Shown: positions 1 through 64,000 of the stretch, piece by piece
Position numbering within the stretch: position 1 is the first letter of the stretch
Layout: each line of letters opens with the position of its first letter
Assembly (NCBI GenBank): GCA_902591025.1
Contig: CACIZB010000001.1
Coordinates: 62,001 to 126,000 of the forward strand
Length of the DNA: 64,000 nt
Origin: an uncultured Pelagibacteraceae bacterium
Lineage (GTDB): Bacteria > Pseudomonadota > Alphaproteobacteria > Pelagibacterales > Pelagibacteraceae
Direction: 5' to 3'
Notes under the pieces: generated by a model
The model's database searches: none
What the model saw: only the letters and a program-made list of their open reading frames with translations
Told to the model about the DNA's origin: nothing
Position numbers and translations under genes: made by a program

Positions 1-401
1 TAAACACAGATTGCTGGCACTCCAACTTGTCTAGCCAAAAGAATATGCTCTCTTGTTTGTGGCATTGGACCGTCAGCAGCATTAACTACTAATATGGCTC
101 CATCCATTTGAGCAGCACCAGTGATCATATTTTTTACATAATCGGCGTGACCAGGACAGTCGACGTGCGCATAGTGTCTTTTTTCTGTTTCGTATTCAAC
201 GTGCGCAGTAGATATGGTAATTCCTCTTTCTTTTTCCTCAGGGGCTTTATCAATTTGATCGTATGCTACAGCTTTAGCTCCACCTGTTTCAGATAAAACC
301 TTAGTGATAGCAGCTGTTAAAGTTGTTTTACCATGGTCAACATGTCCGATTGTACCAATATTACAATGCGGTTTATTTCTTACAAATTTTTCTTTTGACA
401 T
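1..401 (-). CDS. tuf: Translation elongation factor Tu (5' part; runs off the left edge)
   Basis: EF-Tu is the GTPase that delivers aminoacyl-tRNA to the ribosome. About 133 N-terminal residues are present, starting [12 protein letters not shown]. The P-loop [10 protein letters not shown] lies near residue 20 and the switch II motif DCPGHADYV near residue 80, followed by the [18 protein letters not shown] stretch. The start codon is at 401 on the minus strand; the rest of the gene lies outside the window. It is downstream of tRNA-Tyr and tRNA-Gly in the same direction, an arrangement common in alphaproteobacteria, so it is probably transcribed with them. Confidence 0.98.
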
Positions 402-444
402 TACTTATATTCCTCACATTTCATTTTTTTATAATTTTACTTCT

Positions 445-518
445 TGGAGCGGGTAAAGGGAATCGAACCCTTACATCCAGCTTGGAAGGCTAGCGTTCTA
501 CCATTGAACTACACCCGC
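445..518 (-). tRNA. tRNA-Gly (anticodon UCC)
   Basis: The minus strand folds as a 74-nt cloverleaf. The acceptor stem begins GCGGGTG, the anticodon loop CTTCCAA gives anticodon TCC, the T-arm contains GGTTCGATTCC, and the 3' CCA is encoded. It lies between tRNA-Tyr and tuf. Confidence 0.95.
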
Positions 519-563
519 ACAACCCCAAGAGTATCACTCCAGTATTATCTAAAATTTATTGAA

Positions 564-649
564 TGGTGGAGGGGGAAAGATTCGAACTTTCGAAGACCGA
601 AGTCAACGGGTTTACAGCCCGCCCCATTTGACCGCTCTGGAACCCCTCC
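564..649 (-). tRNA. tRNA-Tyr (anticodon GUA)
   Basis: An 86-nt class II tRNA on the minus strand with a long variable arm. The acceptor strands GGAGGGG and CCCCTCC pair perfectly, the anticodon loop CTGTAAA gives GTA, the T-arm has GTTCGAAT, and CCA is encoded. It is the first gene of the probable tRNA-Tyr/tRNA-Gly/tuf unit. Confidence 0.95.
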
Positions 650-652
650 CTT

Positions 653-668
653 AGGGGAAGTGTCCCCT
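653..668. other. Short perfect hairpin 4 bp upstream of tRNA-Tyr
   Basis: AGGGGA and TCCCCT form a perfect 6-bp stem with a 4-nt loop. It would sit in the 5' leader of the tRNA-Tyr transcript. It could be a leader structure relevant to 5' processing, or chance. There is no T-run, so it is not a convincing terminator. Confidence 0.35.
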
Positions 669-696
669 TGTTCAATAAGCTTCAAACAACAAGCGT

Positions 697-724
697 TTTA
701 TATATTTTATTTATGCAATTGCAA
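697..724 (-). promoter_or_regulatory. Predicted sigma-70 promoter for tRNA-Tyr/tRNA-Gly/tuf
   Basis: On the minus strand TTGCAA (719-724) and TATAAA (697-702) are separated by 16 bp and lie about 50 bp upstream of tRNA-Tyr. Spacing and sequence fit a -35/-10 pair, but AT-rich DNA produces many such matches. Confidence 0.4.
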
Positions 725-778
725 CACGTGATTTAGTGATAAAATATTCAAAAAAACGTGTAAAACTATGGGAATTTT

Positions 779-1522
779 ATGAATAAATCGACTTTTTTTA
801 TAATCGGCCAACATGCAGTATTAGAGGCTCTTAAAAACCCTAAAAGAAAAGTTCTAAAGGTTTTTTTAACTGAAGAAAGTAAAAAAAATATTCACAGGAA
901 AAGCCCAAATAAAAATTTGTTGGATGACGTAAGGGTTTACTACAAAACAAAAAAAGAATTAGACAAATATAGTAACAAAGAAAATTTATTACATCAGGGT
1001 TATGTAGCTGAAATAGAGCATCTTGAAAAACCAATTTTAAAAGATTTCATTAAAGAAAAAAATAACTCGACTTTAGTTTGTTTAGACGGTGTTACCGACC
1101 CAAGAAATATTGGAGCACTAATCAGAAGTGCTGTATCCTTCAATATTGATGGAATTATTATTAAAGAAAGGAATTTTCCAAGAGAAAGTAAACTAATGTA
1201 TAAGGCTTCAAGTGGAGCAATTGAGTATATAAATATTTTTGAAGTATCAAATATCAATTCAACTTTAAAAAATTTGAAAGACAAAAACTTTTGGGTTTAT
1301 GGATTTGATGGCAATGGTAAAAAGAATTTTACTGATATAAAATGGGAAGGAAATAACATTTTATTATTTGGGTCAGAGGGCTCTGGCATGCATAAACATA
1401 CCTCTAAATATGCTGATTTTTTGGTTAAAATTGACATAAACGAAAATGTTGAAAGTCTTAATATATCAAATAGTGCAGCAATAGTATTTCATCACCTTAG
1501 TTTTTTAAAAAAAAAGAGTTGA
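779..1522 (+). CDS. rlmB: 23S rRNA 2'-O-methyltransferase, TrmH/SpoU family (RlmB-like)
   Basis: A SPOUT-class methyltransferase of 247 residues, the normal size for RlmB, which 2'-O-methylates a guanosine in the peptidyl-transferase region of 23S rRNA. The N-terminal substrate-binding part begins with a short IIGQHAVLEAL segment. The three SpoU motifs are visible: DPRNIGALIRSA (107-118), LFGSEGSGM (196-204) and SLNISNSAAI (226-235), which build the SAM-binding knot. It is divergent from tRNA-Tyr and sits directly upstream of tRNA-Thr, which may be transcribed by read-through. An ATG at 767 is followed at once by a stop, so 779 is the start. The exact nucleotide target is inferred from the family. 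Confidence 0.9.
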   Translation: MNKSTFFIIGQHAVLEALKNPKRKVLKVFLTEESKKNIHRKSPNKNLLDDVRVYYKTKKELDKYSNKENLLHQGYVAEIEHLEKPILKDFIKEKNNSTLVCLDGVTDPRNIGALIRSAVSFNIDGIIIKERNFPRESKLMYKASSGAIEYINIFEVSNINSTLKNLKDKNFWVYGFDGNGKKNFTDIKWEGNNILLFGSEGSGMHKHTSKYADFLVKIDINENVESLNISNSAAIVFHHLSFLKKKS

Positions 1523-1555
1523 TTAATTTTTAAATACAAAATAATTATTGCGCAA

Positions 1556-1631
1556 GCCCTTGTAGCTCAGCTGGTAGAGCAATTGATTTGTAATCAATAG
1601 GTCCGCGGTTCGAATCCGTGCGGGGGCACCA
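1556..1631 (+). tRNA. tRNA-Thr (anticodon UGU), used as an integration site
   Basis: A 76-nt cloverleaf. Acceptor GCCCTTG pairs with CGGGGGC (two G-U pairs), the anticodon loop TTTGTAA gives TGT, the T-arm is normal and CCA is encoded. Bases 1583-1631, from the anticodon stem to CCA, are repeated exactly at 7713-7761. That is the signature of an element that integrated into the 3' half and restored the gene. Confidence 0.97.
1583..1631 (+). repeat. Left attachment-site copy (tRNA-Thr 3' half)
   Basis: Forty-nine bases identical to 7713-7761, lying inside the intact tRNA-Thr. The match begins in the anticodon stem and ends with CCA, typical of tyrosine-recombinase attachment cores in tRNA genes. 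Confidence 0.9.
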
Positions 1632-1734
1632 TCAAAATCTCATTTATTTTCAACAAATTTAAATTTTACTTGAATATATTTGAAAACAAAAATTGTTTAA
1701 TATGACTATAGAATGGAAGAATAAAGAACTAAGG

Positions 1735-1756
1735 TAAGTGAATTATAAGTGAATTA
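1735..1756 (+). repeat. Tandem 11-bp repeat near the left island end
   Basis: Two exact head-to-tail copies of TAAGTGAATTA (1735-1745 and 1746-1756). The same unit, slightly diverged, recurs in tandem and in the same orientation at 7618-7639 beyond the other end of the hsd operon. The 11-bp spacing equals about one helical turn. They may be integrase arm-type sites, or flanking repeats with another role. Confidence 0.7.
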
Positions 1757-1771
1757 AAAAAATTATAATAA

Positions 1772-2965
1772 TTATAATTTAATTTGATTAGAAATCATTA
1801 ATGGAACTAACCAGTCACGTAATTTTGTTAAATAGATATTTTCAGAATTTGTTTCGATTATTTTTTTTAAATTTATATTTGTTAGTGATTTAAATTTCTT
1901 GATAGGAGATAAATCTTTTTCAGGAATACATATTTTGATTTTAGATAAATTTTTTCTAGTAATTTGACCTTGAACTGAACCTGTGATTGCACTGGAAATA
2001 TTACTGAGTGAAATCGCTCTGTGTAAAAAAGTTATACTTAACTCATTTATCTTTGGTTTTATAACCATGGAATTACCAGTTATCCATGAACATGGTTGAG
2101 TGATATGTAAATTACCACAATCTCCTCTACATGAAATTATTAATTCTGTTTCTTTGTGATTATACCTATCGTATCTACCAATTATACCATTAGAACCATA
2201 AACTAAATATTTACCATCCTGTTTGAGTTGTTCTTGAGAAATTATTTCAGGTTGGTAAAGATCACAAATTTCTCCTAATTCTACATAAGTAAAATCTTCT
2301 GGAATTTCACGATCAAAATCCTCATTAAATACCATCTTGCCTCCTGACGATTTATAATTTTTATCAAAATCAAACTGTAAAAACCAATAATCGTAAATTG
2401 TTTTATTCAGATTATAAATCTCATTTATGATTTTTTTATTAATCTTTATTTTTGATTGTATCGCAAATAATAAATCTCCATATTTTACTTGATCATCATA
2501 ATCAGGAAGAAATAATTCTAAATAGGAAAAAATTTTTTCATTTAAGCTTGCTCTTAAAGTTAAAACAGAATTGTTAGTCATCATTTTTCTAAAAAAGTTA
2601 CTCCTTAAATAAAACGCAATATATTTATGATAAACAGATTCATTTTTTTTTGGTCTCAATCTTTTCAAAAATCCGCTATAAGTTGCATTTTTATAATCTT
2701 TTAAAGCAACACTGCTTATTCCAAGCTCATCAATAGTTTCGCTTGTTCTTGTAAGAAGTATGTCACCTTTTTTTATTGAATATTTTTCTTTCTCGGCATC
2801 ACTAGTATCCATTAAATCTTTTAGCTCATCTGGTAAGAAATAATCATCATACACGCATTTAAAAGATACAAAAGGATAACCTTTACCTGACTGTTCGGCT
2901 TTGGTAGATATTCCCGACTCCATTTTATACAATTCATCAAACTTATATTTTTTAATCTTTTTCAT
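1772..2965 (-). CDS. hsdS: Type I restriction-modification specificity subunit S
   Basis: HsdS gives the methyltransferase and restriction complexes their bipartite DNA target. The 397-residue protein shows the usual layout: a first target-recognition domain (about 1-155), a helical spacer around 160-200, a second recognition domain (about 225-375) containing DGKYLVYGSNGIIGRY and a SCRGDCGN segment, and a C-terminal helix ending in RDWLVPLM. The first 14 nt overlap the end of hsdM. Only one hsdS is present and I see no inverted repeats that would suggest shuffling of specificity domains. The target sequence cannot be predicted by eye. Confidence 0.92.
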   Translation of the reverse strand: MKKIKKYKFDELYKMESGISTKAEQSGKGYPFVSFKCVYDDYFLPDELKDLMDTSDAEKEKYSIKKGDILLTRTSETIDELGISSVALKDYKNATYSGFLKRLRPKKNESVYHKYIAFYLRSNFFRKMMTNNSVLTLRASLNEKIFSYLELFLPDYDDQVKYGDLLFAIQSKIKINKKIINEIYNLNKTIYDYWFLQFDFDKNYKSSGGKMVFNEDFDREIPEDFTYVELGEICDLYQPEIISQEQLKQDGKYLVYGSNGIIGRYDRYNHKETELIISCRGDCGNLHITQPCSWITGNSMVIKPKINELSITFLHRAISLSNISSAITGSVQGQITRKNLSKIKICIPEKDLSPIKKFKSLTNINLKKIIETNSENIYLTKLRDWLVPLMISNQIKL

Positions 2966-4592
2966 ATTTTAGATTTTTAAAATTCGATTTTATTATTTCA
3001 TCATATTCACTTGAAGTTTTAGAGAAATCCGAGAGTTTTTTTTTATGATTTTCTAGTTTTAATTTAAATTCTTCTTTGGAAATATCTGAATAAATTATTT
3101 TTGTTTTAAAATATTGACCTGCACTAAAACTATAGTCTCTTTCTATTATTTCTTTTTCTTTTAAAACAACTGAGAAATTATCAACTATTTTTTGGTTATT
3201 AAAACTTTCAAATATCTTTTTTTCATCAGAGCCGCTTAGTAATGTTTTTTTATTTTTTCCATCTTTAATTGAAGTACCTAGTTTAGAAGCATCTATCAAA
3301 ACAACATCATTCTTCTTAATTTTGTTAATAAAAATAATTGAAACATTTGTTCCAGTTGTTGCAAATATATTGCTAGGCATTGTAACAACACCAGATAAAA
3401 AATTATTTTCTACAATGTATTTTCTGATTTTTTTTGCTATGCCTGATTGTGCTGTATTAAAACCAGTGGGAACAACAATGGCGGCCTTTCCATTTTGATT
3501 TAAACAAAACAAAATATGTTGCAAAAATAACTGGTATATAGCCATACTATCTTTTTTCTTTTTTGGAATTTTGGGTATTCCAGCAAAAAAACGATCTTTA
3601 TTAGTTTTAGAAATTAAATCATCTCTATAGTCACTGAAATCCATATTGAAAGGTGGATTGGATACAATAAAATCAAACTTTTTAATATCATTTCCATCTT
3701 TGTGAAATGGAGTAGAAATTGTATTTCCTTGCACAACGTTATTTATTGAATGTACTAATTGATTTAAAATTAAATTTAATCTTAAAAGGTTAGATGATTT
3801 TTGAGATATATCTTGAGAAAAAATACTACAACTATCCTCACCTATTTGATGAGCAAGACTCATCAATAAAGTGCCTGAGCCTGCCGATGGATCATGACAG
3901 CTTACATTTTTAATTTCTCCTTTTTTGTTATTTGGTATTAATATTTTTGAAATAATTCGTGCAACAGAATGTGGTGTATAATATTCTGCATATTTACCTC
4001 CGCTATCTTTGTTATAATCTTTTATTAAATATTCAAAAATATTTGAAAAAAAATCATATTTTTCATCAAACAATTTTTCAAAATTAAAATCTACTAGTTG
4101 GTTTATTAAAGCTCGGCAAAAATCATCTCTTTTTGAAGTATCTGTAATTAGTTCACTTAAATTTTCGAAAAGAAGTATTTTGGTGCCACCGTCAGTTTTA
4201 ACTGAAAATATATCATTATTTTTAATTGAAATTTCCCTTAATGTGTTGTCAAACAATTTTGAAAAATTATCTTTATTCTGATTCTTAAACAAATAAGAAA
4301 TTAAATGATTAGGATTAAGCTTTGCAATATTGGGTGCTAATTGCAAATTAAGCATTTCAATCTGCTCTTCTTTTAAATTGCTAAAATAGTCTTCCCAATT
4401 CTTAGAATTCTTTAGTTTTTCATTTTTCTTTTTTATTTCAAATCCAAATTTGTCACTAATAAATTTATATAGAAATATCTGAGTTACTACTTTGTATTCA
4501 CTACCGTCGCTTCCTAATCCATAAGATGTGCAAATTGCTTTAAGATTATCTATTATACTTTCGACTTTTTTAGAAAATAATTCAGTAGACAT
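2952..4592 (-). CDS. hsdM: Type I restriction-modification DNA methyltransferase subunit M
   Basis: An N6-adenine methyltransferase subunit of 546 residues. An N-terminal helical HsdM domain (about 1-150) is followed by EYYTPHSVARII (about 203-214), the SAM-binding motif DPSAGSGTLL (234-243) and the catalytic NPPF (312-315), the standard order for type I enzymes. With HsdS it modifies host DNA; with HsdR added it restricts foreign DNA. It starts 11 nt after the hsdR stop and overlaps hsdS by 14 nt, so the three genes should be co-expressed. No truncation is seen. Confidence 0.96.
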   Translation of the reverse strand: MSTELFSKKVESIIDNLKAICTSYGLGSDGSEYKVVTQIFLYKFISDKFGFEIKKKNEKLKNSKNWEDYFSNLKEEQIEMLNLQLAPNIAKLNPNHLISYLFKNQNKDNFSKLFDNTLREISIKNNDIFSVKTDGGTKILLFENLSELITDTSKRDDFCRALINQLVDFNFEKLFDEKYDFFSNIFEYLIKDYNKDSGGKYAEYYTPHSVARIISKILIPNNKKGEIKNVSCHDPSAGSGTLLMSLAHQIGEDSCSIFSQDISQKSSNLLRLNLILNQLVHSINNVVQGNTISTPFHKDGNDIKKFDFIVSNPPFNMDFSDYRDDLISKTNKDRFFAGIPKIPKKKKDSMAIYQLFLQHILFCLNQNGKAAIVVPTGFNTAQSGIAKKIRKYIVENNFLSGVVTMPSNIFATTGTNVSIIFINKIKKNDVVLIDASKLGTSIKDGKNKKTLLSGSDEKKIFESFNNQKIVDNFSVVLKEKEIIERDYSFSAGQYFKTKIIYSDISKEEFKLKLENHKKKLSDFSKTSSEYDEIIKSNFKNLKYEKD

Positions 4593-4603
4593 ATTTTTTA
4601 AAT

Positions 4604-7591
4604 TTATAAATCATTAAACTCTGAAATGTATTCATTTGTAATTAAATTATTGATAAATCCAGAAGTTTTTACATCAATATTCAATTGATTATTTTTATTA
4701 AAACTATCGATAACTAATGGCATAGATACTTGCTCAAAATAACCTTCATTATTAATAATTTGATTATTTTTTAAAACTTGATCATCTAAATTTTTTTTAA
4801 TCGTATTAAGTGCTTCAAAGACTAGACCCTCGTCCTTAAATATATTTTTTTCTACAATCCTTTTGTGTACTCTTAAATATTTAGGATCATTTAAATATTT
4901 GTTTTTAATTAAATCATTTTTTTGACTCAATGTATTTGCTTTATTTGAAATAATTTCAAGTAATTCAATATTTTTTTTCATTTGTTCTTGGGAAATTTCC
5001 TCTAAATTTTTACTTTGAAATAATCTTTTCAGCTCTTCATATAGTGTTACGTACTCAGGATCCTTTTTGTCCAGATTTTTTTTTAGGTTCTTTCGAGTCT
5101 CCTCAAGTTTGTTTCTTAAATTGTCAGCAATTACCAATTCCTCTTGACCGATTTTTTTAAATAAGAAAACAATGTTTTCTAAGGCTGAATTTAATAAATA
5201 AGAATTATCATTTTTTCTTGCCAAAGACTCTCTTAAATTGATCAAGTCCAGATGTCTGGACACTTCATTATATAGTTGGTGTAATTTCTTAAAATCTAGT
5301 AATTCAATTAAGTCTTTTTCTCCACTTAATCTAATTAAATTATATAAATTTTTTGAACTTTCTAAGGCTTTTTTTATTTCTAATATAGTTTCTTTATCAC
5401 TAATTTTACTTATTTGCTGAGAAAAAATTTCTTGGTTATTTAAATCGTAATATAAAAGTTTGTTTTTTATATTCTTAATTTCATTATCTAAGAATTCTTT
5501 AGACTCAAAGAGGTTCGAGAAAGATGAAATTTCATCACCCAACTCACTCTTTAATTCTTCAAAATAAGCTCTATTTGTTTTATCAAATTCTTTAGTAATA
5601 TCCGCAAAATCAACAACAAAACCGTATTTGTAATCTTTGTAAGGACGATTTACTCGAGTTAACATTTGTAGAAGATTGTGATCTTTTATTATTCTACCAA
5701 CGTAAATTTTTTTTAATCTGTTTGCGTCAAAACCTGTAAGAAGCATATTGTAAACAAATAAAATATCAATTTTTCCTTGTTTAAAATTATCGGTTATATC
5801 TTCACGTTCATCCTTGTCTCCTACGTCATGTAAAATTAATTCAGCTTTTAAATTTGTATTTTTATATTTTTTTAAATAATGACTGTATAAATTTTTTGCT
5901 TGATCAGAACTATCACATACCACCATTGATCCAAAAGTATCATCACCAAATTTTATTCTACTAGATTTGATGTCATCAAATATAAATTCAATAAGCTTAT
6001 CGACAAACTTATCATGGGAATATAATTCTCTTTTTTTTATGTCCCCTTTTAAGACAAGCTCATTTAAAATATTATTAAGTTGTTTCTTATAATTGGTGTC
6101 TATTTCTTCTCTGATTAATTTTAATGTATATCCATCTTTTATTGAGTCATTGTAATAATATTTATGTATATATGGTCCAAATATATCTCTTGATTTTCTA
6201 TCTTGCTGAATTAATGGAGTACCTGTTAAACCAATTAATATAGCATCACGATCAGAGTTAACTAAGTTTGCTAAAAAACTACCACTTGGGTTGTAGCTCC
6301 TATGTACCTCATCTAAAAAATAAACTCTTTGCACCTTAGTGTCATAACTAATATCTGTTATTATCTCATTATCATCTTTAAATTTTTGAATATTTACAAC
6401 TGTAATTTCTTTCTTTCCTCTAAAATTATGTGTTGCAACTTTTTTTTTGAAATCTTTTAACAATTCTTCTTTTGAATTAACGGTATGGACAGTTAAGTCC
6501 CTACTAATAAATTCTGATTTTGCTTGTTTTGCTAAATCTATCCTGTCAACAATAAAATAAAATTTTGAAATAATATTTTTTTTCTGGAAGAAATCTGTCA
6601 AATATTTAACATTGAAATATGACAGTGCAGTCTTACCACTTCCTTGAGTGTGCCATATAATTCCCTTTTTATCACCTTTTTCAATTTTATTTTTAATAGA
6701 ATCAGTGGCAAAAAATTGAGGATATCGCATCACGTGCTTCTCAATACCTTCAAAACTTTTTATATATACCAAGCCATACTTCAATAAAAAGGAAGCTCTA
6801 TTTTTTGAAAACAAAGATGTTAAAATTTTATTTGTTGGAGAATTTGTTTTTTTATTAGTTTTAAACTCAGGGGAATGCTTGATTGATAAAAGATTATTAT
6901 CCTGCAAAACATAATTTTCAATTTCATCTGGAATATTTGGAACCTCATTTAATAAATTATCGTTTTCTTCTCTAAAATAATTAAATTTTACCTTGCTACT
7001 GCTTGTGGTTGAATAAAAAGCACCCTGTAAAGGTTCTGTTGAAAGATCGTCATATTCCATATTATTTGAATAAACAAGAATTTGTAATAAATTTATAAAT
7101 TTTCTAAACTTCTTATTCTTAAATCTAATATTGATTCTATCTCTTTCAGCAATAATGCCCTCTTTGTTATTTGGTTTTTTTACCTCAATTATAAAAAGAG
7201 GAATTCCATTAATTAATAAAGTGATATCTGGTCTAAATTCATCTTCACCATTCTTAAAAGTAAGTTCTGTAACAACATTAAAGGTGTTTTCATCAAATTT
7301 TTCAAAATCTATAATCTTTATATCTGAAGATGAGGTTAAAATTTGGTAAAAGGTTTTACCAAGATCTTCATAATCTAAAACAAGAGATATCTCTTCTAAT
7401 TTTTTTTGAATATCTTCATTGCTAATTTTTGGATTTATATTTTTGATGCTTTTAAAAAAAATATCTGTGAAAATATTTGTATCCTTATCTATTTTGTGTT
7501 TTTCTTTAGTAAGAGATAAATATTTATAACCAAGTTTACAGACATGTAAAATTGCAGGAATCTTAACTCTACTATCTTCATTAAAGCTCAT
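4604..7591 (-). CDS. hsdR: Type I restriction endonuclease subunit R
   Basis: The 995-residue motor and nuclease subunit. The N-terminal PD-(D/E)xK nuclease is visible as FRPDITLLINGIPLFIIEVKK, with D122, E136 and K138 as likely catalytic residues. The helicase part carries Walker A HTQGSGKTA (314-322), the DEVH box (427-430) and GLTGTP shortly after. The C-terminal part is long and helical and should bind the methyltransferase core. It is the first gene of the hsdRMS operon. All key motifs are intact, so the system looks functional. The start at 7591 has no clear Shine-Dalgarno sequence and a predicted very short leader. Confidence 0.96.
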   Translation of the reverse strand: MSFNEDSRVKIPAILHVCKLGYKYLSLTKEKHKIDKDTNIFTDIFFKSIKNINPKISNEDIQKKLEEISLVLDYEDLGKTFYQILTSSSDIKIIDFEKFDENTFNVVTELTFKNGEDEFRPDITLLINGIPLFIIEVKKPNNKEGIIAERDRINIRFKNKKFRKFINLLQILVYSNNMEYDDLSTEPLQGAFYSTTSSSKVKFNYFREENDNLLNEVPNIPDEIENYVLQDNNLLSIKHSPEFKTNKKTNSPTNKILTSLFSKNRASFLLKYGLVYIKSFEGIEKHVMRYPQFFATDSIKNKIEKGDKKGIIWHTQGSGKTALSYFNVKYLTDFFQKKNIISKFYFIVDRIDLAKQAKSEFISRDLTVHTVNSKEELLKDFKKKVATHNFRGKKEITVVNIQKFKDDNEIITDISYDTKVQRVYFLDEVHRSYNPSGSFLANLVNSDRDAILIGLTGTPLIQQDRKSRDIFGPYIHKYYYNDSIKDGYTLKLIREEIDTNYKKQLNNILNELVLKGDIKKRELYSHDKFVDKLIEFIFDDIKSSRIKFGDDTFGSMVVCDSSDQAKNLYSHYLKKYKNTNLKAELILHDVGDKDEREDITDNFKQGKIDILFVYNMLLTGFDANRLKKIYVGRIIKDHNLLQMLTRVNRPYKDYKYGFVVDFADITKEFDKTNRAYFEELKSELGDEISSFSNLFESKEFLDNEIKNIKNKLLYYDLNNQEIFSQQISKISDKETILEIKKALESSKNLYNLIRLSGEKDLIELLDFKKLHQLYNEVSRHLDLINLRESLARKNDNSYLLNSALENIVFLFKKIGQEELVIADNLRNKLEETRKNLKKNLDKKDPEYVTLYEELKRLFQSKNLEEISQEQMKKNIELLEIISNKANTLSQKNDLIKNKYLNDPKYLRVHKRIVEKNIFKDEGLVFEALNTIKKNLDDQVLKNNQIINNEGYFEQVSMPLVIDSFNKNNQLNIDVKTSGFINNLITNEYISEFNDL

Positions 7592-7610
7592 AATTAAAAA
7601 ATAATTTACA

Positions 7611-7616
7611 ATTATA
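7611..7616 (-). promoter_or_regulatory. Predicted -10 element for hsdRMS
   Basis: A perfect minus-strand TATAAT lies 19 bp upstream of the hsdR start codon. The tandem TAAGTGAAT repeats at 7618-7639 occupy the spacer and -35 region, and no good -35 match is visible. If this is the promoter, the transcript leader is only about a dozen bases and anything binding the repeats would block or activate it. Confidence 0.4.
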
Positions 7617-7617
7617 G

Positions 7618-7639
7618 TAAGTGAATTGTAAGTGAATAA
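7618..7639 (+). repeat. Tandem 11-bp repeat near the right island end
   Basis: TAAGTGAATTG (7618-7628) and TAAGTGAATAA (7629-7639), matching the exact tandem pair at 1735-1756 in unit, register and orientation. It lies between the hsdR start and the right tRNA-Thr remnant. Confidence 0.7.
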
Positions 7640-7712
7640 TTTAAAGTTGCTTGACGAGGAATCTAGAAGTTAATAATATCAACGTTAATGAAAGGATATT
7701 TTAAGAAGCTCT

Positions 7713-7761
7713 TTGATTTGTAATCAATAGGTCCGCGGTTCGAATCCGTGCGGGGGCACCA
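7713..7761 (+). repeat. Right attachment-site copy (displaced tRNA-Thr 3' half)
   Basis: Identical over 49 bases to the 3' half of tRNA-Thr at 1583-1631. The bases before it (GAAGCTC) do not continue the tRNA, so this is a remnant and not a second gene. Confidence 0.9.
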
Positions 7762-7764
7762 ACC

Positions 7765-8925
7765 TTATTCCTTTTCCTTAACTTTTATTAGTTTTTTGAG
7801 ATTGAATTTTTTCTTTTTTTTAGTTTCCGGCTCTTTATTTTTTGTTTTAATTTCTTTTTCATTTGGCACTAAAGCAAACCCATCATTTTTTTTCTTCTTT
7901 ATTTCCTCAACAGTTTTTTCGATTTGTAAATATCTTTCAGCAGTAGCTGGGTGTGTACTACTTATTGCGATCTGTTTTGGATTTTCTGAACCTATTCTTT
8001 CCCAAAAATTTTTAACTTGGGAAATATCATAACCTGCTCTGTAGGCATAATATACACCACCATAGTCCGCGTCTTTTTCAAATTCAACCGAATATGCTTG
8101 TGAACCAATTTTGGACCACATTTCTGTATTTTGTGCATCTCCACCTGCGGTACCTCCACTATAGTAAATTGTCATAAGATCTAAAATAAAACCAATGGAT
8201 CCCATTATTAAAGTATTTTTTTTCTTAGCATCTAAGTGTCCCCTATCATTATGAGCCAACTCATGAGCAATTACCATTGCGATTTCATTATCATCTCTTG
8301 CATAATCGACCATGCCTTGAGTCATTATAATTGATTTACCATCTGCATAAGCATTAACAATTTTATCTTGAGTGAAAATTATTGGGTAATTACAAATTTT
8401 TTTTTGATTTATATCAAATGATAAAGTCTCACCTTTCCTATCAACCTTAATCTTTTTGACTGGTTTCTCTTCTATATCTTTAAAATACTTTGAAATTTTT
8501 TTTAAAGCATTTTTTCCCTCAGGAAAAGTGTAGCCATCTACTTCTAAAATTACGTCACCTAAAAAAAGTCCTGCTTTATCAGCTGGAGAGTCTTTTACAA
8601 TATCAATTATTGATACTCTTGATCCAAGATTAATTTTTGATGGAAAAAATTTTGCAATCTTCAACCCCATTACATTTTCGTTCGCAAAGGTTAAACCTGA
8701 GTTAAAATCTGTTTTATTACATATATCAGCATTAGAGCTATTAACTTTATAACCAATGCTTTTAACCAATGACATTTGTTCAATATATTTTGCATAAGAA
8801 ACTCTTTTTTGTCTCTCCGCCTCCTTGTCAATTTCTGCCTGATTGATTGAAGGTAACTTACCTTTAGGGCTTTCAAGACAACCTGAAACTAAAAGAATAA
8901 TTATCAAGCAAAAAATCTTTTTCAT
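7765..8925 (-). CDS. M48-family metalloprotease lipoprotein with PDZ domain
   Basis: A probable periplasmic zinc protease of 386 residues. The N-terminus is a lipoprotein signal with lipobox LVSGC (Cys16). A PDZ-like segment follows at about 85-175, including VSIIDIVKDSPADKAGL. The metal site HELAH is at 221-225, with the downstream EFEKDAD segment (about 281-287) supplying the third ligand. The basic, lysine-rich tail after residue 350 is low in complexity. Related envelope proteases such as BepA and LoiP act on outer-membrane proteins; that role here is inferred. It starts 3 nt after the nadK stop, so the two are probably one transcription unit. Its 3' end abuts the tRNA-Thr remnant. Confidence 0.88.
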   Translation of the reverse strand: MKKIFCLIIILLVSGCLESPKGKLPSINQAEIDKEAERQKRVSYAKYIEQMSLVKSIGYKVNSSNADICNKTDFNSGLTFANENVMGLKIAKFFPSKINLGSRVSIIDIVKDSPADKAGLFLGDVILEVDGYTFPEGKNALKKISKYFKDIEEKPVKKIKVDRKGETLSFDINQKKICNYPIIFTQDKIVNAYADGKSIIMTQGMVDYARDDNEIAMVIAHELAHNDRGHLDAKKKNTLIMGSIGFILDLMTIYYSGGTAGGDAQNTEMWSKIGSQAYSVEFEKDADYGGVYYAYRAGYDISQVKNFWERIGSENPKQIAISSTHPATAERYLQIEKTVEEIKKKKNDGFALVPNEKEIKTKNKEPETKKKKKFNLKKLIKVKEKE

Positions 8926-8928
8926 AAC

Positions 8929-9699
8929 TTAAGATGTTTCTCTTCTTAATTGTTCAATTTTAATTTTCTTTTGAAGACTCCTATTTTTGTCATACAAAAG
9001 ATTAAATTTAATTTTTTGATTTGTCTTTATAAAAATATTTTTTGCATTTCTTACCTCAATATTGTCGGCAACAGCACTAATTGGTCTTTTTTTTGGATTT
9101 AAATTTCTTATTAGTATTTTCGATCTATCACTAACGATCTTTCCTCTCCATCTTCTTGGTCTAAAAGGACTAATTGGTGAAATTGATAATTTTTTTGAAT
9201 TCAAACTTAAAATTGGTCCATGAACAGATAAGTTATAAGCAGTGCTCCCTGCAGGAGTAGATACAAGCACACCGTCTGAAACTAACTCTTTAATAATTTG
9301 TTTTGAACCATGGCTTATTGATAGTGAGGCAGCTTGTCTACTTTGTCTCAAAATTGATACTTCATTTATAGCTAAATGTTTATTTGTAATATTTTTATTG
9401 TTTCTCACAGTCATTTCTAGAGGTGAAATTGAAACTTTTTTTGATTTAGTAAAATTTTTAATAAAATTTTTGGATGAAAATTTATTCATTAGAAAACCAT
9501 AATTACCTGAATTAACACCATAAAATAATCTTTTAGATTTTTTATTTCTTTTTAATGTTTGAAGCATAAAGCCGTCACCACCAATAACTATAATTCTATT
9601 AGACTTTTTAAGTTTTATTTTTTTTAAAATATTTAATAAAGTTTTTTTAATTCTTAATGATCTTAAATTTTTATCAGAAATAATTTGAATATTTTTCAT
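8929..9699 (-). CDS. nadK: NAD kinase
   Basis: Phosphorylates NAD to NADP. The 256-residue protein has the GGDG signature (VIGGDGFML, near residue 40), the NSGNYGFLMN segment, and the nucleotide-binding SDGVLVSTPAGSTAYN stretch. I place the start at 9699 (MKNIQIISDKN). The reading frame is open 14 codons further, but that extension lies in the tRNA-Leu remnant and cannot be coding. The gene follows that remnant by only 5 bp, so before the insertion nadK lay directly downstream of tRNA-Leu. Confidence 0.92.
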   Translation of the reverse strand: MKNIQIISDKNLRSLRIKKTLLNILKKIKLKKSNRIIVIGGDGFMLQTLKRNKKSKRLFYGVNSGNYGFLMNKFSSKNFIKNFTKSKKVSISPLEMTVRNNKNITNKHLAINEVSILRQSRQAASLSISHGSKQIIKELVSDGVLVSTPAGSTAYNLSVHGPILSLNSKKLSISPISPFRPRRWRGKIVSDRSKILIRNLNPKKRPISAVADNIEVRNAKNIFIKTNQKIKFNLLYDKNRSLQKKIKIEQLRRETS

Positions 9700-9704
9700 T
9701 TCAG

Positions 9705-9760
9705 TGGTGCCCTCGGCCAGACTCGAACTGGCACTCCGCAAGCGGCAAGGATTTTAAGTC
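9705..9760 (-). repeat. Displaced tRNA-Leu 3' half (attachment-site copy)
   Basis: Fifty-six bases identical to 10392-10447, covering tRNA-Leu from the anticodon loop to CCA. Beyond 9760 the match stops. It has no 5' half attached, so it is not a working tRNA. Confidence 0.9.
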
Positions 9761-9817
9761 TACTTCCAAAGTCATTATGCCAATCATATCAAGCCGTTTA
9801 ATTTTCTGTTTTTTTTC

Positions 9818-9846
9818 AATGCACACTAATGCACAATTAATGCACA
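9818..9846 (-). repeat. Three direct repeats TGTGCATT, possible integrase arm sites
   Basis: AATGCACA on the plus strand occurs at 9818-9825, 9828-9835 and 9839-9846, spaced 10 and 11 bp, one helical turn apart. They lie 58-86 bp inside the tRNA-Leu remnant. Direct repeats at this distance from a core resemble arm-type sites of tyrosine integrases. No protein is seen to bind them here. Confidence 0.55.
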
Positions 9847-9895
9847 TTCTTTTTAAAAATTTAAAGGATTTTTTAACATATTTGTAGGTAGACTG

Positions 9896-9918
9896 TAAGT
9901 CCTTGACGTCTACCAATT
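9896..9918 (-). pseudogene. Decayed tRNA-Leu 5'-half relic
   Basis: Aligned without gaps to tRNA-Leu positions 10442-10464, 20 of 23 bases match, including TAAGTCCTT (anticodon arm) and GTCTACCAATT (D-arm). The acceptor stem is not recognisable. It has the same orientation as the 3'-half copy at 9705-9760, from which it is separated by 135 bp. Both share TAAGTC at the break, as expected if one tRNA copy was split in its anticodon loop. The alternative is coincidence helped by the inverted repeat GGTAGAC/GTCTACC at 9887-9914. Confidence 0.5.
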
Positions 9919-9941
9919 CAAAACTATTTATCATTTAGCTA

Positions 9942-10388
9942 TTAAAATTTTTTCTTTTTAAAGATTTCACACTTTCCATTAAAGGTCATCATAAATTCAT
10001 AAGGATTTTTATTATTAATATTGATTACTTCAGCTTCAAATTTTCCACTAAATCTATTTATATAAAAAGTCTCAGAAAACATTCTTGGTTTGGTTCCAAT
10101 TACTTTACCAGCATTATCCAACTTCCAAACTTTATCATTAATAATTTTTATATTTTCGTTAAAATCAAATACTTTTTCACTACAAGTAGGTGATGAGCCA
10201 ATACACCATAGATGACTACCATCATCATTATCTTTTTTAAAAAAAGACCATGGAAATTTTTTATCAGGCTTTTGTAATTCTCCATTTGGAAAATTCATTG
10301 TCACTGGAGTGCAGATTAACCTCTCAAGTTCTTTAGCATTTGCTGCTAAAGTGAAAACAAGAAATATTGCCAAAATAGTTTTAAACAC
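9942..10388 (-). CDS. Small secreted protein of unknown function
   Basis: I do not recognise a family. With a GTG start at 10388 the product is 148 residues. A clear Sec signal peptide (FKTILAIFLVFTLAANA, cleavage after ANA) is followed by a mature domain of about 130 residues with four cysteines (in ICTP, LWCIG, PTCSE and GKCEIF). This suggests a disulfide-bonded periplasmic protein. A longer frame to 10421 runs into the tRNA-Leu gene and is rejected. It is the only gene between intact tRNA-Leu and the displaced tRNA end, so it is probably cargo of that insertion. It is likely transcribed from or near the tRNA. Confidence 0.65.
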   Translation of the reverse strand: MFKTILAIFLVFTLAANAKELERLICTPVTMNFPNGELQKPDKKFPWSFFKKDNDDGSHLWCIGSSPTCSEKVFDFNENIKIINDKVWKLDNAGKVIGTKPRMFSETFYINRFSGKFEAEVININNKNPYEFMMTFNGKCEIFKKKKF

Positions 10389-10391
10389 TAA

Positions 10392-10477
10392 TGGTGCCCT
10401 CGGCCAGACTCGAACTGGCACTCCGCAAGCGGCAAGGATTTTAAGTCCTTTGTGTCTACCAATTTCACCACGAGGGC
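10392..10477 (-). tRNA. tRNA-Leu (anticodon UAA), used as an integration site
   Basis: An 86-nt class II tRNA. Acceptor GCCCTCG pairs with CGAGGGC, the D-arm contains GGTAGAC, the anticodon stem is AAGGA/TCCTT with loop CTTAAAA (anticodon TAA), there is a long variable arm, and CCA is encoded. Its 3' 56 bases are duplicated at 9705-9760. Confidence 0.96.
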
Positions 10478-10617
10478 ATTAATGAATTTCATGAGTGTTT
10501 ATGCCAATATTTATAATTGAACAAGATGAATAAGTAAATTTTTTTTATTTTATCTCCCCAGGTTCTAGTCTAGTTTTAATTTTCCCATATTATCCTATAG
10601 AGTTTTAGTTAAATTTA

Positions 10618-12738
10618 CTAAAATGTATTTACAATTTCTAGGGTTGCACCATATTCAGGTATTTGACTCATCAAGCTATAATTCGAACTCATTTTGATAT
10701 CGAAACCATTTAAATCTCTCTTATAACTCAAAGATGCTTTATCATTATCTAAAGTCATAACATATTCAATATTGTCTGTAGGTATATAACCAAATCCTAA
10801 ATATAAAGTATCGCTATGAGCATTGTCACTTTGATTTCTTTCATAGATAGTCATTATGGAAAAACCATCATTGGTTAATAAATCAAATCCAATGTTTGCT
10901 CTTAAATTTTTAGAATCTTGATCAATTGATTTTGTATATTCTGTAGTTTCCGATAGGTAACGATATGTTGCATCTGAAGACGGACTAAAATCTACTCCAA
11001 GTTCTAATCCACCATTTGGTTTAAACGTGAAAGAATTATAATCTAAAATATCACTTATGGTAAAACCAGCAGATATCATTCCAGTTTCAATTGTTTGAGT
11101 TTTGTAAACTAAGGCTGCAGGACCTTTTTCTCTATATTTTGATAATTCTGTATAGCTTAAATCAATTCTTAAATTAGGGGTAATATTAAAATCTTCTTTT
11201 TTTAAAGTTGTTAAGTAGTTAAGTGAACCAAATATTTGTGCACCATCTCTTTCTCCTGTTCTAGTACTACCTCCCCCTTTCCTAGCATGATCAGTCTTTA
11301 AAGTGCTCACTCCAATGATACCTTCAGTAAATTTTTCATCATCATGAGGAAAAGTTCCATAAACAGATAAACTAAAAGACTCTGTATCTAAATTAGTCCC
11401 AGATGTACCGACATCAACATCATCATTACCAAATCTAAGAGCATAACCATATAATCTATTTTTGCTTATCTTTTTATCCATGCCAAGTGTAATACCTTTG
11501 GTATTAATTTTTTTAGATGATGAAGTAGATGTATCTCCAATTCTACCAATACTTACACTACCCTCACTCCAAAATGACCAATCATCTGATAATTTGTCTA
11601 GAACTTCATTTGTTTTATTTGATATAGGAATAATGTTAGAAAGTGATGCCACCATTGAATTTGAAAAATTTAATTTAATATTTTGGTTACTTAATTGATC
11701 ATTATTTCTATGTCTTCTTAACCAATACATACGGTTAAGAACTGGAGTGGTGGCGTGGATGGCAATTTGTTTAGCGGTTGCTGTTTGAGACTCGATTGAG
11801 CTTAAAATATCTTTACCCCCATCAGAAGTAGTTATTGGATCATCACAAGCACCATCAATTACGCTCCAATTACAACTTAGGTTAAATTCATGAACTTTTT
11901 CATTACTATCATCAATGATAAACATTTTACTTCCATCGTTGCTAAAAGCCATTTCTCTTGAATCTGATGAAACAAGAGAACTTACATTCAAGGTACCTTC
12001 AAGGGATAAAGTAGAGACATCATAAGGTGTAGTTAATTTAAATTGAAAAATTTGAGAAATGTCATCGTCATCTCCAGTTTCGCTTATAATGGTATACATT
12101 TTAGTACCATCGTAATTAAAAGTAACTCCATCTATGTAATCGAGAGTAGAACTTAGGTCCTCAGTATTAAGATGAGTAACTCCTGAACTAAAATCAAATG
12201 GTGTAGCTAGTGAATATTCATGAATACGATGTTGGGACATATTTCCTGCACCAGCAACAATCATTCTGGTACCATTATTATTAAATGCAACTGAATTTGC
12301 TCTTTGTTCTTGACCATCCAATTCGAATGCTTCATTAAATGTAGCAGTTGAAATATCAAATGCAGTACTTAGTGACCAATAATCTATTGTATTTTCACCA
12401 GCATGGTTAGAAATAAACATTTTTGTTCCATCGTTATTGAACACTACTTGTGATGGTACAAATTTATTAACACCTCCAGATCTATGCACTACTTTAGTAT
12501 TGTTTACTGTTGCCGTTGAAATGTCATATGCAGTAGTTAATATATATTCGACAACTGCATCCGATGATTTATCACTCTCTACAGTATACATTTTTGTACC
12601 ATCATTATTAAATGTAAGTCCCAGATAAAAGCCTGTATCGATTGATTTACTTTGCACAAAGGTTGGCTCCGCTATAGCTTTGGAAAAAAATAAAGCTAAA
12701 AAAAATACAATGTAATGAATTTTATAAATATTTTTCAC
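10618..12738 (-). CDS. Predicted autotransporter: beta-propeller-like passenger plus outer-membrane barrel
   Basis: A 706-residue predicted surface protein. It begins with a signal peptide (IYKIHYIVFFLALFFSKAIA). Residues about 25-290 contain at least five repeats built around FNNDGTKMY or similar (TFNNDGTKMY, VFNNDGTKMF, AFNNNGTRMI, TFNYDGTKMY, AFSNDGSKMF), typical of propeller blades. A linker (about 290-390) leads to a C-terminal domain of alternating polar and hydrophobic strands ending in phenylalanine (EIVNTF), as in autotransporter barrels. The passenger would be displayed outside the cell. Its ligand is unknown. It follows the glycan fusion gene by 5 nt in the same direction, so co-transcription is possible. 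Confidence 0.75.
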   Translation of the reverse strand: MKNIYKIHYIVFFLALFFSKAIAEPTFVQSKSIDTGFYLGLTFNNDGTKMYTVESDKSSDAVVEYILTTAYDISTATVNNTKVVHRSGGVNKFVPSQVVFNNDGTKMFISNHAGENTIDYWSLSTAFDISTATFNEAFELDGQEQRANSVAFNNNGTRMIVAGAGNMSQHRIHEYSLATPFDFSSGVTHLNTEDLSSTLDYIDGVTFNYDGTKMYTIISETGDDDDISQIFQFKLTTPYDVSTLSLEGTLNVSSLVSSDSREMAFSNDGSKMFIIDDSNEKVHEFNLSCNWSVIDGACDDPITTSDGGKDILSSIESQTATAKQIAIHATTPVLNRMYWLRRHRNNDQLSNQNIKLNFSNSMVASLSNIIPISNKTNEVLDKLSDDWSFWSEGSVSIGRIGDTSTSSSKKINTKGITLGMDKKISKNRLYGYALRFGNDDVDVGTSGTNLDTESFSLSVYGTFPHDDEKFTEGIIGVSTLKTDHARKGGGSTRTGERDGAQIFGSLNYLTTLKKEDFNITPNLRIDLSYTELSKYREKGPAALVYKTQTIETGMISAGFTISDILDYNSFTFKPNGGLELGVDFSPSSDATYRYLSETTEYTKSIDQDSKNLRANIGFDLLTNDGFSIMTIYERNQSDNAHSDTLYLGFGYIPTDNIEYVMTLDNDKASLSYKRDLNGFDIKMSSNYSLMSQIPEYGATLEIVNTF

Positions 12739-12743
12739 AACAA

Positions 12744-15299
12744 TTAATCATTTGAATTATTTTCTAATGATTTAATATTGATAAATTTATCAGATAACGA
12801 ATTATTATTTTTTTTTATTTCTTCAAAAAAATTCCATGCCAAGACTAATATTGCTGTGTTTTTATCTTTTATTTTTGTTTTTGAATAAATTGGAATATTT
12901 ACTCCAGGTATAAATTTTTTATGTTTAAGCTTATTATCTTCAACTATAAAGTCTATCTCATTTGATATTCCAAAAAAATTAAGAGAGGTAGTGGCTTTAG
13001 CTGGAGCACCATATCCTACTATTGATTTTTCATTCTTCTTAATTTCTCTAATATTTTTTAAAACATTTTGTCTTATCTCATATACTTTTTCACCAAAAGA
13101 TTTGTAGGTTTCAAATCGTTTAATTCCAAAATTTTCCTCTTCTAGTAAAAATTTATTTATACTTTTGTCTATTTTTATTTTTGGGTTTTTTGAAATATAA
13201 ACTCTTAATGAGCCACCATGAGTGTTAATTTTTTCAGCTTTATATATCTTTAAGGGGTATTTCTTAAAAAAGTTAACTAAAGAGGTAAGAGACCAATAAT
13301 TATAATGTTCATGATAAATGTTATCAAAAGTAAGATCTTTTAAAGTATTCATTAAGTATTGAACTTCTATGATTATTGTTCCTTTTTTACTCAAAAGTTT
13401 AATCATGCAAGTTACCATTTCATTTAGATTGTCTGAGTGTGCAAATACGTTTGATGCTAAAATTAAATCAGCATTTTTTTTTAATTTTTTAATATTTTTT
13501 TGAGTTAAAAAACCATTAAAAGTTTTGATCTTATTTTTATTTGCTAGTTTAGCTAAGTTTTTTGCAGGTTCTATTCCTAAAATTTTTTTGAATTTTTTAT
13601 CTAAAAATGGTTTTAAAGCTACTCCATCGTTACTTCCAACATCTATGATATAGGACTTTTTTGAATTTAATTTAAACTCAGTAATATATTTGTTTGCTGC
13701 ATTAACAAAATGATCTCTAAATATTTTTGATGTAGATGAAGTATAAAGATAATTCGAAAACATTTTTTTAGAGTCAACTGCAACAGAGAGCTGACAGTTA
13801 TGACACTTTTCACAGTAATTCATTTCCAAAGGATATAATTCAGTTTTTTGATTTTTTTTATCTAATAAATTATTAGCTAGGGGTTGATATCCTAGAGAAA
13901 GAACTCTTTTTAATTTTGTATTTCCACAAGATCTACAATCAAATTTATAGCAACTCAAAAGTAAATCTCTTTCATTTTCATCAACAAAAGCATGTCTAAT
14001 TGTATGTGTTACACCATAGTTTTCATGCTCTCTTTCACCTCTCACAAGATTTAAAAAAGTTGTATCTTTCGTAAAAACCATCGTGTGAGCTACGTTTGGT
14101 TTTATTATTGAAATCTGTCCTTCATTAACAACTTGTGTAATTTTTGGGGAATTTGGGTTTAGTATATCTTGAAAAATTTCAATTATCTGACCTTTTGTAA
14201 ATAAACACTTTTGTTCTTGTTGAGGGTGATAATGATTTGCCCTTATAGTTCCTTTTTTTGAGTCAATTAACCCAATCATATTTATTGGCTCAGTAAGTTC
14301 ATGATTGCTAATCTTTCCTCTTTCATCAATAAACTCATCAGTGCCATCTTTCACGTGTTCTAGATCTTTAATTAGATCTTGTTTAGACCATTTTGATATC
14401 ATTTCTTTAATACTTTCATCTAGTCCATATAAAAATTTGAAACCTGTCTTTAATAATTTTTCATTTGATAATGAAAAACCTAAATTTGGAACTTCATCAT
14501 TTGTCTCTTTAAGTTTTATATTTGGGTTATATTTTTTACAAATTTCTGCCACATCTTTTACGGTGACAGTATCCTTGGTTAAGTTAAATATTTCTGAAGA
14601 TATATCTTCTTTTTCTTCCATGAATTTGAAACATCTTGCAACATCAATTAACGGAACTAAGCTTTTGATTTGCCTTCCTCCAGCATAAAGTTTTAACAAC
14701 CCATCTTGTGAAGAAATTTTAGAAAAAAGATTCGTCATTATATCCAATCTTGTCGTATCAGTTGAATATCCATAAACTGACCCAAGTCTTAATATTATAA
14801 AATTCTTTCCAGATTCTCTTAATTGTTTCTCATTATATGCTTTCGATTTTCCATAAGCTAAAACTGGCAGAGTAACATCATTTTCTGAAATATTTTTTTT
14901 TACGTCTCGTATGCCCTCATAAACAACATGAGTTGAAGGTAGAATAATTTTACAATCATCTTTTATCGAATTAATTATGTTCTGAGTGCCCTCAATAGCT
15001 ACTTCCTCAATCTTTTTTTCATGTTCAACATTCGCTTCACTCTTTACTCTTGGAACATCAGTTATTCCAGCAAGATGATGAACAATGTCAGCATCAGAGC
15101 AATGCTTATGAATAAGGTCTTTATCCAAAATATCCCCATGAATGAATTCAATGTTCCAATTTCTAAGTTGATTTACTCTTTCTGAAATAAATCGGTTATC
15201 GATAACTATTATTTTATCATTCCAACTATATCCAGAATATATCTTACAGAGTTCAGTTCCAATATAACCAAGACCTCCTGTTATAACTATTTTTTTCAT
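12744..15299 (-). CDS. Three-domain sugar-modifying fusion: epimerase/dehydratase, cupin, C-methyltransferase
   Basis: A single 851-residue frame joins three enzymes normally encoded separately. Residues 1-310 form an NAD(P)-dependent short-chain epimerase/dehydratase with GGLGYIG (8-14) and catalytic Y149xxxK153. Residues about 335-440 form a cupin resembling dTDP-sugar isomerases, with NHYHPQQEQ (355-363) and PNVAHT. Residues about 450-851 match the sugar C-methyltransferase layout: a zinc-binding head (C455/C458 and C496/C499/C502), SAM motif IIDVGSNDG (551-559), and a C-terminal VGYGAPAKA domain. It probably builds a branched or methylated nucleotide sugar for surface glycan. The GT2 gene lies 5 nt upstream. 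The substrate is unknown. Confidence 0.85.
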   Translation of the reverse strand: MKKIVITGGLGYIGTELCKIYSGYSWNDKIIVIDNRFISERVNQLRNWNIEFIHGDILDKDLIHKHCSDADIVHHLAGITDVPRVKSEANVEHEKKIEEVAIEGTQNIINSIKDDCKIILPSTHVVYEGIRDVKKNISENDVTLPVLAYGKSKAYNEKQLRESGKNFIILRLGSVYGYSTDTTRLDIMTNLFSKISSQDGLLKLYAGGRQIKSLVPLIDVARCFKFMEEKEDISSEIFNLTKDTVTVKDVAEICKKYNPNIKLKETNDEVPNLGFSLSNEKLLKTGFKFLYGLDESIKEMISKWSKQDLIKDLEHVKDGTDEFIDERGKISNHELTEPINMIGLIDSKKGTIRANHYHPQQEQKCLFTKGQIIEIFQDILNPNSPKITQVVNEGQISIIKPNVAHTMVFTKDTTFLNLVRGEREHENYGVTHTIRHAFVDENERDLLLSCYKFDCRSCGNTKLKRVLSLGYQPLANNLLDKKNQKTELYPLEMNYCEKCHNCQLSVAVDSKKMFSNYLYTSSTSKIFRDHFVNAANKYITEFKLNSKKSYIIDVGSNDGVALKPFLDKKFKKILGIEPAKNLAKLANKNKIKTFNGFLTQKNIKKLKKNADLILASNVFAHSDNLNEMVTCMIKLLSKKGTIIIEVQYLMNTLKDLTFDNIYHEHYNYWSLTSLVNFFKKYPLKIYKAEKINTHGGSLRVYISKNPKIKIDKSINKFLLEEENFGIKRFETYKSFGEKVYEIRQNVLKNIREIKKNEKSIVGYGAPAKATTSLNFFGISNEIDFIVEDNKLKHKKFIPGVNIPIYSKTKIKDKNTAILVLAWNFFEEIKKNNNSLSDKFINIKSLENNSND

Positions 15300-15304
15300 T
15301 TAAT

Positions 15305-16000
15305 TTAAACTTTTATAAATCTTTCACACACAATTCTAAAGATTACACTAAAGATATGATAAAATTTGATTTTTTTTCCTTCTTCATGAGTTCTGCCATT
15401 GTAAGAAATAGGAACTTCATAAAATTTTCTACCCTTTTTAACTACTTTACAAAGAATTTCAGCATGTTGTTCAAATCCTGAAGTTTTAAGCTCATTGTAG
15501 TCTAACAGTTTATTTTTATAACAGAGATAACAAGAATAAATATCGGTAAATGTTGTATTATAAAGAATATTAAAAATAAAAGTCAAAAAATAATTACCAA
15601 TTTTATTTAATATACTGTGTGATTTAGTGTATTCACTAAAGTTAAATCTAGATCCAATAATAACATCTGCGTCGAATTCTCTACAAACTCTAATAAATTT
15701 TTTAAACTCAATTGGATCATATTCAAGGTCGCCATCTTGAAAGATTATATAATCTCCTTTGGCAATTTTAAGTCCTTCTCTTACCGAATATCCTTTACCT
15801 AAATTTTTATTATTATTTATTAATGTTGAAAATAGATTTTTATTATTTTCTAATAAATTTTTAGTGTCATCTGTTGAGCCATCGTTAATTACAATAAATT
15901 CATATTCTATATTTTCTATTTTGGTTTGATTGAGTCTCTCTAATATTTTTAAAATCGTTTTTTCTTCGTTAAAAACTGGAATTATCACTGAAAATTTCAT
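15305..16000 (-). CDS. GT2-family glycosyltransferase (dolichyl-phosphate mannosyltransferase-like)
   Basis: A 231-residue GT-A glycosyltransferase. It begins FSVIIPVFNEEKTI, followed by NDGSTDD (39-45) and the metal and nucleotide-binding region FQDGDLEYDP (87-95). The architecture is like short family 2 enzymes that load sugars onto polyprenyl phosphate. There is no C-terminal membrane helix. It is the first gene of a minus-strand unit with the fusion gene and the autotransporter. Donor and acceptor cannot be told from the sequence. Confidence 0.85.
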   Translation of the reverse strand: MKFSVIIPVFNEEKTILKILERLNQTKIENIEYEFIVINDGSTDDTKNLLENNKNLFSTLINNNKNLGKGYSVREGLKIAKGDYIIFQDGDLEYDPIEFKKFIRVCREFDADVIIGSRFNFSEYTKSHSILNKIGNYFLTFIFNILYNTTFTDIYSCYLCYKNKLLDYNELKTSGFEQHAEILCKVVKKGRKFYEVPISYNGRTHEEGKKIKFYHIFSVIFRIVCERFIKV

Positions 16001-16097
16001 AAATATAATTTAATAAATAATTTATACTAAATTTACTCTATTAAAAGAAAAAATATAATTGTAATAAAATTGAAAGTTAATTAAAAAAAATTCATTT

Positions 16098-17075
16098 ATG
16101 AAAAATGATGTAGAAAAAAATATATCTATTTTGATACCCTCGAAGATCCTAGATGATAATTTGAGGTACTGCATAAAACAAATAAGGAAATTTTACAAAA
16201 ATATAAAAATAATTTTAGTTTTAGATAAATCCTCTGTATCTAAAGTGGATAAAAATATTCAAATAGTTATTTCTGGAAATAAAACTATTGGATTTAAAAG
16301 AAATTTAGGTCTCAAGCATGTAGTTACTAAATTTGTATCTTTTATTGATAGCGACGCATATCCGAATTCACGTTGGTTAGATGAAAGTTTAAATTTATTT
16401 AAAAATAGAAAAATTGCTTTAGTAGGTGGGCCAAATTTATCTCCAAAAACTAAAAATATTGAAAAAATTTTAGTTGCGAGATCAAGAAAGAATTCAATAG
16501 TTACACTTAATCCTAAAGTAAAATCTATTAAAACTAATAAACATTTTATAAATTTTTTACCAAGTTGTAATATGATAATGAGAACTTCAATATATAAAAA
16601 AATTAAAGGGATGGATCCACGACTTTACTCTAGTGAAGAAATTTCTTTAAACTACAAATTAAACAAAAAGGGTTTTAAAATGGTTTTTAGTCCCAAAGTT
16701 TTCATTTTTCACTCTGATAGAAATTTTAAACATTTTGCTCGCCAAAGATTTATTTATGGTTCAACTGGCTTATGGTGTTTAATAAGATATCCATGTAAGG
16801 AAAGTTTTATGTTGTTTGCATCAAGCTTTCCAACATTATTTATTTTATTTTTTCCAATGGTATTTATTGGTAACGCCTTAAAGTTGACTTTTTTATTTGG
16901 TATACTTTTCCTAATTTTATTAATATTTATAAATAGTGTGAAAATTAATTTTAAAAATAATTTTTTTAAAAGTGTAAAATTATCTTTTATAAGTTTCTTT
17001 TATCCAGGTCTAGGTCTTCTTGCGAGAATTTTTTTGAAAAATGATACATTTAAAAAATTGTATACACAAAAATAA
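16098..17075 (+). CDS. Membrane-associated GT2-family glycosyltransferase
   Basis: 325 residues. The N-terminal GT-A domain has ILIPSK, a GFKRNLGL segment and the DSD motif in SFIDSDAYP (84-86). An acceptor region with SSEEISLNYKL follows near 185. The C-terminus has two or more membrane segments (about 220-260 and 262-275) and a basic tail. It is likely an inner-membrane enzyme in surface polysaccharide or glycolipid synthesis. It ends 2 nt before the radical SAM gene, so the two are almost certainly co-expressed. Confidence 0.8.
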   Translation: MKNDVEKNISILIPSKILDDNLRYCIKQIRKFYKNIKIILVLDKSSVSKVDKNIQIVISGNKTIGFKRNLGLKHVVTKFVSFIDSDAYPNSRWLDESLNLFKNRKIALVGGPNLSPKTKNIEKILVARSRKNSIVTLNPKVKSIKTNKHFINFLPSCNMIMRTSIYKKIKGMDPRLYSSEEISLNYKLNKKGFKMVFSPKVFIFHSDRNFKHFARQRFIYGSTGLWCLIRYPCKESFMLFASSFPTLFILFFPMVFIGNALKLTFLFGILFLILLIFINSVKINFKNNFFKSVKLSFISFFYPGLGLLARIFLKNDTFKKLYTQK

Positions 17076-17077
17076 AA

Positions 17078-18181
17078 ATGATATTTAAAAAAACAAACAT
17101 AGCAAAAGTTTTAAATAATGTGTATTTTAAAAAAAAAACTCCTATTAGTCTTATTCATTTTTTAACAAATAGATGCAACGCGAGATGCTCTTTCTGCTTT
17201 ATTGATTTTGATAATCCAAAAACTTTTGCTGGAGAATTAACTTTGGAAGAAATTGATAAAATGACAAAAAATATGGGAGAAACTTTATTAAATGTGAATT
17301 TTACTGGTGGGGAACCTTTTGCAAGAAAAGATATTGTAGAGATAGCAAAAACCTATATTAGAAATACAACTATTCAATCAATTTATATAACTACCAATGC
17401 AAGTCTACCCGATAGAGTAATTGATTTTGCTAAAGAAATTAATAATTTTGATCCTAATATTGAATTAAGTTTTCAAATATCTATAGATGATCTACCAGAA
17501 AAACATAATTCTGTTAGAAAAATTAAAAATTTATTTGATAGCTGCTTAATTACTTATAATAGTCTTCGAGATCTAAAAAATCCAAAGATTAACCCTTCTG
17601 TTAACATAACTGTATCAGAGGAAAACTGTTCTAATATAAAATCTATTTTTTATTACTTTGTTAATGATTGCAATATAGACTCAATAAAATGCTGTATAGT
17701 AAGAGATGAAGGTATATACAAAACAGCGGATGACAAGAAAAAAAAAATATTGGATGCATATACATGGCTGACAGAAGAAATTAAAAATTTAAAAAAATCA
17801 AAAAAAATCAAAAATTATAACAACTCACTTCAAGGTAAAATTCATAATACAAAAGATGATATTTCCTGGGAAATGGTAAAAAAAATTTATAAAGACAATA
17901 CCTATTTGAGTCCATGTCATGCATCATCTTTATTTGGTGTTATAACTGCAGATGGAAAAATTTACCCATGTGAAATACTTGAGGATAAATTAATAGGCGA
18001 TTTAAGAAAAAATGATATGGATTTTTTAAAAGTTTGGAATAGTCCTACAAACACAGATGTTAAGAGATTTATACATAAAACTAATTGTAGGTGTACATAT
18101 GAATGTGCAATTTCTTTTAATATTTTGGGTAATTGGCGTTATCAACACAAACTAATTTCTAGCCTTTTAAATCGTTATTAA
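17078..18181 (+). CDS. Radical SAM protein with C-terminal cysteine-rich (SPASM/twitch-like) region
   Basis: A 367-residue radical SAM enzyme. The 4Fe-4S motif CNARCSFC (C33, C37, C40) and the SAM-binding GGEP (77-80) are intact. The C-terminal quarter has further cysteines (SPCHASS, YPCEIL, NCRCTYECA) in a DGKIYPCE context typical of SPASM or twitch domains that hold auxiliary clusters. Such enzymes modify peptides, sugars or lipids; no substrate can be named here. It follows the GT2 gene by 2 nt and precedes the glucosylglycerate genes by 37 nt, so a glycan or lipid modification is a reasonable guess. Confidence 0.82.
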   Translation: MIFKKTNIAKVLNNVYFKKKTPISLIHFLTNRCNARCSFCFIDFDNPKTFAGELTLEEIDKMTKNMGETLLNVNFTGGEPFARKDIVEIAKTYIRNTTIQSIYITTNASLPDRVIDFAKEINNFDPNIELSFQISIDDLPEKHNSVRKIKNLFDSCLITYNSLRDLKNPKINPSVNITVSEENCSNIKSIFYYFVNDCNIDSIKCCIVRDEGIYKTADDKKKKILDAYTWLTEEIKNLKKSKKIKNYNNSLQGKIHNTKDDISWEMVKKIYKDNTYLSPCHASSLFGVITADGKIYPCEILEDKLIGDLRKNDMDFLKVWNSPTNTDVKRFIHKTNCRCTYECAISFNILGNWRYQHKLISSLLNRY

Positions 18182-18218
18182 ATTTTTTTTATTTATCTTT
18201 TGTGCTTATAATTAGATA

Positions 18219-19025
18219 ATGAAGAAAATATTCTCAATTGTAATATTCACTGATTTAGATGGCTCTCTTTTACACAGAGAGACTTTTAAATTTGATCAAA
18301 TCAAAGAATATATAAAATCACTTATAGATAAAGGAATAATTATCATTCCGAATACAAGTAAAACCGATAAAGAGATTGAAAAATTTAATAAAGAACTTGG
18401 AGTAGAGCTCCCATACATTTCAGAAAATGGATCATTAATACATGGCCTAAATCTAATCAATACTAATTTTCCCAATAAAATCGTTCTTAGTCGATCAAAA
18501 GAAGAATTATTAAAAATTTTTAACAATAAAGTATCTGAAAAATTAAGAAATAAATGCATACAAATTTTAAATATTAATAAAAAAGAACAAGAAAAAATTC
18601 TGGGACAAAAAGATGAAAAACTTAAGGATGCCTTGGATAGAAAGTATACTTTACCCTTTTTATTCAAAGGAGATAAAAAAGATAAAAATAAATTATTAAA
18701 AATTTTAAATTCTTGCTCATTAACTTTCCAAGAAGGTGGCCGTGTTTCAAATCTTTGTGATAATACAAATAAAGTAAAATCAATGAATAGAGTAGTAAAA
18801 ATTTTAAAAAAAACTGAGGATAAGATTAAAACAATAGCAGTTGGTGATAATTATAATGATTTAGACATGCTTAAAAAATGTGATGTACCGTGTTTAGTTT
18901 TCAATGATCAATTTAAATTAGAAGAAATAAATATTGACAATCTTATATTTTCAAATAAGCCATCACCTGAGGGCTGGGCTGATGTGATTAAAATGGCTCT
19001 AGATAAATTGAATTATAAAGTCTAA
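18219..19025 (+). CDS. Glucosyl-3-phosphoglycerate phosphatase (HAD-IIB, MpgP-like)
   Basis: A HAD-superfamily phosphatase of 268 residues in the mannosyl/glucosyl-3-phosphoglycerate phosphatase group. Motif I is FTDLDGSLL with D12 and D14, motif II is PNTSKTDKE, and the C-terminal motif IV is AVGDNYNDLDML. The cap of about 100 residues between motifs II and IV fits type IIB. The next gene encodes a glucosyl-3-phosphoglycerate synthase, so this enzyme should release glucosylglycerate from the phosphorylated intermediate. Mannosyl specificity is not excluded by sequence alone. Confidence 0.8.
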   Translation: MKKIFSIVIFTDLDGSLLHRETFKFDQIKEYIKSLIDKGIIIIPNTSKTDKEIEKFNKELGVELPYISENGSLIHGLNLINTNFPNKIVLSRSKEELLKIFNNKVSEKLRNKCIQILNINKKEQEKILGQKDEKLKDALDRKYTLPFLFKGDKKDKNKLLKILNSCSLTFQEGGRVSNLCDNTNKVKSMNRVVKILKKTEDKIKTIAVGDNYNDLDMLKKCDVPCLVFNDQFKLEEINIDNLIFSNKPSPEGWADVIKMALDKLNYKV

Positions 19026-19033
19026 AATTTAAA

Positions 19034-20254
19034 ATGGGTGATTTTTCTCAAAATGGAATAATATCAACTTTACATGACTTTGGAACAAGATCTACAAGTG
19101 AAATTGAAAAAGATCTGCTAAGATTTTCCAAAGAAAGAAAGATGGAGTTAATTTTACCTTGTTTATATTCTGAACTAGAGGGAACTGCTTTACCAAAAAT
19201 CGTAGATGAGATAAGTAAAACTAAATATTTAGATCATGTTATTGTTGGTTTAGATAAAGCAAACCTTGCTCAAGCAAAAAAAGCTTGGAAATTTTTTAAA
19301 AAATTAAAAACCCCTTTTTCCCTTTTATGGAATGATGGGCCTGAACTAAAAAAACTTGATCAAGAGTTAAAAAAAAAAGATCTCTCACCCAGTGAGCTCG
19401 GTAAAGGTAGAAATGTTTGGTATTGCATTGGCATGTCCATAGCAAGAGATACTGCTCGTTCAGTAGCTCTGCACGATTGTGATATTAAAACTTATGATAG
19501 AAGAATGTTAGCAAAACTTTTTTATCCCGTGGTAAATCCACTTTTTAACTTTGAGTTTTGTAAAGGATATTACCCAAGAGTAGCGAACAGTAAAATGAAT
19601 GGTCGAGTTGCAAGATTACTTGTTTTTCCTTTACTAACAGCTTTAGAAAAAACTATCGGTAAAAGTGATTATTTAAATTTTATGAAGTCATTTAAATATC
19701 CCTTAGCTGGAGAATTTTCATTTAGACGAAATGTATTGCCAGAATTAAGAATATCTTCTGATTGGGGAATAGAAGTTGGAATTTTATCTGAAATGCAAAG
19801 AAGTTTTTCGCCTCAAAATATTTGTCAAGTAGATTTGGCAGATACATATGATCACAAGCATCAGGTTTTATCTATAGATGACGAAACTAAAGGACTATCT
19901 AGAATGTCAATCGATATTATTAAAACGTTTATAAAAAAATTAGCTACTCAAGGGAATTCATTTAGTCGAGAAAAATTTAGATCTTTAAAGGCAACTTATT
20001 ACAGATCAGCTTTAGATTTAATCGATATATATAGGAGTGATGCATATATGAATGGTTTAGAGTTTGACTCTCATACTGAAGAGAAGGCCGTTGAATTATT
20101 TGCAATGAATATTATGAAAGCTGGAGAAGCTTTTATTCTTAATCCAATGGATACACCTTTTATACCAACATGGAGTAGAGTTAAAAGTGCTATCCCTGAT
20201 TTTTTGAAAAGATTAGAAAGAGCTGTTAATGAAGATAACAAAAAATATTATTAA
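19034..20254 (+). CDS. gpgS: Glucosyl-3-phosphoglycerate synthase (GT81-like)
   Basis: A 406-residue glycosyltransferase resembling GpgS, which transfers glucose from a nucleotide sugar to 3-phosphoglycerate. Supporting features are the early ELILPCLYSELEG segment, the GKGRNVWYCIGMSIA region, the metal-binding DCD (148-150) within ALHDCDIKTYD, the FCKGYYPR stretch, and SSDWGIEVGIL with the later DTYDHKHQ motif. It lies 8 nt after the phosphatase and overlaps the phosphorylase start at TAATG. Expression with those genes makes a compatible-solute pathway. The alternative is a close mannosyl-3-phosphoglycerate synthase relative. Confidence 0.82.
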   Translation: MGDFSQNGIISTLHDFGTRSTSEIEKDLLRFSKERKMELILPCLYSELEGTALPKIVDEISKTKYLDHVIVGLDKANLAQAKKAWKFFKKLKTPFSLLWNDGPELKKLDQELKKKDLSPSELGKGRNVWYCIGMSIARDTARSVALHDCDIKTYDRRMLAKLFYPVVNPLFNFEFCKGYYPRVANSKMNGRVARLLVFPLLTALEKTIGKSDYLNFMKSFKYPLAGEFSFRRNVLPELRISSDWGIEVGILSEMQRSFSPQNICQVDLADTYDHKHQVLSIDDETKGLSRMSIDIIKTFIKKLATQGNSFSREKFRSLKATYYRSALDLIDIYRSDAYMNGLEFDSHTEEKAVELFAMNIMKAGEAFILNPMDTPFIPTWSRVKSAIPDFLKRLERAVNEDNKKYY

Positions 20255-21978
20255 TGTTATCCAAAATAAATCAAAAAAGAATCTATTCTAAATTAAATAA
20301 TATTTATAAAATTCATTGTCCAAGTGAAAATATTTATTTTTACACAAATGAAATTGTAAAACTCATAAATAGGTTTAATAAAAAAAATAAAAAAAAGAAA
20401 AAATATATATCTGAAAAAACCTCAATGCTTATTTGCTATGGAGATAGCATTTTTTCCCAAAATCAAAAACATTCAATTAAAGTATTCAAAAACTTCTTTA
20501 ATAAAAAATTAAGTAAAAATTTTAATACTGTTCATTTTTTACCATTTTATCCCTCAAGCAGTGATAGTGGTTTTGCAGTTAAAGATCATTACAAAATTGA
20601 TAGCAAACTTGGAAATTGGTCTGATATTAAAACTTTTTCTAAAAAAAATGATGTGATGGCAGACATTGTCATTAATCATTCATCTGCAAGAGGTTTATGG
20701 TTTAAAAATTTTTTAAAAGGAAAAAGACCTGGTAAAGATTATTTTTTTACGGTAGATAGTAAATTTAACACCTCAAAAGTGGTGAGGCCAAGAGATCATA
20801 AACTATTAAAAAAAATAAATATTTTTAATAAAATTGATTATCTTTGGCGAACATTCAGCCCAGATCAACTAGACCTAAATTTTAAAAACCCTGCAGTATT
20901 ATTGCGCTTTATAAAGATTATGATTAATCTAATTAATAATGGAGTGACTATTTTTAGATTAGACGCAATCGCTTACTTATGGAAGGAAAGTGGAACAAAG
21001 TGTATTAACTTAAGAAAGACACATGAAATTATAAAAATCCTAAGAATAATTATTAGCTTGCTAAATACTCAAAGCCTAATAGTTACTGAAACTAATTTAC
21101 CTGAAAAAGAAAATTTAAGTTACTTTGGAAATCATGATGAAGCTAATTGGATATATAATTTTTCCTTGCCACCTTTATTAATACATGCCTTTTTATTTGA
21201 AAATAATTTCTATCTCTATAATTGGAGTAAAAAACTTCCGAAAAGTAAAGTCGGAAATTGTTATCTAAATTTTATTGCATCTCATGATGGTATTGGAATT
21301 AGGCCTACTGAAGGAATACTGAGTGACAAAGTCTTAAAAGATTTTCTAAACAGACTAAAGAAAAATGGATCAAAATTTTCATATAGAAAAATTCAAAACA
21401 AATCAAAAAAAGTTTACGAGGCAAATATAACAGTATTTGATGCTTTAAAAAAAACTAATTACGATAATGGTGAATTTGCTTTTGACAGGTATGTTTCTGC
21501 GCATTCAATAATGATTGCATTCGAGGGAGTACCTGCCATTTATTTTAACTCTATATTTGGCACATCTAATGATGAGGCAAAGTTTGTAATTACCGGTAAT
21601 AATCGAGATGTTAATAGATATAAATGGAATTTAAAAAATATTACAAACAAACTTAATAATAAAGATTCTAAAGAAAGTTTTTTTTATAAAAAAATTTCCA
21701 ATCTATTAATTATCAAAAAAAAGCAAAAAGCATTTCATCCAAACGCGAATAGAGAGAATATTAATCTTGGATCAAAAATATTTTCTTTTAAAAGAGAAAG
21801 TATTGATAAAAAACAAACTATAATTTGCATAACAAATCTCTCCTCAGAAATGCAATATTTCAAGTTAAATAAAAAGTTTTTAAAATATAAGGACTTATTA
21901 GGAAGTAAAATATTTTTTACACTTGATAAAAAAATTAAGCTAGATCCCTGTCAAACACTCTGGCTATCTAATAGATAA
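20254..21978 (+). CDS. GH13_18 phosphorylase, probable glucosylglycerate phosphorylase
   Basis: 574 residues, a sucrose-phosphorylase-like GH13 enzyme. HFLPFYPSSSDSGFAVKDH (about 94-112), the nucleophile D237 in IFRLDAIAY, the acid/base E279 in VTETNLP and D345 in ASHDGIG are present. The RLDAIAYLWKESGT and THEII segments fit the subgroup that includes glucosylglycerate and sucrose phosphorylases. Placement directly after gpgS favours glucosylglycerate: phosphorolysis would return glucose 1-phosphate and glycerate. It begins at the TAATG overlap with gpgS and converges with the Anbu gene, leaving 1 nt between stops. Exact substrate specificity is inferred from context. Confidence 0.78.
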   Translation: MLSKINQKRIYSKLNNIYKIHCPSENIYFYTNEIVKLINRFNKKNKKKKKYISEKTSMLICYGDSIFSQNQKHSIKVFKNFFNKKLSKNFNTVHFLPFYPSSSDSGFAVKDHYKIDSKLGNWSDIKTFSKKNDVMADIVINHSSARGLWFKNFLKGKRPGKDYFFTVDSKFNTSKVVRPRDHKLLKKINIFNKIDYLWRTFSPDQLDLNFKNPAVLLRFIKIMINLINNGVTIFRLDAIAYLWKESGTKCINLRKTHEIIKILRIIISLLNTQSLIVTETNLPEKENLSYFGNHDEANWIYNFSLPPLLIHAFLFENNFYLYNWSKKLPKSKVGNCYLNFIASHDGIGIRPTEGILSDKVLKDFLNRLKKNGSKFSYRKIQNKSKKVYEANITVFDALKKTNYDNGEFAFDRYVSAHSIMIAFEGVPAIYFNSIFGTSNDEAKFVITGNNRDVNRYKWNLKNITNKLNNKDSKESFFYKKISNLLIIKKKQKAFHPNANRENINLGSKIFSFKRESIDKKQTIICITNLSSEMQYFKLNKKFLKYKDLLGSKIFFTLDKKIKLDPCQTLWLSNR

Positions 21979-21979
21979 A

Positions 21980-22705
21980 TTATTTTTCCCAATCAAATCT
22001 TGGAAAAGAGTCGAAAATTTTAAATATACCATCCGACCATTGATTACAAACTTTAGAGTATTCTTCATCAGCAATGTTTAAACATTTTTGTGCAAGTATT
22101 TTATATTCATCTTTTTTGTAAACCACAAAATCAATAGGTGGCCCAACAGTTAAATCGCTTTTTAAAGTAGAGTCGATTGAAATCAAAGCACACCTAGAAG
22201 CATCTCCTATAGTTACATCAGGTTTTATAACTCTATCTAAAATTGGTTTGCCATATTTAACCTCACCAATTACTAAATAAGGTTTGCTATCTGCTGGCTT
22301 GATATAATTACCCTGAGGGTAAACCAAATAAAGTTCCATAGGTTGGCCTTTAATTTGTCCACCAACTATAAAAGTTGATCCTAATAAAACTGTATCGGTA
22401 TTAATTCCTTTTGGCATTGAATGTTCAACATTTAGAGATCCTACATAAGAAGCTATTTGATCAAAATCTTTACAAGTATTTAAATTCATAATTCCAGATG
22501 TATCTTTTAAATCTTTTTCAATAGACTTATATACAGCTTGTGAAGTACCTAAATTTCCTGAAGTGACAATTACAATTGTTCTATTACCAACATCATAAGT
22601 AAACATTTTAGAATAAATATTTACATTATCCAGTCCTGCATTAGTTCTTGAATCTGATGCAAAGACTAGACCATCTTTCGCTTTTATACCAATACAATAA
22701 GTCAT
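21980..22705 (-). CDS. Anbu-type proteasome-related peptidase
   Basis: A 241-residue member of the bacterial proteasome-like family (Anbu, related to HslV and the 20S beta subunit). After Met removal the N-terminus is Thr (TYCIGIKAKDGLVFASDSRTN), giving the nucleophile Thr2, with Asp18 in ASDSR and Lys33 in YSKM as the other expected catalytic residues. Anbu forms self-assembled rings without a dedicated unfoldase in studied species. The divergent neighbour is a circularly permuted ATP-grasp protein, the known partner gene of Anbu. The usual alpha-E and transglutaminase-like partners are not in this window. Confidence 0.85.
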   Translation of the reverse strand: MTYCIGIKAKDGLVFASDSRTNAGLDNVNIYSKMFTYDVGNRTIVIVTSGNLGTSQAVYKSIEKDLKDTSGIMNLNTCKDFDQIASYVGSLNVEHSMPKGINTDTVLLGSTFIVGGQIKGQPMELYLVYPQGNYIKPADSKPYLVIGEVKYGKPILDRVIKPDVTIGDASRCALISIDSTLKSDLTVGPPIDFVVYKKDEYKILAQKCLNIADEEYSKVCNQWSDGIFKIFDSFPRFDWEK

Positions 22706-22709
22706 ATTT

Positions 22710-22738
22710 ATTAAGCAATATTTTTAAATTTGCTTAAT
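22710..22738. promoter_or_regulatory. 9-bp perfect inverted repeat in the Anbu/ATP-grasp intergenic region
   Basis: ATTAAGCAA (22710-22718) and TTGCTTAAT (22730-22738) are exact reverse complements around an 11-bp centre. The structure begins 4 bp upstream of the Anbu start codon in the divergent intergenic region. It could be an operator, or a hairpin covering the Anbu ribosome-binding region. Confidence 0.5.
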
Positions 22739-22814
22739 GTATAATCTATTTCTTACATAACAGGTATAACAATTATACAATTGAATTAATTAGTTTAAAA
22801 TTTGAAGATATATT

Positions 22815-24257
22815 ATGGCCTCTAAATTATGGAAAGATTATAACGCTAAAAATGCATATGATGGTTATTTTACAGCGGACAACAAATTAAGAAAACACGC
22901 AAAAATAATATCTGGAATTTTAGAAAAATATGGGAAGAAAAAACTTCAAGAAATTGAAAAAAATTGTCAAAGTACAATTAGTGCCAGAGGAATAAATTTT
23001 AGAGTTTACGCTGCAAATAATAGAGCCGAAGAAAAAAAATGGCCTTTAGATATCATCCCTAGAATAATACCTAAACCCGTTTGGAATAAAATTTCAAAAG
23101 GTTTAAAACAAAGGGCTAAAGCTCTTAATCTTTTTATTGATGATATCTATAATCAAAAAAAAATTTTTAAAGATAATATAATACCTGCTGACTTAATTTT
23201 AAAATCTCCTTATTATATAAAGCAATGTGAAGGTTTTTCACCAAAATTTAAAGCTTGGTCAAATATATCTGGGATTGATTTAATTAGAAATAAAAATGGA
23301 GAATATTTAGTTCTTGAAGATAATTTAAGAGTACCATCAGGTGTCTCTTATATGCTTGAGAACAGAATGGTTATGATGGATGTTTTTCCAGAACTATTTT
23401 CTAGATATAAAGTTTCATCAATTCATCAATACACAAACAAATTATACAATTGTATGGTCGAATGTATTCCAAAAAAGACAGCCAATCCTCATATGGTTGT
23501 TTTAACTCCTGGTATTTATAATTCAGCTTACTTTGAACATTCATTTTTAGCAGAGCAAATGGGTATTGCTTTAGTCGAGGGTAAAGATCTTTTTGTTGAA
23601 GATGATAATGTTTACATGAAAACTGTAAAAGGGCCTCTTAAAGTTGACTGTATATACAGAAGACTTGATGACAGTTATTTGGATCCTAAAGTGTTTAATA
23701 AAGAGTCTTTAATCGGCGTTCCAGGTTTATTTAAATGTTGGTTAAAAAAAAATGTTGGTATCTTAAATGCAATAGGAACAGGGGTTGCAGATGACAAAGT
23801 TGTCTATTCGTATGTAAATAAAATGATTACTTATTATCTAGGTGAACAACCTTTGTTAAACCAAGTAGAAACATATTTATGTCATGAAGAAGATCAAAAA
23901 AAATATGTTTTGGAAAATCTATCTAAGTTAGTTGTAAAACCTGCAAATGCCTCTGGTGGCTATGGTTTAATGATAGGACCCAAAGCGCCAAAAAAAGAGA
24001 TTGAAGAGGTAAGACAGAAAATTTTAAAAAATCCAAGAGAATTTATTGCTCAACCACTAGAAGTGTTGTCAACTGGTCCAACTATAACTAATAATAATAT
24101 TGAGCCGAGACATGTTGATTTAAGACCATTCGTTTTAACAGGAAAATCAAATTATGTAACTTCAGGCGGACTAACAAGAGTAGCTTTAAGAAAAGGTAGC
24201 ACTATTGTAAATAGTTCACAAGGTGGCGGATCCAAAGACACCCTAATTGTTGGTTAA
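22815..24257 (+). CDS. Circularly permuted ATP-grasp type 2 family protein (DUF404/DUF407)
   Basis: 480 residues. The characteristic stretches are WPLDIIPRIIP, the EDNLRVPSGVSYMLENR region near 175-190, VDCIYRRLDDSYLDP, VVKPANASGGYGLMIGP near 378, and the C-terminal SGGLTRVALRKGS with the GGGSKDT ending. This family typically lies beside alpha-E, transglutaminase-like and Anbu genes and is thought to be a ligase acting on small peptides; no reaction is firmly known to me. It is divergent from the Anbu gene across 109 bp. The length is normal for the family. Confidence 0.88.
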   Translation: MASKLWKDYNAKNAYDGYFTADNKLRKHAKIISGILEKYGKKKLQEIEKNCQSTISARGINFRVYAANNRAEEKKWPLDIIPRIIPKPVWNKISKGLKQRAKALNLFIDDIYNQKKIFKDNIIPADLILKSPYYIKQCEGFSPKFKAWSNISGIDLIRNKNGEYLVLEDNLRVPSGVSYMLENRMVMMDVFPELFSRYKVSSIHQYTNKLYNCMVECIPKKTANPHMVVLTPGIYNSAYFEHSFLAEQMGIALVEGKDLFVEDDNVYMKTVKGPLKVDCIYRRLDDSYLDPKVFNKESLIGVPGLFKCWLKKNVGILNAIGTGVADDKVVYSYVNKMITYYLGEQPLLNQVETYLCHEEDQKKYVLENLSKLVVKPANASGGYGLMIGPKAPKKEIEEVRQKILKNPREFIAQPLEVLSTGPTITNNNIEPRHVDLRPFVLTGKSNYVTSGGLTRVALRKGSTIVNSSQGGGSKDTLIVG

Positions 24258-24263
24258 AAATAT

Positions 24264-24665
24264 TTATTTAATAAGAGCTTTTTCTAAATACTTTAAATCA
24301 AGTTTACAATCTCTGTAGCCATGCTTGACTACACTTAAATATCTTTCTGTTGGAAATTTAAAAGGTGTTTTTTTTGTCATAGTATAAGTCATCACTTTTT
24401 TACCTTCATGCAAAAAATAGTATTTTTTATATAAAATAGGAAAGTCTTCATAAACGTCTAACTTTTTTTCATCACTTTTTGATATTTCAAATAAACCGCC
24501 TGGAACAATTGAATTTTTTTTAGGTTCAATATCAGCTGCTCTATATTTACTTCTAAAAGTTAATCTAAAATCTTTTAAATCTATTTTTTTTAGAAATATG
24601 CTATCCTTACATCTTCTTTTCATTTGAAAATGATGGAGATTACTTCCATAAGCAAAATATAACAT
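24264..24665 (-). CDS. Gamma-glutamylcyclotransferase-like (GGCT/AIG2 fold) protein
   Basis: 133 residues. YGSN at 6-9 forms the substrate-binding loop of the cyclotransferase fold, and E73 in LDVYEDFP is the likely catalytic acid. Relatives cyclise gamma-glutamyl groups of peptides. The substrate is not known here. It lies downstream of an unknown methyltransferase-like gene by 4 nt and converges with the ATP-grasp gene. Confidence 0.8.
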   Translation of the reverse strand: MLYFAYGSNLHHFQMKRRCKDSIFLKKIDLKDFRLTFRSKYRAADIEPKKNSIVPGGLFEISKSDEKKLDVYEDFPILYKKYYFLHEGKKVMTYTMTKKTPFKFPTERYLSVVKHGYRDCKLDLKYLEKALIK

Positions 24666-24669
24666 AATA

Positions 24670-25368
24670 TTAAAAAGTCCTTTTTATTATAAAGAAATGT
24701 ACTGGAGCATCATTTTTATTTTTTTTAATACTTTTAATTGTTTTTAAAGATATCTTGTGACCAAACCATTCTGTTAACAAGTATGGAAAGAAACTAGCTT
24801 CTACTCCGAATGGATCCATTTTGCCTGAGGAAACAACTCCATGCTGGTCTGAGTGTTCAATAATTATGTATCTATCTTTTTTAATTTGATTTAACCAAGT
24901 ATTAAGAGCTTTCTCAGGATCATAACTTTGATCAAGAGAATTAGAATAAACAAAATCAAAATTGTCAATCCATTCTTTTTTTTCATTATGAAAATCATGA
25001 ACAATTGAATTTTCATAATTATTAGCTGTATCAGATATATCGGTGCCTATCACTTCAACATTAGGTATTTCTTTAATAAAACATTTTTGCTCAAAACCAT
25101 TTCTAGATCCATGACACAAACCTTTTATTTTTTCAGATTTAATACTTTCTTTTAAAAAATTACTTACAATTTTTAGAGTATTTTCATCCGCCCAAACTTT
25201 GTTGATTTTTTGTTTGTTAAAATATATCTGAGTATTTTTATACTCATCATAATTCTTATATTTATGGATATTAAATAATTTATCCGTAGTGTTTATTTTT
25301 GAAATTCTATAACCAAATTTTATTAGTGTCCTATTAATTAAATTTTTTACCCAATTAACAAGACTCAC
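24670..25368 (-). CDS. Methyltransferase-like protein of unknown substrate
   Basis: 232 residues. A Rossmann-like core is suggested by IKGLCHGSRNG (motif I position), VEVIGTDISD (motif II, acidic residue after the second strand), FDFVYSNSLDQSYDP, and YIIIEHSDQHGV. The basic N-terminal 60 residues are not recognised. The glycine motif is atypical, so activity is uncertain. It sits between cinA-like and cyclotransferase genes with gaps of 3 and 4 nt, suggesting a three-gene unit. Confidence 0.55.
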   Translation of the reverse strand: MSLVNWVKNLINRTLIKFGYRISKINTTDKLFNIHKYKNYDEYKNTQIYFNKQKINKVWADENTLKIVSNFLKESIKSEKIKGLCHGSRNGFEQKCFIKEIPNVEVIGTDISDTANNYENSIVHDFHNEKKEWIDNFDFVYSNSLDQSYDPEKALNTWLNQIKKDRYIIIEHSDQHGVVSSGKMDPFGVEASFFPYLLTEWFGHKISLKTIKSIKKNKNDAPVHFFIIKRTF

Positions 25369-25371
25369 AAA

Positions 25372-26121
25372 TCACCTGTCTACTACTTCAATTTTTTTTT
25401 TGTTAACAAAATCTAAAATTTGTGAATTACAACTATCTATTTTAGATTTTTTATCTGATCGTAAAACAATTGAAACTCCCAACTTTCCAGCATGAAAAAA
25501 AGGGTAGCTCCCTATCTCAACATCTTTATTTTTATCTTGAACTAGTGTTAAAGAACTGGCGATTTCACTCTCAACTGTTCTTAAATTAATTGTATGACTT
25601 AAAATTGGTTCTCCACCAGCTAATTTATTCTTTAATCCTCCTAACATTGACTTCATTATCGATGGCACACCTGGTAAACAAAATACATTTTCAACACTAA
25701 ATCCTGGAGCACCACTTGTTGGATTTAAAATTAATTCTGCATTTTCTGGCATCCATGCCATCCTTTGTCTACCTTCATTGAATTCTCCTTTTTTGTAATA
25801 AGAGTCTAAAATTTTAAAAGCTTCCTTATGTACCCCATATTTTTGATTAAAAACTTTTGAAACGGATTGAGCAGTAATATCATCATGAGTAGGACCGATC
25901 CCACCAGTTGTAAAAACATAATCATTGGATTTTCTTAAAACATTAAGTGTATCAACGATTGTTTTTTCTACATCAGGAATAACTCTTACTTCATTGACTT
26001 TTATACCAATTGAATTAAGCCAAAGAGCCAGTGTGCTAGTATTTGTGTCTTGGGTCCTTCCTGATAAAATTTCATTACCAATTATAAGAATTGCAGCATT
26101 AACTTTTTTGTTTTTACTCAT
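25372..26121 (-). CDS. CinA-family protein, molybdopterin-binding (COG1058) domain only
   Basis: 249 residues corresponding to the N-terminal domain of CinA. The start is AAILIIGNEILSGRTQDTN, followed by TTGGIGPTHDD (71-81) and FCLPGVPSIM. Full-length CinA carries a C-terminal PncC nicotinamide-nucleotide amidase domain, which is absent here. The N-terminal domain is linked to hydrolysis of ADP-ribose and oxidised or phosphorylated pyridine nucleotides in studied relatives. It is divergent from sfsA with about 20 bp between starts. Confidence 0.85.
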   Translation of the reverse strand: MSKNKKVNAAILIIGNEILSGRTQDTNTSTLALWLNSIGIKVNEVRVIPDVEKTIVDTLNVLRKSNDYVFTTGGIGPTHDDITAQSVSKVFNQKYGVHKEAFKILDSYYKKGEFNEGRQRMAWMPENAELILNPTSGAPGFSVENVFCLPGVPSIMKSMLGGLKNKLAGGEPILSHTINLRTVESEIASSLTLVQDKNKDVEIGSYPFFHAGKLGVSIVLRSDKKSKIDSCNSQILDFVNKKKIEVVDR

Positions 26122-26142
26122 TATTGTATGTATAATTTGAAA

Positions 26143-26841
26143 ATGGAATTTACCAAGTCTTTAATAAAAGGCAAATTAATCAAAAGATACAAACGTTTTT
26201 TTGTTGATATTAGATTAGATAATCAAGTGGTAACAGCGCATTGTCCTAACACTGGATCTATGAAAGGTTTATTAGACGAAGGAAATGAGGCTTATCTTTT
26301 AAAAAATGATGATCCAAAAAGAAAGTTGAAATACACACTTCAAATTCTTAAAGCCAAGGGAAATCTTGTAGGTGTGAATACTCATTTAGCTAACAAAATT
26401 GTTCACTATGGCCTTATGGAAAATCTTATTGATGAGTTAAAAAATACTAAAAAAATTAGACCAGAGGTTTTTTTCAATAAAGAGACGAGATTTGATTTTT
26501 TTGCTGAAAAAAATGATAAAAAGATCTTTATAGAGGTAAAAAACGTAACGCTTTTTCGAGATAAGAAAACTGCTGAATTTCCTGATGCAATTACCTCAAG
26601 AGGATCAAAACATTTACTCACCCTTATTGATGCCATAAAAAAAGGTTATAAAACATACTTAATTTTTCTAGTGCAAATACAAAATATGGAAAACTTTAAA
26701 ATAGCAAGAGACATCGACCCGGAATATTATAATAATTATCAGATTGCTAAAAAAGCAGGAGTAAATTTTTTAGCTTATAGATGTCAAATCAGTTCAAAAA
26801 AAATTTTGATCGAAAAAAAATTAAAAATTATAAATGAATAA
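26143..26841 (+). CDS. sfsA: SfsA family nuclease/sugar-fermentation stimulation protein
   Basis: A 232-residue SfsA protein when started at MEFTKSLIKGKL, which matches the usual N-terminus; an ATG five codons upstream (26128) is also in frame. Family hallmarks are the KRYKRFFVDI region, AHCPNTGSMKGL, and the nuclease-like FIEVKNVTLF followed by FPDAITSRGSKHL. The protein has an OB-like N-terminus and a PD-(D/E)xK-like domain. Its cellular role is poorly defined. It overlaps map by 8 nt. Confidence 0.88.
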   Translation: MEFTKSLIKGKLIKRYKRFFVDIRLDNQVVTAHCPNTGSMKGLLDEGNEAYLLKNDDPKRKLKYTLQILKAKGNLVGVNTHLANKIVHYGLMENLIDELKNTKKIRPEVFFNKETRFDFFAEKNDKKIFIEVKNVTLFRDKKTAEFPDAITSRGSKHLLTLIDAIKKGYKTYLIFLVQIQNMENFKIARDIDPEYYNNYQIAKKAGVNFLAYRCQISSKKILIEKKLKIINE

Positions 26842-27607
26842 TTACTCTGAAAAGTTTGAAAAAATGAGGATAGCAGGAAAACTTGCTGCTCAAACATTAG
26901 ATATGCTTACCGACCATATTAAAGAGGGTGTTTCAACATCTCATATTGATAAACTTGGATATGAATTTATCCGTGATAATGGTGGCTACTCAGCACCTCT
27001 TTTTTACAGAGGCTTCACAAAATCACTTTGTACTTCTCTCAACCACGTTGTTTGTCACGGCATTCCCTCTGAGGATAGAATTTTAGAAGATGGAGATGCT
27101 TTGAATGTTGATGTCACAGCTATTGTCAATAATCATTATGGTGATACGAGTAGAATGTTCTGTGTAGGGAATACATCAGTAAAATTGAATAATTTAATTG
27201 ACGCCACTCATAATGCTTTGATGAAGGCTATTAAAATACTTAAACCTGGAATTAAACTTGGAGATATCGGTCATGAAATTCAATCTCATGTAGAAGAAAA
27301 AGGTTTTTCTGTTGTAAGAGATTTTTGTGGTCATGGAATTGGTACTACTTTTCATGAACCACCAAATATTCTTCATTATGGAAATAAAAATACGGGTATT
27401 GAAATAAAATCAGGAATGACATTTACAATAGAGCCTATGATAAATGCTGGAAAATTTGCTACTAAAGTCCTTAATGACGGATGGACTGCGGTTACTAAAG
27501 ATAAATCCTTATCTGCACAATTTGAACATACAGTGGGGATTACAGAAAATGGTTATGAAATCTTTACAGAATCTGTTAAAGGTTATTCAAAGCCTCCATA
27601 CTTATAA
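26834..27607 (+). CDS. map: Methionine aminopeptidase, type I
   Basis: Removes the initiator methionine from new proteins. 257 residues, the typical bacterial type I length without extensions. Metal ligands appear in order: D in NVDVTAIVNNHYGD (two aspartates), H in GHGIGTTFHEPP, E in FTIEPM and E in QFEHTVGIT. The substrate-site HGIPSEDR is also present. It overlaps sfsA at its start and precedes purB by 3 nt. Confidence 0.95.
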   Translation: MNNYSEKFEKMRIAGKLAAQTLDMLTDHIKEGVSTSHIDKLGYEFIRDNGGYSAPLFYRGFTKSLCTSLNHVVCHGIPSEDRILEDGDALNVDVTAIVNNHYGDTSRMFCVGNTSVKLNNLIDATHNALMKAIKILKPGIKLGDIGHEIQSHVEEKGFSVVRDFCGHGIGTTFHEPPNILHYGNKNTGIEIKSGMTFTIEPMINAGKFATKVLNDGWTAVTKDKSLSAQFEHTVGITENGYEIFTESVKGYSKPPYL

Positions 27608-27610
27608 TTA

Positions 27611-28903
27611 ATGATAAAAAGATACTCGCGAAAAGAACTTACTGATATTTGGTCAGAAGAAAATAAATACAAAATTTGGCTTGATGTTGAAATAGCTGCA
27701 GCTCAAGCAATGGAAAAATTAGGACAAATTCCAAAGGGAGTTTCTTCTGTTGTAAGAAAGAAAGCAAAAATAAATGTAAAAAGAATTCATCAAATTGAAA
27801 GCCAGGTAAAGCATGATGTTATTGCTTTTCTAACTTCTGTAACAGAAAAAGCGGGAATTAATGCTAGATACTTACATCAAGGGATGACCTCATCAGATGT
27901 ATTGGATACAAGTTTTAACATTCAATTAGCTCAATCAGGAAAAATTATTCTTAAAGACTTGGATCAAATAATGAAAGTACTTAAAAGACAAGCTAGAAAA
28001 TATAAGTTCACTCCTTGTATGGGAAGAAGCCATGGAATTCATGCAGAGCCAATTACCTTTGGTTTAAAGTTGGCATCTTTTTATGAAGAATTTAAAAGAA
28101 ATAAAAAAAGATTAATTGATGCAATTGATGAAGTGTCCACCTGTGCAATTTCAGGGGCGGTAGGAACTTTTGCAAATATTAATCCAAAAGTGGAAAAACA
28201 TGTTGCTAGAAAGCTCAATTTAAAAGTAGAACCTATCTCAACTCAAGTAATTCCAAGAGATCGTCATGCTTTTTATTTTTCAGTTTTAGGAATAATTGCA
28301 GGTTCAATTGAAAGAGTTGCAATTGAAATAAGACATTTGCAAAGAACTGAAGTTTATGAGTTACAAGAATTTTTTTCAAAAAATCAAAAGGGTTCTTCTG
28401 CGATGCCTCATAAAAAAAATCCAATTTTGAGTGAAAATTTAACTGGATTAGCAAGAATGGTTAGAAGTTCAGTAATACCCGCACTTGAAAATATAGCTTT
28501 ATGGCATGAAAGAGATATATCTCATTCTAGTGTTGAGAGAAATATTGGACCAGACGCAAACATTACAATAGATTTTGCTTTAGTTAGACTTGCTAATATT
28601 TTAGATAATATGATTGTCTATCCAAAAAAAATGTTAGAAAATTTAAATTTGACTAAAGGTTTAATTTTCTCTCAAGAGTTGATGCTTGAACTTACAAAAA
28701 CTGGTTTAAGTAGGGAAAAATCATACAAAATGGTTCAAAGTTACGCAAAAAAATGTTTTGCTGAAAACTTGGATTTGTTTAATGTCATTCAATCTGACAA
28801 ATACATAATGAGTAAAATTTCACCAAAAAAATTAAGTTCTATTTTTAGTTATTCTAAGCATTTCAAAAATGTGAATTTAATCTTTAGAAGAGTATTTAGA
28901 TAA
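27611..28903 (+). CDS. purB: Adenylosuccinate lyase
   Basis: Catalyses two beta-eliminations in purine synthesis: SAICAR to AICAR, and adenylosuccinate to AMP. 430 residues, with the fumarase/aspartase superfamily signature [11 protein letters not shown] near 260, TSSDVLDT near 95, and [10 protein letters not shown] near 140 that carries a catalytic histidine. It shares its last base with the purC start, so purB leads the purine operon here. Confidence 0.96.
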
Positions 28904-29688
28904 TGAAAAAGGGTAAAAAGATTTATGAGGGTAAAGCAAAAATTATTTATGCTACCCAAGATAAAGACCTAGTAATTCAATACTTTAAAGATGACGCAAC
29001 CGCATTTAATAATCAAAAAAAAAGCACCATAGAGGGAAAAGGAGTTTTGAATAACAGAATATCTGAACATATCCTCTCTAATCTTTCTCAAATAGGCATA
29101 AAAAATCATTTAGTTAAGCGTCTAAATATGAGAGAGCAAGTTATAAAATTAGTAGAAATTATACCAATAGAATTTATAGTTAGAAATGTTGCAACTGGAT
29201 CTTTGACAAAAAGATTAGGTATTGAAGATGGAACAGTTCTCAAAGAACCCTTAATCGAATATTGCTTAAAAGATGATAAACTTGGTGACCCCTTAATTGC
29301 TGAGGATCATATCTATGCATTCGACTGGGCTAAAAGAAGAGAAATTGAAACAATTAAAAAAATGATTTTTAGGATTAACGATTTTATGATTGGAATGTTT
29401 AGAGGTATTGGCATTAAACTAATAGATTTCAAATTAGAATTTGGAAGAATTAAATCTAACGGAAAGAGTGATGTCATACTTGCTGATGAAATAAGTCCTG
29501 ATACTTGTAGATTGTGGGATTCTATTACGGACAAAAAACTTGATAAAGACAGATTCAGAAAGGACTTGGGTGATTTAATTCCAGCTTATACAGAAGTTGC
29601 AAAGAGATTGGGCATTCTTCATGAACAATCAAATGTATCAGCTGTAAATGTTACAAAATTATCCTCAATTAAAAAAAAAAGTAAATGA
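28903..29688 (+). CDS. purC: Phosphoribosylaminoimidazole-succinocarboxamide synthase
   Basis: Joins CAIR to aspartate to give SAICAR. 261 residues with the expected N-terminal [10 protein letters not shown] nucleotide loop, [24 protein letters not shown], and the later KLEFGR and [15 protein letters not shown] motifs. It overlaps purB by 1 nt and purS by 4 nt. Confidence 0.96.
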
Positions 29689-29927
29689 AAGTTTCAGCAA
29701 TAATAACACTTAAGAAAGATGTTTTAGATCCTCAAGGCAAAGTTATTCATCAAACATTAGATGGAATGGGTTTTAAAGATGTCAATGAAGTAAGACAAGG
29801 AAAATATTTTGAAATTGATGTGAGGGAAAATGACCCAGCAAAAGCTAAGGGAGTAGTTGAGGATATGTGTAAAAAACTTTTAGCTAATCTAGTTATTGAA
29901 AATTATAAAATTATTGAGACACAATAA
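29685..29927 (+). CDS. purS: Phosphoribosylformylglycinamidine synthase subunit PurS
   Basis: 80 residues, the small subunit that couples PurQ to PurL in the three-part FGAM synthase. The [17 protein letters not shown] start and the FEIDV strand are typical. It overlaps purC by an ATGA junction and precedes purQ by 3 nt. Its presence agrees with the short PurL in the same operon. Confidence 0.94.
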
Positions 29928-29930
29928 TTA

Positions 29931-30623
29931 ATGAAATCATCTGTAATAACCTTTCCTGGTTCAAATTGTGATAGAGATATGGATGTTGCTCTTAATAAAT
30001 TTGGATTCAAAAATAAGATGGTTTGGCATGATGATAATGAGTTGCCTAAAAGCGATTTAGTAGTATTACCAGGTGGATTTTCTTATGGTGATTATCTTAG
30101 ATGTGGAAGTATGGCATCAAAATCAAAAATAATGAAATCTGTAATTAATTTTGCTAAATCAGGTGGTTTAGTTATGGGAATTTGTAATGGCTTCCAAATA
30201 TTAGTAGAAACTGGCTTGGTTCCTGGTGTTTTATTGAGAAATAAATATTTAGAATTTATTTGTAAAAATGTTTTTATAAAACCAGCAAATAAAAAAAATC
30301 TTTATTTCAAGAACATTGATAAGAATATTTTAGAATTTCATATAGCTCACAATGAAGGAAATTATTTTTGTACAAATGATCAACTCAAAGAAATTGAGGA
30401 TAATAATCAAATTGCGATTTATTATTGTAATAATAAAGGTCAAATTGAAGACAAATTTAATCCTAATGGGTCAATAAAAAATATTGCAGGAATATTTAAT
30501 AAAGAAAAAAATGTTTTGGGAATGATGCCACATCCTGAGAGAATGATTGATCAATGTTTGTCTGGAGAAGATGGATCTTTATTTTTTAAAAATTTAATCA
30601 ATAACATCAAAAATGCTAGTTAA
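29931..30623 (+). CDS. purQ: Phosphoribosylformylglycinamidine synthase glutaminase subunit
   Basis: A class I glutamine amidotransferase of 230 residues that supplies ammonia to PurL. The nucleophile cysteine lies in VMGICNGFQ near 84, and the His/Glu pair in MMPHPERM near 200. PGSNCDRD at the N-terminus is characteristic of PurQ. The last 11 nt overlap purL. Confidence 0.96.
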   Translation: MKSSVITFPGSNCDRDMDVALNKFGFKNKMVWHDDNELPKSDLVVLPGGFSYGDYLRCGSMASKSKIMKSVINFAKSGGLVMGICNGFQILVETGLVPGVLLRNKYLEFICKNVFIKPANKKNLYFKNIDKNILEFHIAHNEGNYFCTNDQLKEIEDNNQIAIYYCNNKGQIEDKFNPNGSIKNIAGIFNKEKNVLGMMPHPERMIDQCLSGEDGSLFFKNLINNIKNAS

Positions 30624-32805
30624 CGAAAATATAGCAATAGAGCATGGCCTCAAATCAGATGAATATAAAAAAATCTGTAAATTATTAAAAAGGACACCTA
30701 ATTTAACTGAGCTTGGTATATTTTCAGCTATGTGGAATGAACATTGTTCCTATAAATCTTCCCGGCTTCACTTAAAAAAATTACCCACTAAAGGAAAAAA
30801 AGTAATTCAAGGACCTGGAGAAAATGCTGGAGTGATTGATATTGAAGACGGTGACGCAATAGTTTTTAAAATTGAAAGTCATAATCACCCATCATTTATT
30901 GAACCATATCAAGGTGCGGCTACCGGAGTTGGAGGAATTATGAGGGATGTTTTTACTATGGGGGCAAGACCCATAGCAAATTTAAATTCGATTCATTTTG
31001 GATCTACTCAACACAAAAAAACAAAAAATTTATTAAGAGGCGTTGTCCATGGTATTGGTGGTTACGGTAACTGTATGGGTGTTCCGACAATTGCAGGTCA
31101 AACTTCATTTGATAGCTCTTATAATGGAAACATTTTAGTAAATGCCATGACACTAGGTTTAGTAAAGAAAAATAAAATATTTTACTCTAAAGCTGCAGGT
31201 TTAGACAAACCTGTTATATATGTGGGATCTAAAACTGGCAGAGACGGAATTCATGGAGCTAGTATGGCATCTGCAAGCTTTGATGAAAAAATAGAGGAAA
31301 AAAAACCAACTGTTCAAGTGGGTGATCCTTTTACTGAGAAACTTTTGCTAGAGGCATGCTTAGAATTAATGGAAGGTGATTCTATTATTGCCATTCAAGA
31401 TATGGGGGCAGCAGGTCTTACCTCTTCAAGTATTGAAATGGCTTCTAAAGGTAACCTTGGAATAGAAATAAATCTTAATAAAGTTCCATGTAGGGAGTCT
31501 CAAATGACACCATATGAAATCATGTTGTCTGAAAGTCAAGAGAGAATGTTAATTATTCTAGAAAAAGGGAAAGAAGAATTGGCTAAAAAAATTTTTGATA
31601 AATGGAATTTAGATTTTTCTGTAATAGGTAAAACTACTAATTCAAAAAATATAGAGTTATTTTTTGATAATAAACAAGTTGCAAAGATACCAGTGAATAC
31701 TTTAGTTGAAAATTCTCCAATGTATGATCGAAAATGGAAAAAAACTAAATTACCAAAAAAAAATAAATTTAAAAAAGATGTTTATAATGATTTGAAAATT
31801 CAGGATATTCTAAAAAAAATTCTATCTAATCCAAATATATGCAGTAAAGAATGGATTTGGCAACAATACGATCACACTGTGATGGGTGATACCATTCAAA
31901 AACCCGGTGGTGACTCTGGGGTAGTCAGAGTTCACGGAACAGAAAAAGCTGTTGCTGCATCAGTTGACTCTTCAGCTGTTTATTGCTGGGCACACCCACT
32001 AACTGGAGGGAAACAAGTAGTAGCTGAAAATTGGAGAAATTTAGTTTCAGTTGGAGCTACACCAATAGCTATTACAAATTGTTTAAATTTTGGAAGTCCT
32101 GAAAACGAGGAAAATATGGGTGAGTTTGTTGAATGTGTTCAGGGAATTGGTGAAGCAAGTAAATATTTAAATTTTCCAGTAGTTTCTGGAAATGTATCTT
32201 TTTATAACCAGACAAAGGAGGTTGGTATTAAACCAACTCCTTCAATTGGAGGTGTGGGTTTAATAAAAGATTACAAGAAAATGATAACCATGGATTTCAA
32301 AGAAAATAACAATATTGTTCTGATAATCGGTAAAACTGAAGGTCATATGGATCAAAGTTTATTTGCAAGAATAATTTTAGATAAGAAAAATGGTCCACCA
32401 CCAGAAGTAAATTTATTCAACGAAAAAAACAATGGTCAATCTCTATTAAGTTTAATTGAAAAAGGTCTTGTAAAAAGTGCTCATGATATCTCTTTAGGTG
32501 GTATAATAGTCGCTTTAAGCAAAATGTGTATCAAGGGAAATAGAGGTATTAAATTAAATAAAGCAAAAAATTTAATCAATGAAATTGAATACCTTTTTGC
32601 AGAAGACCAAGGAAGATATATAATTGAGATCAATCAAAAAGATCTTAATGAGGTTAATAAAATATTAGATAAAAATTCAGTTTATCACGAGGAATTAGGG
32701 ATTATTATTGAAAAGGACATGATTATTAATTCAAAGACAAAAGTTTCAATTGACGAATTAAAATCTTATAATACTAATTGGTTTTCTAACTATATGAGTT
32801 CTTAA
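30613..32805 (+). CDS. purL: Phosphoribosylformylglycinamidine synthase, small-type PurL
   Basis: 730 residues, the short PurL that works with separate PurS and PurQ. It carries the duplicated AIR-synthase-related ATP-binding folds. The first copy shows WNEHCSYKSS, ESHNHPS and GVGGIMRDVFTMGARP; the second shows DGGDSGV-like PGGDSGVVRVHGT and NCLNFGSPE. Its stop overlaps the BolA start at TAATG. It catalyses the conversion of FGAR to FGAM. Confidence 0.97.
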   Translation: MLVNENIAIEHGLKSDEYKKICKLLKRTPNLTELGIFSAMWNEHCSYKSSRLHLKKLPTKGKKVIQGPGENAGVIDIEDGDAIVFKIESHNHPSFIEPYQGAATGVGGIMRDVFTMGARPIANLNSIHFGSTQHKKTKNLLRGVVHGIGGYGNCMGVPTIAGQTSFDSSYNGNILVNAMTLGLVKKNKIFYSKAAGLDKPVIYVGSKTGRDGIHGASMASASFDEKIEEKKPTVQVGDPFTEKLLLEACLELMEGDSIIAIQDMGAAGLTSSSIEMASKGNLGIEINLNKVPCRESQMTPYEIMLSESQERMLIILEKGKEELAKKIFDKWNLDFSVIGKTTNSKNIELFFDNKQVAKIPVNTLVENSPMYDRKWKKTKLPKKNKFKKDVYNDLKIQDILKKILSNPNICSKEWIWQQYDHTVMGDTIQKPGGDSGVVRVHGTEKAVAASVDSSAVYCWAHPLTGGKQVVAENWRNLVSVGATPIAITNCLNFGSPENEENMGEFVECVQGIGEASKYLNFPVVSGNVSFYNQTKEVGIKPTPSIGGVGLIKDYKKMITMDFKENNNIVLIIGKTEGHMDQSLFARIILDKKNGPPPEVNLFNEKNNGQSLLSLIEKGLVKSAHDISLGGIIVALSKMCIKGNRGIKLNKAKNLINEIEYLFAEDQGRYIIEINQKDLNEVNKILDKNSVYHEELGIIIEKDMIINSKTKVSIDELKSYNTNWFSNYMSS

Positions 32806-33035
32806 TGGCAATGGATTTAAAAGAAATTGAGAGATATATCAAAGAAGCAATGCCAGATGCTTCTATTGAAATTCAAGATTTGGCAGGTGATGGAAATCAT
32901 TACTCTGCAACAATTACTTCCTCACAATTCGCCGGTAAAAGTAGAATAGAACAGCATAAGATGGTTTACAATTCTCTTAAGGGCAAAATGGGAAACGAAT
33001 TACATGCTCTTGCAATTAAAACAAAGGAACAATAA
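32805..33035 (+). CDS. BolA-family protein
   Basis: 76 residues with the class II KH-like BolA fold: IEIQDLAGDGNHYSATITS, then FAGKSRIEQHKMVYNSL and HALAIKTK. The invariant histidine in RIEQHKMVY is present. BolA proteins pair with CGFS glutaredoxins to handle 2Fe-2S clusters. The grxD gene starts on the final base of this gene, which supports that partnership. Confidence 0.92.
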   Translation: MAMDLKEIERYIKEAMPDASIEIQDLAGDGNHYSATITSSQFAGKSRIEQHKMVYNSLKGKMGNELHALAIKTKEQ

Positions 33036-33373
33036 TGGACGAAAAAATAAAAGCCGAAATTCAAAATTATATAGACAATAATGATGTGTGCTTATTTATG
33101 AAAGGAACACCTGATGCCCCCCAATGTGGTTTCTCAATGGCAGTGTCAAATATTTTTAAGATATTAGAGGTGAAATTTAAAAGTATCAATGTGCTAGAAA
33201 ACCAATCAATAAGAGATGGAATTAAAATATTTAGTGACTGGCCAACTATTCCACAACTTTATATTAAAAGAGAATTTATTGGTGGATGCGATATAGTAAA
33301 AGAAATGTATGAAAGTGGTGAATTAGCGAAATTATTTGAAACTAAAGGAATAAATTTTAAAAATAAAAGCTAA
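33035..33373 (+). CDS. grxD: Monothiol glutaredoxin (CGFS type)
   Basis: 112 residues. KGTPDAPQCGFS carries the single active cysteine and the glutathione-binding loop, with WPTIPQLYIKREFIGGCDIV downstream. Monothiol glutaredoxins carry and transfer 2Fe-2S clusters in iron-sulfur assembly. It is directly linked to a BolA gene, an arrangement widely conserved in alphaproteobacteria. Confidence 0.95.
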   Translation: MDEKIKAEIQNYIDNNDVCLFMKGTPDAPQCGFSMAVSNIFKILEVKFKSINVLENQSIRDGIKIFSDWPTIPQLYIKREFIGGCDIVKEMYESGELAKLFETKGINFKNKS

Positions 33374-33384
33374 TTATAATTTAT

Positions 33385-33654
33385 ATGAGAAGTTTCATTT
33401 ATAAAACAATAGTTATAATTATAGGTATTGTATTATTGTATGAATTCACAATCGGAAAACAAATTGCTCTATTTAAAGATAGATTCGATATATTAATATC
33501 AAAAGAAGGTCGTAGAGATGGTGTTGATAAATTACGTGATGAAATTCAAAAAGCGATAAATAAAGATAGATATCTTTCCAGAGAAGATGCAATTCTGCTA
33601 AATAAATTTTTTAAAAAAATACAAAAAGAAATCAAAGAAGCTGAAAATAATTAG
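33385..33654 (+). CDS. Small membrane-anchored protein of unknown function
   Basis: 89 residues and no family recognised. A single N-terminal hydrophobic segment (about 5-22, YKTIVIIIGIVLLYEFTI) would anchor a charged helical tail with RRDGVDKLRDEIQ and a short IQKEIKEAE end. It is 11 nt after grxD and likely in the same transcript. Its stop overlaps by 4 nt the stop of the convergent GT-C gene. Confidence 0.6.
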   Translation: MRSFIYKTIVIIIGIVLLYEFTIGKQIALFKDRFDILISKEGRRDGVDKLRDEIQKAINKDRYLSREDAILLNKFFKKIQKEIKEAENN

Positions 33655-35231
33655 TTACAAAACCATAAAGTGCCAGCACTAATTTTTTTATTATAAAAAG
33701 AATATTTGTATTGTTCATCCCATATTAATTCACAATCACGTGGATTAGATCTTTTAGCATTTCGTAAATTTTTGTAAGCGATAGCAGGTTTTATTTTTGC
33801 TGAATCCAGCTGTTGATATCTTTTAAAACAGTTAAAACCCTCTTTAATTAAAAATTCTTTTACAAATTCATCGCCATAGATGCATGTATTTTTTGATATA
33901 TTATTTTTTTCAGCATAATCAATTATTTTTTGTTGTAAATTTTTTCCACTAACACCCCAATAGTCAATTTCAAAATTTTTCTCAATATTTGTCATTTTAG
34001 CAAACGAATTAAGCCATGTGTATTGATAAGGATTTAAATTAACGTTTTCTATTAAAAAAAAAAGTGGAGTAATTATAGTCAAAAAATACGAAATTTTTTT
34101 ATTAAAAAAATATAAATTCGTTAATCCTACAAGTATCAATAATGGCAAGATAAACATAATATGTCTTATCTCGTCATAAATATTTACTTTTAATAAAATA
34201 AATAAAAAGATTATAAACAATGATGAAAATAATAAAGTCCCATAATAAATTGATATTAAACTATTTTTAAAAATTTTTTTTTCAACTATAGGAAATAAAA
34301 TTAAACCAAAAATTATGATAATTGGTAACTTAAAAAATAACCAAATAAAATAATAACTAGATGGAAGACTTAATGAGTACATACAATCTCCCAGAGTGAG
34401 TGTGCAAATATTATTATAATATTGACTCATCCATTCTATTGAGTTCACTAATTCTAATGGATTTAACCAAAAAACTGGATTTAGAATATATATAAAGATA
34501 GATAGTGTGATTAAGAAAATCGCAAGGTGTTTAAAATTTTTTTTTAAAAAGATAAATAAATCTATATTTTTGTAATTGAATAAAATTATTAAAGTTATCA
34601 AAAATTGAAAAAATATTACAAAACCTAGTATTCTTATACTTATTAAAAAAGAGGTCAAAAATGCCAAAAAAATTAAATTTTTATAATGTATTTTCTTTTC
34701 TAAAAAAATTTCTTCAGCAATAGTCAATGAATAGTACGAGGTAATTATCCAAAATGATAAAAATGGAATATCTTTCATATTAAATAAAGAATGTCCTAAT
34801 AAATATGGATACAACAGATAAGTTGTAAGAGATAAAAACGAAAATAGCTGATTACTCGTTATTTTAAAAATCAATCTATAAAAAAATATTGAAGAAATAA
34901 AAAAAATTAGAAAAACAGCTAAATGTTTAGACATCAAAAAAGCAGCATGCTCTGTCGAATTATTTAGTTCAGATATAAACTTATATAATACTAGCTGTAT
35001 AGGCTGACTTATATAGTGAAAAGCAATGCCATGATATTTATCTTTATAATTTAAAAATTCATCGTAATTACCATTAATTATTAAATTTTTAACTCCTTCA
35101 ATATTTTTAATCCAATTTAATTGTTCGAAAGATTCGTCGCTTGTTATGCCGTTTGTTAAACTTAAATATCCTCCTATAAGGATATAAAGTGAAATTAAAA
35201 AAAAAATAAAAATATATTTATAATTAATCAT
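33651..35231 (-). CDS. GT-C fold membrane glycosyltransferase (PMT/ArnT-like)
   Basis: About 526 residues from the ATG at 35231 (MINYKYIFIF), which overlaps the methyltransferase stop by 8 nt; an in-frame ATG lies ten codons upstream. At least ten hydrophobic helices are visible. An early luminal acidic loop (NGITSDESFEQLNW) occupies the position of the catalytic DD/DE motif of polyprenol-phosphate-sugar transferases. The C-terminal 130 residues are soluble with cysteines (NTCIYGDEF, NCFKRY, RDCELIW). It would transfer a sugar from a lipid carrier on the periplasmic face. The acceptor is unknown. Confidence 0.75.
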   Translation of the reverse strand: MINYKYIFIFFLISLYILIGGYLSLTNGITSDESFEQLNWIKNIEGVKNLIINGNYDEFLNYKDKYHGIAFHYISQPIQLVLYKFISELNNSTEHAAFLMSKHLAVFLIFFISSIFFYRLIFKITSNQLFSFLSLTTYLLYPYLLGHSLFNMKDIPFLSFWIITSYYSLTIAEEIFLEKKIHYKNLIFLAFLTSFLISIRILGFVIFFQFLITLIILFNYKNIDLFIFLKKNFKHLAIFLITLSIFIYILNPVFWLNPLELVNSIEWMSQYYNNICTLTLGDCMYSLSLPSSYYFIWLFFKLPIIIIFGLILFPIVEKKIFKNSLISIYYGTLLFSSLFIIFLFILLKVNIYDEIRHIMFILPLLILVGLTNLYFFNKKISYFLTIITPLFFLIENVNLNPYQYTWLNSFAKMTNIEKNFEIDYWGVSGKNLQQKIIDYAEKNNISKNTCIYGDEFVKEFLIKEGFNCFKRYQQLDSAKIKPAIAYKNLRNAKRSNPRDCELIWDEQYKYSFYNKKISAGTLWFCN

Positions 35232-35910
35232 TTTTAAACACACATAATAAAGATTTACCAAATTTATTAAAAGTTATTAAATCCAGTATTTTAGAAAATG
35301 GAATAAAAAAATTCCAAACTTTAATATTTTTTCTAAGATTTTTATTAGAAATATTAAAAATTTTAGCTAAAATAATTAACAATAATCCAAAACTATCGTA
35401 ATAAATCAACTTTTGAATCTTAAGATTAGTTTTTGAGGCAATATTTTTAAAATCTTTTTTATTGTATCTTCTATAATGGCCAACAGATTTATCAAAATTA
35501 TTGTAAAATATCTGAAAAGCAGGCACGCTAAAAATTAAATAACCATTCTTTTTTAATTTTTTTTTTGCTGAAAGAACTTCTTTAAGATCATTTTGAATAT
35601 GCTCCAAAACATCAAAATACATAATTGTATCAAACTTAGTTTGAACTTTATTGATTATTGAATTTTTAATAGTTATTTTTTTGTTTGAATATTTTTGTTT
35701 CAATAATCTATATAGTTTTCTATCAGGTTCAACTAAATGTAAAAATTTACAATACTTTTTGTAATAATTTACAAAACCACCCCTGCCAGGACCAATTTCA
35801 GCTATATTATTTTTTAAAAATTTTTTAATTAAATTTAGTTGATATTTTCTGAAGTTTGTAGAACTGTCAAAATACTCCAGCTCAAAGCCATCGTATTTCA
35901 AATTAGACAT
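35224..35910 (-). CDS. Class I SAM-dependent methyltransferase
   Basis: 228 residues. Motif I is NIAEIGPGRGGFVNYY (about 36-51), the acidic strand-2 end is HLVEPD, motif IV is FDTIMYFDVLEH, and motif V region is KNGYLIFSVPA. This pattern is common to small-molecule and glycan methyltransferases. It shares a transcript and an 8-nt overlap with the GT-C gene, suggesting modification of a surface sugar or lipid carrier product. It begins 7 nt after the end of rpsD. Confidence 0.82.
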   Translation of the reverse strand: MSNLKYDGFELEYFDSSTNFRKYQLNLIKKFLKNNIAEIGPGRGGFVNYYKKYCKFLHLVEPDRKLYRLLKQKYSNKKITIKNSIINKVQTKFDTIMYFDVLEHIQNDLKEVLSAKKKLKKNGYLIFSVPAFQIFYNNFDKSVGHYRRYNKKDFKNIASKTNLKIQKLIYYDSFGLLLIILAKIFNISNKNLRKNIKVWNFFIPFSKILDLITFNKFGKSLLCVFKND

Positions 35911-35917
35911 TTTAATT

Positions 35918-36535
35918 TTATCTTGAATAATATTCGATTACTAGATTTGGTTCCATTATAATAGGATAAGGAACTTCTTCAAATTTTGGTATTCTCACAA
36001 ATTTAAACTTTTTATTCTTTTGATCTAACTGAATATATTCTGGAGTTTCTCTTTCCTTATTTGCGAGTGCAATATCAATAATTGCTAATTGTTTTGACTT
36101 ATCTCTGATTTCAATTGTATCCTCTTCCTTAACTGAATAACTTGAGATATTAACTTTTTTTCCATTTACTTTAACATGACCATGATTGATTAATTGTCTT
36201 GCGGAAAAAATTGTAGTTGCAAATTTAGCTCTATAAATAACAGCATCTAGTCTTCGCTCAAGTAAACCTATAAGATTTTCACCTGTGTCACCTTTAAGCA
36301 TACTTGCTTTTTTATAGATATTTCTGAACTGTCTTTCATTTATATTTCCGTAATAAGCTTTCATTTTTTGTTTAGCTTGCAACTGAATTCCGTAGTCCGA
36401 TGGTTTTGAAGATTTTGTTTGACCGTGTTGCCCTGGACCATAAGCTCTTTTATTAAAAGGGCTTTTGGGTCGACCCCACAAATTTACTTTTAATCTTCTA
36501 TCAACTTTATGTTTAGAGTTTAATCTTTTTGTCAT
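35918..36535 (-). CDS. rpsD: 30S ribosomal protein S4
   Basis: 205 residues. The N-terminal [27 protein letters not shown], the GQHGQ segment, and the S4 RNA-binding domain [31 protein letters not shown] are all typical. The protein nucleates 30S assembly on 16S rRNA. It stands alone here, away from other ribosomal protein genes, between trmJ-like and methyltransferase genes in the same direction. Confidence 0.98.
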
Positions 36536-36575
36536 TTAGTAGTGTGGTTTATAAACTTACTCATTATTTTGTCAA

Positions 36576-37289
36576 TCAACGTTTTTTACTAAGACTTGCA
36601 AATACGCTTGATAAAATACGTGTTTCTTTATCAGATAATTCCATTTTATAAAAAATATTTCTCAAATTCTGTAACATTATAGGTTTCTTTTCTTTTGGTT
36701 TAAAAAAATTAATATCTTCTAAATTATTTATACAAAGACTTATCATTGAATGAATTTCTTTTTTTGAGGCAGATTTTATTTTTTTAGATTTAAGAAATGG
36801 CTTAGTTTTTATTTTTAAGATACTTGAAATAATTTGAGCAATGATAATTAAACTGTGAGAAAGATTTAATGACTTAAATTCTGGATTAGTTGGAATTTGT
36901 AGAGTATAATTAGCATAACTTATCTCATCATTTGAGAGACCTGATGCCTCAGAACCAAATAAAAAACCAACTTTTTTTTTAAAGTCTATTTTTTTTAAAT
37001 CATAAAGATTTATGTGTTTTATATTTCTATTTCTAAATCGTGCTGAAGTCGCAATTACAATATCAACATCCTTAAGAGCCTTTTCAGTATTCTCGTATAC
37101 TTTACTTTGATGAATAATATTTTTTGCACCTGCCGAAGTAGCAAAAATTTTATCATTAGGGAAAATAGGCTTAGGATTAATTAAAATTAACTTTTTAAAA
37201 CTAAAATTTTTTATTGCTCTTGCGCATGCACCAATATTTTCTGACAATTGTGGTCTATGAAGAATAAATGAAATATTATTTTTTGACAT
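36576..37289 (-). CDS. tRNA/rRNA 2'-O-methyltransferase, TrmJ-like (SpoU family)
   Basis: 237 residues. SPOUT motifs are HRPQLSENIGACARAIKNF near 12, FLFGSEASGLSNDEI near 112 and SLNLSHSLIIIAQII near 143. The C-terminal helical extension is typical of TrmJ, which methylates position 32 of tRNAs. This is a separate gene from the rlmB-like one at 779. It begins 1 nt after the DUF1989 gene stop. Confidence 0.86.
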   Translation of the reverse strand: MSKNNISFILHRPQLSENIGACARAIKNFSFKKLILINPKPIFPNDKIFATSAGAKNIIHQSKVYENTEKALKDVDIVIATSARFRNRNIKHINLYDLKKIDFKKKVGFLFGSEASGLSNDEISYANYTLQIPTNPEFKSLNLSHSLIIIAQIISSILKIKTKPFLKSKKIKSASKKEIHSMISLCINNLEDINFFKPKEKKPIMLQNLRNIFYKMELSDKETRILSSVFASLSKKR

Positions 37290-37290
37290 A

Positions 37291-38154
37291 TTAATCAGTC
37301 AAACTGTGATCCCCATTATAAGATGATATTTCTGAGTCCTGAATACCCTCTAAAAATTTTTTATCTACATTCCAAATAGATACTTTTAATGGATAACATT
37401 TTGCAATATCAGACGAATGCTCAGAACCACAGTCGCCTCCTGGGCATGCAGATAAAACACCCAGCAAATCTGTCTCTGCAAAAAATTCTAAAAAGTCTCC
37501 TGGTCTTACTGGACTTGACTTCATAAAATATTGCTTTGTATCATTAGTAAATCCTGTCAGCATAAAAACATTCAAAACGTCATGAACTATTTTTTCTGCA
37601 TCATTTTTATTAAGTCCCTGTTCTTTTACTAAAGCCCTAGTTAAATTTGAGTGACAACAATAATGATAATCATTTCCTGATATCAATTTAGTTGTGTAAG
37701 GATCACATCGAGTTCCAATTACATCATGTACTGAACCACCATCCTTGTCATAACCATACCAGTCTAATGTATCCCATGTGATTGTAGCTAATGATCTTAA
37801 ATAAGGAAAACTACTAAACATTTTATCCCCAACTGAAATATGTGTTCCATATAGAGCTCTGGTCTTACCAGAGTAAAATTTTTCATCAAAATTATCTGCT
37901 TGAAATATATTTAAATCGCCTACTTGTGGACCCTCAATACTCTCTATTCTAAAAAAGTTTCCTGATTTTACCTTGAATGTTTTTGCATTTCGAGGGGGTA
38001 TTATAACCTCATTAATCTTTTTAATATGTTGTCTAGCTTTATGTAATATTTCAAGATTTGTAGAAATATTTTCATTTGGATAACAAACAACTGGATTAGC
38101 ACCTATCCTATTTTCAACATCATGGGGTTTTTTTGAAAATTTATTAATTTTCAT
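37291..38154 (-). CDS. DUF1989 (urea carboxylase-associated) family protein
   Basis: 287 residues. The family pattern is visible: EVIIPPRNAKTFKVKSGNFFRI, EGPQVGDLNIFQADN, KTRALYGTHISVGDKMFS, GCRCD-like GTRCDPY, and CPGGDCGSEHSSDI near the C-terminus. Relatives are found beside urea and guanidine carboxylase genes, though no such enzymes occur here. It sits between cimA (1 nt upstream) and trmJ, a linkage with no obvious metabolic meaning. The reaction is unknown to me. Confidence 0.78.
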   Translation of the reverse strand: MKINKFSKKPHDVENRIGANPVVCYPNENISTNLEILHKARQHIKKINEVIIPPRNAKTFKVKSGNFFRIESIEGPQVGDLNIFQADNFDEKFYSGKTRALYGTHISVGDKMFSSFPYLRSLATITWDTLDWYGYDKDGGSVHDVIGTRCDPYTTKLISGNDYHYCCHSNLTRALVKEQGLNKNDAEKIVHDVLNVFMLTGFTNDTKQYFMKSSPVRPGDFLEFFAETDLLGVLSACPGGDCGSEHSSDIAKCYPLKVSIWNVDKKFLEGIQDSEISSYNGDHSLTD

Positions 38155-39756
38155 TTATTTACTTGCAGGAGCATTATCTTTGAAAAGTTTATAATCCAAA
38201 CTATCTATTAATGCTTTAAAGGATGCCTCAATAATATTTGTTGATACCCCAATAGTGAACCAATTCTTTCCTTTGGCGTCGGAGCTTTCAATAGATACTC
38301 TAGTTACAGCCTCTGTACCTGTATTCAAAATTCTTACTTTATAGTCAACTAATTTTAAATCTTTTAAGTAATTCGAATATTTTACTAATCTATCAACATT
38401 ATTTCTTATTGCGTTATCTAGAGCATTAACAGGACCGTTACCTTCACCTTCACAAACAATTTTCTCCCCATCTACCTCTAATTGAGCTTTAGCAGATGAT
38501 ACAATCATTCCTAAATGATTTTTCTTAACCGAAACATCATATTCTGTTATAGAGATATATCTTGGTATCTCACCAATTATTCTTCTTGCGAGTAATTCAA
38601 ATGAAGCGTCTGCTCCATCATAACTGTAACCAATAAACTCCCTATCTTTTACTTCATCTAAAAGTTTTTTGATTTTTGGATCATTTTCATCAATGTTGAT
38701 ATTAATAGTCTTCAACCTTGAAATAATATTTGATTTTCCAGATTGATCTGAAATTACTATGTTTCTGTTATTTCCCACACTTTCAGGACTAATATGCTCA
38801 TAAGTTTTTGGATCTTTTTGAACTGCTGAAACGTGTAATCCACCTTTATGAGAAAAAGCTGCCGCACCTACATAAGGTAAATGCATATTTGGCTTTCTAT
38901 TTAATACTTCATCCAATAATCTGGAACACTCAGTTAAGTTTTTTATATTTGATGAGTTGATTTTTATCTCAAACTTTGAAGAAAAATCTTTCTTAAAATA
39001 AAAAGTTGGAATTAACGACATTAAATTTGCATTACCACATCTCTCACCCAATCCATTTATGGTTCCTTGAACTTGACGTGCTCCTGACAATACAGCAGCT
39101 AAAGTATTTGCTACTGCATTTCCTGTATCATTGTGTGCGTGAATACCTAAATTTTTTCCTGGTATTACTTTGCAAACTTCTGAAACTATTTGAGAAACTT
39201 CATGAGGAAGGGTTCCTCCATTAGTGTCACATAAAACAATCCATCTAGCTCCCTCATTATAAGCAGCTTTTATACAAGCTAAAGCGTACTTTGAATTTGC
39301 TTTATATCCATCAAAAAAATGCTCAGCATCAAACATAAATTCTTTTTTAGCTTTAACAAAATGTTTTGCACTCTCACTTATATTTTCTAAATTTTCTTCT
39401 TTTTTAATTCCTAAAGCAACATCAACATGAAAGTCCCATGATTTTCCTACAAGACAAACAGAGGATGTATTTGAATTCATAATAGCTGATAATCCAGGGT
39501 CATTTTCAACGCTACGCCCTGATTTTTTAGTCATTCCAAATGAAGTTAATTTCGAATTTTTAAAATTGTGATTTTTTTGAAAAAATTCTGTATCTGTTAG
39601 ATTGGCACCTGGCCATCCAGCTTCAATATAATCTACTCCTAAATTATCAAGTGCCGATGCAATTTTTTCTTTATCCTCAATAGAAAAATCAACTCCTTGG
39701 GTTTGGGCTCCATCTCGAAGTGTTGTATCGAATATGTATAATCTTTCTTTACTCAT
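38155..39756 (-). CDS. cimA: Citramalate synthase (LeuA/CimA family)
   Basis: 533 residues. The DRE-TIM metallolyase pattern begins IFDTTLRDGAQTQG, with metal-binding HAHNDTGNAVANT and INGLGERCGNAN further on, and a C-terminal allosteric LeuA dimer domain from about 390. The length and the HVSAVQKDPKTYEHI region fit citramalate synthase of the type that condenses pyruvate and acetyl-CoA for threonine-independent isoleucine synthesis. Homocitrate or 2-isopropylmalate synthase is less likely. It overlaps cysS by 4 nt. Confidence 0.86.
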   Translation of the reverse strand: MSKERLYIFDTTLRDGAQTQGVDFSIEDKEKIASALDNLGVDYIEAGWPGANLTDTEFFQKNHNFKNSKLTSFGMTKKSGRSVENDPGLSAIMNSNTSSVCLVGKSWDFHVDVALGIKKEENLENISESAKHFVKAKKEFMFDAEHFFDGYKANSKYALACIKAAYNEGARWIVLCDTNGGTLPHEVSQIVSEVCKVIPGKNLGIHAHNDTGNAVANTLAAVLSGARQVQGTINGLGERCGNANLMSLIPTFYFKKDFSSKFEIKINSSNIKNLTECSRLLDEVLNRKPNMHLPYVGAAAFSHKGGLHVSAVQKDPKTYEHISPESVGNNRNIVISDQSGKSNIISRLKTININIDENDPKIKKLLDEVKDREFIGYSYDGADASFELLARRIIGEIPRYISITEYDVSVKKNHLGMIVSSAKAQLEVDGEKIVCEGEGNGPVNALDNAIRNNVDRLVKYSNYLKDLKLVDYKVRILNTGTEAVTRVSIESSDAKGKNWFTIGVSTNIIEASFKALIDSLDYKLFKDNAPASK

Positions 39757-41096
39757 TTAAATTTCCACAGTGTTTTACCATCTTTGTCCTCTATTAAAAC
39801 ACCTTTGTCTAAAAGTTCATTTCTAATTCTATCAGCCTCTTTATAATCCTTATTTTCTCTAGCTTTATTTCTTAAGTTAATCATCTTATCAATTTCTGTT
39901 TCACTTAAAGAAACCCTATTTTTTTTAAAATTTAACCATTGCTCATTCGTTTCATTCAATAAACCAACAAATTGACAGGCAGATATAAACAAATCTTTAC
40001 TCTCACCTTTGTTTGCTTTCTCATACAAATTATGAAGATTGGCTATAAAGCCAGGTGTATTTAAATCTTCATATAAGGGTTTTAATATTTCATCTGGAAC
40101 CTTTACAGAATTAAAATTATTTAAACTGATTTGGTACCATTTATCTAAAGTATTTTCACAATCAATTAATAATTTATCATTCCAATCTAAGGGCTGTCTA
40201 TAATGTGCACTCATCAGTGCTAATCTGATTACTTGCCCACTCATTTTTTTTCTAAATTCTTTTATTTTTAAAATATTTCCTTGAGACTTAGCCATTTTAT
40301 CGTTTGACATTGTGATAAACGCGTTATGTATCCAATAATTTGCAAAACTCTTAGTATCGTTTGCACACCTAGATTGAGCAATTTCATTTTCATGATGAGG
40401 AAAAATTAAATCTATTCCGCCACCGTGAATATCAAATTCGTCACCTAGAAGTTTTTTTGACATAGCCGAACATTCTAAATGCCATCCTGGTCTACCTGGT
40501 CCCCAGGGAGAATCCCAATAAGGCTCGTCTTTAGTTGACGGTTTCCATAAAACAAAATCCTCAGAATTTTTTTTGTTATCACTAATTTCAACTCTTGATC
40601 CTGCAATCAAATCTTCTAATTTTTTATTTGATAACTTCCCATAGTCAGGAAACTTTTTAACTTCAAAGTATACATGTTTATTGTTTTCATAAGCATAACC
40701 TTTTTTTATTAAGCCATTTATCATTTGTATCATTAAGTCAATGTGCTCTGTTGCCTTTGGTTGATGAGTTGGATTTTCACAATTCAAAAATCTGCAGTCT
40801 TCAAAAAAACTTTCTGTTATTTTTTGAGTTAACTCTTTTGAGGTTATTTTAAGTTTTTGTGAAGATAAAATAATTTTATCATCAATGTCAGTAATGTTTC
40901 TTACATATGTGACTTTTGGAAAATTATTTTTTAAAATCTTAAAGAGAATATCAAAGATGACTAGTGGTCGAGCATTGCCGATATGTGGGTCATCATAGAC
41001 TGTTGGTCCACAAACATACATTCCAACATTTTCTCTTTCTCTTGGGATGAATTGTTCTTTTTTATTAGTTAAATTATTTGTTAAAAAAATATCCAT
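39753..41096 (-). CDS. cysS: Cysteinyl-tRNA synthetase
   Basis: 447 residues, class I synthetase. The zinc-binding and HIGH region is CGPTVYDDPHIGNARP near 30, additional zinc ligands appear in HLECSAMSKKLL and HHENEIAQS, and the KMSKS loop is KMAKSQGN near 268. The C-terminus is slightly short compared with E. coli. It overlaps cimA, probably translationally coupled. Confidence 0.97.
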   Translation of the reverse strand: MDIFLTNNLTNKKEQFIPRERENVGMYVCGPTVYDDPHIGNARPLVIFDILFKILKNNFPKVTYVRNITDIDDKIILSSQKLKITSKELTQKITESFFEDCRFLNCENPTHQPKATEHIDLMIQMINGLIKKGYAYENNKHVYFEVKKFPDYGKLSNKKLEDLIAGSRVEISDNKKNSEDFVLWKPSTKDEPYWDSPWGPGRPGWHLECSAMSKKLLGDEFDIHGGGIDLIFPHHENEIAQSRCANDTKSFANYWIHNAFITMSNDKMAKSQGNILKIKEFRKKMSGQVIRLALMSAHYRQPLDWNDKLLIDCENTLDKWYQISLNNFNSVKVPDEILKPLYEDLNTPGFIANLHNLYEKANKGESKDLFISACQFVGLLNETNEQWLNFKKNRVSLSETEIDKMINLRNKARENKDYKEADRIRNELLDKGVLIEDKDGKTLWKFK

Positions 41097-41147
41097 TTCA
41101 ATTGATTAAGAAATATACCTTATTTGATGATTTGTTAATCTAATTGA

Positions 41148-41885
41148 TTAACTAGGAATTTTGCATACTGGAATAGGCTCCATTTTATGCATATTTTGTT
41201 TTCTAATTTTTTCGTATTCTGCTTTGTGTGGAGAATTTGGATTTGTCATTGCATCTTCTAAAGCTTGATAATCAAAACCTAATTGACCTTCATCTGTTCT
41301 TCCATCATCCCAAAGACCGTCTGTTGGAGCGGCATCAATAATTTCTTGTATAATTCCCAGTTCTTTTCCCATTTCCCAAACTTCAGTTTTATTACAATCC
41401 GCTATTGGTGAGATATCAACTCCTCCATCTCCATATTTGGTATAAAAACCAACTCCAAAGTCCTCTACTTTATTTCCTGTTCCAACTACTATTCCTTTGT
41501 TAGCAGCTGCCACTTGGTAAAGAGTCGTCATTCTTAATCTTGCTCTTGAGTTTGCAAATCCATGCTCGTTGTCGAATTTGTTTAGTGTTGATGAAAATGT
41601 TTCAAATAATTTGTCTAAACTTATAGTGTGTGCCTCAACATTTTTAAAATTTTTAACTAACCATTGTTGATGCTTTAAACTTAAATCATGCTGATTTTCT
41701 ATTTGCTTAATAGGCATTGTTAAAACAATAGTCTTTAAGCCTGTCATTGCGCTTAATGTGCTAGAAACGGATGAGTCAATACCTCCTGAAATACCTATAA
41801 CTAAAGACTGTGCTTTAGATGGCATTTTATCTACATATGATTTTATCCAATTAGATATGTATTTTACTTTTTCTGCAGGATTCAT
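41148..41885 (-). CDS. nadE: NH3-dependent NAD synthetase
   Basis: 245 residues, the short form without the glutaminase domain, so it uses free ammonia. The ATP pyrophosphatase P-loop is GISGGIDSSVSS near 30, and GNKVEDFGVGFYTKYGDGGVDISPI provides the adenylation site. It completes NAD synthesis, while nadK elsewhere in the window makes NADP. Gaps of about 40-50 nt separate it from its neighbours. Confidence 0.95.
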   Translation of the reverse strand: MNPAEKVKYISNWIKSYVDKMPSKAQSLVIGISGGIDSSVSSTLSAMTGLKTIVLTMPIKQIENQHDLSLKHQQWLVKNFKNVEAHTISLDKLFETFSSTLNKFDNEHGFANSRARLRMTTLYQVAAANKGIVVGTGNKVEDFGVGFYTKYGDGGVDISPIADCNKTEVWEMGKELGIIQEIIDAAPTDGLWDDGRTDEGQLGFDYQALEDAMTNPNSPHKAEYEKIRKQNMHKMEPIPVCKIPS

Positions 41886-41924
41886 AGAAATATATTTAAC
41901 AATCTTACGCTGTAAAGCAATGGC

Positions 41925-43310
41925 TTAAGATGCCTCTTGAATAGAATTTTTCGAATAGCTGCTATTCTTTTTAATCTCATCTGAAATCAAAAATGCTAAT
42001 TCTAGGGCCTGATCTGCATTAAGTCTGGGATCACAATGAGTATGATATCTACTAGATAAGTCTGCATCAGAAATTTTTCTTGCTCCACCAGTACATTCTG
42101 TCACATTTTGACCAGTCATTTCAATATGCAAACCACCTGCATATGAACCTTCACTTTGGTGTACTGCAAATACGTCTCTTACTTCCTTCAAAACTCTATT
42201 AAAAGGTCTGGTTTTAAAACCTGAGGTAGATTTGATTGTGTTTCCATGCATTGGATCACAAGACCAAATTACATTTAATCCTTCTTTCTTAATAGTTCTC
42301 ACAAGTTTAGGTAAGAATTTTTCTACTGAATCGTGTCCAAATCTAGAAATAAGAGTAATTTTGCCCTTCTCATTGTTTGGATTTATCAAGTTACAAATTT
42401 TAACTATTTCCTCTGGTTTGCTTGTAGGACCACATTTAATCCCTATTGGATTTTCTATACCTCTACAAAATTCAACATGTCCTCCATCTAATTGTCTTGT
42501 TCTGTCACCAATCCACACAAAGTGAGCAGATGTATCGTGGTACTCTCCAGTTGTAGAGTCTATTCTGGTCATACTTTCTTCAAAAGGTAAATGTAATGCC
42601 TCATGTGATGTCCAGAAATTAACAGTATATAATCTATTATTAAAATCTGATGTAATTCCACATGCCGACATGAATGCTAAAGCATCAGCAATTTTGTCCT
42701 CTAATTCTTTAAATTTTTTTGCCTGAGGACTTTTTTTAATATAATCTAAATTCCACAAATGAACTTTATTTAAGTCTGCAAAACCCCCTTTTGAAAATGC
42801 TCTTAACAAATTCAAAGTTGATGCCGACTGTGAATAAGCTCTAAAAAGTCTTTTTGGATCATGCTCTCTTGCTTTCTCAGTAAATTCAATTCCATTAACA
42901 TTATCACCTAAATAACTTGGAAGTTCTACGTCTCCCTGTCTTTCAGTTGGTGCACTTCTAGGTTTTGCAAATTGACCAGCAATTCTACCTAACTTAATAA
43001 CTGGCAGTGATGCGGAGTAAGTTAACACCAATGACATTTGCAAAATAAGTTTAAAAGTATCCCTTATATTATCTGGATTGAACTCAGCAAAACTTTCTGC
43101 ACAATCACCCCCCTGAAGTAAGAATGCTTTACCATCTACAACTTCAGCAAGTTGTTGTTTTAAATGTCTAGTTTCACCAGCAAAAACAAGTGGAGGAAAA
43201 TTTTTAATTTTACCTAAAACCTGCTCCAATTCTTTTTTATCCGGATACTCAGGGATATGTTTCACTGGATATTTTCTCCAACTATTTATTTTCCAATTTT
43301 TCATGTTCAA
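41925..43310 (-). CDS. Class II DAHP synthase
   Basis: 461 residues, plant-like (type II) 3-deoxy-D-arabino-heptulosonate 7-phosphate synthase, the first step of the shikimate pathway. Landmarks are FLLQGGDCAESFAEF near 80, RIAGQFAKPRSAPTE, the WIGDRTRQLDGGHVEF region, KCGPTSKPEE, and the metal-binding DPMHGNT. An in-frame ATG two codons in (43304) is equally possible as start. It lies 29 nt downstream of glmS. Confidence 0.93.
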   Translation of the reverse strand: MNMKNWKINSWRKYPVKHIPEYPDKKELEQVLGKIKNFPPLVFAGETRHLKQQLAEVVDGKAFLLQGGDCAESFAEFNPDNIRDTFKLILQMSLVLTYSASLPVIKLGRIAGQFAKPRSAPTERQGDVELPSYLGDNVNGIEFTEKAREHDPKRLFRAYSQSASTLNLLRAFSKGGFADLNKVHLWNLDYIKKSPQAKKFKELEDKIADALAFMSACGITSDFNNRLYTVNFWTSHEALHLPFEESMTRIDSTTGEYHDTSAHFVWIGDRTRQLDGGHVEFCRGIENPIGIKCGPTSKPEEIVKICNLINPNNEKGKITLISRFGHDSVEKFLPKLVRTIKKEGLNVIWSCDPMHGNTIKSTSGFKTRPFNRVLKEVRDVFAVHQSEGSYAGGLHIEMTGQNVTECTGGARKISDADLSSRYHTHCDPRLNADQALELAFLISDEIKKNSSYSKNSIQEAS

Positions 43311-43339
43311 CCTAAGATTGTTGTATCAGAGTTTTTTAA

Positions 43340-45160
43340 TTATTCAACGGTTACCGATTTTGCTAAATTACGTGGTTTATCGATATCATAACCTTTTTTT
43401 AAAGCTGAATAATAAGCTAATTTTTGTAGAGGTATTGTCAAAAGAAAAGGCAAAAGATCCTCATTAGTTGTCTCAACTTCAATTGTTTCCCAAATATTTT
43501 CTGAAAATATTTCATCTTTACTTTTATTAGTAATCAATAAAACTTTTGCACCTCTTGCTATTACTTCCTGCATATTTGAGATTGTCTTCTTATAATAATC
43601 ATCTCTAGGAGCTAAAACTACAACAGGCATACCTTCTTCTATTAATGCAAGTGGACCATGTTTCATCTCTCCGGCTGGATATCCTTCTGCGTGAATGTAC
43701 GATAATTCTTTTAATTTTAATGCTCCCTCTAAAGCTATCGGAAAAGAAAAACCTCTTCCCAAAAACATTGATCCTTTAGCATCGTTAAATGTACTTGAAA
43801 TAGATTGGATCTTATTGTCTGTCATCAAAGTTTTTTTCACTAGATCTGGTAATTTTGTAAGATCTTTTAATTTTTTTACAAATAAGTTTTTACTAATATC
43901 ATCCCTCAATAATCCAAGCTTTAGGGCTAAAATATATAATATCAGAATTTGTCCTAAAAAAGCTTTTGTAGATGCTACTCCAATTTCAGTTCCACAATGA
44001 ATCGGTAAAACAAATTTTGAGTCTCTTGCAATTGAGCTCTCAATTACATTTACAACAGAGCAAGTTTTCATTCTATTTTTATTACATAGATCCAAAGCAG
44101 CGTATGTATCTGCTGTTTCACCAGATTGAGAGACAAAAACGTACAATGTTTCCTTTTTGAACCTATTTTTTCTGTATCTAAACTCTGAGGCAATATCTAC
44201 GTTCACATCCAAAGAAGTTAAATGTTCAAACCAATATTTTGCCATCAAACATGAATGATAAGCAGTTCCACAACCAATAAGTGTTACTGATGAAATTTCA
44301 TCTTTTTTCCAAGGCAAATTATAAATATTAATATCGTTATTTGTTTTATCAATGTATTCATTAATTCCATTTTTAAGTGTTGTCGGCTGTTCTTCAATTT
44401 CTTTAGCCATGAAATGTTTATAATCACCTTTATCGTATTTATTTTCTTCAGAAGACAATTCTAAAACTTTTTTATTTACTTTAGTTCCCTCTTCATCAAA
44501 AAATTCCACATGGTCTTTTTTAACTATACAAAACTCACCATCATTTAAATAAGTAATCTTGTTGGTCATTGATTTAAGAGCGTAAGAGTCTGAACCCAAG
44601 TAATTTTCATTTGGACCATATCCAACAGCTAAAGGTGAGCCTCTTCTTGCACCTACAATTAAATTTGGTTCATCTTTAAATATAATTCCAAGAGCGAAAC
44701 TTCCGTGCAAAGCCTTTAAGGTTTTTTTTACTGAATTTACAACATTTTCTGTTTTAAGATTTTCTGTAATTAAATGAACGATTACCTCAGTATCTGTTTG
44801 TGATTTAAATTTATGACCTTTGCCAACTAAAAATTTTTTAAGTAATGTAGAATTTTCGATTATTCCATTATGAACTACGGAAACATTTTGAGATGAATGA
44901 GGGTGAGCATTAATACTATTGGGTAATCCATGTGTTGCCCATCTAACATGTCCAATACCAATAGTACCTTCCATACTTTGAACCAAAGAATTTTTTTCAA
45001 GATTATCTACTCTACCTTCAGATTTAATTTCATTAATTTCACCCTTTGAGAGTGTTGCAATACCCGCGGAGTCATAACCTCTATATTCCAACTTTTTTAA
45101 AGAATTTATTATTGTAGAAGAAACTGGTTTGCTGCTATTTATACCTATGATACCACACAT
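43340..45160 (-). CDS. glmS: Glutamine-fructose-6-phosphate aminotransferase
   Basis: 606 residues. The N-terminal Cys nucleophile follows Met (MCGIIGI), the glutaminase domain contains GIGHVRWATHG and HNGIIEN, and two SIS domains follow with FVSQSGETADT and GSMFLGRGFSFPIALEGALKLKE. The C-terminus KPRNLAKSVTVE is exactly canonical. It makes glucosamine 6-phosphate for peptidoglycan and lipopolysaccharide. It lies 5 nt after a GlmU-like acetyltransferase, linking two steps of UDP-GlcNAc synthesis. Confidence 0.98.
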   Translation of the reverse strand: MCGIIGINSSKPVSSTIINSLKKLEYRGYDSAGIATLSKGEINEIKSEGRVDNLEKNSLVQSMEGTIGIGHVRWATHGLPNSINAHPHSSQNVSVVHNGIIENSTLLKKFLVGKGHKFKSQTDTEVIVHLITENLKTENVVNSVKKTLKALHGSFALGIIFKDEPNLIVGARRGSPLAVGYGPNENYLGSDSYALKSMTNKITYLNDGEFCIVKKDHVEFFDEEGTKVNKKVLELSSEENKYDKGDYKHFMAKEIEEQPTTLKNGINEYIDKTNNDINIYNLPWKKDEISSVTLIGCGTAYHSCLMAKYWFEHLTSLDVNVDIASEFRYRKNRFKKETLYVFVSQSGETADTYAALDLCNKNRMKTCSVVNVIESSIARDSKFVLPIHCGTEIGVASTKAFLGQILILYILALKLGLLRDDISKNLFVKKLKDLTKLPDLVKKTLMTDNKIQSISSTFNDAKGSMFLGRGFSFPIALEGALKLKELSYIHAEGYPAGEMKHGPLALIEEGMPVVVLAPRDDYYKKTISNMQEVIARGAKVLLITNKSKDEIFSENIWETIEVETTNEDLLPFLLTIPLQKLAYYSALKKGYDIDKPRNLAKSVTVE

Positions 45161-45165
45161 GATTA

Positions 45166-45789
45166 TTATTTTATTTTTCTTTTATATCCTTTAATTTCAG
45201 TTTGTAGTGCTCTTGTAAGAGCAAGAGATCCTTTTTTTACTTTTTTAGTTATAACTGAACCAGCGCCCACAACACTATTTTGCTCTATAGTTATTGGAGC
45301 TACTAAAGATGAATTTGATCCAATAAATGCATTATCTTTTATATTAGTTTTACTTTTTTTAACTCCGTCGTAATTACAAGTAATTGTACCAGCACCAACA
45401 TTAACTGATTTACCAATTTTACTATCACCAATATAAGAGAGGTGATTTACTTTCGAACTTTTGCCAATAGTGCTTTTTTTTATTTCAACAAAATTTCCAA
45501 TTTTAGAGCCATCTTTTAAAACCGAACCAGGTCTAATTCTTGCATATGGACCAACTTCAACTTTATTTTCTATTTTACAATTTTCGAGATGTGAAAAAGA
45601 TTTTATATTAACATTGTTTCCAATTTTAACCTTTGATCCAAAAACAACAAATGGTTCAATAGTTACGTTTTTGCCGATTTTTGTATCGTTAGAAAAATAA
45701 ATGGTATCTGGTCCAATCAATTTTACTCCAGATCTTAAAAATTTATTTCTAAGTTTACTTTGAGATTTTTGATAATTTAATTGTTTCAT
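45166..45789 (-). CDS. Stand-alone GlmU acetyltransferase domain (uridylyltransferase half missing)
   Basis: 207 residues that match only the left-handed beta-helix half of GlmU. They start with the linker-like KLRNKFLRSGVKLIGPDT and continue with hexapeptide repeats, GPYARIRPGSVLKDGSKIGNF, VNHLSYIGDSKIG with the catalytic histidine, and GAGTITCNYDG. Normal GlmU has about 230 further N-terminal residues forming the N-acetylglucosamine-1-phosphate uridylyltransferase. These are absent, and no fragment of them lies upstream before the divergent gph gene. The protein should acetylate glucosamine 1-phosphate. Another enzyme must then make UDP-GlcNAc. Confidence 0.85.
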   Translation of the reverse strand: MKQLNYQKSQSKLRNKFLRSGVKLIGPDTIYFSNDTKIGKNVTIEPFVVFGSKVKIGNNVNIKSFSHLENCKIENKVEVGPYARIRPGSVLKDGSKIGNFVEIKKSTIGKSSKVNHLSYIGDSKIGKSVNVGAGTITCNYDGVKKSKTNIKDNAFIGSNSSLVAPITIEQNSVVGAGSVITKKVKKGSLALTRALQTEIKGYKRKIK

Positions 45790-45860
45790 CTTTGAAATTC
45801 TTTACATTAAGTATATATGTTTCTTAATTCACAAAATATTTCTTAAAAATACTTTTGATA

Positions 45861-46544
45861 ATGAAACAAAATTTTACAATTCTTTTCGATTTAGATGGTA
45901 CTTTAGTAGATACAGCACCAGATTTAATGCGTGCTCATAATTTTGTGATGAAAAAATTTGGATATCCAACTAAATCTACAGATGAAATAAGAAACCTGGT
46001 TGGTCAAGGAGCTGGGGCAATGCTCGGTAGATCTATTTGGGGACAGGCAAAAAAAGAATTTGGTAAAGTACAAGATGAAAAAATTAAAAAGGAAATGGTT
46101 AAAGATTTTGTAGACTTTTATGGAAAAAATATTGTTAATGAAAGTACACTTATTAATGGCGTAAAAGATTTCCTAAAATGGGCAAAAAATAAAAATATTT
46201 CTATGGGTGTGTGTACAAACAAACAGGAGCACCTAGCAATCGACCTTTTAAAAAAAATCGGTATATATGATTTTTTTGAGTATGTTGCGGGTCATAATAC
46301 TTTTGATTATTGTAAACCAGATCCAAGACATTTGACATCCGTGATTGAAATTTTAGATGGAAATATAAAAAAATCGTTAATGATTGGTGACAGTGAAACT
46401 GATGCTAACGCAGCAAAAGAAGCTGGGATACCAGTAATTTTATTAGAAGATGGTTATACCGAAAAAAATACGAGCGAAATATATCATAATCACCTTGTTA
46501 AAGACTTTGAAGGTATTGAAAAAATCATATTAAAATATCTTTAA
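45861..46544 (+). CDS. gph: HAD hydrolase, phosphoglycolate phosphatase-like
   Basis: 227 residues from ATG 45861 (a TTG two codons upstream is also in frame). HAD motif I is LFDLDGTLVDTAPDL, motif II GVCTNKQ, the lysine is in DYCKPDP, and motif IV MIGDSETDANAAKEAG. The helical cap and RNLVGQGAGAML segment match Gph, which removes phosphoglycolate formed during DNA repair or oxygenation reactions. Other small HAD phosphatase substrates are possible. Confidence 0.82.
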   Translation: MKQNFTILFDLDGTLVDTAPDLMRAHNFVMKKFGYPTKSTDEIRNLVGQGAGAMLGRSIWGQAKKEFGKVQDEKIKKEMVKDFVDFYGKNIVNESTLINGVKDFLKWAKNKNISMGVCTNKQEHLAIDLLKKIGIYDFFEYVAGHNTFDYCKPDPRHLTSVIEILDGNIKKSLMIGDSETDANAAKEAGIPVILLEDGYTEKNTSEIYHNHLVKDFEGIEKIILKYL

Positions 46545-46588
46545 GATTGATTATTTTTTTTTAACTATTAAAAACAGTTTCGTAAATT

Positions 46589-46593
46589 AGGAG
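46589..46593 (+). promoter_or_regulatory. Shine-Dalgarno AGGAG supporting a TTG start
   Basis: AGGAG lies 5 nt upstream of the TTG at 46599. It is a stronger ribosome-binding site than most genes in the window have, and it decides for the TTG start of prpD. Confidence 0.6.
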
Positions 46594-46598
46594 TTATT

Positions 46599-48101
46599 TT
46601 GATAGCACATAAAGTTAAAGTTTACCCATCTAAAATTCACTTACCCAAAAAAAATCAACTTGCATGGAAAATTGCAGAGATAGCAAGTGACAATGCGAAA
46701 TTAAACAAAGACGCTATAGAAATGGTTATAAATAGAATAATTGATAATGCATCAGTCGCCATAGCTTCATTAAATAGAGGTCCGGTTATTTCATCTAGAG
46801 AAATGGCTTTGAAACATTCAAGAAAAAAAGGAGCTTTGTTATTTGGTGTAAGTAATAAATTTAGATTTGATTGTGAATGGGCAGCATGGTCAAATGGTAC
46901 TGCTGTAAGGGAGCTAGATTTTCATGATACTTTTTTGGCTGCAGATTATAGTCACCCTGGTGATAATATTCCTCCTCTATTAAGTGTTGCTCAACAAAAT
47001 AAAAGAAGTGGTTTGGATCTTTTAAAAGGTATTATTACCGCTTATGAGGTTCAGGTAAACTTAGTTAAAGGTATTTGTTTACACAAACATAAAGTTGATC
47101 ATATAGCTCATCTTGGCCCAAGTGTTGCTGCTGGTCTTGGTACAATGTTAAAACTTAATACGGAAACTATTTATCAGGCAGTGCAACAAGCTCTGCATAC
47201 AACTATTTCAACAAGACAATCAAGAAAAGGTGAAATCTCAAGTTGGAAGGCATATGCTCCTGCTCATGCCGGAAAACTGGCAATTGAAGCAGTGGATAGA
47301 GTGATGCGTGGTGAAGGAGCGCCAAGTCCAATTTATGAAGGTGAGGATAGTGTTATTGCTAGAATTTTAGATGGAAAAAAAGCTTTATATAAAGTTCCTT
47401 TACCTAAAAAAGGTCAACCAAAAAAAGCTATACTTGAAACATATACAAAAGAATATTCAGCTGAATATCAATCTCAGGCTTTAATAGATTTAGCAAAAAA
47501 ACTTAAAAAAAGAATTCAAAATTTAAATCAAATAAAAAAAATTGATATATATACCAGTCATCACACTCACTATGTAATCGGAACAGGTGCAAATGATCCT
47601 CAAAAAATGGATCCAAATGCAAGTAGAGAAACATTAGATCACTCTATTATGTACATATTTGCTGTTGCATTAGAGGACGGTAACTGGCATCACATAAAAT
47701 CATATACTAAAGCTAGAGCTAAAAAAAAGAGTACAATTAAAATTTGGAGATCAATAAAGACTCACGAGGATAAAAAATGGACAAAAAAATATCACGATCC
47801 AAACCCAAAAAAAAAGGCTTTTGGAGCTAAAGTAGTTGTAACTCTCAAAAATGGTAAAAAAATAGTTGAACAAAAAGACAGGGCTGATGCTCATCCATAT
47901 GGTTCAAGACCTTTTAAAAGGGAGAACTACATAAACAAGTTTTTAACTTTAACTAAAAATATTTTAGATAAAAAAGAAAGTGCTAGGTTTTTGAGAATAG
48001 TTCAAAAACTTAAACAATTAAAACCTGGACAATTAGATATGTTAAATATTGTAGTAAAAAAAGATAAACTTAAAAGAAATTTTAAAAAAGGAATTTTTTA
48101 A
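46599..48101 (+). CDS. prpD: 2-Methylcitrate dehydratase (MmgE/PrpD family)
   Basis: 500 residues starting at TTG. MmgE/PrpD hallmarks are [42 protein letters not shown] near 108-130, [23 protein letters not shown] near 205-226, and a C-terminal domain with [11 protein letters not shown] and [15 protein letters not shown]. It dehydrates 2-methylcitrate in propionate catabolism. prpB and prpC follow with 1-nt overlaps, which makes the pathway assignment firm even though PrpD-family members have varied substrates. Confidence 0.92.
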
Positions 48102-48997
48102 TGCATTTCGTTGAAAAAGAACCAAATCAAAAAAGAATAGATCTTGATAAAAAATTAAAATCAAACAAGATTTTGAGAGTTCCTGGAGCTTACAATCCTT
48201 TAACTGCAAAACTTATTGAAGAAATAGGTTATGACGCAGTATATGTTTCTGGAGGAGTAATGGCAAATGACCTTGGTTTCCCTGATATAGGTTTGACCAC
48301 TCTTCAAGATGTTAGTACTAGGTCATATTTAATTTCAAGAGTAACAAACCTTCCGACTATAGTAGATATTGATACTGGTTTTAAATCTTGTAGAGAAACA
48401 ATTGAAACTTTTGAGGAATTCGGAATTGCAGCTGTACATTTAGAAGATCAAATTGAGAGGAAAAGATGTGGGCATTTAGACAACAAAGAGTTAATTACAA
48501 CTGAGGCAATGGTAGATAAAATAAAAGAATGTGTCTCTGCTAGAAAAGATAAAAATTTTAAAATTATTGCAAGATCAGATGCAAATAGTGTCGAGGGAAT
48601 AGATAAAATGATTGATAGATGTAAAGCTTACATAGATGCGGGAGCTGAAATAATTTTTCCAGAGGCTTTGAAAGATGAAAAGGAATTTGAAAAAGTAAGA
48701 AAGGAATTATCTTGTTACTTGCTTGCTAACATGACTGAATTTGGAAAATCTAAATTATTCAATTACAAAGAATTAGAAACTTTTGGATATAATATAGTCA
48801 TTTATCCAGTCACAAGTCAGAGATTAGCTATGAAAAATGTTGAAGATGGATTGAGAGACATTTATGCAAATGGACATCAAAATAATATTATTGATAAAAT
48901 GCAGACTAGAAAACGATTATATGAGCTTGTTGATTACGAAAAATATAATAGTTTAGACGAAAAAATTTATAATTTTAGCACTGAGGGTCATGAATAA
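48101..48997 (+). CDS. prpB: 2-Methylisocitrate lyase
   Basis: 298 residues of the isocitrate lyase/PEP mutase superfamily. VPGAYNPLTAKLIEE, VDIDTGFKS with metal ligands, HLEDQIERKRCGHL (catalytic cysteine in the KRCGH loop), and IIARSDANSVEG are all typical of PrpB. It splits 2-methylisocitrate to pyruvate and succinate. Both ends overlap neighbours at TAATG junctions, the sign of a tightly coupled operon. Confidence 0.95.
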   Translation: MHFVEKEPNQKRIDLDKKLKSNKILRVPGAYNPLTAKLIEEIGYDAVYVSGGVMANDLGFPDIGLTTLQDVSTRSYLISRVTNLPTIVDIDTGFKSCRETIETFEEFGIAAVHLEDQIERKRCGHLDNKELITTEAMVDKIKECVSARKDKNFKIIARSDANSVEGIDKMIDRCKAYIDAGAEIIFPEALKDEKEFEKVRKELSCYLLANMTEFGKSKLFNYKELETFGYNIVIYPVTSQRLAMKNVEDGLRDIYANGHQNNIIDKMQTRKRLYELVDYEKYNSLDEKIYNFSTEGHE

Positions 48998-50121
48998 TGA
49001 GTGAAGATATTAAAAAAGGTTTACTTGGAATTGTTGTTGACGAGACAGAAGTTTCAAAAGTAATGCCTGAAATAAATTCTCTCACGTATAGAGGTTATGC
49101 TGCTCAGGATCTATGTGAATATTGTAAGTTCGAAGAAGTTGCTTATTTAATTCTAAATAAAGACTTACCAAATACAATTCAACTTAAGAAATTCGAAAAA
49201 GAGGAAAGAGGTAATAGAGACCTATCAAAAGAACTTTACTCAGCTATCAAACAAATGCCAAAAAAATCTCATCCGATGGATGTTGCTAGAACAGCAGTAA
49301 GTATTATGGGATTAGAAGATAAAGAAACCACTGACTCGTCTCCTGAAGCTAATATGAGAAAAGCGATAAGAATTTTAGCAAAAACACCAACAGCTCTCGC
49401 TGCATTTTATAGACTTCGAAAAAGTAAAAAAATAATAAAACCAAAAAAAAATTTAAATATGGCTGAAAATTTTTTTTACATGTGTTTTGGAAAAGTACCT
49501 CAAAAAGAAATTGTTAAAGCTTTTGATGTTTCATTAATTCTTTATGCTGAACATAGTTTTAATGTCTCTACATTTACTGCTAGAACAATTACGAGTAGTT
49601 TATCAGATATTCATGGGGCAATTACTGGAGCAATAGCGAGTTTAAAAGGACCCTTGCATGGTGGTGCTAATGAAGAAGTAATGCATATGATGAATAAGAT
49701 CAAAAGTCCAAATAATGCACTTAAATGGATAAATAATGCATTAGATAAAAAAGAAGTTGTGATGGGATTTGGCCACAGAGTCTATAAAAGTGGGGACTCT
49801 AGAGTGCCGACCATGAGAGAGTATTTTGGTAAAGTAGCTAAAATAAAGAAGGACAAAAAATTTGAGAAAATTTACGATATTGTTGAAAAAGTCATGATAG
49901 AAAGAAAAAATATATATCCTAATGTAGACTATCCTACTGGACCAACTTATCATTTAATGGGATTTGATACTGATTTTTTTACACCCATATTTGTAATTTC
50001 GAGAATAACTGGTTGGTCAGCGCATATAATGGAGCAACATTCTGCAAATAAATTAATTAGACCTTTAGCAAGTTATAAAGGAAGTCAGCATAGAAAAGTT
50101 GTTCCGATAAACCAAAGATAA
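48997..50121 (+). CDS. prpC: 2-Methylcitrate synthase
   Basis: 374 residues, citrate synthase family. The catalytic histidines lie in AEHSFNVSTFTART and GFGHRVYKSGDSR, with GPLHGGANEEV and a C-terminal DFFTPIFVISRITGWSAHIMEQ. The short length and linkage to prpD and prpB identify it as the propionyl-CoA-using enzyme. It probably also accepts acetyl-CoA to some degree, as relatives do. The operon ends here; a convergent gene stops 4 nt away. Confidence 0.94.
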   Translation: MSEDIKKGLLGIVVDETEVSKVMPEINSLTYRGYAAQDLCEYCKFEEVAYLILNKDLPNTIQLKKFEKEERGNRDLSKELYSAIKQMPKKSHPMDVARTAVSIMGLEDKETTDSSPEANMRKAIRILAKTPTALAAFYRLRKSKKIIKPKKNLNMAENFFYMCFGKVPQKEIVKAFDVSLILYAEHSFNVSTFTARTITSSLSDIHGAITGAIASLKGPLHGGANEEVMHMMNKIKSPNNALKWINNALDKKEVVMGFGHRVYKSGDSRVPTMREYFGKVAKIKKDKKFEKIYDIVEKVMIERKNIYPNVDYPTGPTYHLMGFDTDFFTPIFVISRITGWSAHIMEQHSANKLIRPLASYKGSQHRKVVPINQR

Positions 50122-50125
50122 AATC

Positions 50126-50824
50126 TTAAGTTAAAAATCCACGACAAATAATACGCTTTGATTTATGCACTGTATTTATATCTGTCCGAATGGTCTCTAC
50201 ACTTTTGAAAATCTTCTTAAAATAATCAGCTCTGATTGTATCAAATATAATAAGAGTGTCTGTGTTTGAAATTTTTTTTAAATAATTTTGGTAAATCTGA
50301 AAATCATAGTGATAATCTAAGGATAGTAAAGAAATTACTAAATCAAATTTAAATTCAGGTAGTATATCGTGATCATAATCAAATATATTTATCTTTTTAT
50401 GATCCATTTGATTCAATGTTAAAAATTCTTTTTGAACTTTTAGATCATTGTATGCCTCGTTATTTGAAGAGTCCCAGCCATATTTTACCTTTTTTGAAAC
50501 ATAATTCCTTTCAATAAAAAAAAAAGTCTTATCATTATATTTTTGATTAATAATTATTTCTAGTCCACCAAGTCCCGCTCCAATACTTAAAATTGATTTA
50601 TGATTTTGTTCAATAAATTTTTCTAAAGTTAAAAATTCATTTAACATTGTTTCATAATATTTTTTTCCAATTGAATTAGCATTTAAGAAATACTTTGTTA
50701 CTAAATTTGAAAATATATATCTTCCAAATAACTTTCTTATTTTAAGTAAAAAAGGATTTGCTAATTCTATCCTTTGCAAGACAGCTAACCTAGCTGCTTG
50801 CTTTGGAATAATAAAACTATTCAC
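50126..50824 (-). CDS. Putative methyltransferase-like protein
   Basis: 232 residues. SILSIGAGLGGLEIII near 80-95 resembles SAM motif I, FFFIERNYVSKK fits the acidic end of strand 2, and FDLVISLLSLDYHYD fits motif IV. The family and substrate are not recognised. It starts 11 nt after nrdB, so it may be co-transcribed with nrdAB, but no functional link is evident. Confidence 0.6.
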   Translation of the reverse strand: MNSFIIPKQAARLAVLQRIELANPFLLKIRKLFGRYIFSNLVTKYFLNANSIGKKYYETMLNEFLTLEKFIEQNHKSILSIGAGLGGLEIIINQKYNDKTFFFIERNYVSKKVKYGWDSSNNEAYNDLKVQKEFLTLNQMDHKKINIFDYDHDILPEFKFDLVISLLSLDYHYDFQIYQNYLKKISNTDTLIIFDTIRADYFKKIFKSVETIRTDINTVHKSKRIICRGFLT

Positions 50825-50835
50825 TTAGTAAATTT

Positions 50836-51852
50836 TTAACTAAATGCTTCTACCCAAGTTCCTTGTGTCGATGCTTTAGAATACTCTGTTGCACGACCTT
50901 CAAAAAAGTTCATGTGTTCAACAGCATTTAACATGGTATCAAGCCATCCAAGAGGATTTTTCTCTACATCATAAATTGGTTCTAAACCTAATTGAACTAA
51001 TCTTCTATTACCAATAAATCTTATGTAGTCTTTAACCTCTTGAGCTGTCAAACCCTCCATTGGACCCATCTCAAAAGCAAGATCAATAAAAGCATCCTCA
51101 TGTTCAATGATAGTTCTGCAAGCTTCATAAAGCTCTTTTTTTAATTTTGGTGTCCAGATTTCAGGGTTCTCTTTAATAAATTCTTTAAAAATTCTTATCA
51201 TCGAATTACAATGAAGAGTTTCATCTCTAACTGACCAAGTAACTATCTGACCCATACCCTTCATTTTATTATGTCTAGGGAAGTTTAACAAAATTGCAAA
51301 ACTTGCAAAGAGTTGAAGACCTTCTGTGAATGCACTAAAAACTGCAACTGTTTTTGCTATATCCTCTTTTGAATTTACATTAAAGCCTTGCATATAATCA
51401 TATTTATCTTTCATCTCTTTGTATTTCATGAAAGCAGAATATTCTGACTCTGGCATTCCAATTGTGTCAAGTAAATGAGAGTAAGCAGCAACGTGAACTG
51501 TTTCCATAGCAGCAAAAGCTGTCATCATCATCAGAACTTCAGTTGGTTTAAATACTGTTGTATAATGCCTTAGATAACAATTGTTAACTTCAACATCCGC
51601 TTGTGTGAAAAATCTAAATATTTGTGTTAATAGATTTTTCTCTGGTTGTGATAAATTTTTCTGCCAATCTCTTACATCATCTCCAAGAGGTACTTCTTCC
51701 GGTAACCAATGAATTCTTTGTTGAGTTAACCATGCATCGTAGCACCAAGGATATCTAAATGGTTTGTAAACTGGGTTTTCTACTAACAATCCCATTTTTT
51801 TTGGTTGGATTATTTCTTTCTTTTGCTCTTTTGTTTTCTCTATTACTGACAT
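50836..51852 (-). CDS. nrdB: Ribonucleoside-diphosphate reductase, beta subunit (class I)
   Basis: About 338 residues starting MSVIEKTKEQ; a GAGGAG ribosome-binding site 8 nt upstream, inside the end of nrdA, supports this start over the ATG three codons earlier. The ferritin-like diiron/dimetal site is shown by EVNNCYLRHY, METVHVAAYSHLLD and RDETLHCNSMIRIF. The C-terminal tail ends in TWVEAFS. It generates the radical used by NrdA to make deoxyribonucleotides. Confidence 0.95.
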   Translation of the reverse strand: MSVIEKTKEQKKEIIQPKKMGLLVENPVYKPFRYPWCYDAWLTQQRIHWLPEEVPLGDDVRDWQKNLSQPEKNLLTQIFRFFTQADVEVNNCYLRHYTTVFKPTEVLMMMTAFAAMETVHVAAYSHLLDTIGMPESEYSAFMKYKEMKDKYDYMQGFNVNSKEDIAKTVAVFSAFTEGLQLFASFAILLNFPRHNKMKGMGQIVTWSVRDETLHCNSMIRIFKEFIKENPEIWTPKLKKELYEACRTIIEHEDAFIDLAFEMGPMEGLTAQEVKDYIRFIGNRRLVQLGLEPIYDVEKNPLGWLDTMLNAVEHMNFFEGRATEYSKASTQGTWVEAFS

Positions 51853-53783
51853 GATAAACACTCCTCATATTCTGGTTGGTCGTTGGTTTGTTGATTTTTT
51901 GATTTATATACATTGGCTGTAATATCAGTAGATTTAGCATTGTTGATATTTTCAGCTCTTTGAATTGATTTTGATCTACAATAGTAAAGGCTTTTTAAAC
52001 CTTTTTTCCAGGCATCAAAATGAATTCTATGTAATTCTTTTTTGTGAACATCTGCGGGTAAAAATAAATTAACTGATTGAGCTTGTGAAATAAAAGGCGT
52101 TCTATCTCCGCTTAATTCTATAATCCATTTTTGGTTTAGTTCGAATGCTGTTTTAAAAACATCTTTCTCTAAATCAGTTAAAAAATCTAAGTGTGAAACA
52201 GAGCCTTGGTTTGTAGTAATTGTAGACCATGTCTCATCATCATTTTTACCGTGACTTTCAAGTATTTCTTCTAAATATCTGTTTCTAACATTAAAAGACC
52301 CTGACAAAGTTTTATGTGTATAACTGTTTGCTGCAATTGGCTCAACACCCGGGGATGCACCTCCACAAATTATAGATATAGATGCAGTTGGAGCTATCGC
52401 AGTTTTATTAGAAAATCTCTCTTTAAATCCATACTCTGCAGCATCAGGACAAGCTCCCCGCTCTTCAGCTAAATCTTTCGATGCTTTATTAACTTGTTCA
52501 TCTATTTGTTTAAATATTTTTTTATTCCAAGATTTTGCCATTACCGATTCAAGCGGAATTCTATGTTTTTGTAAAAAAGAATGAAAACCCATTACTCCCA
52601 AACCAACACTTCTTTCTCTTTCTGCAGAATATTTTGCATCTTTAAATTGTTCAGGGGCTTTATTAATAAAATCAGATAAAACGTTATCTAAAAATCTCAT
52701 TACATCTCCAACCATATTTGGATCATCTTTCCACTCATCGTATTTTTCTAAATTAAGAGAAGATAAGCAACAAACTGCTGTTCTATCTCTCCCATCTTTA
52801 TCAACACCCGTTGGTAAAGTTATTTCACTGCAAAGATTGGAAGTTTTGACAGTCAGATTTGCTAATTTATGATGCTGTGGAATTTGTCTATTAACAGTAT
52901 CAATGTAAATTATATAAGGCTCACCAGTTTCTATTCTGGCAGTTAATAATCTTATCCATAAATTTCTAGCTGAAATAGTTTGTTGAATAGTGCCATCTGC
53001 AGGACTTTTTAACGCCCACTGTTCATCATTTTCTACCGCTCGCATAAAAGCGTCTGAAACTAAAACACCATGATGCAAATTCAAGGCCTTTCTGTTTGGA
53101 TCACCTCCTGTTGGTCTTCTCATTTCCATAAATTCTTCAATTTCAGGATGATCGACTGGAAGGTAACATGCTGCAGAACCTCTTCTTAATGAACCTTGGC
53201 TGATTGCCATTGTTAATGAATCCATAACTTTAATAAAAGGAATTATTCCAGAAGTTTTTCCAACTTTTCCAATTTTTTCGCCAATTGATCTTAAGTTACC
53301 CCAATAACTTCCGATACCTCCACCCTTAGCTGCTAACCAAACATTTTCACTCCAAAGATCTAGAATGCCACCCAAACTATCTGAAGCTTCATTTAAAAAA
53401 CAAGATATTGGTAAACCTCTTTTTGTTCCTCCATTAGATAAAACTGGAGTCGCAGGCATGAACCATAAATTACTAATATAGTTATAAATTCTTTGAGCAT
53501 GTAAGTTATCGTCTGCGTATGTGCTAGCTACTCTTGCAAATAAATCTTGAAAAGATTCGTTGTGGCCTAAATATCTGTCTTTTAAAGTTGCTTTTCCAAA
53601 ATCAGTTAATTTAGCATCTTTAGATCGATCAATTTTGATAATGATACCCTTGTCGTTTTGAAAGAGTTCAGTTTCATTGTTTAATGAGAATAAATCTGGT
53701 CTATTATCCTTTGGTACTTCTTTTACTATTGGGCTATATTCAGAGACAGCTTTCTTTAAGGCCTGAGATAAAATTTTGTTCAT
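51843..53783 (-). CDS. nrdA: Ribonucleoside-diphosphate reductase, alpha subunit (class I)
   Basis: 646 residues, shorter than the 760 or so of E. coli NrdA. PATPVLSNGGT and GLPISCF near 114-130 carry one active-site cysteine, SNLCSEITLP near 315-325 the radical-site and partner cysteines, and ECLSCQ at the end the redox-active C-terminal pair. The first 60 residues do not resemble an ATP-cone, so allosteric on/off control by dATP may be lacking. The end overlaps nrdB. Upstream are probable tandem NrdR sites. Confidence 0.95.
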   Translation of the reverse strand: MNKILSQALKKAVSEYSPIVKEVPKDNRPDLFSLNNETELFQNDKGIIIKIDRSKDAKLTDFGKATLKDRYLGHNESFQDLFARVASTYADDNLHAQRIYNYISNLWFMPATPVLSNGGTKRGLPISCFLNEASDSLGGILDLWSENVWLAAKGGGIGSYWGNLRSIGEKIGKVGKTSGIIPFIKVMDSLTMAISQGSLRRGSAACYLPVDHPEIEEFMEMRRPTGGDPNRKALNLHHGVLVSDAFMRAVENDEQWALKSPADGTIQQTISARNLWIRLLTARIETGEPYIIYIDTVNRQIPQHHKLANLTVKTSNLCSEITLPTGVDKDGRDRTAVCCLSSLNLEKYDEWKDDPNMVGDVMRFLDNVLSDFINKAPEQFKDAKYSAERERSVGLGVMGFHSFLQKHRIPLESVMAKSWNKKIFKQIDEQVNKASKDLAEERGACPDAAEYGFKERFSNKTAIAPTASISIICGGASPGVEPIAANSYTHKTLSGSFNVRNRYLEEILESHGKNDDETWSTITTNQGSVSHLDFLTDLEKDVFKTAFELNQKWIIELSGDRTPFISQAQSVNLFLPADVHKKELHRIHFDAWKKGLKSLYYCRSKSIQRAENINNAKSTDITANVYKSKNQQTNDQPEYEECLSCQ

Positions 53784-53798
53784 ATTTAATGTATTATA

Positions 53799-53812
53799 TT
53801 TAAACGTTTAAA
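53799..53812. repeat. 14-bp perfect palindrome upstream of nrdA
   Basis: TTTAAACGTTTAAA is a perfect palindrome 16 bp upstream of the nrdA start codon, between it and the probable NrdR sites. It may be an operator half of unknown type or a product of local composition. Confidence 0.4.
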
Positions 53813-53817
53813 CGAAA

Positions 53818-53865
53818 ACAACTATATGTTGTGTACGCTTTGCATTAATATACTATATAATCAGT
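53818..53865 (-). promoter_or_regulatory. Probable tandem NrdR boxes in the nrdA promoter
   Basis: Box 1 at 53818-53834 contains ACAAC-TATAT-GTTGT followed by GT, very close to the NrdR consensus (ACACTATATnTwGTGT). A weaker box with ACTATATAAT lies at 53852-53861. The CTATAT cores begin at 53822 and 53853, exactly 31 bp apart, the three-turn spacing known for paired NrdR boxes. They lie 35-80 bp upstream of nrdA and also upstream of the divergent phosphohexomutase. Confidence 0.7.
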
Positions 53866-53942
53866 AAATCAATAGAACATTTATAGAACACAATAAAAAT
53901 AATTCAACTATAAAAATGAAAAAAAGTTGAGTAATTAACAGT

Positions 53943-55397
53943 ATGATTCAACCAGTAAAAATAGATCCATACGGTTTTAGGGAATATGACGCAAGATGGG
54001 TTTATAACAAAGATATAAATTCTGAGGGAATCGTCAATCTTGGTAAGGGTTTAGGGACACAGATTCTAAAACACACCAATAAAAAAAATCCCAGAGTGGT
54101 TGTAGGTCATGATTATAGATCATACAGCAAAGAAATTAAATCGGCATTAAAAAAAGGTTTAGTTTCAACTGGTTGTTTTGTGGAGGATGTAGGATTAGCA
54201 TTATCCCCGATGGTTTATTTTGCCCAATTTAACTTAGAAAGTGATGCAGTAGCGATGGTTACTGCAAGTCATAATGAAAATGGATGGACTGGAGTAAAAA
54301 TGGGAATAAAAAAAGGTCTAACTCATGCTCCAGAGGAAATGAAAGAACTTAAGGACATAACAATTAATGAAAAATTTACTACTGGAAAAGGGCAAGCAAA
54401 AGATATTAAAAATTTTCAAGAAATTTATAAGCAGAATCTTATACAAAAAAATAAGATTAACAAAAAAATTAAAGCAGTTGTTGCCTGTGGAAATGGAACA
54501 GCTGGAATTTTCGCGCCAGATATTTTAAGAGGTATAGGTTGTGAAGTTATAGAATTAGACTGCAATCTAGATTGGTCATTTCCAAAATACAATCCAAACC
54601 CTGAAGATTTAGAGATGCTTCATGAAATATCTAAAGCTGTCAAACAAAATAATGCTGATATTGGTTTTGGATTCGATGGTGATGGTGATCGAGTAGGGGT
54701 TATAGATAATAAGGGCAATGAAATATTTTCAGACAAAATTGGTTTGTTAATTGCTAGAAATTTATCTTCAGAACATCAAAATTCGAAATTTATAGTGGAT
54801 GTTAAATCAACTGGCTTATATTCTAATGATGAAGTTTTAAACAAAAATAAATGTAAAGCTATTTACTGGAAAACTGGTCATTCTCACATTAAAAGAAAAG
54901 TTTTTAATGAAAAAGCATTAGCTGGTTTTGAAAAAAGTGGCCATTTCTTTTTTAACCGACCACTTGGTTACGGATATGATGATGGTATAAACTCAGCTAT
55001 TCAAGTTTGCCATTTATTAGATAAACAAAATAAAAAAATGCATGAGATAATAGGTGAACTTCCAATTACATATCAGTCACCTACCATGGCTCCATTTTGT
55101 AAAGATGAGGAGAAATATAAAGTTGTAGATGATATTGTTCAGAAAATCGAAAAAATAAAAAGTAATGAGGAAAAAATTGACGGTCAAAAAATAAAAGAAA
55201 TTCTCACAGTAAATGGAGTAAGATTTTCATTTGAAGATGGTTCGTGGGGATTAATTAGAGCTTCATCAAATAAACCATCTTTAGTTGTTGTGACTGAAAG
55301 TCCAAAGTCTGATGATAGAAAAAAACGAATATTTGAATTTATCGACAATTTACTGCAAGAAACAGGTAAAATTGGTGATTATGATCAGAAGTTATAA
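53943..55397 (+). CDS. Phosphomannomutase/phosphoglucomutase
   Basis: 484 residues of the alpha-D-phosphohexomutase superfamily (AlgC/ManB-like). FREYDARWVYN opens domain 1, the phosphoserine loop is TASHNENGWTG near 101-111, the metal loop FDGDGDRVG near 239-247, the sugar-binding loop GFEKSGHFFF near 326, and the C-terminal phosphate loop RASSNKPSLVV. It interconverts hexose 6- and 1-phosphates for nucleotide sugars. It is divergent from nrdA, with 159 bp shared upstream. Preference between mannose and glucose is not resolved. Confidence 0.9.
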   Translation: MIQPVKIDPYGFREYDARWVYNKDINSEGIVNLGKGLGTQILKHTNKKNPRVVVGHDYRSYSKEIKSALKKGLVSTGCFVEDVGLALSPMVYFAQFNLESDAVAMVTASHNENGWTGVKMGIKKGLTHAPEEMKELKDITINEKFTTGKGQAKDIKNFQEIYKQNLIQKNKINKKIKAVVACGNGTAGIFAPDILRGIGCEVIELDCNLDWSFPKYNPNPEDLEMLHEISKAVKQNNADIGFGFDGDGDRVGVIDNKGNEIFSDKIGLLIARNLSSEHQNSKFIVDVKSTGLYSNDEVLNKNKCKAIYWKTGHSHIKRKVFNEKALAGFEKSGHFFFNRPLGYGYDDGINSAIQVCHLLDKQNKKMHEIIGELPITYQSPTMAPFCKDEEKYKVVDDIVQKIEKIKSNEEKIDGQKIKEILTVNGVRFSFEDGSWGLIRASSNKPSLVVVTESPKSDDRKKRIFEFIDNLLQETGKIGDYDQKL

Positions 55398-55422
55398 ATT
55401 TATTATTTTAATTATTTAAAAT

Positions 55423-57207
55423 TTAAGAATTAAGAGGAGGTTGTTTTCTCATATCTTCTTTCTTAATACCAGCAACTTTAACTGGTTTTTTCATAGCATC
55501 TCTTCTAAAAGGTTCACCAAGCTCTTGATTAAGAATTACCTCAATAAATGTTGTAATTCCTTTCTTTTGGTCATCGCATGATTTTTTAATAGCAGCAGTG
55601 GTTTCTTCCATTGATCTCACAGTTACACCTTTAAGTCCACAAGCATCTGCAACTTTAGCAAAGCTTAATTCTGGATCTAATTCAGTTCCAACAAAGTTAT
55701 TATCAAACCAAAGAGTGGTATTTCTTTTTTCAGCTCCCCATTGATAATTTCTAAATATAACCATCGTAATCGCTGGCCACTCTTCTCTAGCGCAAGAACT
55801 CATTTCATTCATGCTTATTCCAAAAGCACCGTCACCTGCAAAACCAATAACAGGAGTATCAGGACATCCTATTTTCGCCCCGAGGATTGATGGAAATCCA
55901 TAACCGCATGGTCCGAATAAACCTGGAGCTAAGTATTTTCTTGGTTTCTCAAAAGTCGGATAAGCATTACCAATTGCACAATTATTTCCAATATCACTTG
56001 AAATAATCACATCATCAGGCATACCTGCTTGTATCGCTCGCCAAGCTTGTCTTGGTGACATTCTGTCCTTATCTCTCTCTCTTGCTTCTTTATTCCAAAA
56101 TGTCCCTTCATCATCGTCTTCATGATCTAAACTTGATAATTTTTGCAACCATGCCGATTTTGTCTGATGAATTAAATCTTTTCTTTGTTGTCTATCAGTA
56201 TCGCCAGCGTTTGTTGAAAGTTTTTTGAAAATTTGATTTGCAACTAATTTTGCATCTCCACTAATACCTACTGTTACTTTTTTTGTTAATCCTATTCTAT
56301 CTGGATTGATATCTACTTGTATTATACTCGCATTTTTTGGCCAATAATCTATTCCGTAACCAGGTAAAGTTGAAAATGGGTTCAGTCTAGTTCCTAAGGC
56401 TAAAACCACATCTGCTTTAGAAATTAATTCCATTGCAGCTTTTGATCCATTATATCCTAATGGTCCCACCGCCAATGGATGGCTACCTGGAAAACTATCA
56501 TTATGCTGATAACCAGAACAAACTGGAGAGTCTAATTTTTCTGCAAGTTTTTTTGTTTCTTCAACTGCACCACCAATAACAACTCCAGCTCCAGATAAAA
56601 TAACTGGGAATTTTGCATTTGATAATAAATCTGCAGCTTTTGTGATTGCCTCGGTACCACCACCTTGTCTTTCTAATCTTACAATTGGAGGAAGATCAAT
56701 ATCTATTACTTGTGTCCAATAATCTCTTGGAACATTAATTTGAGCAGGAGCAGATCCTCTAATTGCTTTTTCAATTACTCTATTTAAAACTTCAGCCATT
56801 CTTGAAGGGTCCCTTACCTCTTCTTGATAACAAACCATATCTTTAAATAAATTTAATTGTTCAACTTCTTGAAAACCACCTTGTCCAATAGTTTTGTTTG
56901 CTGCTTGAGGTGTTACTAATAACAAAGGTGTATGATTCCAATATGCAGTTTTAATCGGGGTAACTAAACCAGTTACACCTGGTCCATTTTGGGCGATTAC
57001 CATAGACATTTTTCCTGTGGCTCTAGTATATCCATCTGCAATTAAACCACCATTAGTCTCGTGCGCGACATCCCAGAATTTTATTCCAGCATCTGGGAAA
57101 ATATCTGAAATTGGCATAAATGCAGAACCTATAATTCCGAAGGCATGTTCGATTCCATGCATTTGTAAAACTTTTACAAAAGCCTCTTCGGTTGTCATTT
57201 TTGTCAT
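55423..57207 (-). CDS. xsc: Sulfoacetaldehyde acetyltransferase
   Basis: 594 residues, ThDP-dependent. It converts sulfoacetaldehyde plus phosphate to acetyl phosphate and sulfite, the desulfonating step for taurine and other C2 sulfonates. The N-terminal EHAFGIIGSAFMPISDIFPDAGI and VAHETNGGLIADGYTRATG carry the cofactor-activating glutamate. GFAGDGAFGISMNEMSSC is the ThDP/metal motif, and FRNYQWGAEKRNTTLW is characteristic of Xsc rather than acetolactate synthase. It is divergent from suyAB, so both sulfonate routes share one intergenic region. Confidence 0.93.
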   Translation of the reverse strand: MTKMTTEEAFVKVLQMHGIEHAFGIIGSAFMPISDIFPDAGIKFWDVAHETNGGLIADGYTRATGKMSMVIAQNGPGVTGLVTPIKTAYWNHTPLLLVTPQAANKTIGQGGFQEVEQLNLFKDMVCYQEEVRDPSRMAEVLNRVIEKAIRGSAPAQINVPRDYWTQVIDIDLPPIVRLERQGGGTEAITKAADLLSNAKFPVILSGAGVVIGGAVEETKKLAEKLDSPVCSGYQHNDSFPGSHPLAVGPLGYNGSKAAMELISKADVVLALGTRLNPFSTLPGYGIDYWPKNASIIQVDINPDRIGLTKKVTVGISGDAKLVANQIFKKLSTNAGDTDRQQRKDLIHQTKSAWLQKLSSLDHEDDDEGTFWNKEARERDKDRMSPRQAWRAIQAGMPDDVIISSDIGNNCAIGNAYPTFEKPRKYLAPGLFGPCGYGFPSILGAKIGCPDTPVIGFAGDGAFGISMNEMSSCAREEWPAITMVIFRNYQWGAEKRNTTLWFDNNFVGTELDPELSFAKVADACGLKGVTVRSMEETTAAIKKSCDDQKKGITTFIEVILNQELGEPFRRDAMKKPVKVAGIKKEDMRKQPPLNS

Positions 57208-57319
57208 TAATAGAACCTTTATAAACTACTATATTAAAAAATTTTATAAAAATTAATTGTTAATTTTTGCGATTAATATATAAGTTTCTCAAAATTTCAA
57301 ATAAACAAATCGACACCAT

Positions 57320-57604
57320 ATGTCCACAGATATCATAATTCACGAGAAAAAAGATAATGTAGGGGTTGTTGTAATAGAAAAAACAACTTCAAAACAAGAC
57401 TGCAAATGCTGGATTATGGAGGATGATAGTTCGGCAAATATTCAATCAATGGATGAAATCCCCTTGGGGCATAAAATTGCTATGGTCGATCTTAATGAAG
57501 GTGATACGATTATTAAATATGGGCATGATATAGGTAAGGTGGTTAAATCTATTAAAAAAGGTGAACATGTGCATGTTCATAATGTAAAAACAAAAAAGTG
57601 GTAA
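57320..57604 (+). CDS. suyA: (R)-sulfolactate sulfo-lyase small subunit (SAF domain)
   Basis: 94 residues, a SAF-type domain protein like the small subunit of altronate dehydratase and Suy[36 protein letters not shown] and HVHNVKT are the family's marks. It is separated from the large-subunit gene by 1 nt. The altronate-dehydratase assignment is unlikely because the locus is devoted to sulfonates. Confidence 0.85.
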
Positions 57605-57605
57605 T

Positions 57606-58772
57606 ATGGAAATTCCAAAAAGTTTTTTAGGTTATAAAAGAGAAAATGGAAGAGCGGGTACAAGAAACCATGTAATAATTCTTCCTGTTGACGATATTTC
57701 AAATGCCTGCGCAGAAGCTGTTGCAAATAACATTAAAGGTACAATTGCCCTTCCACATTCATATGGAAGACTTCAGTTTGGAGCTGACTTAGAGTTACAT
57801 TTTAGGACTATGATCGGAACTGGAAGTAATCCGAATGTTGCTGCTGTTATTGTAATTGGTATTGAACCAAAGTGGACAAAAAGAATTGTAGACGGGATCG
57901 CTAAAACTGGAAAACCAGTTGAGGGTTTTCACATAGAAAGAACAGGGGATATTGGTACAGTAATGAAAGCATCAAAGAAAGCTCAGGAATTTTCACAATG
58001 GGCATCTGAGAAACAAAGAGAAGAGTGTCCAATGAGTGATTTATGGATTTCAGTGAAATGTGGAGAGTCTGATACAACATCTGGATTAGCGTCAAACCCA
58101 ACGGTTGGGAATTTAATGGAAAAATTGGAGCCATTGGGTGTTCACCTATGTTTTGGTGAAACTTCTGAGTTAACAGGTGCAGAAGAGGTTTGTGCAACAA
58201 GAGGAGCGACCAAAGAAGCTTCGGATAAGTTCATGAAAACGTGGAATGAATATAATGATTTTATATTGAAAGAAGCAACTGATGATTTATCTGAAAGTCA
58301 ACCAACTGCAGGAAATATAGCTGGAGGATTGACAACCATTGAGGAAAAAGCATTCGGGAATTTCCAAAAGATTGGAAATTTGAAATTTATCGATGTCCTT
58401 GAACCTGCTGAGGAACCAGCTAAAGGACCAGGTTTATATTTTATGGATACATCATCAGCAGCAGCAGAATGTATTACACTTCAAGCAGCTGGAGGATTTA
58501 ATATTCATCTCTTTCCAACAGGGCAAGGAAACATAGTTGGGAATCCTATTGAACCTGTTGTTAAATTAACAGCTAATCCATTAACTGCAAAAAGTATGAG
58601 CGAACATGTAGATTGCGATGTGTCTAAAATTCTTTCGAGAGAAATGAATTTATCAGAAGCAGGAGACAAACTCATTGAAACTACATTAAGAGTGGCTAAT
58701 GGAAGACTAACTTGTGCTGAAGCTTTAGGTCATAAAGAATTTGTTATGACTAAACTTTACAGAAGTGCTTAA
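57606..58772 (+). CDS. suyB: (R)-sulfolactate sulfo-lyase large subunit (UxaA family)
   Basis: 388 residues, UxaA/SuyB fold. [22 protein letters not shown] opens the protein, followed by [47 protein letters not shown] and [22 protein letters not shown]. With SuyA it eliminates sulfite from sulfolactate to give pyruvate. Linkage to xsc and sulfite-handling genes supports SuyB over altronate or galactarate dehydratase. Confidence 0.85.
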
Positions 58773-58787
58773 TATTTAATTCATAAA

Positions 58788-59861
58788 ATGTTTGATAATA
58801 AATACTTGGTTTGTATACCAGGTATAATACTTGCATTTGTTTTATACACATTATCTCAAGGTTTTAACAATATAATTGGGATAGAACTTTTGGGATACAG
58901 CAAAAGTCCTATATCAACTGCAATGATTGCTATTCTTCTAGGAATTTTTTTTGGAAATTTTTTTAAAATCAGTAATAATTTTCAAAAAGGATTGGATTTT
59001 ACAAGAGAATATATTTTAAAAGTAGGAATAATTTTTTTAGGAATTCAACTTAAGCCTTTTCAATTTTTAGACTTTGGAAAAATTGCTATTCCACTAATTA
59101 TAGTGTGTATGATAGGCGTTTTAATTGTAATTAAACTTCTAATAAAAAAACTAAAAATACCAACACGAATGGCCTATCTTATATCAATAGGAAGCACTGT
59201 ATGTGGAACAACAGCTATAATGGCGACAGCACCTATAATTAAAGCAAACAAAAGTGAAGTTTCTTATGCAATAGCGAATATCACACTTTTTGGAATATCA
59301 TCTATGTTGATTTATCCATATTTTATTAATTTTTATTTTGGTGATGAACCTTTGTTAACTGGTCTTTTTTTAGGAACTGCAATACATGAAACCTCACAAG
59401 TTGCAGCAGCAGGTTTAATCTACGAACAACAATATAATAGTCCAGAAACGTTAAATGTTGCAACATTAACTAAACTTATAAGAAATACATTTCTTATAAT
59501 CATGATACCACTTTTTGCTTTTCTCTATTATAGGGGTCAATCTTATAAAAAAAATTATTCTTTATTAAAAATTTTTCCTTACTTTGTTTTGGGTTTTATT
59601 GGAATGATAATCCTAAGAAATATTGGTGATGAAGTTTTTATTTCTGTAAATAATATTATTTGGCTTCAAACAATTGATACAATTAAATTTTCTTCAAAAA
59701 TTTTCTTAACAATGGCAATGGCAGCAATAGGATTATCTACTAATTTAAAAGATATAAAAAAAATGGGCTATAAACCTTTTGTGGTTGGATTTATTGCGAT
59801 GATTACCGTTGGGATATTTTGTATTTTAACGATTGAAGGATATTTAAGATTTTTTGGTTAA
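58788..59861 (+). CDS. YeiH/UPF0324-family membrane protein, putative sulfate or sulfite exporter
   Basis: 357 residues with about ten membrane helices. Characteristic stretches are SPISTAMIAILLGIFFGN, VGIIFLGIQL, STVCGTTAIMATAPII and GTAIHETSQVAAAG. Members of this family near sulfonate-degradation genes have been proposed to export the inorganic sulfur product. It follows suyB by 15 nt in the same direction. Transport direction and substrate are inferred from context. Its end overlaps the convergent TauE-like gene by 18 nt. Confidence 0.78.
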   Translation: MFDNKYLVCIPGIILAFVLYTLSQGFNNIIGIELLGYSKSPISTAMIAILLGIFFGNFFKISNNFQKGLDFTREYILKVGIIFLGIQLKPFQFLDFGKIAIPLIIVCMIGVLIVIKLLIKKLKIPTRMAYLISIGSTVCGTTAIMATAPIIKANKSEVSYAIANITLFGISSMLIYPYFINFYFGDEPLLTGLFLGTAIHETSQVAAAGLIYEQQYNSPETLNVATLTKLIRNTFLIIMIPLFAFLYYRGQSYKKNYSLLKIFPYFVLGFIGMIILRNIGDEVFISVNNIIWLQTIDTIKFSSKIFLTMAMAAIGLSTNLKDIKKMGYKPFVVGFIAMITVGIFCILTIEGYLRFFG

Positions 59862-60941
59862 AAGATTTGATAAATATTTTTTTCTAAGAATAGAGAGAAA
59901 TTTTCGAACGAATGCAGCTGCCACACCAAGTAGAACAGCAAACATTATTGAGAATAATCCATAAAAAAATGGCATATCGTTTGAAAACTCTAGAATAAAT
60001 TGAGAGAAGAAATTAAGATCTGTAGTCACTGCTTTAAAAACCTTACTTTGTATTTCTTCCGCAAAGAAGGTGTCATAAGCAATTGCAACGCCAACAATCA
60101 ATAATAGAATTGCTAATAATGCTTTTAGCCCAGAACTTTCGATACTTTCACCAAGTTTTTGGCCAACCTGAACTCCAATTATAGATCCTACAACTAACAT
60201 AACAACCAACATAAGGTCTATCGAACCATAATTAAATGAATGTAGAAAAGTAACAATAACACTTACAAAAATAGTCACAAACAAAGATGTTCCGGGTACA
60301 AGTTTTGTTGGCATTTTAATTATATAAATCATTGCAGGCACAAGAATAAAAGCTCCACCGATACCCATAATTGCAGCAATAAAACCTACAAATAATCCAA
60401 TGACAATTGGAGTGAATACACTTTCATATAATTTTGATTTTGGAAACCTCATTCTTAGAGGGAGACCGTGTATCCAATAATGGACATGTAACTTCTTTTT
60501 CTCTACTACATTTTTTTTCGCTTTATCTATTTCGCCAAGACTCTCTACCAACATGAGCGTTCCAATAATTGCAAGAATATACATGTAAGCTAAAGAAATA
60601 ACTGTATCAATTTTTCCAATACCTTTAAAATAACTAAAAGTATAGATACCTAGTGCTGTACCAATTGAACCACCAATTACTATCATAAAACCCATCTTGT
60701 AATCTAAAGTATTTTTTAACCAATGAGTGGTGGATCCTGATACAGAAGTTGCTAGAATATTATTAGCTTCGTTAGCAACTGCGTATGCAGGTGGGATACC
60801 TAGAAAAATTAAAAATGGTGTCATTAAAAACCCTCCACCCACTCCAAATAACCCAGATAGCACACCTACTAACGCACTTAATAAAAGGATTTCGATCGGA
60901 TTTATAAATACTTGAGCAATTGGTAAAAAAACATCCATCAA
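59844..60941 (-). CDS. TauE/SafE-family sulfite exporter
   Basis: 365 residues, DUF81/TauE membrane family. Two internally similar halves begin with VGVLSGLFGVGGGFLMTPFLIFLGIPP near 24 and VGFIAAIMGIGGAFILVPAMIYI near 188, each with the glycine-rich GxGGG/GIGGA loop. TauE is implicated in sulfite export in taurine degraders. Here it ends a minus-strand cluster that includes aprBA, so sulfite is the likely substrate. A basic cytoplasmic loop (about 130-170) is unusual but not diagnostic. Confidence 0.85.
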   Translation of the reverse strand: MMDVFLPIAQVFINPIEILLLSALVGVLSGLFGVGGGFLMTPFLIFLGIPPAYAVANEANNILATSVSGSTTHWLKNTLDYKMGFMIVIGGSIGTALGIYTFSYFKGIGKIDTVISLAYMYILAIIGTLMLVESLGEIDKAKKNVVEKKKLHVHYWIHGLPLRMRFPKSKLYESVFTPIVIGLFVGFIAAIMGIGGAFILVPAMIYIIKMPTKLVPGTSLFVTIFVSVIVTFLHSFNYGSIDLMLVVMLVVGSIIGVQVGQKLGESIESSGLKALLAILLLIVGVAIAYDTFFAEEIQSKVFKAVTTDLNFFSQFILEFSNDMPFFYGLFSIMFAVLLGVAAAFVRKFLSILRKKYLSNLLTKKS

Positions 60942-60966
60942 ATAAATTAAATCTTAAATTTATTTT

Positions 60967-61101
60967 TTAATTAAAAGTTACAAAAGTTCCAAATAAAATT
61001 ACACCCCAACAAGCAAAGATAGCAGAAAAAATACCAGTTTTAATAAAAGTTGTTTTGTTATTAGTTATTTTTTTGGGGAATTTTATATTTGAAAGATACA
61101 T
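60967..61101 (-). CDS. Small single-span membrane protein (44 aa), unknown
   Basis: A short open frame of 44 residues from ATG 61101 to TAA 60967, in the same direction as its neighbours and filling most of the 203-bp gap between the 116-residue gene and the tauE-like gene. After a basic N-terminus (NIKFPKKITNNKTT) comes one hydrophobic span of about 22 residues (TGIFSAIFACWGVILFGTF). Lysines before and few charges after the span suggest an inside-to-outside orientation. No ribosome-binding site is obvious. Function unknown. Confidence 0.5.
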   Translation of the reverse strand: MYLSNIKFPKKITNNKTTFIKTGIFSAIFACWGVILFGTFVTFN

Positions 61102-61144
61102 ATAATCTTCAATACACCCAGTGAAAAAATTGTCAAATTATTAT

Positions 61145-61495
61145 TTAGTATATTGTGGCCCCAAAGACCTTGATTTCTCCGTCCTCCACTCCTAAAACTA
61201 GTCTACCCAAAAACTCACCTGGTAACTTTTTATTTGTCACTTTAATGAGGACAGTGATGTGATCTCCTCTTCTTAATGTCCCAAAAGGTTCGTAAGTTTC
61301 TTTGAGGTTAGTAATAAGCTCGTTATTAGCCCATTGTTTTCCAAGCTCAACCTCATTCGCACCAAACAACATTTGTGTAGAAAAATCCCTCGTAAAACTA
61401 CCATAATCCTTAAGATTAGATGATCTAACTAGATTTTCCCATAGTGGTTTACCTATTACAAATATCTCTTCATCAGATTTAGCTAAAAGATCCAT
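61145..61495 (-). CDS. Conserved-looking small protein downstream of aprA, unknown
   Basis: 116 residues, soluble, no signal peptide, no family recognised. The sequence is compact and mixed alpha/beta, with a C-terminal stretch PFGTLRRGDHITVLIKVTN and GRLVLGVEDGEIKVFGATIY that looks like beta strands. It lies 25 nt after aprA and is presumably co-transcribed. Position suggests a role in sulfite oxidation or AprBA maturation, but that is a guess from context. Confidence 0.7.
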   Translation of the reverse strand: MDLLAKSDEEIFVIGKPLWENLVRSSNLKDYGSFTRDFSTQMLFGANEVELGKQWANNELITNLKETYEPFGTLRRGDHITVLIKVTNKKLPGEFLGRLVLGVEDGEIKVFGATIY

Positions 61496-61520
61496 AGATG
61501 ATTTGCTGTATTATAAGTTT

Positions 61521-63380
61521 TTATGAGGCTTTCTTCTTCTCATTTTCATCCACTATGTGATATACAGGCACCTTTTCCATAGTGAATTTGCCTGTTTTTG
61601 GATCTCTTCTTGAGACTGTTAGACAATGCCAATTTTCGTCATCAAGTTTCATATGATCACCTCTATAATAATAACCAGGCCAACGAGTTTCTTCTCTAAA
61701 TAAAGTATGCTCTGTTACACACTGAGAGGTTAAGGTTCTATGTTTAAGTTCCCATGCCCTCATTAGCTGATGATAATCCTCTGCTCCTACTTTTTCTAAA
61801 TCTTCTTGAAGCCAATCTAAAAGCTCTAAAGCTCTCTTAAGCATGTTGCCATTTGTCATATAATTTGAGGTAATCCCACCAACATATTCGTCCATAATTT
61901 TCTGTAATCTTTGAAGACCTTGTATAGGCGAAATATAACTTGGTGAAACTGTTCCACCCGTTATTTCATTTTGTGCCACAGTGAAAGTGTCTAAAGGTTT
62001 ATAAACCGCTTTTTTAAAATCCTCACATTGTTTATCTGAAACATTAATACCTTCTGCTTTTTTATCTTCAATATATTTAACTGCCGCTTTCGCTGCTAGT
62101 CTACCCTCAGTAAATGAGCCTGATGAAAACTTATGGGCACTACCTCCCACAGTGTCACCTGCTCCAAAAAGGCCATCAATAGTCAACATTCTATTATATC
62201 CCCAGAAATACTCTGGTGGAGACAAGTCCTCTGGGCCACTTACCCATGCTCCAGAGCATGTTGCGTGCGATCCCATTACATAAGGCTCTGAAGTTGTTAA
62301 TTCTGGATTTGTATATTTTGGATCAATGTTTTGTGAAGCCCAAACAACAGCTTGACCAACCGTCATCCCTAAAAAATTCTCCCAACCAACGGTTTCTAAG
62401 TGTGGATCTTGAAAAGCTTCCTTAGTAACCATATGAATTGGTCCACCACCTGCTGCAACTTCTTGAATGAAAGCATGATTTCTAAGACAAGTAGGTGTTG
62501 GATGATGATCGATGTACTCGCCAACTAACTCTTTAGTCTGGTCGTACCATTTCTTCTCATAATTTTCACCATTCGCATTTTGTGTGTATGTTTTTAAATG
62601 TAAGAAATAAGCTCCAACTGGTCCATAACCATCTTTAAATCTACATAAAACTATTCTATTTTCCATTTGAGTCATTTTTGCACCCGCTGCAATAGGTAAA
62701 GCATAAGCAGAGCCGTTACTCCAAGGAGCGTACCATGTTCTTCCCATTCCTTCTCCCACTGCTCTAGGTTTAAATATATGGGATGCTCCTCCTGCTGAAA
62801 CAATCACAGTTTTTGATCTAAACACATGGAAGTCACCTGTCCTCATGTTGAAACCAACTGCGCCACCAATCCTGTTTTCCTGACTCTCGTCCATTAACAA
62901 ATGTGTTATCATTATCCTATTATAAATTTTATCTGCTGATTTCTTTGCTGCCTCAGCTACTATGGGTTTATAACTTTCTCCATGAATCATGATTTGCCAT
63001 TTACCCTCTCTTAAATATCTTCCAGTCTTTTCATTTTTCATCATTGGAAGACCCCATTCATCAAACATATGAACTGTTGAGTCTACGTGACGAGCCATAT
63101 CGTAACCTAAATCTTCTCTGACCATTCCCATTAAATCATTTCGAGCATATCTGACATGATCCTCTGGTTGGTTTTCATTCCATTGCATTCCCATATAACA
63201 ATTTATAGCGTAGAGCCCTTGAGCAACAGCTCCACTTCTATCAATGTTTGCTTTTTCAACACAAATAATTTTTAAATCCCTCCCCCAATGTCTTGCTTCA
63301 AATGTTGCACCAGTGCCGGCCATTCCGCCACCAACAACTAATACATCGCATTCCTCGTAGTGTGTTTTATACTTAGCCAT
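61521..63380 (-). CDS. aprA: Adenylylsulfate (APS) reductase alpha subunit
   Basis: 619 residues, the FAD-containing catalytic subunit. The dinucleotide-binding start is CDVLVVGGGMAGTGATFEARHW, followed by VEKANIDRSGAVAQGLYAINCYMG. Further conserved regions are GESYKPIVAEAAKK and GLFGAGDTVGGSAHKFSSGSFTEGRLAAKAA. In SAR11 and sulfur oxidisers the enzyme is expected to oxidise sulfite with AMP to APS, the reverse of sulfate reduction. It begins at the TAATG overlap with aprB. The direction here is inferred from the surrounding sulfite-producing genes. Confidence 0.96.
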   Translation of the reverse strand: MAKYKTHYEECDVLVVGGGMAGTGATFEARHWGRDLKIICVEKANIDRSGAVAQGLYAINCYMGMQWNENQPEDHVRYARNDLMGMVREDLGYDMARHVDSTVHMFDEWGLPMMKNEKTGRYLREGKWQIMIHGESYKPIVAEAAKKSADKIYNRIMITHLLMDESQENRIGGAVGFNMRTGDFHVFRSKTVIVSAGGASHIFKPRAVGEGMGRTWYAPWSNGSAYALPIAAGAKMTQMENRIVLCRFKDGYGPVGAYFLHLKTYTQNANGENYEKKWYDQTKELVGEYIDHHPTPTCLRNHAFIQEVAAGGGPIHMVTKEAFQDPHLETVGWENFLGMTVGQAVVWASQNIDPKYTNPELTTSEPYVMGSHATCSGAWVSGPEDLSPPEYFWGYNRMLTIDGLFGAGDTVGGSAHKFSSGSFTEGRLAAKAAVKYIEDKKAEGINVSDKQCEDFKKAVYKPLDTFTVAQNEITGGTVSPSYISPIQGLQRLQKIMDEYVGGITSNYMTNGNMLKRALELLDWLQEDLEKVGAEDYHQLMRAWELKHRTLTSQCVTEHTLFREETRWPGYYYRGDHMKLDDENWHCLTVSRRDPKTGKFTMEKVPVYHIVDENEKKKAS

Positions 63381-63850
63381 TAATAGTAGACACCTTTTTT
63401 GAAAGATTCTTTTGGAACAGATGGTAATTCTTTATTAGTATTTAAACCCTCTGGCTCACTATATAGTCTCTGTGAATTAATTTCTCCTTGATTAGGCGTA
63501 TCACCTTCAGCAAGCTTAGGTATAAATTTTCCCCATGGCTTAGTTGTTATTGGTGAAACAAAGTTTTTCTCTGTTCCATTTCTAAATTTAATTTTCCAAG
63601 AGATGGTTCCTTTTTCTTCTTCTCTTCTAACTCTAACGCTGTGTCCCATTGGAGCAAAATCTGCATATCCTCTAACATCAATCGCGTGATTAGGACATGC
63701 TTTAACACATGAATAACATTCCCAACAAAAATTTGGTTCAATGTTTTTTGCTCTCCTGATATTTTCATCAATGTGCATTATGTCTGACGGACATATGTCT
63801 ACGCAGTGCCCACAGCCATCACATCTTGTCATGTATACAAAAGTTGACAT
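63380..63850 (-). CDS. aprB: Adenylylsulfate (APS) reductase beta subunit
   Basis: 156 residues, iron-sulfur partner of AprA. Two 4Fe-4S motifs are visible: CDGCGHCVDICPSD (10-23) and CWECYSCVKACPNHA (about 42-56). A C-terminal extension that wraps around the alpha subunit follows. It is translated just before aprA with a 1-nt overlap. An AGGAG lies 13 nt upstream of the ATG, somewhat distant. Confidence 0.96.
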   Translation of the reverse strand: MSTFVYMTRCDGCGHCVDICPSDIMHIDENIRRAKNIEPNFCWECYSCVKACPNHAIDVRGYADFAPMGHSVRVRREEEKGTISWKIKFRNGTEKNFVSPITTKPWGKFIPKLAEGDTPNQGEINSQRLYSEPEGLNTNKELPSVPKESFKKGVYY

Positions 63851-63883
63851 AATTTTTATTTTACTCCTTTTTCTATTATCATA

Positions 63884-64000
63884 TTAATAATGTTTTGGCT
63901 CTTCTCTTTTTATACCCAGGCCAAATTGTTCAGGGGCATCAGCTGGTGGAGGTAGATTATCTCTAGAACCATCTGCTTCTGCTAAGTTTTTTTGTATTGC
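63884..64000 (-). CDS. C-terminal end of an unidentified gene (runs off the right edge)
   Basis: Thirty-eight codons and a stop are visible. The tail is proline- and acid-rich (LPPPADAPEQFGLGIKREEP) and ends in KHY. It is upstream of aprB by 33 bp in the same direction. Position suggests a gene of the same sulfur pathway, for example sulfate adenylyltransferase, but the fragment is too short to identify. Confidence 0.6.
   Translation of the reverse strand, partial: AIQKNLAEADGSRDNLPPPADAPEQFGLGIKREEPKHY

Follow-up and report, generated by a model that had tools for sequence, protein, structure and literature searches.

A predicted operon for glucosylglycerate synthesis and phosphorolysis in a SAR11 genome, with importer genes beside it in some relatives

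Three adjoining genes in a SAR11 genome

We analyzed a 64-kb stretch of DNA (the window) from a SAR11 (Pelagibacteraceae) genome that is 86% complete. The window carries three consecutive open reading frames (ORFs) for a phosphatase, a synthase, and a phosphorylase (Table 1). A complete three-gene operon had been proposed for this locus in an earlier sequence-only reading, and adjoining or overlapping ORFs were found at exactly the coordinates claimed (18219 to 21978). The phosphatase and synthase genes are 8 nt apart, and the synthase and phosphorylase genes overlap by 1 nt (junction TAATG), a spacing that suggests cotranscription of all three. A promoter scan of positions 15900 to 22900 gave no information (35 sites, fewer than the 46.7 in shuffled sequences), nor did a terminator scan. 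The only RNA elements in the window were four tRNA genes, none of them close to the operon.

Table 1. Positions of the three ORFs and of a mutase-family gene outside the operon
Feature	Position	Strand	Remark
Phosphatase ORF (predicted GpgP)	18219..19025	+	268 aa
Synthase ORF (GpgS-like)	19034..20254	+	406 aa
Phosphorylase ORF (predicted GGaP; GH13_18)	20254..21978	+	574 aa
Phosphoglucomutase/phosphomannomutase-family protein, outside operon	53943..55397	+	PF02878 match at G000:C1:115976

Of 80 named Pelagibacteraceae/Pelagibacterales loci, 69 share the gene order phosphatase, synthase, phosphorylase, and the arrangement is therefore not a product of chance. The radical-SAM/SPASM and GT2 genes immediately upstream (16098 to 18181) were considered as operon members and dropped. 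Neither had a match in any of the 80 named loci (E value of 1e-8), and in 20 neighborhood loci the sole best match to either was one to the radical-SAM protein (116 residues, 31%). We also looked for a phage origin: no phage record matched the synthase, and the phosphorylase matched 31 phage records, all at <60% identity, with 22 of them from Listeria.

Predicted enzymes and the fate of their products

The phosphorylase belongs to GH13 (PF00128). The published fingerprints of glucosylglycerate phosphorylase (GGaP), as given in the available part of PMC7178133, are TETN and a loop-A Glu where other clades carry Gln; the same source gives N(L/V)D(I/L/V)YQ as the loop-A motif of sucrose phosphorylase and VGAIYQ as that of glucosylglycerol phosphorylase. 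Our protein has TETN at residues 278 to 281 and Glu389 in loop A. Its loop A, KSKKVYEANITV, does not match the sucrose phosphorylase motif, and the stretch KKVYEAN does not match VGAIYQ; where this loop has VYEANIT, solved GGoP and SP chains have IYQ, with Gln. TETN or SETN was present in all 91 phosphorylase sequences covering the site, and the loop-A Glu was present in 92 of 92, including E. coli YcjM, which is 35.7% identical to our protein over 552 columns. These features support the prediction that the third enzyme is a glucosylglycerate phosphorylase (GH13_18, EC 2.4.1.352). The sequence-only reading had named the same activity, and the protein passed the published sequence test for it while failing those for sucrose and glucosylglycerol. 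Identity as a glucosylglycerol phosphorylase was ruled out by the loop-A and TETN fingerprints. It is barely credible that the enzyme is a sucrose phosphorylase feeding glucose 1-phosphate, in an operon that combines sucrose use with solute synthesis: sucrose phosphorylase is its best NCBIfam match by name and the name of several of its nearest solved chains, but the TIGR03852 score (163.7 bits) is far below the cutoff (334.4), the sucrose motif is absent, Glu stands in place of Gln, and TETN is present.

The phosphatase is a HAD-IIB protein of the mannosyl-3-phosphoglycerate phosphatase (MPGP) family (TIGR01486 in NCBIfam, 171.8 bits; cutoff, 164.75) and is predicted to act as GpgP, a glucosyl-3-phosphoglycerate phosphatase. 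DLDGS and GDNYND, which we take to be its HAD motifs, are intact. The synthase, presumably of the GT81 type, matched the GpgS model NF040724 over its full length (residues 3 to 405), with 361.8 bits against a cutoff of 700, and matched NF010496 with 71.2 bits where 262 are required. Both of these sub-cutoff models are glucosyl-3-phosphoglycerate synthases; at an E value of ≤0.001 there was no further NCBIfam match, and there was no Pfam match. Weak matches were found to solved GpgS (7pdo/7p5l) and to 3f1y. The DxD motif is a metal and nucleotide site, and the synthase has DCD at residues 148 to 150, aligned to DSD of solved GpgS.

It is the adjoining GGaP gene that supports glucose over mannose as the probable donor sugar. 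The idea that the first two enzymes make mannosylglycerate instead draws on the name of the phosphatase family, on the three nearest solved phosphatase chains (all named mannosyl-3-phosphoglycerate phosphatase, one as "putative"), on 3f1y, which is named a mannosyl-3-phosphoglycerate synthase, and on a GDP-mannose pyrophosphorylase-like gene in the genome (TIGR01479, 362.9 bits; cutoff, 372.95). We regard it as very improbable, given that the NCBIfam matches of the synthase are two glucosyl models only, albeit below cutoff, and that a gene for a phosphorylase with the GGaP fingerprints directly follows the synthase gene in 70 of the 80 named loci. The sequence-only reading had named two findings that would count against it, namely, a third enzyme acting only on sucrose or glucosylglycerol and synthesis of mannosylglycerate. 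Both seem unlikely because of the phosphorylase fingerprints and because the only NCBIfam matches of the synthase are glucosyl-3-phosphoglycerate synthases.

With high probability, then, the three genes form one operon for glucosylglycerate (GGA) metabolism, with synthesis followed by phosphorolysis and, in some relatives, putative uptake through an adjoining importer. A sugar nucleotide (probably UDP-glucose) would supply the glucose that the synthase joins to 3-phosphoglycerate. The phosphatase would then remove the phosphate to yield GGA, and the phosphorylase would convert GGA and phosphate into glucose 1-phosphate and D-glycerate. Gene order, family resemblance, and fingerprints were observed; the reactions, the sugar donor, cotranscription, and the osmolyte role are inferred. 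Published work makes a role for GGA in salt or nitrogen stress plausible. Among the possible feeder enzymes, a GalU-like uridylyltransferase is encoded in the same genome (TIGR01099, 243.2 bits; cutoff, 326.8). The mutase-family protein outside the operon scored below cutoff against both PgmG (NF046027, 278.9 bits; cutoff, 600) and archaeal-type GlmM (284.4 bits; cutoff, 439), and this phosphohexomutase-family protein could connect the glucose 1-phosphate pool with that of glucose 6-phosphate.

Profiles PF13660, PF02595, and PF00485 detected no glycerate kinase in the window's own genome (86% complete), so a kinase route is no more than possible there; PF13660 gave 0 of 61 above cutoff and PF02595 gave none in 25 genomes. 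A plant-type D-glycerate 3-kinase (GLYK) candidate was found in 14 of the 25 genomes, and the window's genome yielded none. In the one protein tested (L152 of G012, with orthologues at 59 to 72% identity in the 13 further genomes), the closest solved relative was 6ckg, a D-glycerate 3-kinase, followed by 1odf, of unnamed function, and by the GLYK 7xpc as third of 12 matches. This candidate could close the cycle in the relatives that carry it. Conversion of glycerate to serine had been considered a necessary route while kinases seemed to be missing, and this idea was abandoned because of the GLYK candidate. In the window's genome, the aminotransferase profile PF00266 had a strong match, which proved to be SufS, and four weaker ones. 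Oxidation is another possible fate for glycerate, and 2-hydroxyacid dehydrogenase-family matches were present in 25 of 25 genomes.

Importer genes beside the module in relatives

No importer genes lie within the 64-kb window. In 24 of 80 named loci (one of them at a contig edge), a MalK-type ABC ATPase gene stands 5' of the phosphatase gene, with an estimated gap of 5 to 6 nt (22 loci) or 28 to 30 nt (2 loci). ABC matches of <60% identity were excluded from these importer counts. Among readable named three-gene loci, the ATPase gene precedes the phosphatase gene in 23 of 60, and 37 have no adjoining importer; in a separate genome set that includes the window, 7 three-gene loci were readable, and 5 of these likewise had no importer alongside. 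In eight of the 80 named loci, which have no synthesis genes within the locus, the phosphorylase gene follows directly behind the ATPase gene (25 to 26 nt; 8 of 8 phosphorylase-only loci with readable upstream sequence), and the two are divergent from genes for a sugar-binding protein and two permeases. Genomes with synthesis genes and no phosphorylase match had the ATPase gene in 0 of 8 readable loci. The association of the ATPase with the phosphorylase gave Fisher P values of 0.018 (all named loci) and 0.044 (three-gene loci only) in a comparison that ignores kinship and takes its two sides from different samples (named loci versus the separate genome set); within the separate set alone, the counts were 3 of 8 with phosphorylase versus 0 of 8 without.

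The phosphorylase trees were quick trees with SH-aLRT support only and with the outgroup YcjM on a very long branch; on them, the phosphorylase-only (importer) state required two changes, and importer presence required 16. A single phosphorylase-only clade, as one loss of the synthesis genes would give, was rejected (P = 0.0007) when all other rows, including two contig-edge rows within the clade, were treated as outsiders, and it was not rejected (P = 0.15) when the contig-edge phosphorylase-only rows were left free.

The position of the importer genes suggests that the importer carries GGA, as does the third-best solved relative of its binding protein, YcjN, which E. coli encodes beside the GGaP gene ycjM. 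It is also conceivable, if rather unlikely, that the importer carries another sugar and came to stand before the phosphorylase gene by accident, in a region that varies. Many different substrates are handled by ATPases of the UgpC/MalK type, and this ATPase scores above the UgpC subfamily cutoff. The spot is variable, as the 16 changes and the 37 importer-free loci attest. The ligand of YcjN is unknown; the published ligand screen, as described in the available part of the paper, included kojibiose and glucose and did not include glucose analogues or glucosides (PMC11543891). Against an accident of position stands the ATPase gene itself, directly before the phosphorylase gene in every readable phosphorylase-only locus and absent from all eight readable loci of phosphorylase-less genomes. 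If GGA is the substrate, the phosphorylase would also degrade GGA imported from seawater in cells with the adjoining importer. Since the phosphorylase gene is often beside ABC importer genes in relatives, its role may include scavenging besides turnover of the cell's own solute.

Known systems and the place of SAR11

GGA synthesis in offshore SAR11 and GGA operons in cyanobacteria are already published, so the core three genes are one more case of a known type of operon. The synthesis genes reported from offshore SAR11 genera belong to the same bacterial family and pathway, with only synthesis named in the available text; the word "phosphorylase" is absent from the main text (PMC12636525). Synechococcus sp. 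PCC 7002 has the same three functions under neighboring locus tags (GpgS, GGaP, and GpgP as SYNPCC7002_A2021, A2022, and A2023), but by tag numbers its phosphorylase gene lies between those for the synthase and the phosphatase, unlike the SAR11 order, and some SAR11 relatives differ further in having ABC importer genes upstream (PMC10873239, available part). The GGA operon of Prochlorococcus NATL2A likewise joins synthesis, recycling, and a transporter gene, and uptake has already been suggested for it (PMC11631117, available part). A single putative transporter gene is named for this cyanobacterium, whereas in some of the SAR11 relatives four genes make up an ABC system with a binding protein, and synthesis genes are lacking from some SAR11 loci, unlike that operon. 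According to a review, GGaP specificity was first deduced from the neighborhood of GGaP genes, in which genes for GpgS, GpgP, or glycerate kinase lie; its available part mentions neither SAR11 nor an ABC importer (PMC7178133). In the literature searched, we found no account of variability of the SAR11 module.

In E. coli, ycjM (GGaP) adjoins the ABC genes ycjNOP and ycjV, which are related to the SAR11 importer: identities to the proteins of locus L084 were 24% for YcjN, 31% for YcjO, 36% for YcjP, and 50% for the ycjV pseudogene. Genes for kojibiose phosphorylase and sugar dehydrogenases are also part of that cluster, and the annotation of the 20-kb region examined includes no synthesis genes. 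In view of the SAR11 importer binding protein, GGA becomes a candidate ligand for YcjN.

Among the solutes of marine picocyanobacteria is nitrogen-free glucosylglycerate, which SAR11 may also consume. We tentatively propose, as a possibility somewhat short of likely, that gain and loss around one phosphorylase have produced three SAR11 lifestyles (makers, with phosphatase and synthase; make-and-recycle cells, some with the importer; and pure eaters, with no more than the ABC importer and phosphorylase), with the MalK-type system as a GGA importer and SAR11 as a sink for the osmolyte released by picocyanobacteria. If SAR11 makes, imports, and phosphorolyses GGA, picocyanobacteria and SAR11, which rank among the most abundant microbial groups in the sea, would be directly linked by a flow of carbon.

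Operon and encoded proteins

The sequence-only reading placed a complete operon for making and recycling glucosylglycerate (GGA) at 18219-21978 of the window, and the placement was exact: three plus-strand open reading frames (ORFs) fill these coordinates. The phosphatase stop and the synthase start are 8 nt apart, and one base is common to synthase and phosphorylase at their TAATG junction. A radical-SAM gene lies upstream on the same strand after a 37-nt gap, and the downstream neighbor, on the opposite strand, encodes a proteasome-like protein that we take to be of the Anbu type. The genome comprises 1.09 Mb in 49 contigs and is 86% complete.

The first protein, a HAD phosphatase, scored above the curated NCBIfam cutoff for the mannosyl-3-phosphoglycerate phosphatase family. 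The second matched just two NCBIfam models, each for glucosyl-3-phosphoglycerate synthase; the stronger match spans the whole protein at 361.8 bits, below the model cutoff of 700, and the solved relatives of this protein are distant. The third belongs to GH13; by name its best match is sucrose phosphorylase, which fell below cutoff. Within GH13_18, GGA phosphorylases are marked by (T/S)ETN and a loop-A Glu replacing Gln, according to excerpts of PMC7178133. The window phosphorylase carries TETN and the loop-A sequence VYEANIT. In an alignment of 92 sequences (91 from SAR11, fragments and the window included, plus Escherichia coli YcjM), the motif was kept in all 91 sequences covering the site and the Glu in all 92. 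Identity was 35.7% to YcjM, an annotated GGA phosphorylase (552 columns), versus 30.8% to a glucosylglycerol phosphorylase (383 columns) and 31.0% to a sucrose phosphorylase (400 columns), each compared over its printed portions. The families, with TETN and the loop-A Glu, support the make-and-recycle interpretation at the sequence level. Unannotated Listeria phage records also held GH13 genes about 38 to 40% identical to the phosphorylase (hits H1 to H10 in a phage collection), possibly bacterial DNA.

Several other genes stood out (see table). The GT2 glycosyltransferase had mycofactocin MftF as its top NCBIfam match (93 bits against a cutoff of 280), and its pair with the radical-SAM protein was not seen adjoining the operon in the relatives examined (neighborhood loci and the 80-locus set described below). 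The peptidase/ATP-grasp pair is conserved, recurring near GGA genes in some relatives at 83 to 94% identity. The 851-aa ORF apparently joins two enzymes of sugar modification in one protein, and the restriction-modification set was unexpected in so small a genome.

Features of the window (G000:C1:62001-126000) and of relatives' loci (L handles)
Feature	Location	Strand	Remark
Type I restriction-modification set	1772-7591	-	Specificity, methylase and restriction subunits
851-aa ORF	12744-15299	-	NAD-dependent epimerase domain plus zinc-binding C-methyltransferase (Methyltransf_13/23/14)
GT2 glycosyltransferase and radical-SAM/SPASM protein	16098-18181	+	Directly 5' of operon
HAD phosphatase (GpgP)	18219-19025	+	
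Synthase (GpgS)	19034-20254	+	
Phosphorylase (GGaP)	20254-21978	+	
Proteasome-like peptidase and circularly permuted ATP-grasp protein	21980-24257		Divergent from each other
Phosphohexomutase-family gene	53943-55397		Profile match; possible glucose 1-phosphate step
Shortened phosphorylase ORF	L132:5001-6545		514 aa, importer-only locus
D-glycerate 3-kinase candidates	L152:1330-2256; L160-L172		14 of 25 SAR11 genomes

Gene order, importer and distribution

At least 595 stretches of DNA from named genomes matched the phosphorylase, and at least 521 of them encoded a relative; the best 80 of these (80-locus set) were all from Pelagibacteraceae or Pelagibacterales, i.e., SAR11. The order phosphatase-synthase-phosphorylase was found in 69 of these 80 loci, and synthase plus phosphorylase at a contig edge in one. 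The other 10 had no synthesis genes near the phosphorylase (2 at contig edges, 8 with 5 kb of upstream sequence). All eight of the latter carry a MalK/UgpC-type ABC ATPase gene 25 to 26 nt 5' of the phosphorylase, with a sugar-type solute-binding protein and two permeases encoded divergently. These importer genes were listed as ORFs in five loci and recovered by tblastn in all eight; families were assigned on the proteins of one locus, L084. The shortened ORF of L132 perhaps reflects a frameshift near its end or an assembly error.

Of 60 three-gene loci whose upstream sequence reaches at least 1.1 kb, 23 have the same ATPase gene before the phosphatase, as does one further three-gene locus at a contig edge; the gaps, estimated from alignments, are 5 to 6 nt in 22 of the 24 and 28 to 30 nt in two. 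In a second set, the window genome and 100 relatives, it was present in two of seven readable three-gene loci (window included); genome G017, with its phosphorylase on a different contig, carries it too. Genomes that have synthesis genes but gave no match to the phosphorylase offered eight readable loci, and none of these has the ATPase gene. The importer thus tends to accompany the phosphorylase rather than the synthesis genes (Fisher P = 0.018 for all loci of the 80-locus set and P = 0.044 for three-gene loci only, both against the eight and uncorrected for kinship and mixed sampling). Importer genes were not found in the 64-kb window; among its closest relatives, some loci have them and others do not. 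The third-best of 30 solved relatives of the L084 binding protein is E. coli YcjN, and ycjN adjoins ycjM. Excerpts of PMC11543891 give the YcjN ligand as not established, with a screen that did not cover glucosides, and place YcjM-like near YcjN-like genes in two of four clusters.

Among the 101 genomes, phosphorylase was found in 13, synthase in 19 and phosphatase in 20 (one match, in G037, weak), all within one of four genera. Ten had phosphorylase and synthase together, nine had synthase and phosphatase without a phosphorylase match, and three (G026, G056 and G059) had phosphorylase alone, each time at a contig end; an isolated absence carries little weight, as the majority of the genomes are incomplete. 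Conservation is highest for the synthase, at 79 to 94% identity to the window protein in the other genomes, compared with 60 to 88% for the phosphorylase and 47 to 86% for the phosphatase (fragments included, G037 left out).

On the phosphorylase tree, synthesis state changed twice and importer state 16 times. The importer-only rows fall in an 11-row clade (eight importer-only, two contig-edge and one three-gene with importer) nested inside three-gene rows, and the simplest reading is that synthesis genes were lost inside an importer-bearing lineage. A single loss was not rejected with contig-edge rows left free (P = 0.15) and was rejected with those rows counted as outsiders (P = 0.0007).

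Fate of the phosphorylase products

The phosphorylase would give glucose 1-phosphate and D-glycerate. For the former, the window genome encodes GalU-like and other sugar nucleotidyltransferases. For the latter, a search of 61 genomes for glycerate kinase PF13660 gave nothing above cutoff and a single weak match full of stops, and PF02595 was not found in 25 genomes. PF00485 matched in 18 of 25 genomes, six above cutoff; in 14 of these 18 the match is a kinase of about 300 aa, 59 to 72% identical to that of G012. The G012 protein, the one tested against solved structures, has two D-glycerate 3-kinases among its nearest matches. This kinase is a candidate plant-type D-glycerate 3-kinase, an enzyme whose product, 3-phosphoglycerate, is the acceptor of the synthase. 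Of the genomes searched, it occurs in 9 of the 13 with the phosphorylase, 2 of the 9 with synthesis genes but no phosphorylase match and all 3 others; PF13660 was not found in the 8 of these 14 that were covered. The PF00485 profile did not detect the kinase in the window's own genome, where it may have escaped notice through the weakness of the Pfam model or a gap in the sequence. Alternatively, glycerate may be oxidized by a 2-hydroxyacid dehydrogenase; members of this family occur in 25 of 25 genomes.

Relation to published operons

GGA synthesis genes of offshore SAR11 have been published (PMC12636525), Synechococcus PCC 7002 has neighboring GpgS/GGaP/GpgP locus tags (PMC10873239), and Prochlorococcus has a GGA operon including a transporter gene (PMC11631117), as far as excerpts of these papers report. 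A full-text literature search (titles and abstracts of hits, mostly without subscription papers) returned no paper describing SAR11 with a phosphorylase or an importer for GGA, and one for glucosyl-3-phosphoglycerate synthase with SAR11 found no paper. The three-gene core adds a member to an established type of operon in an already recognized host group; what is new, modestly so, is the link to an importer and the synthesis-free variant.
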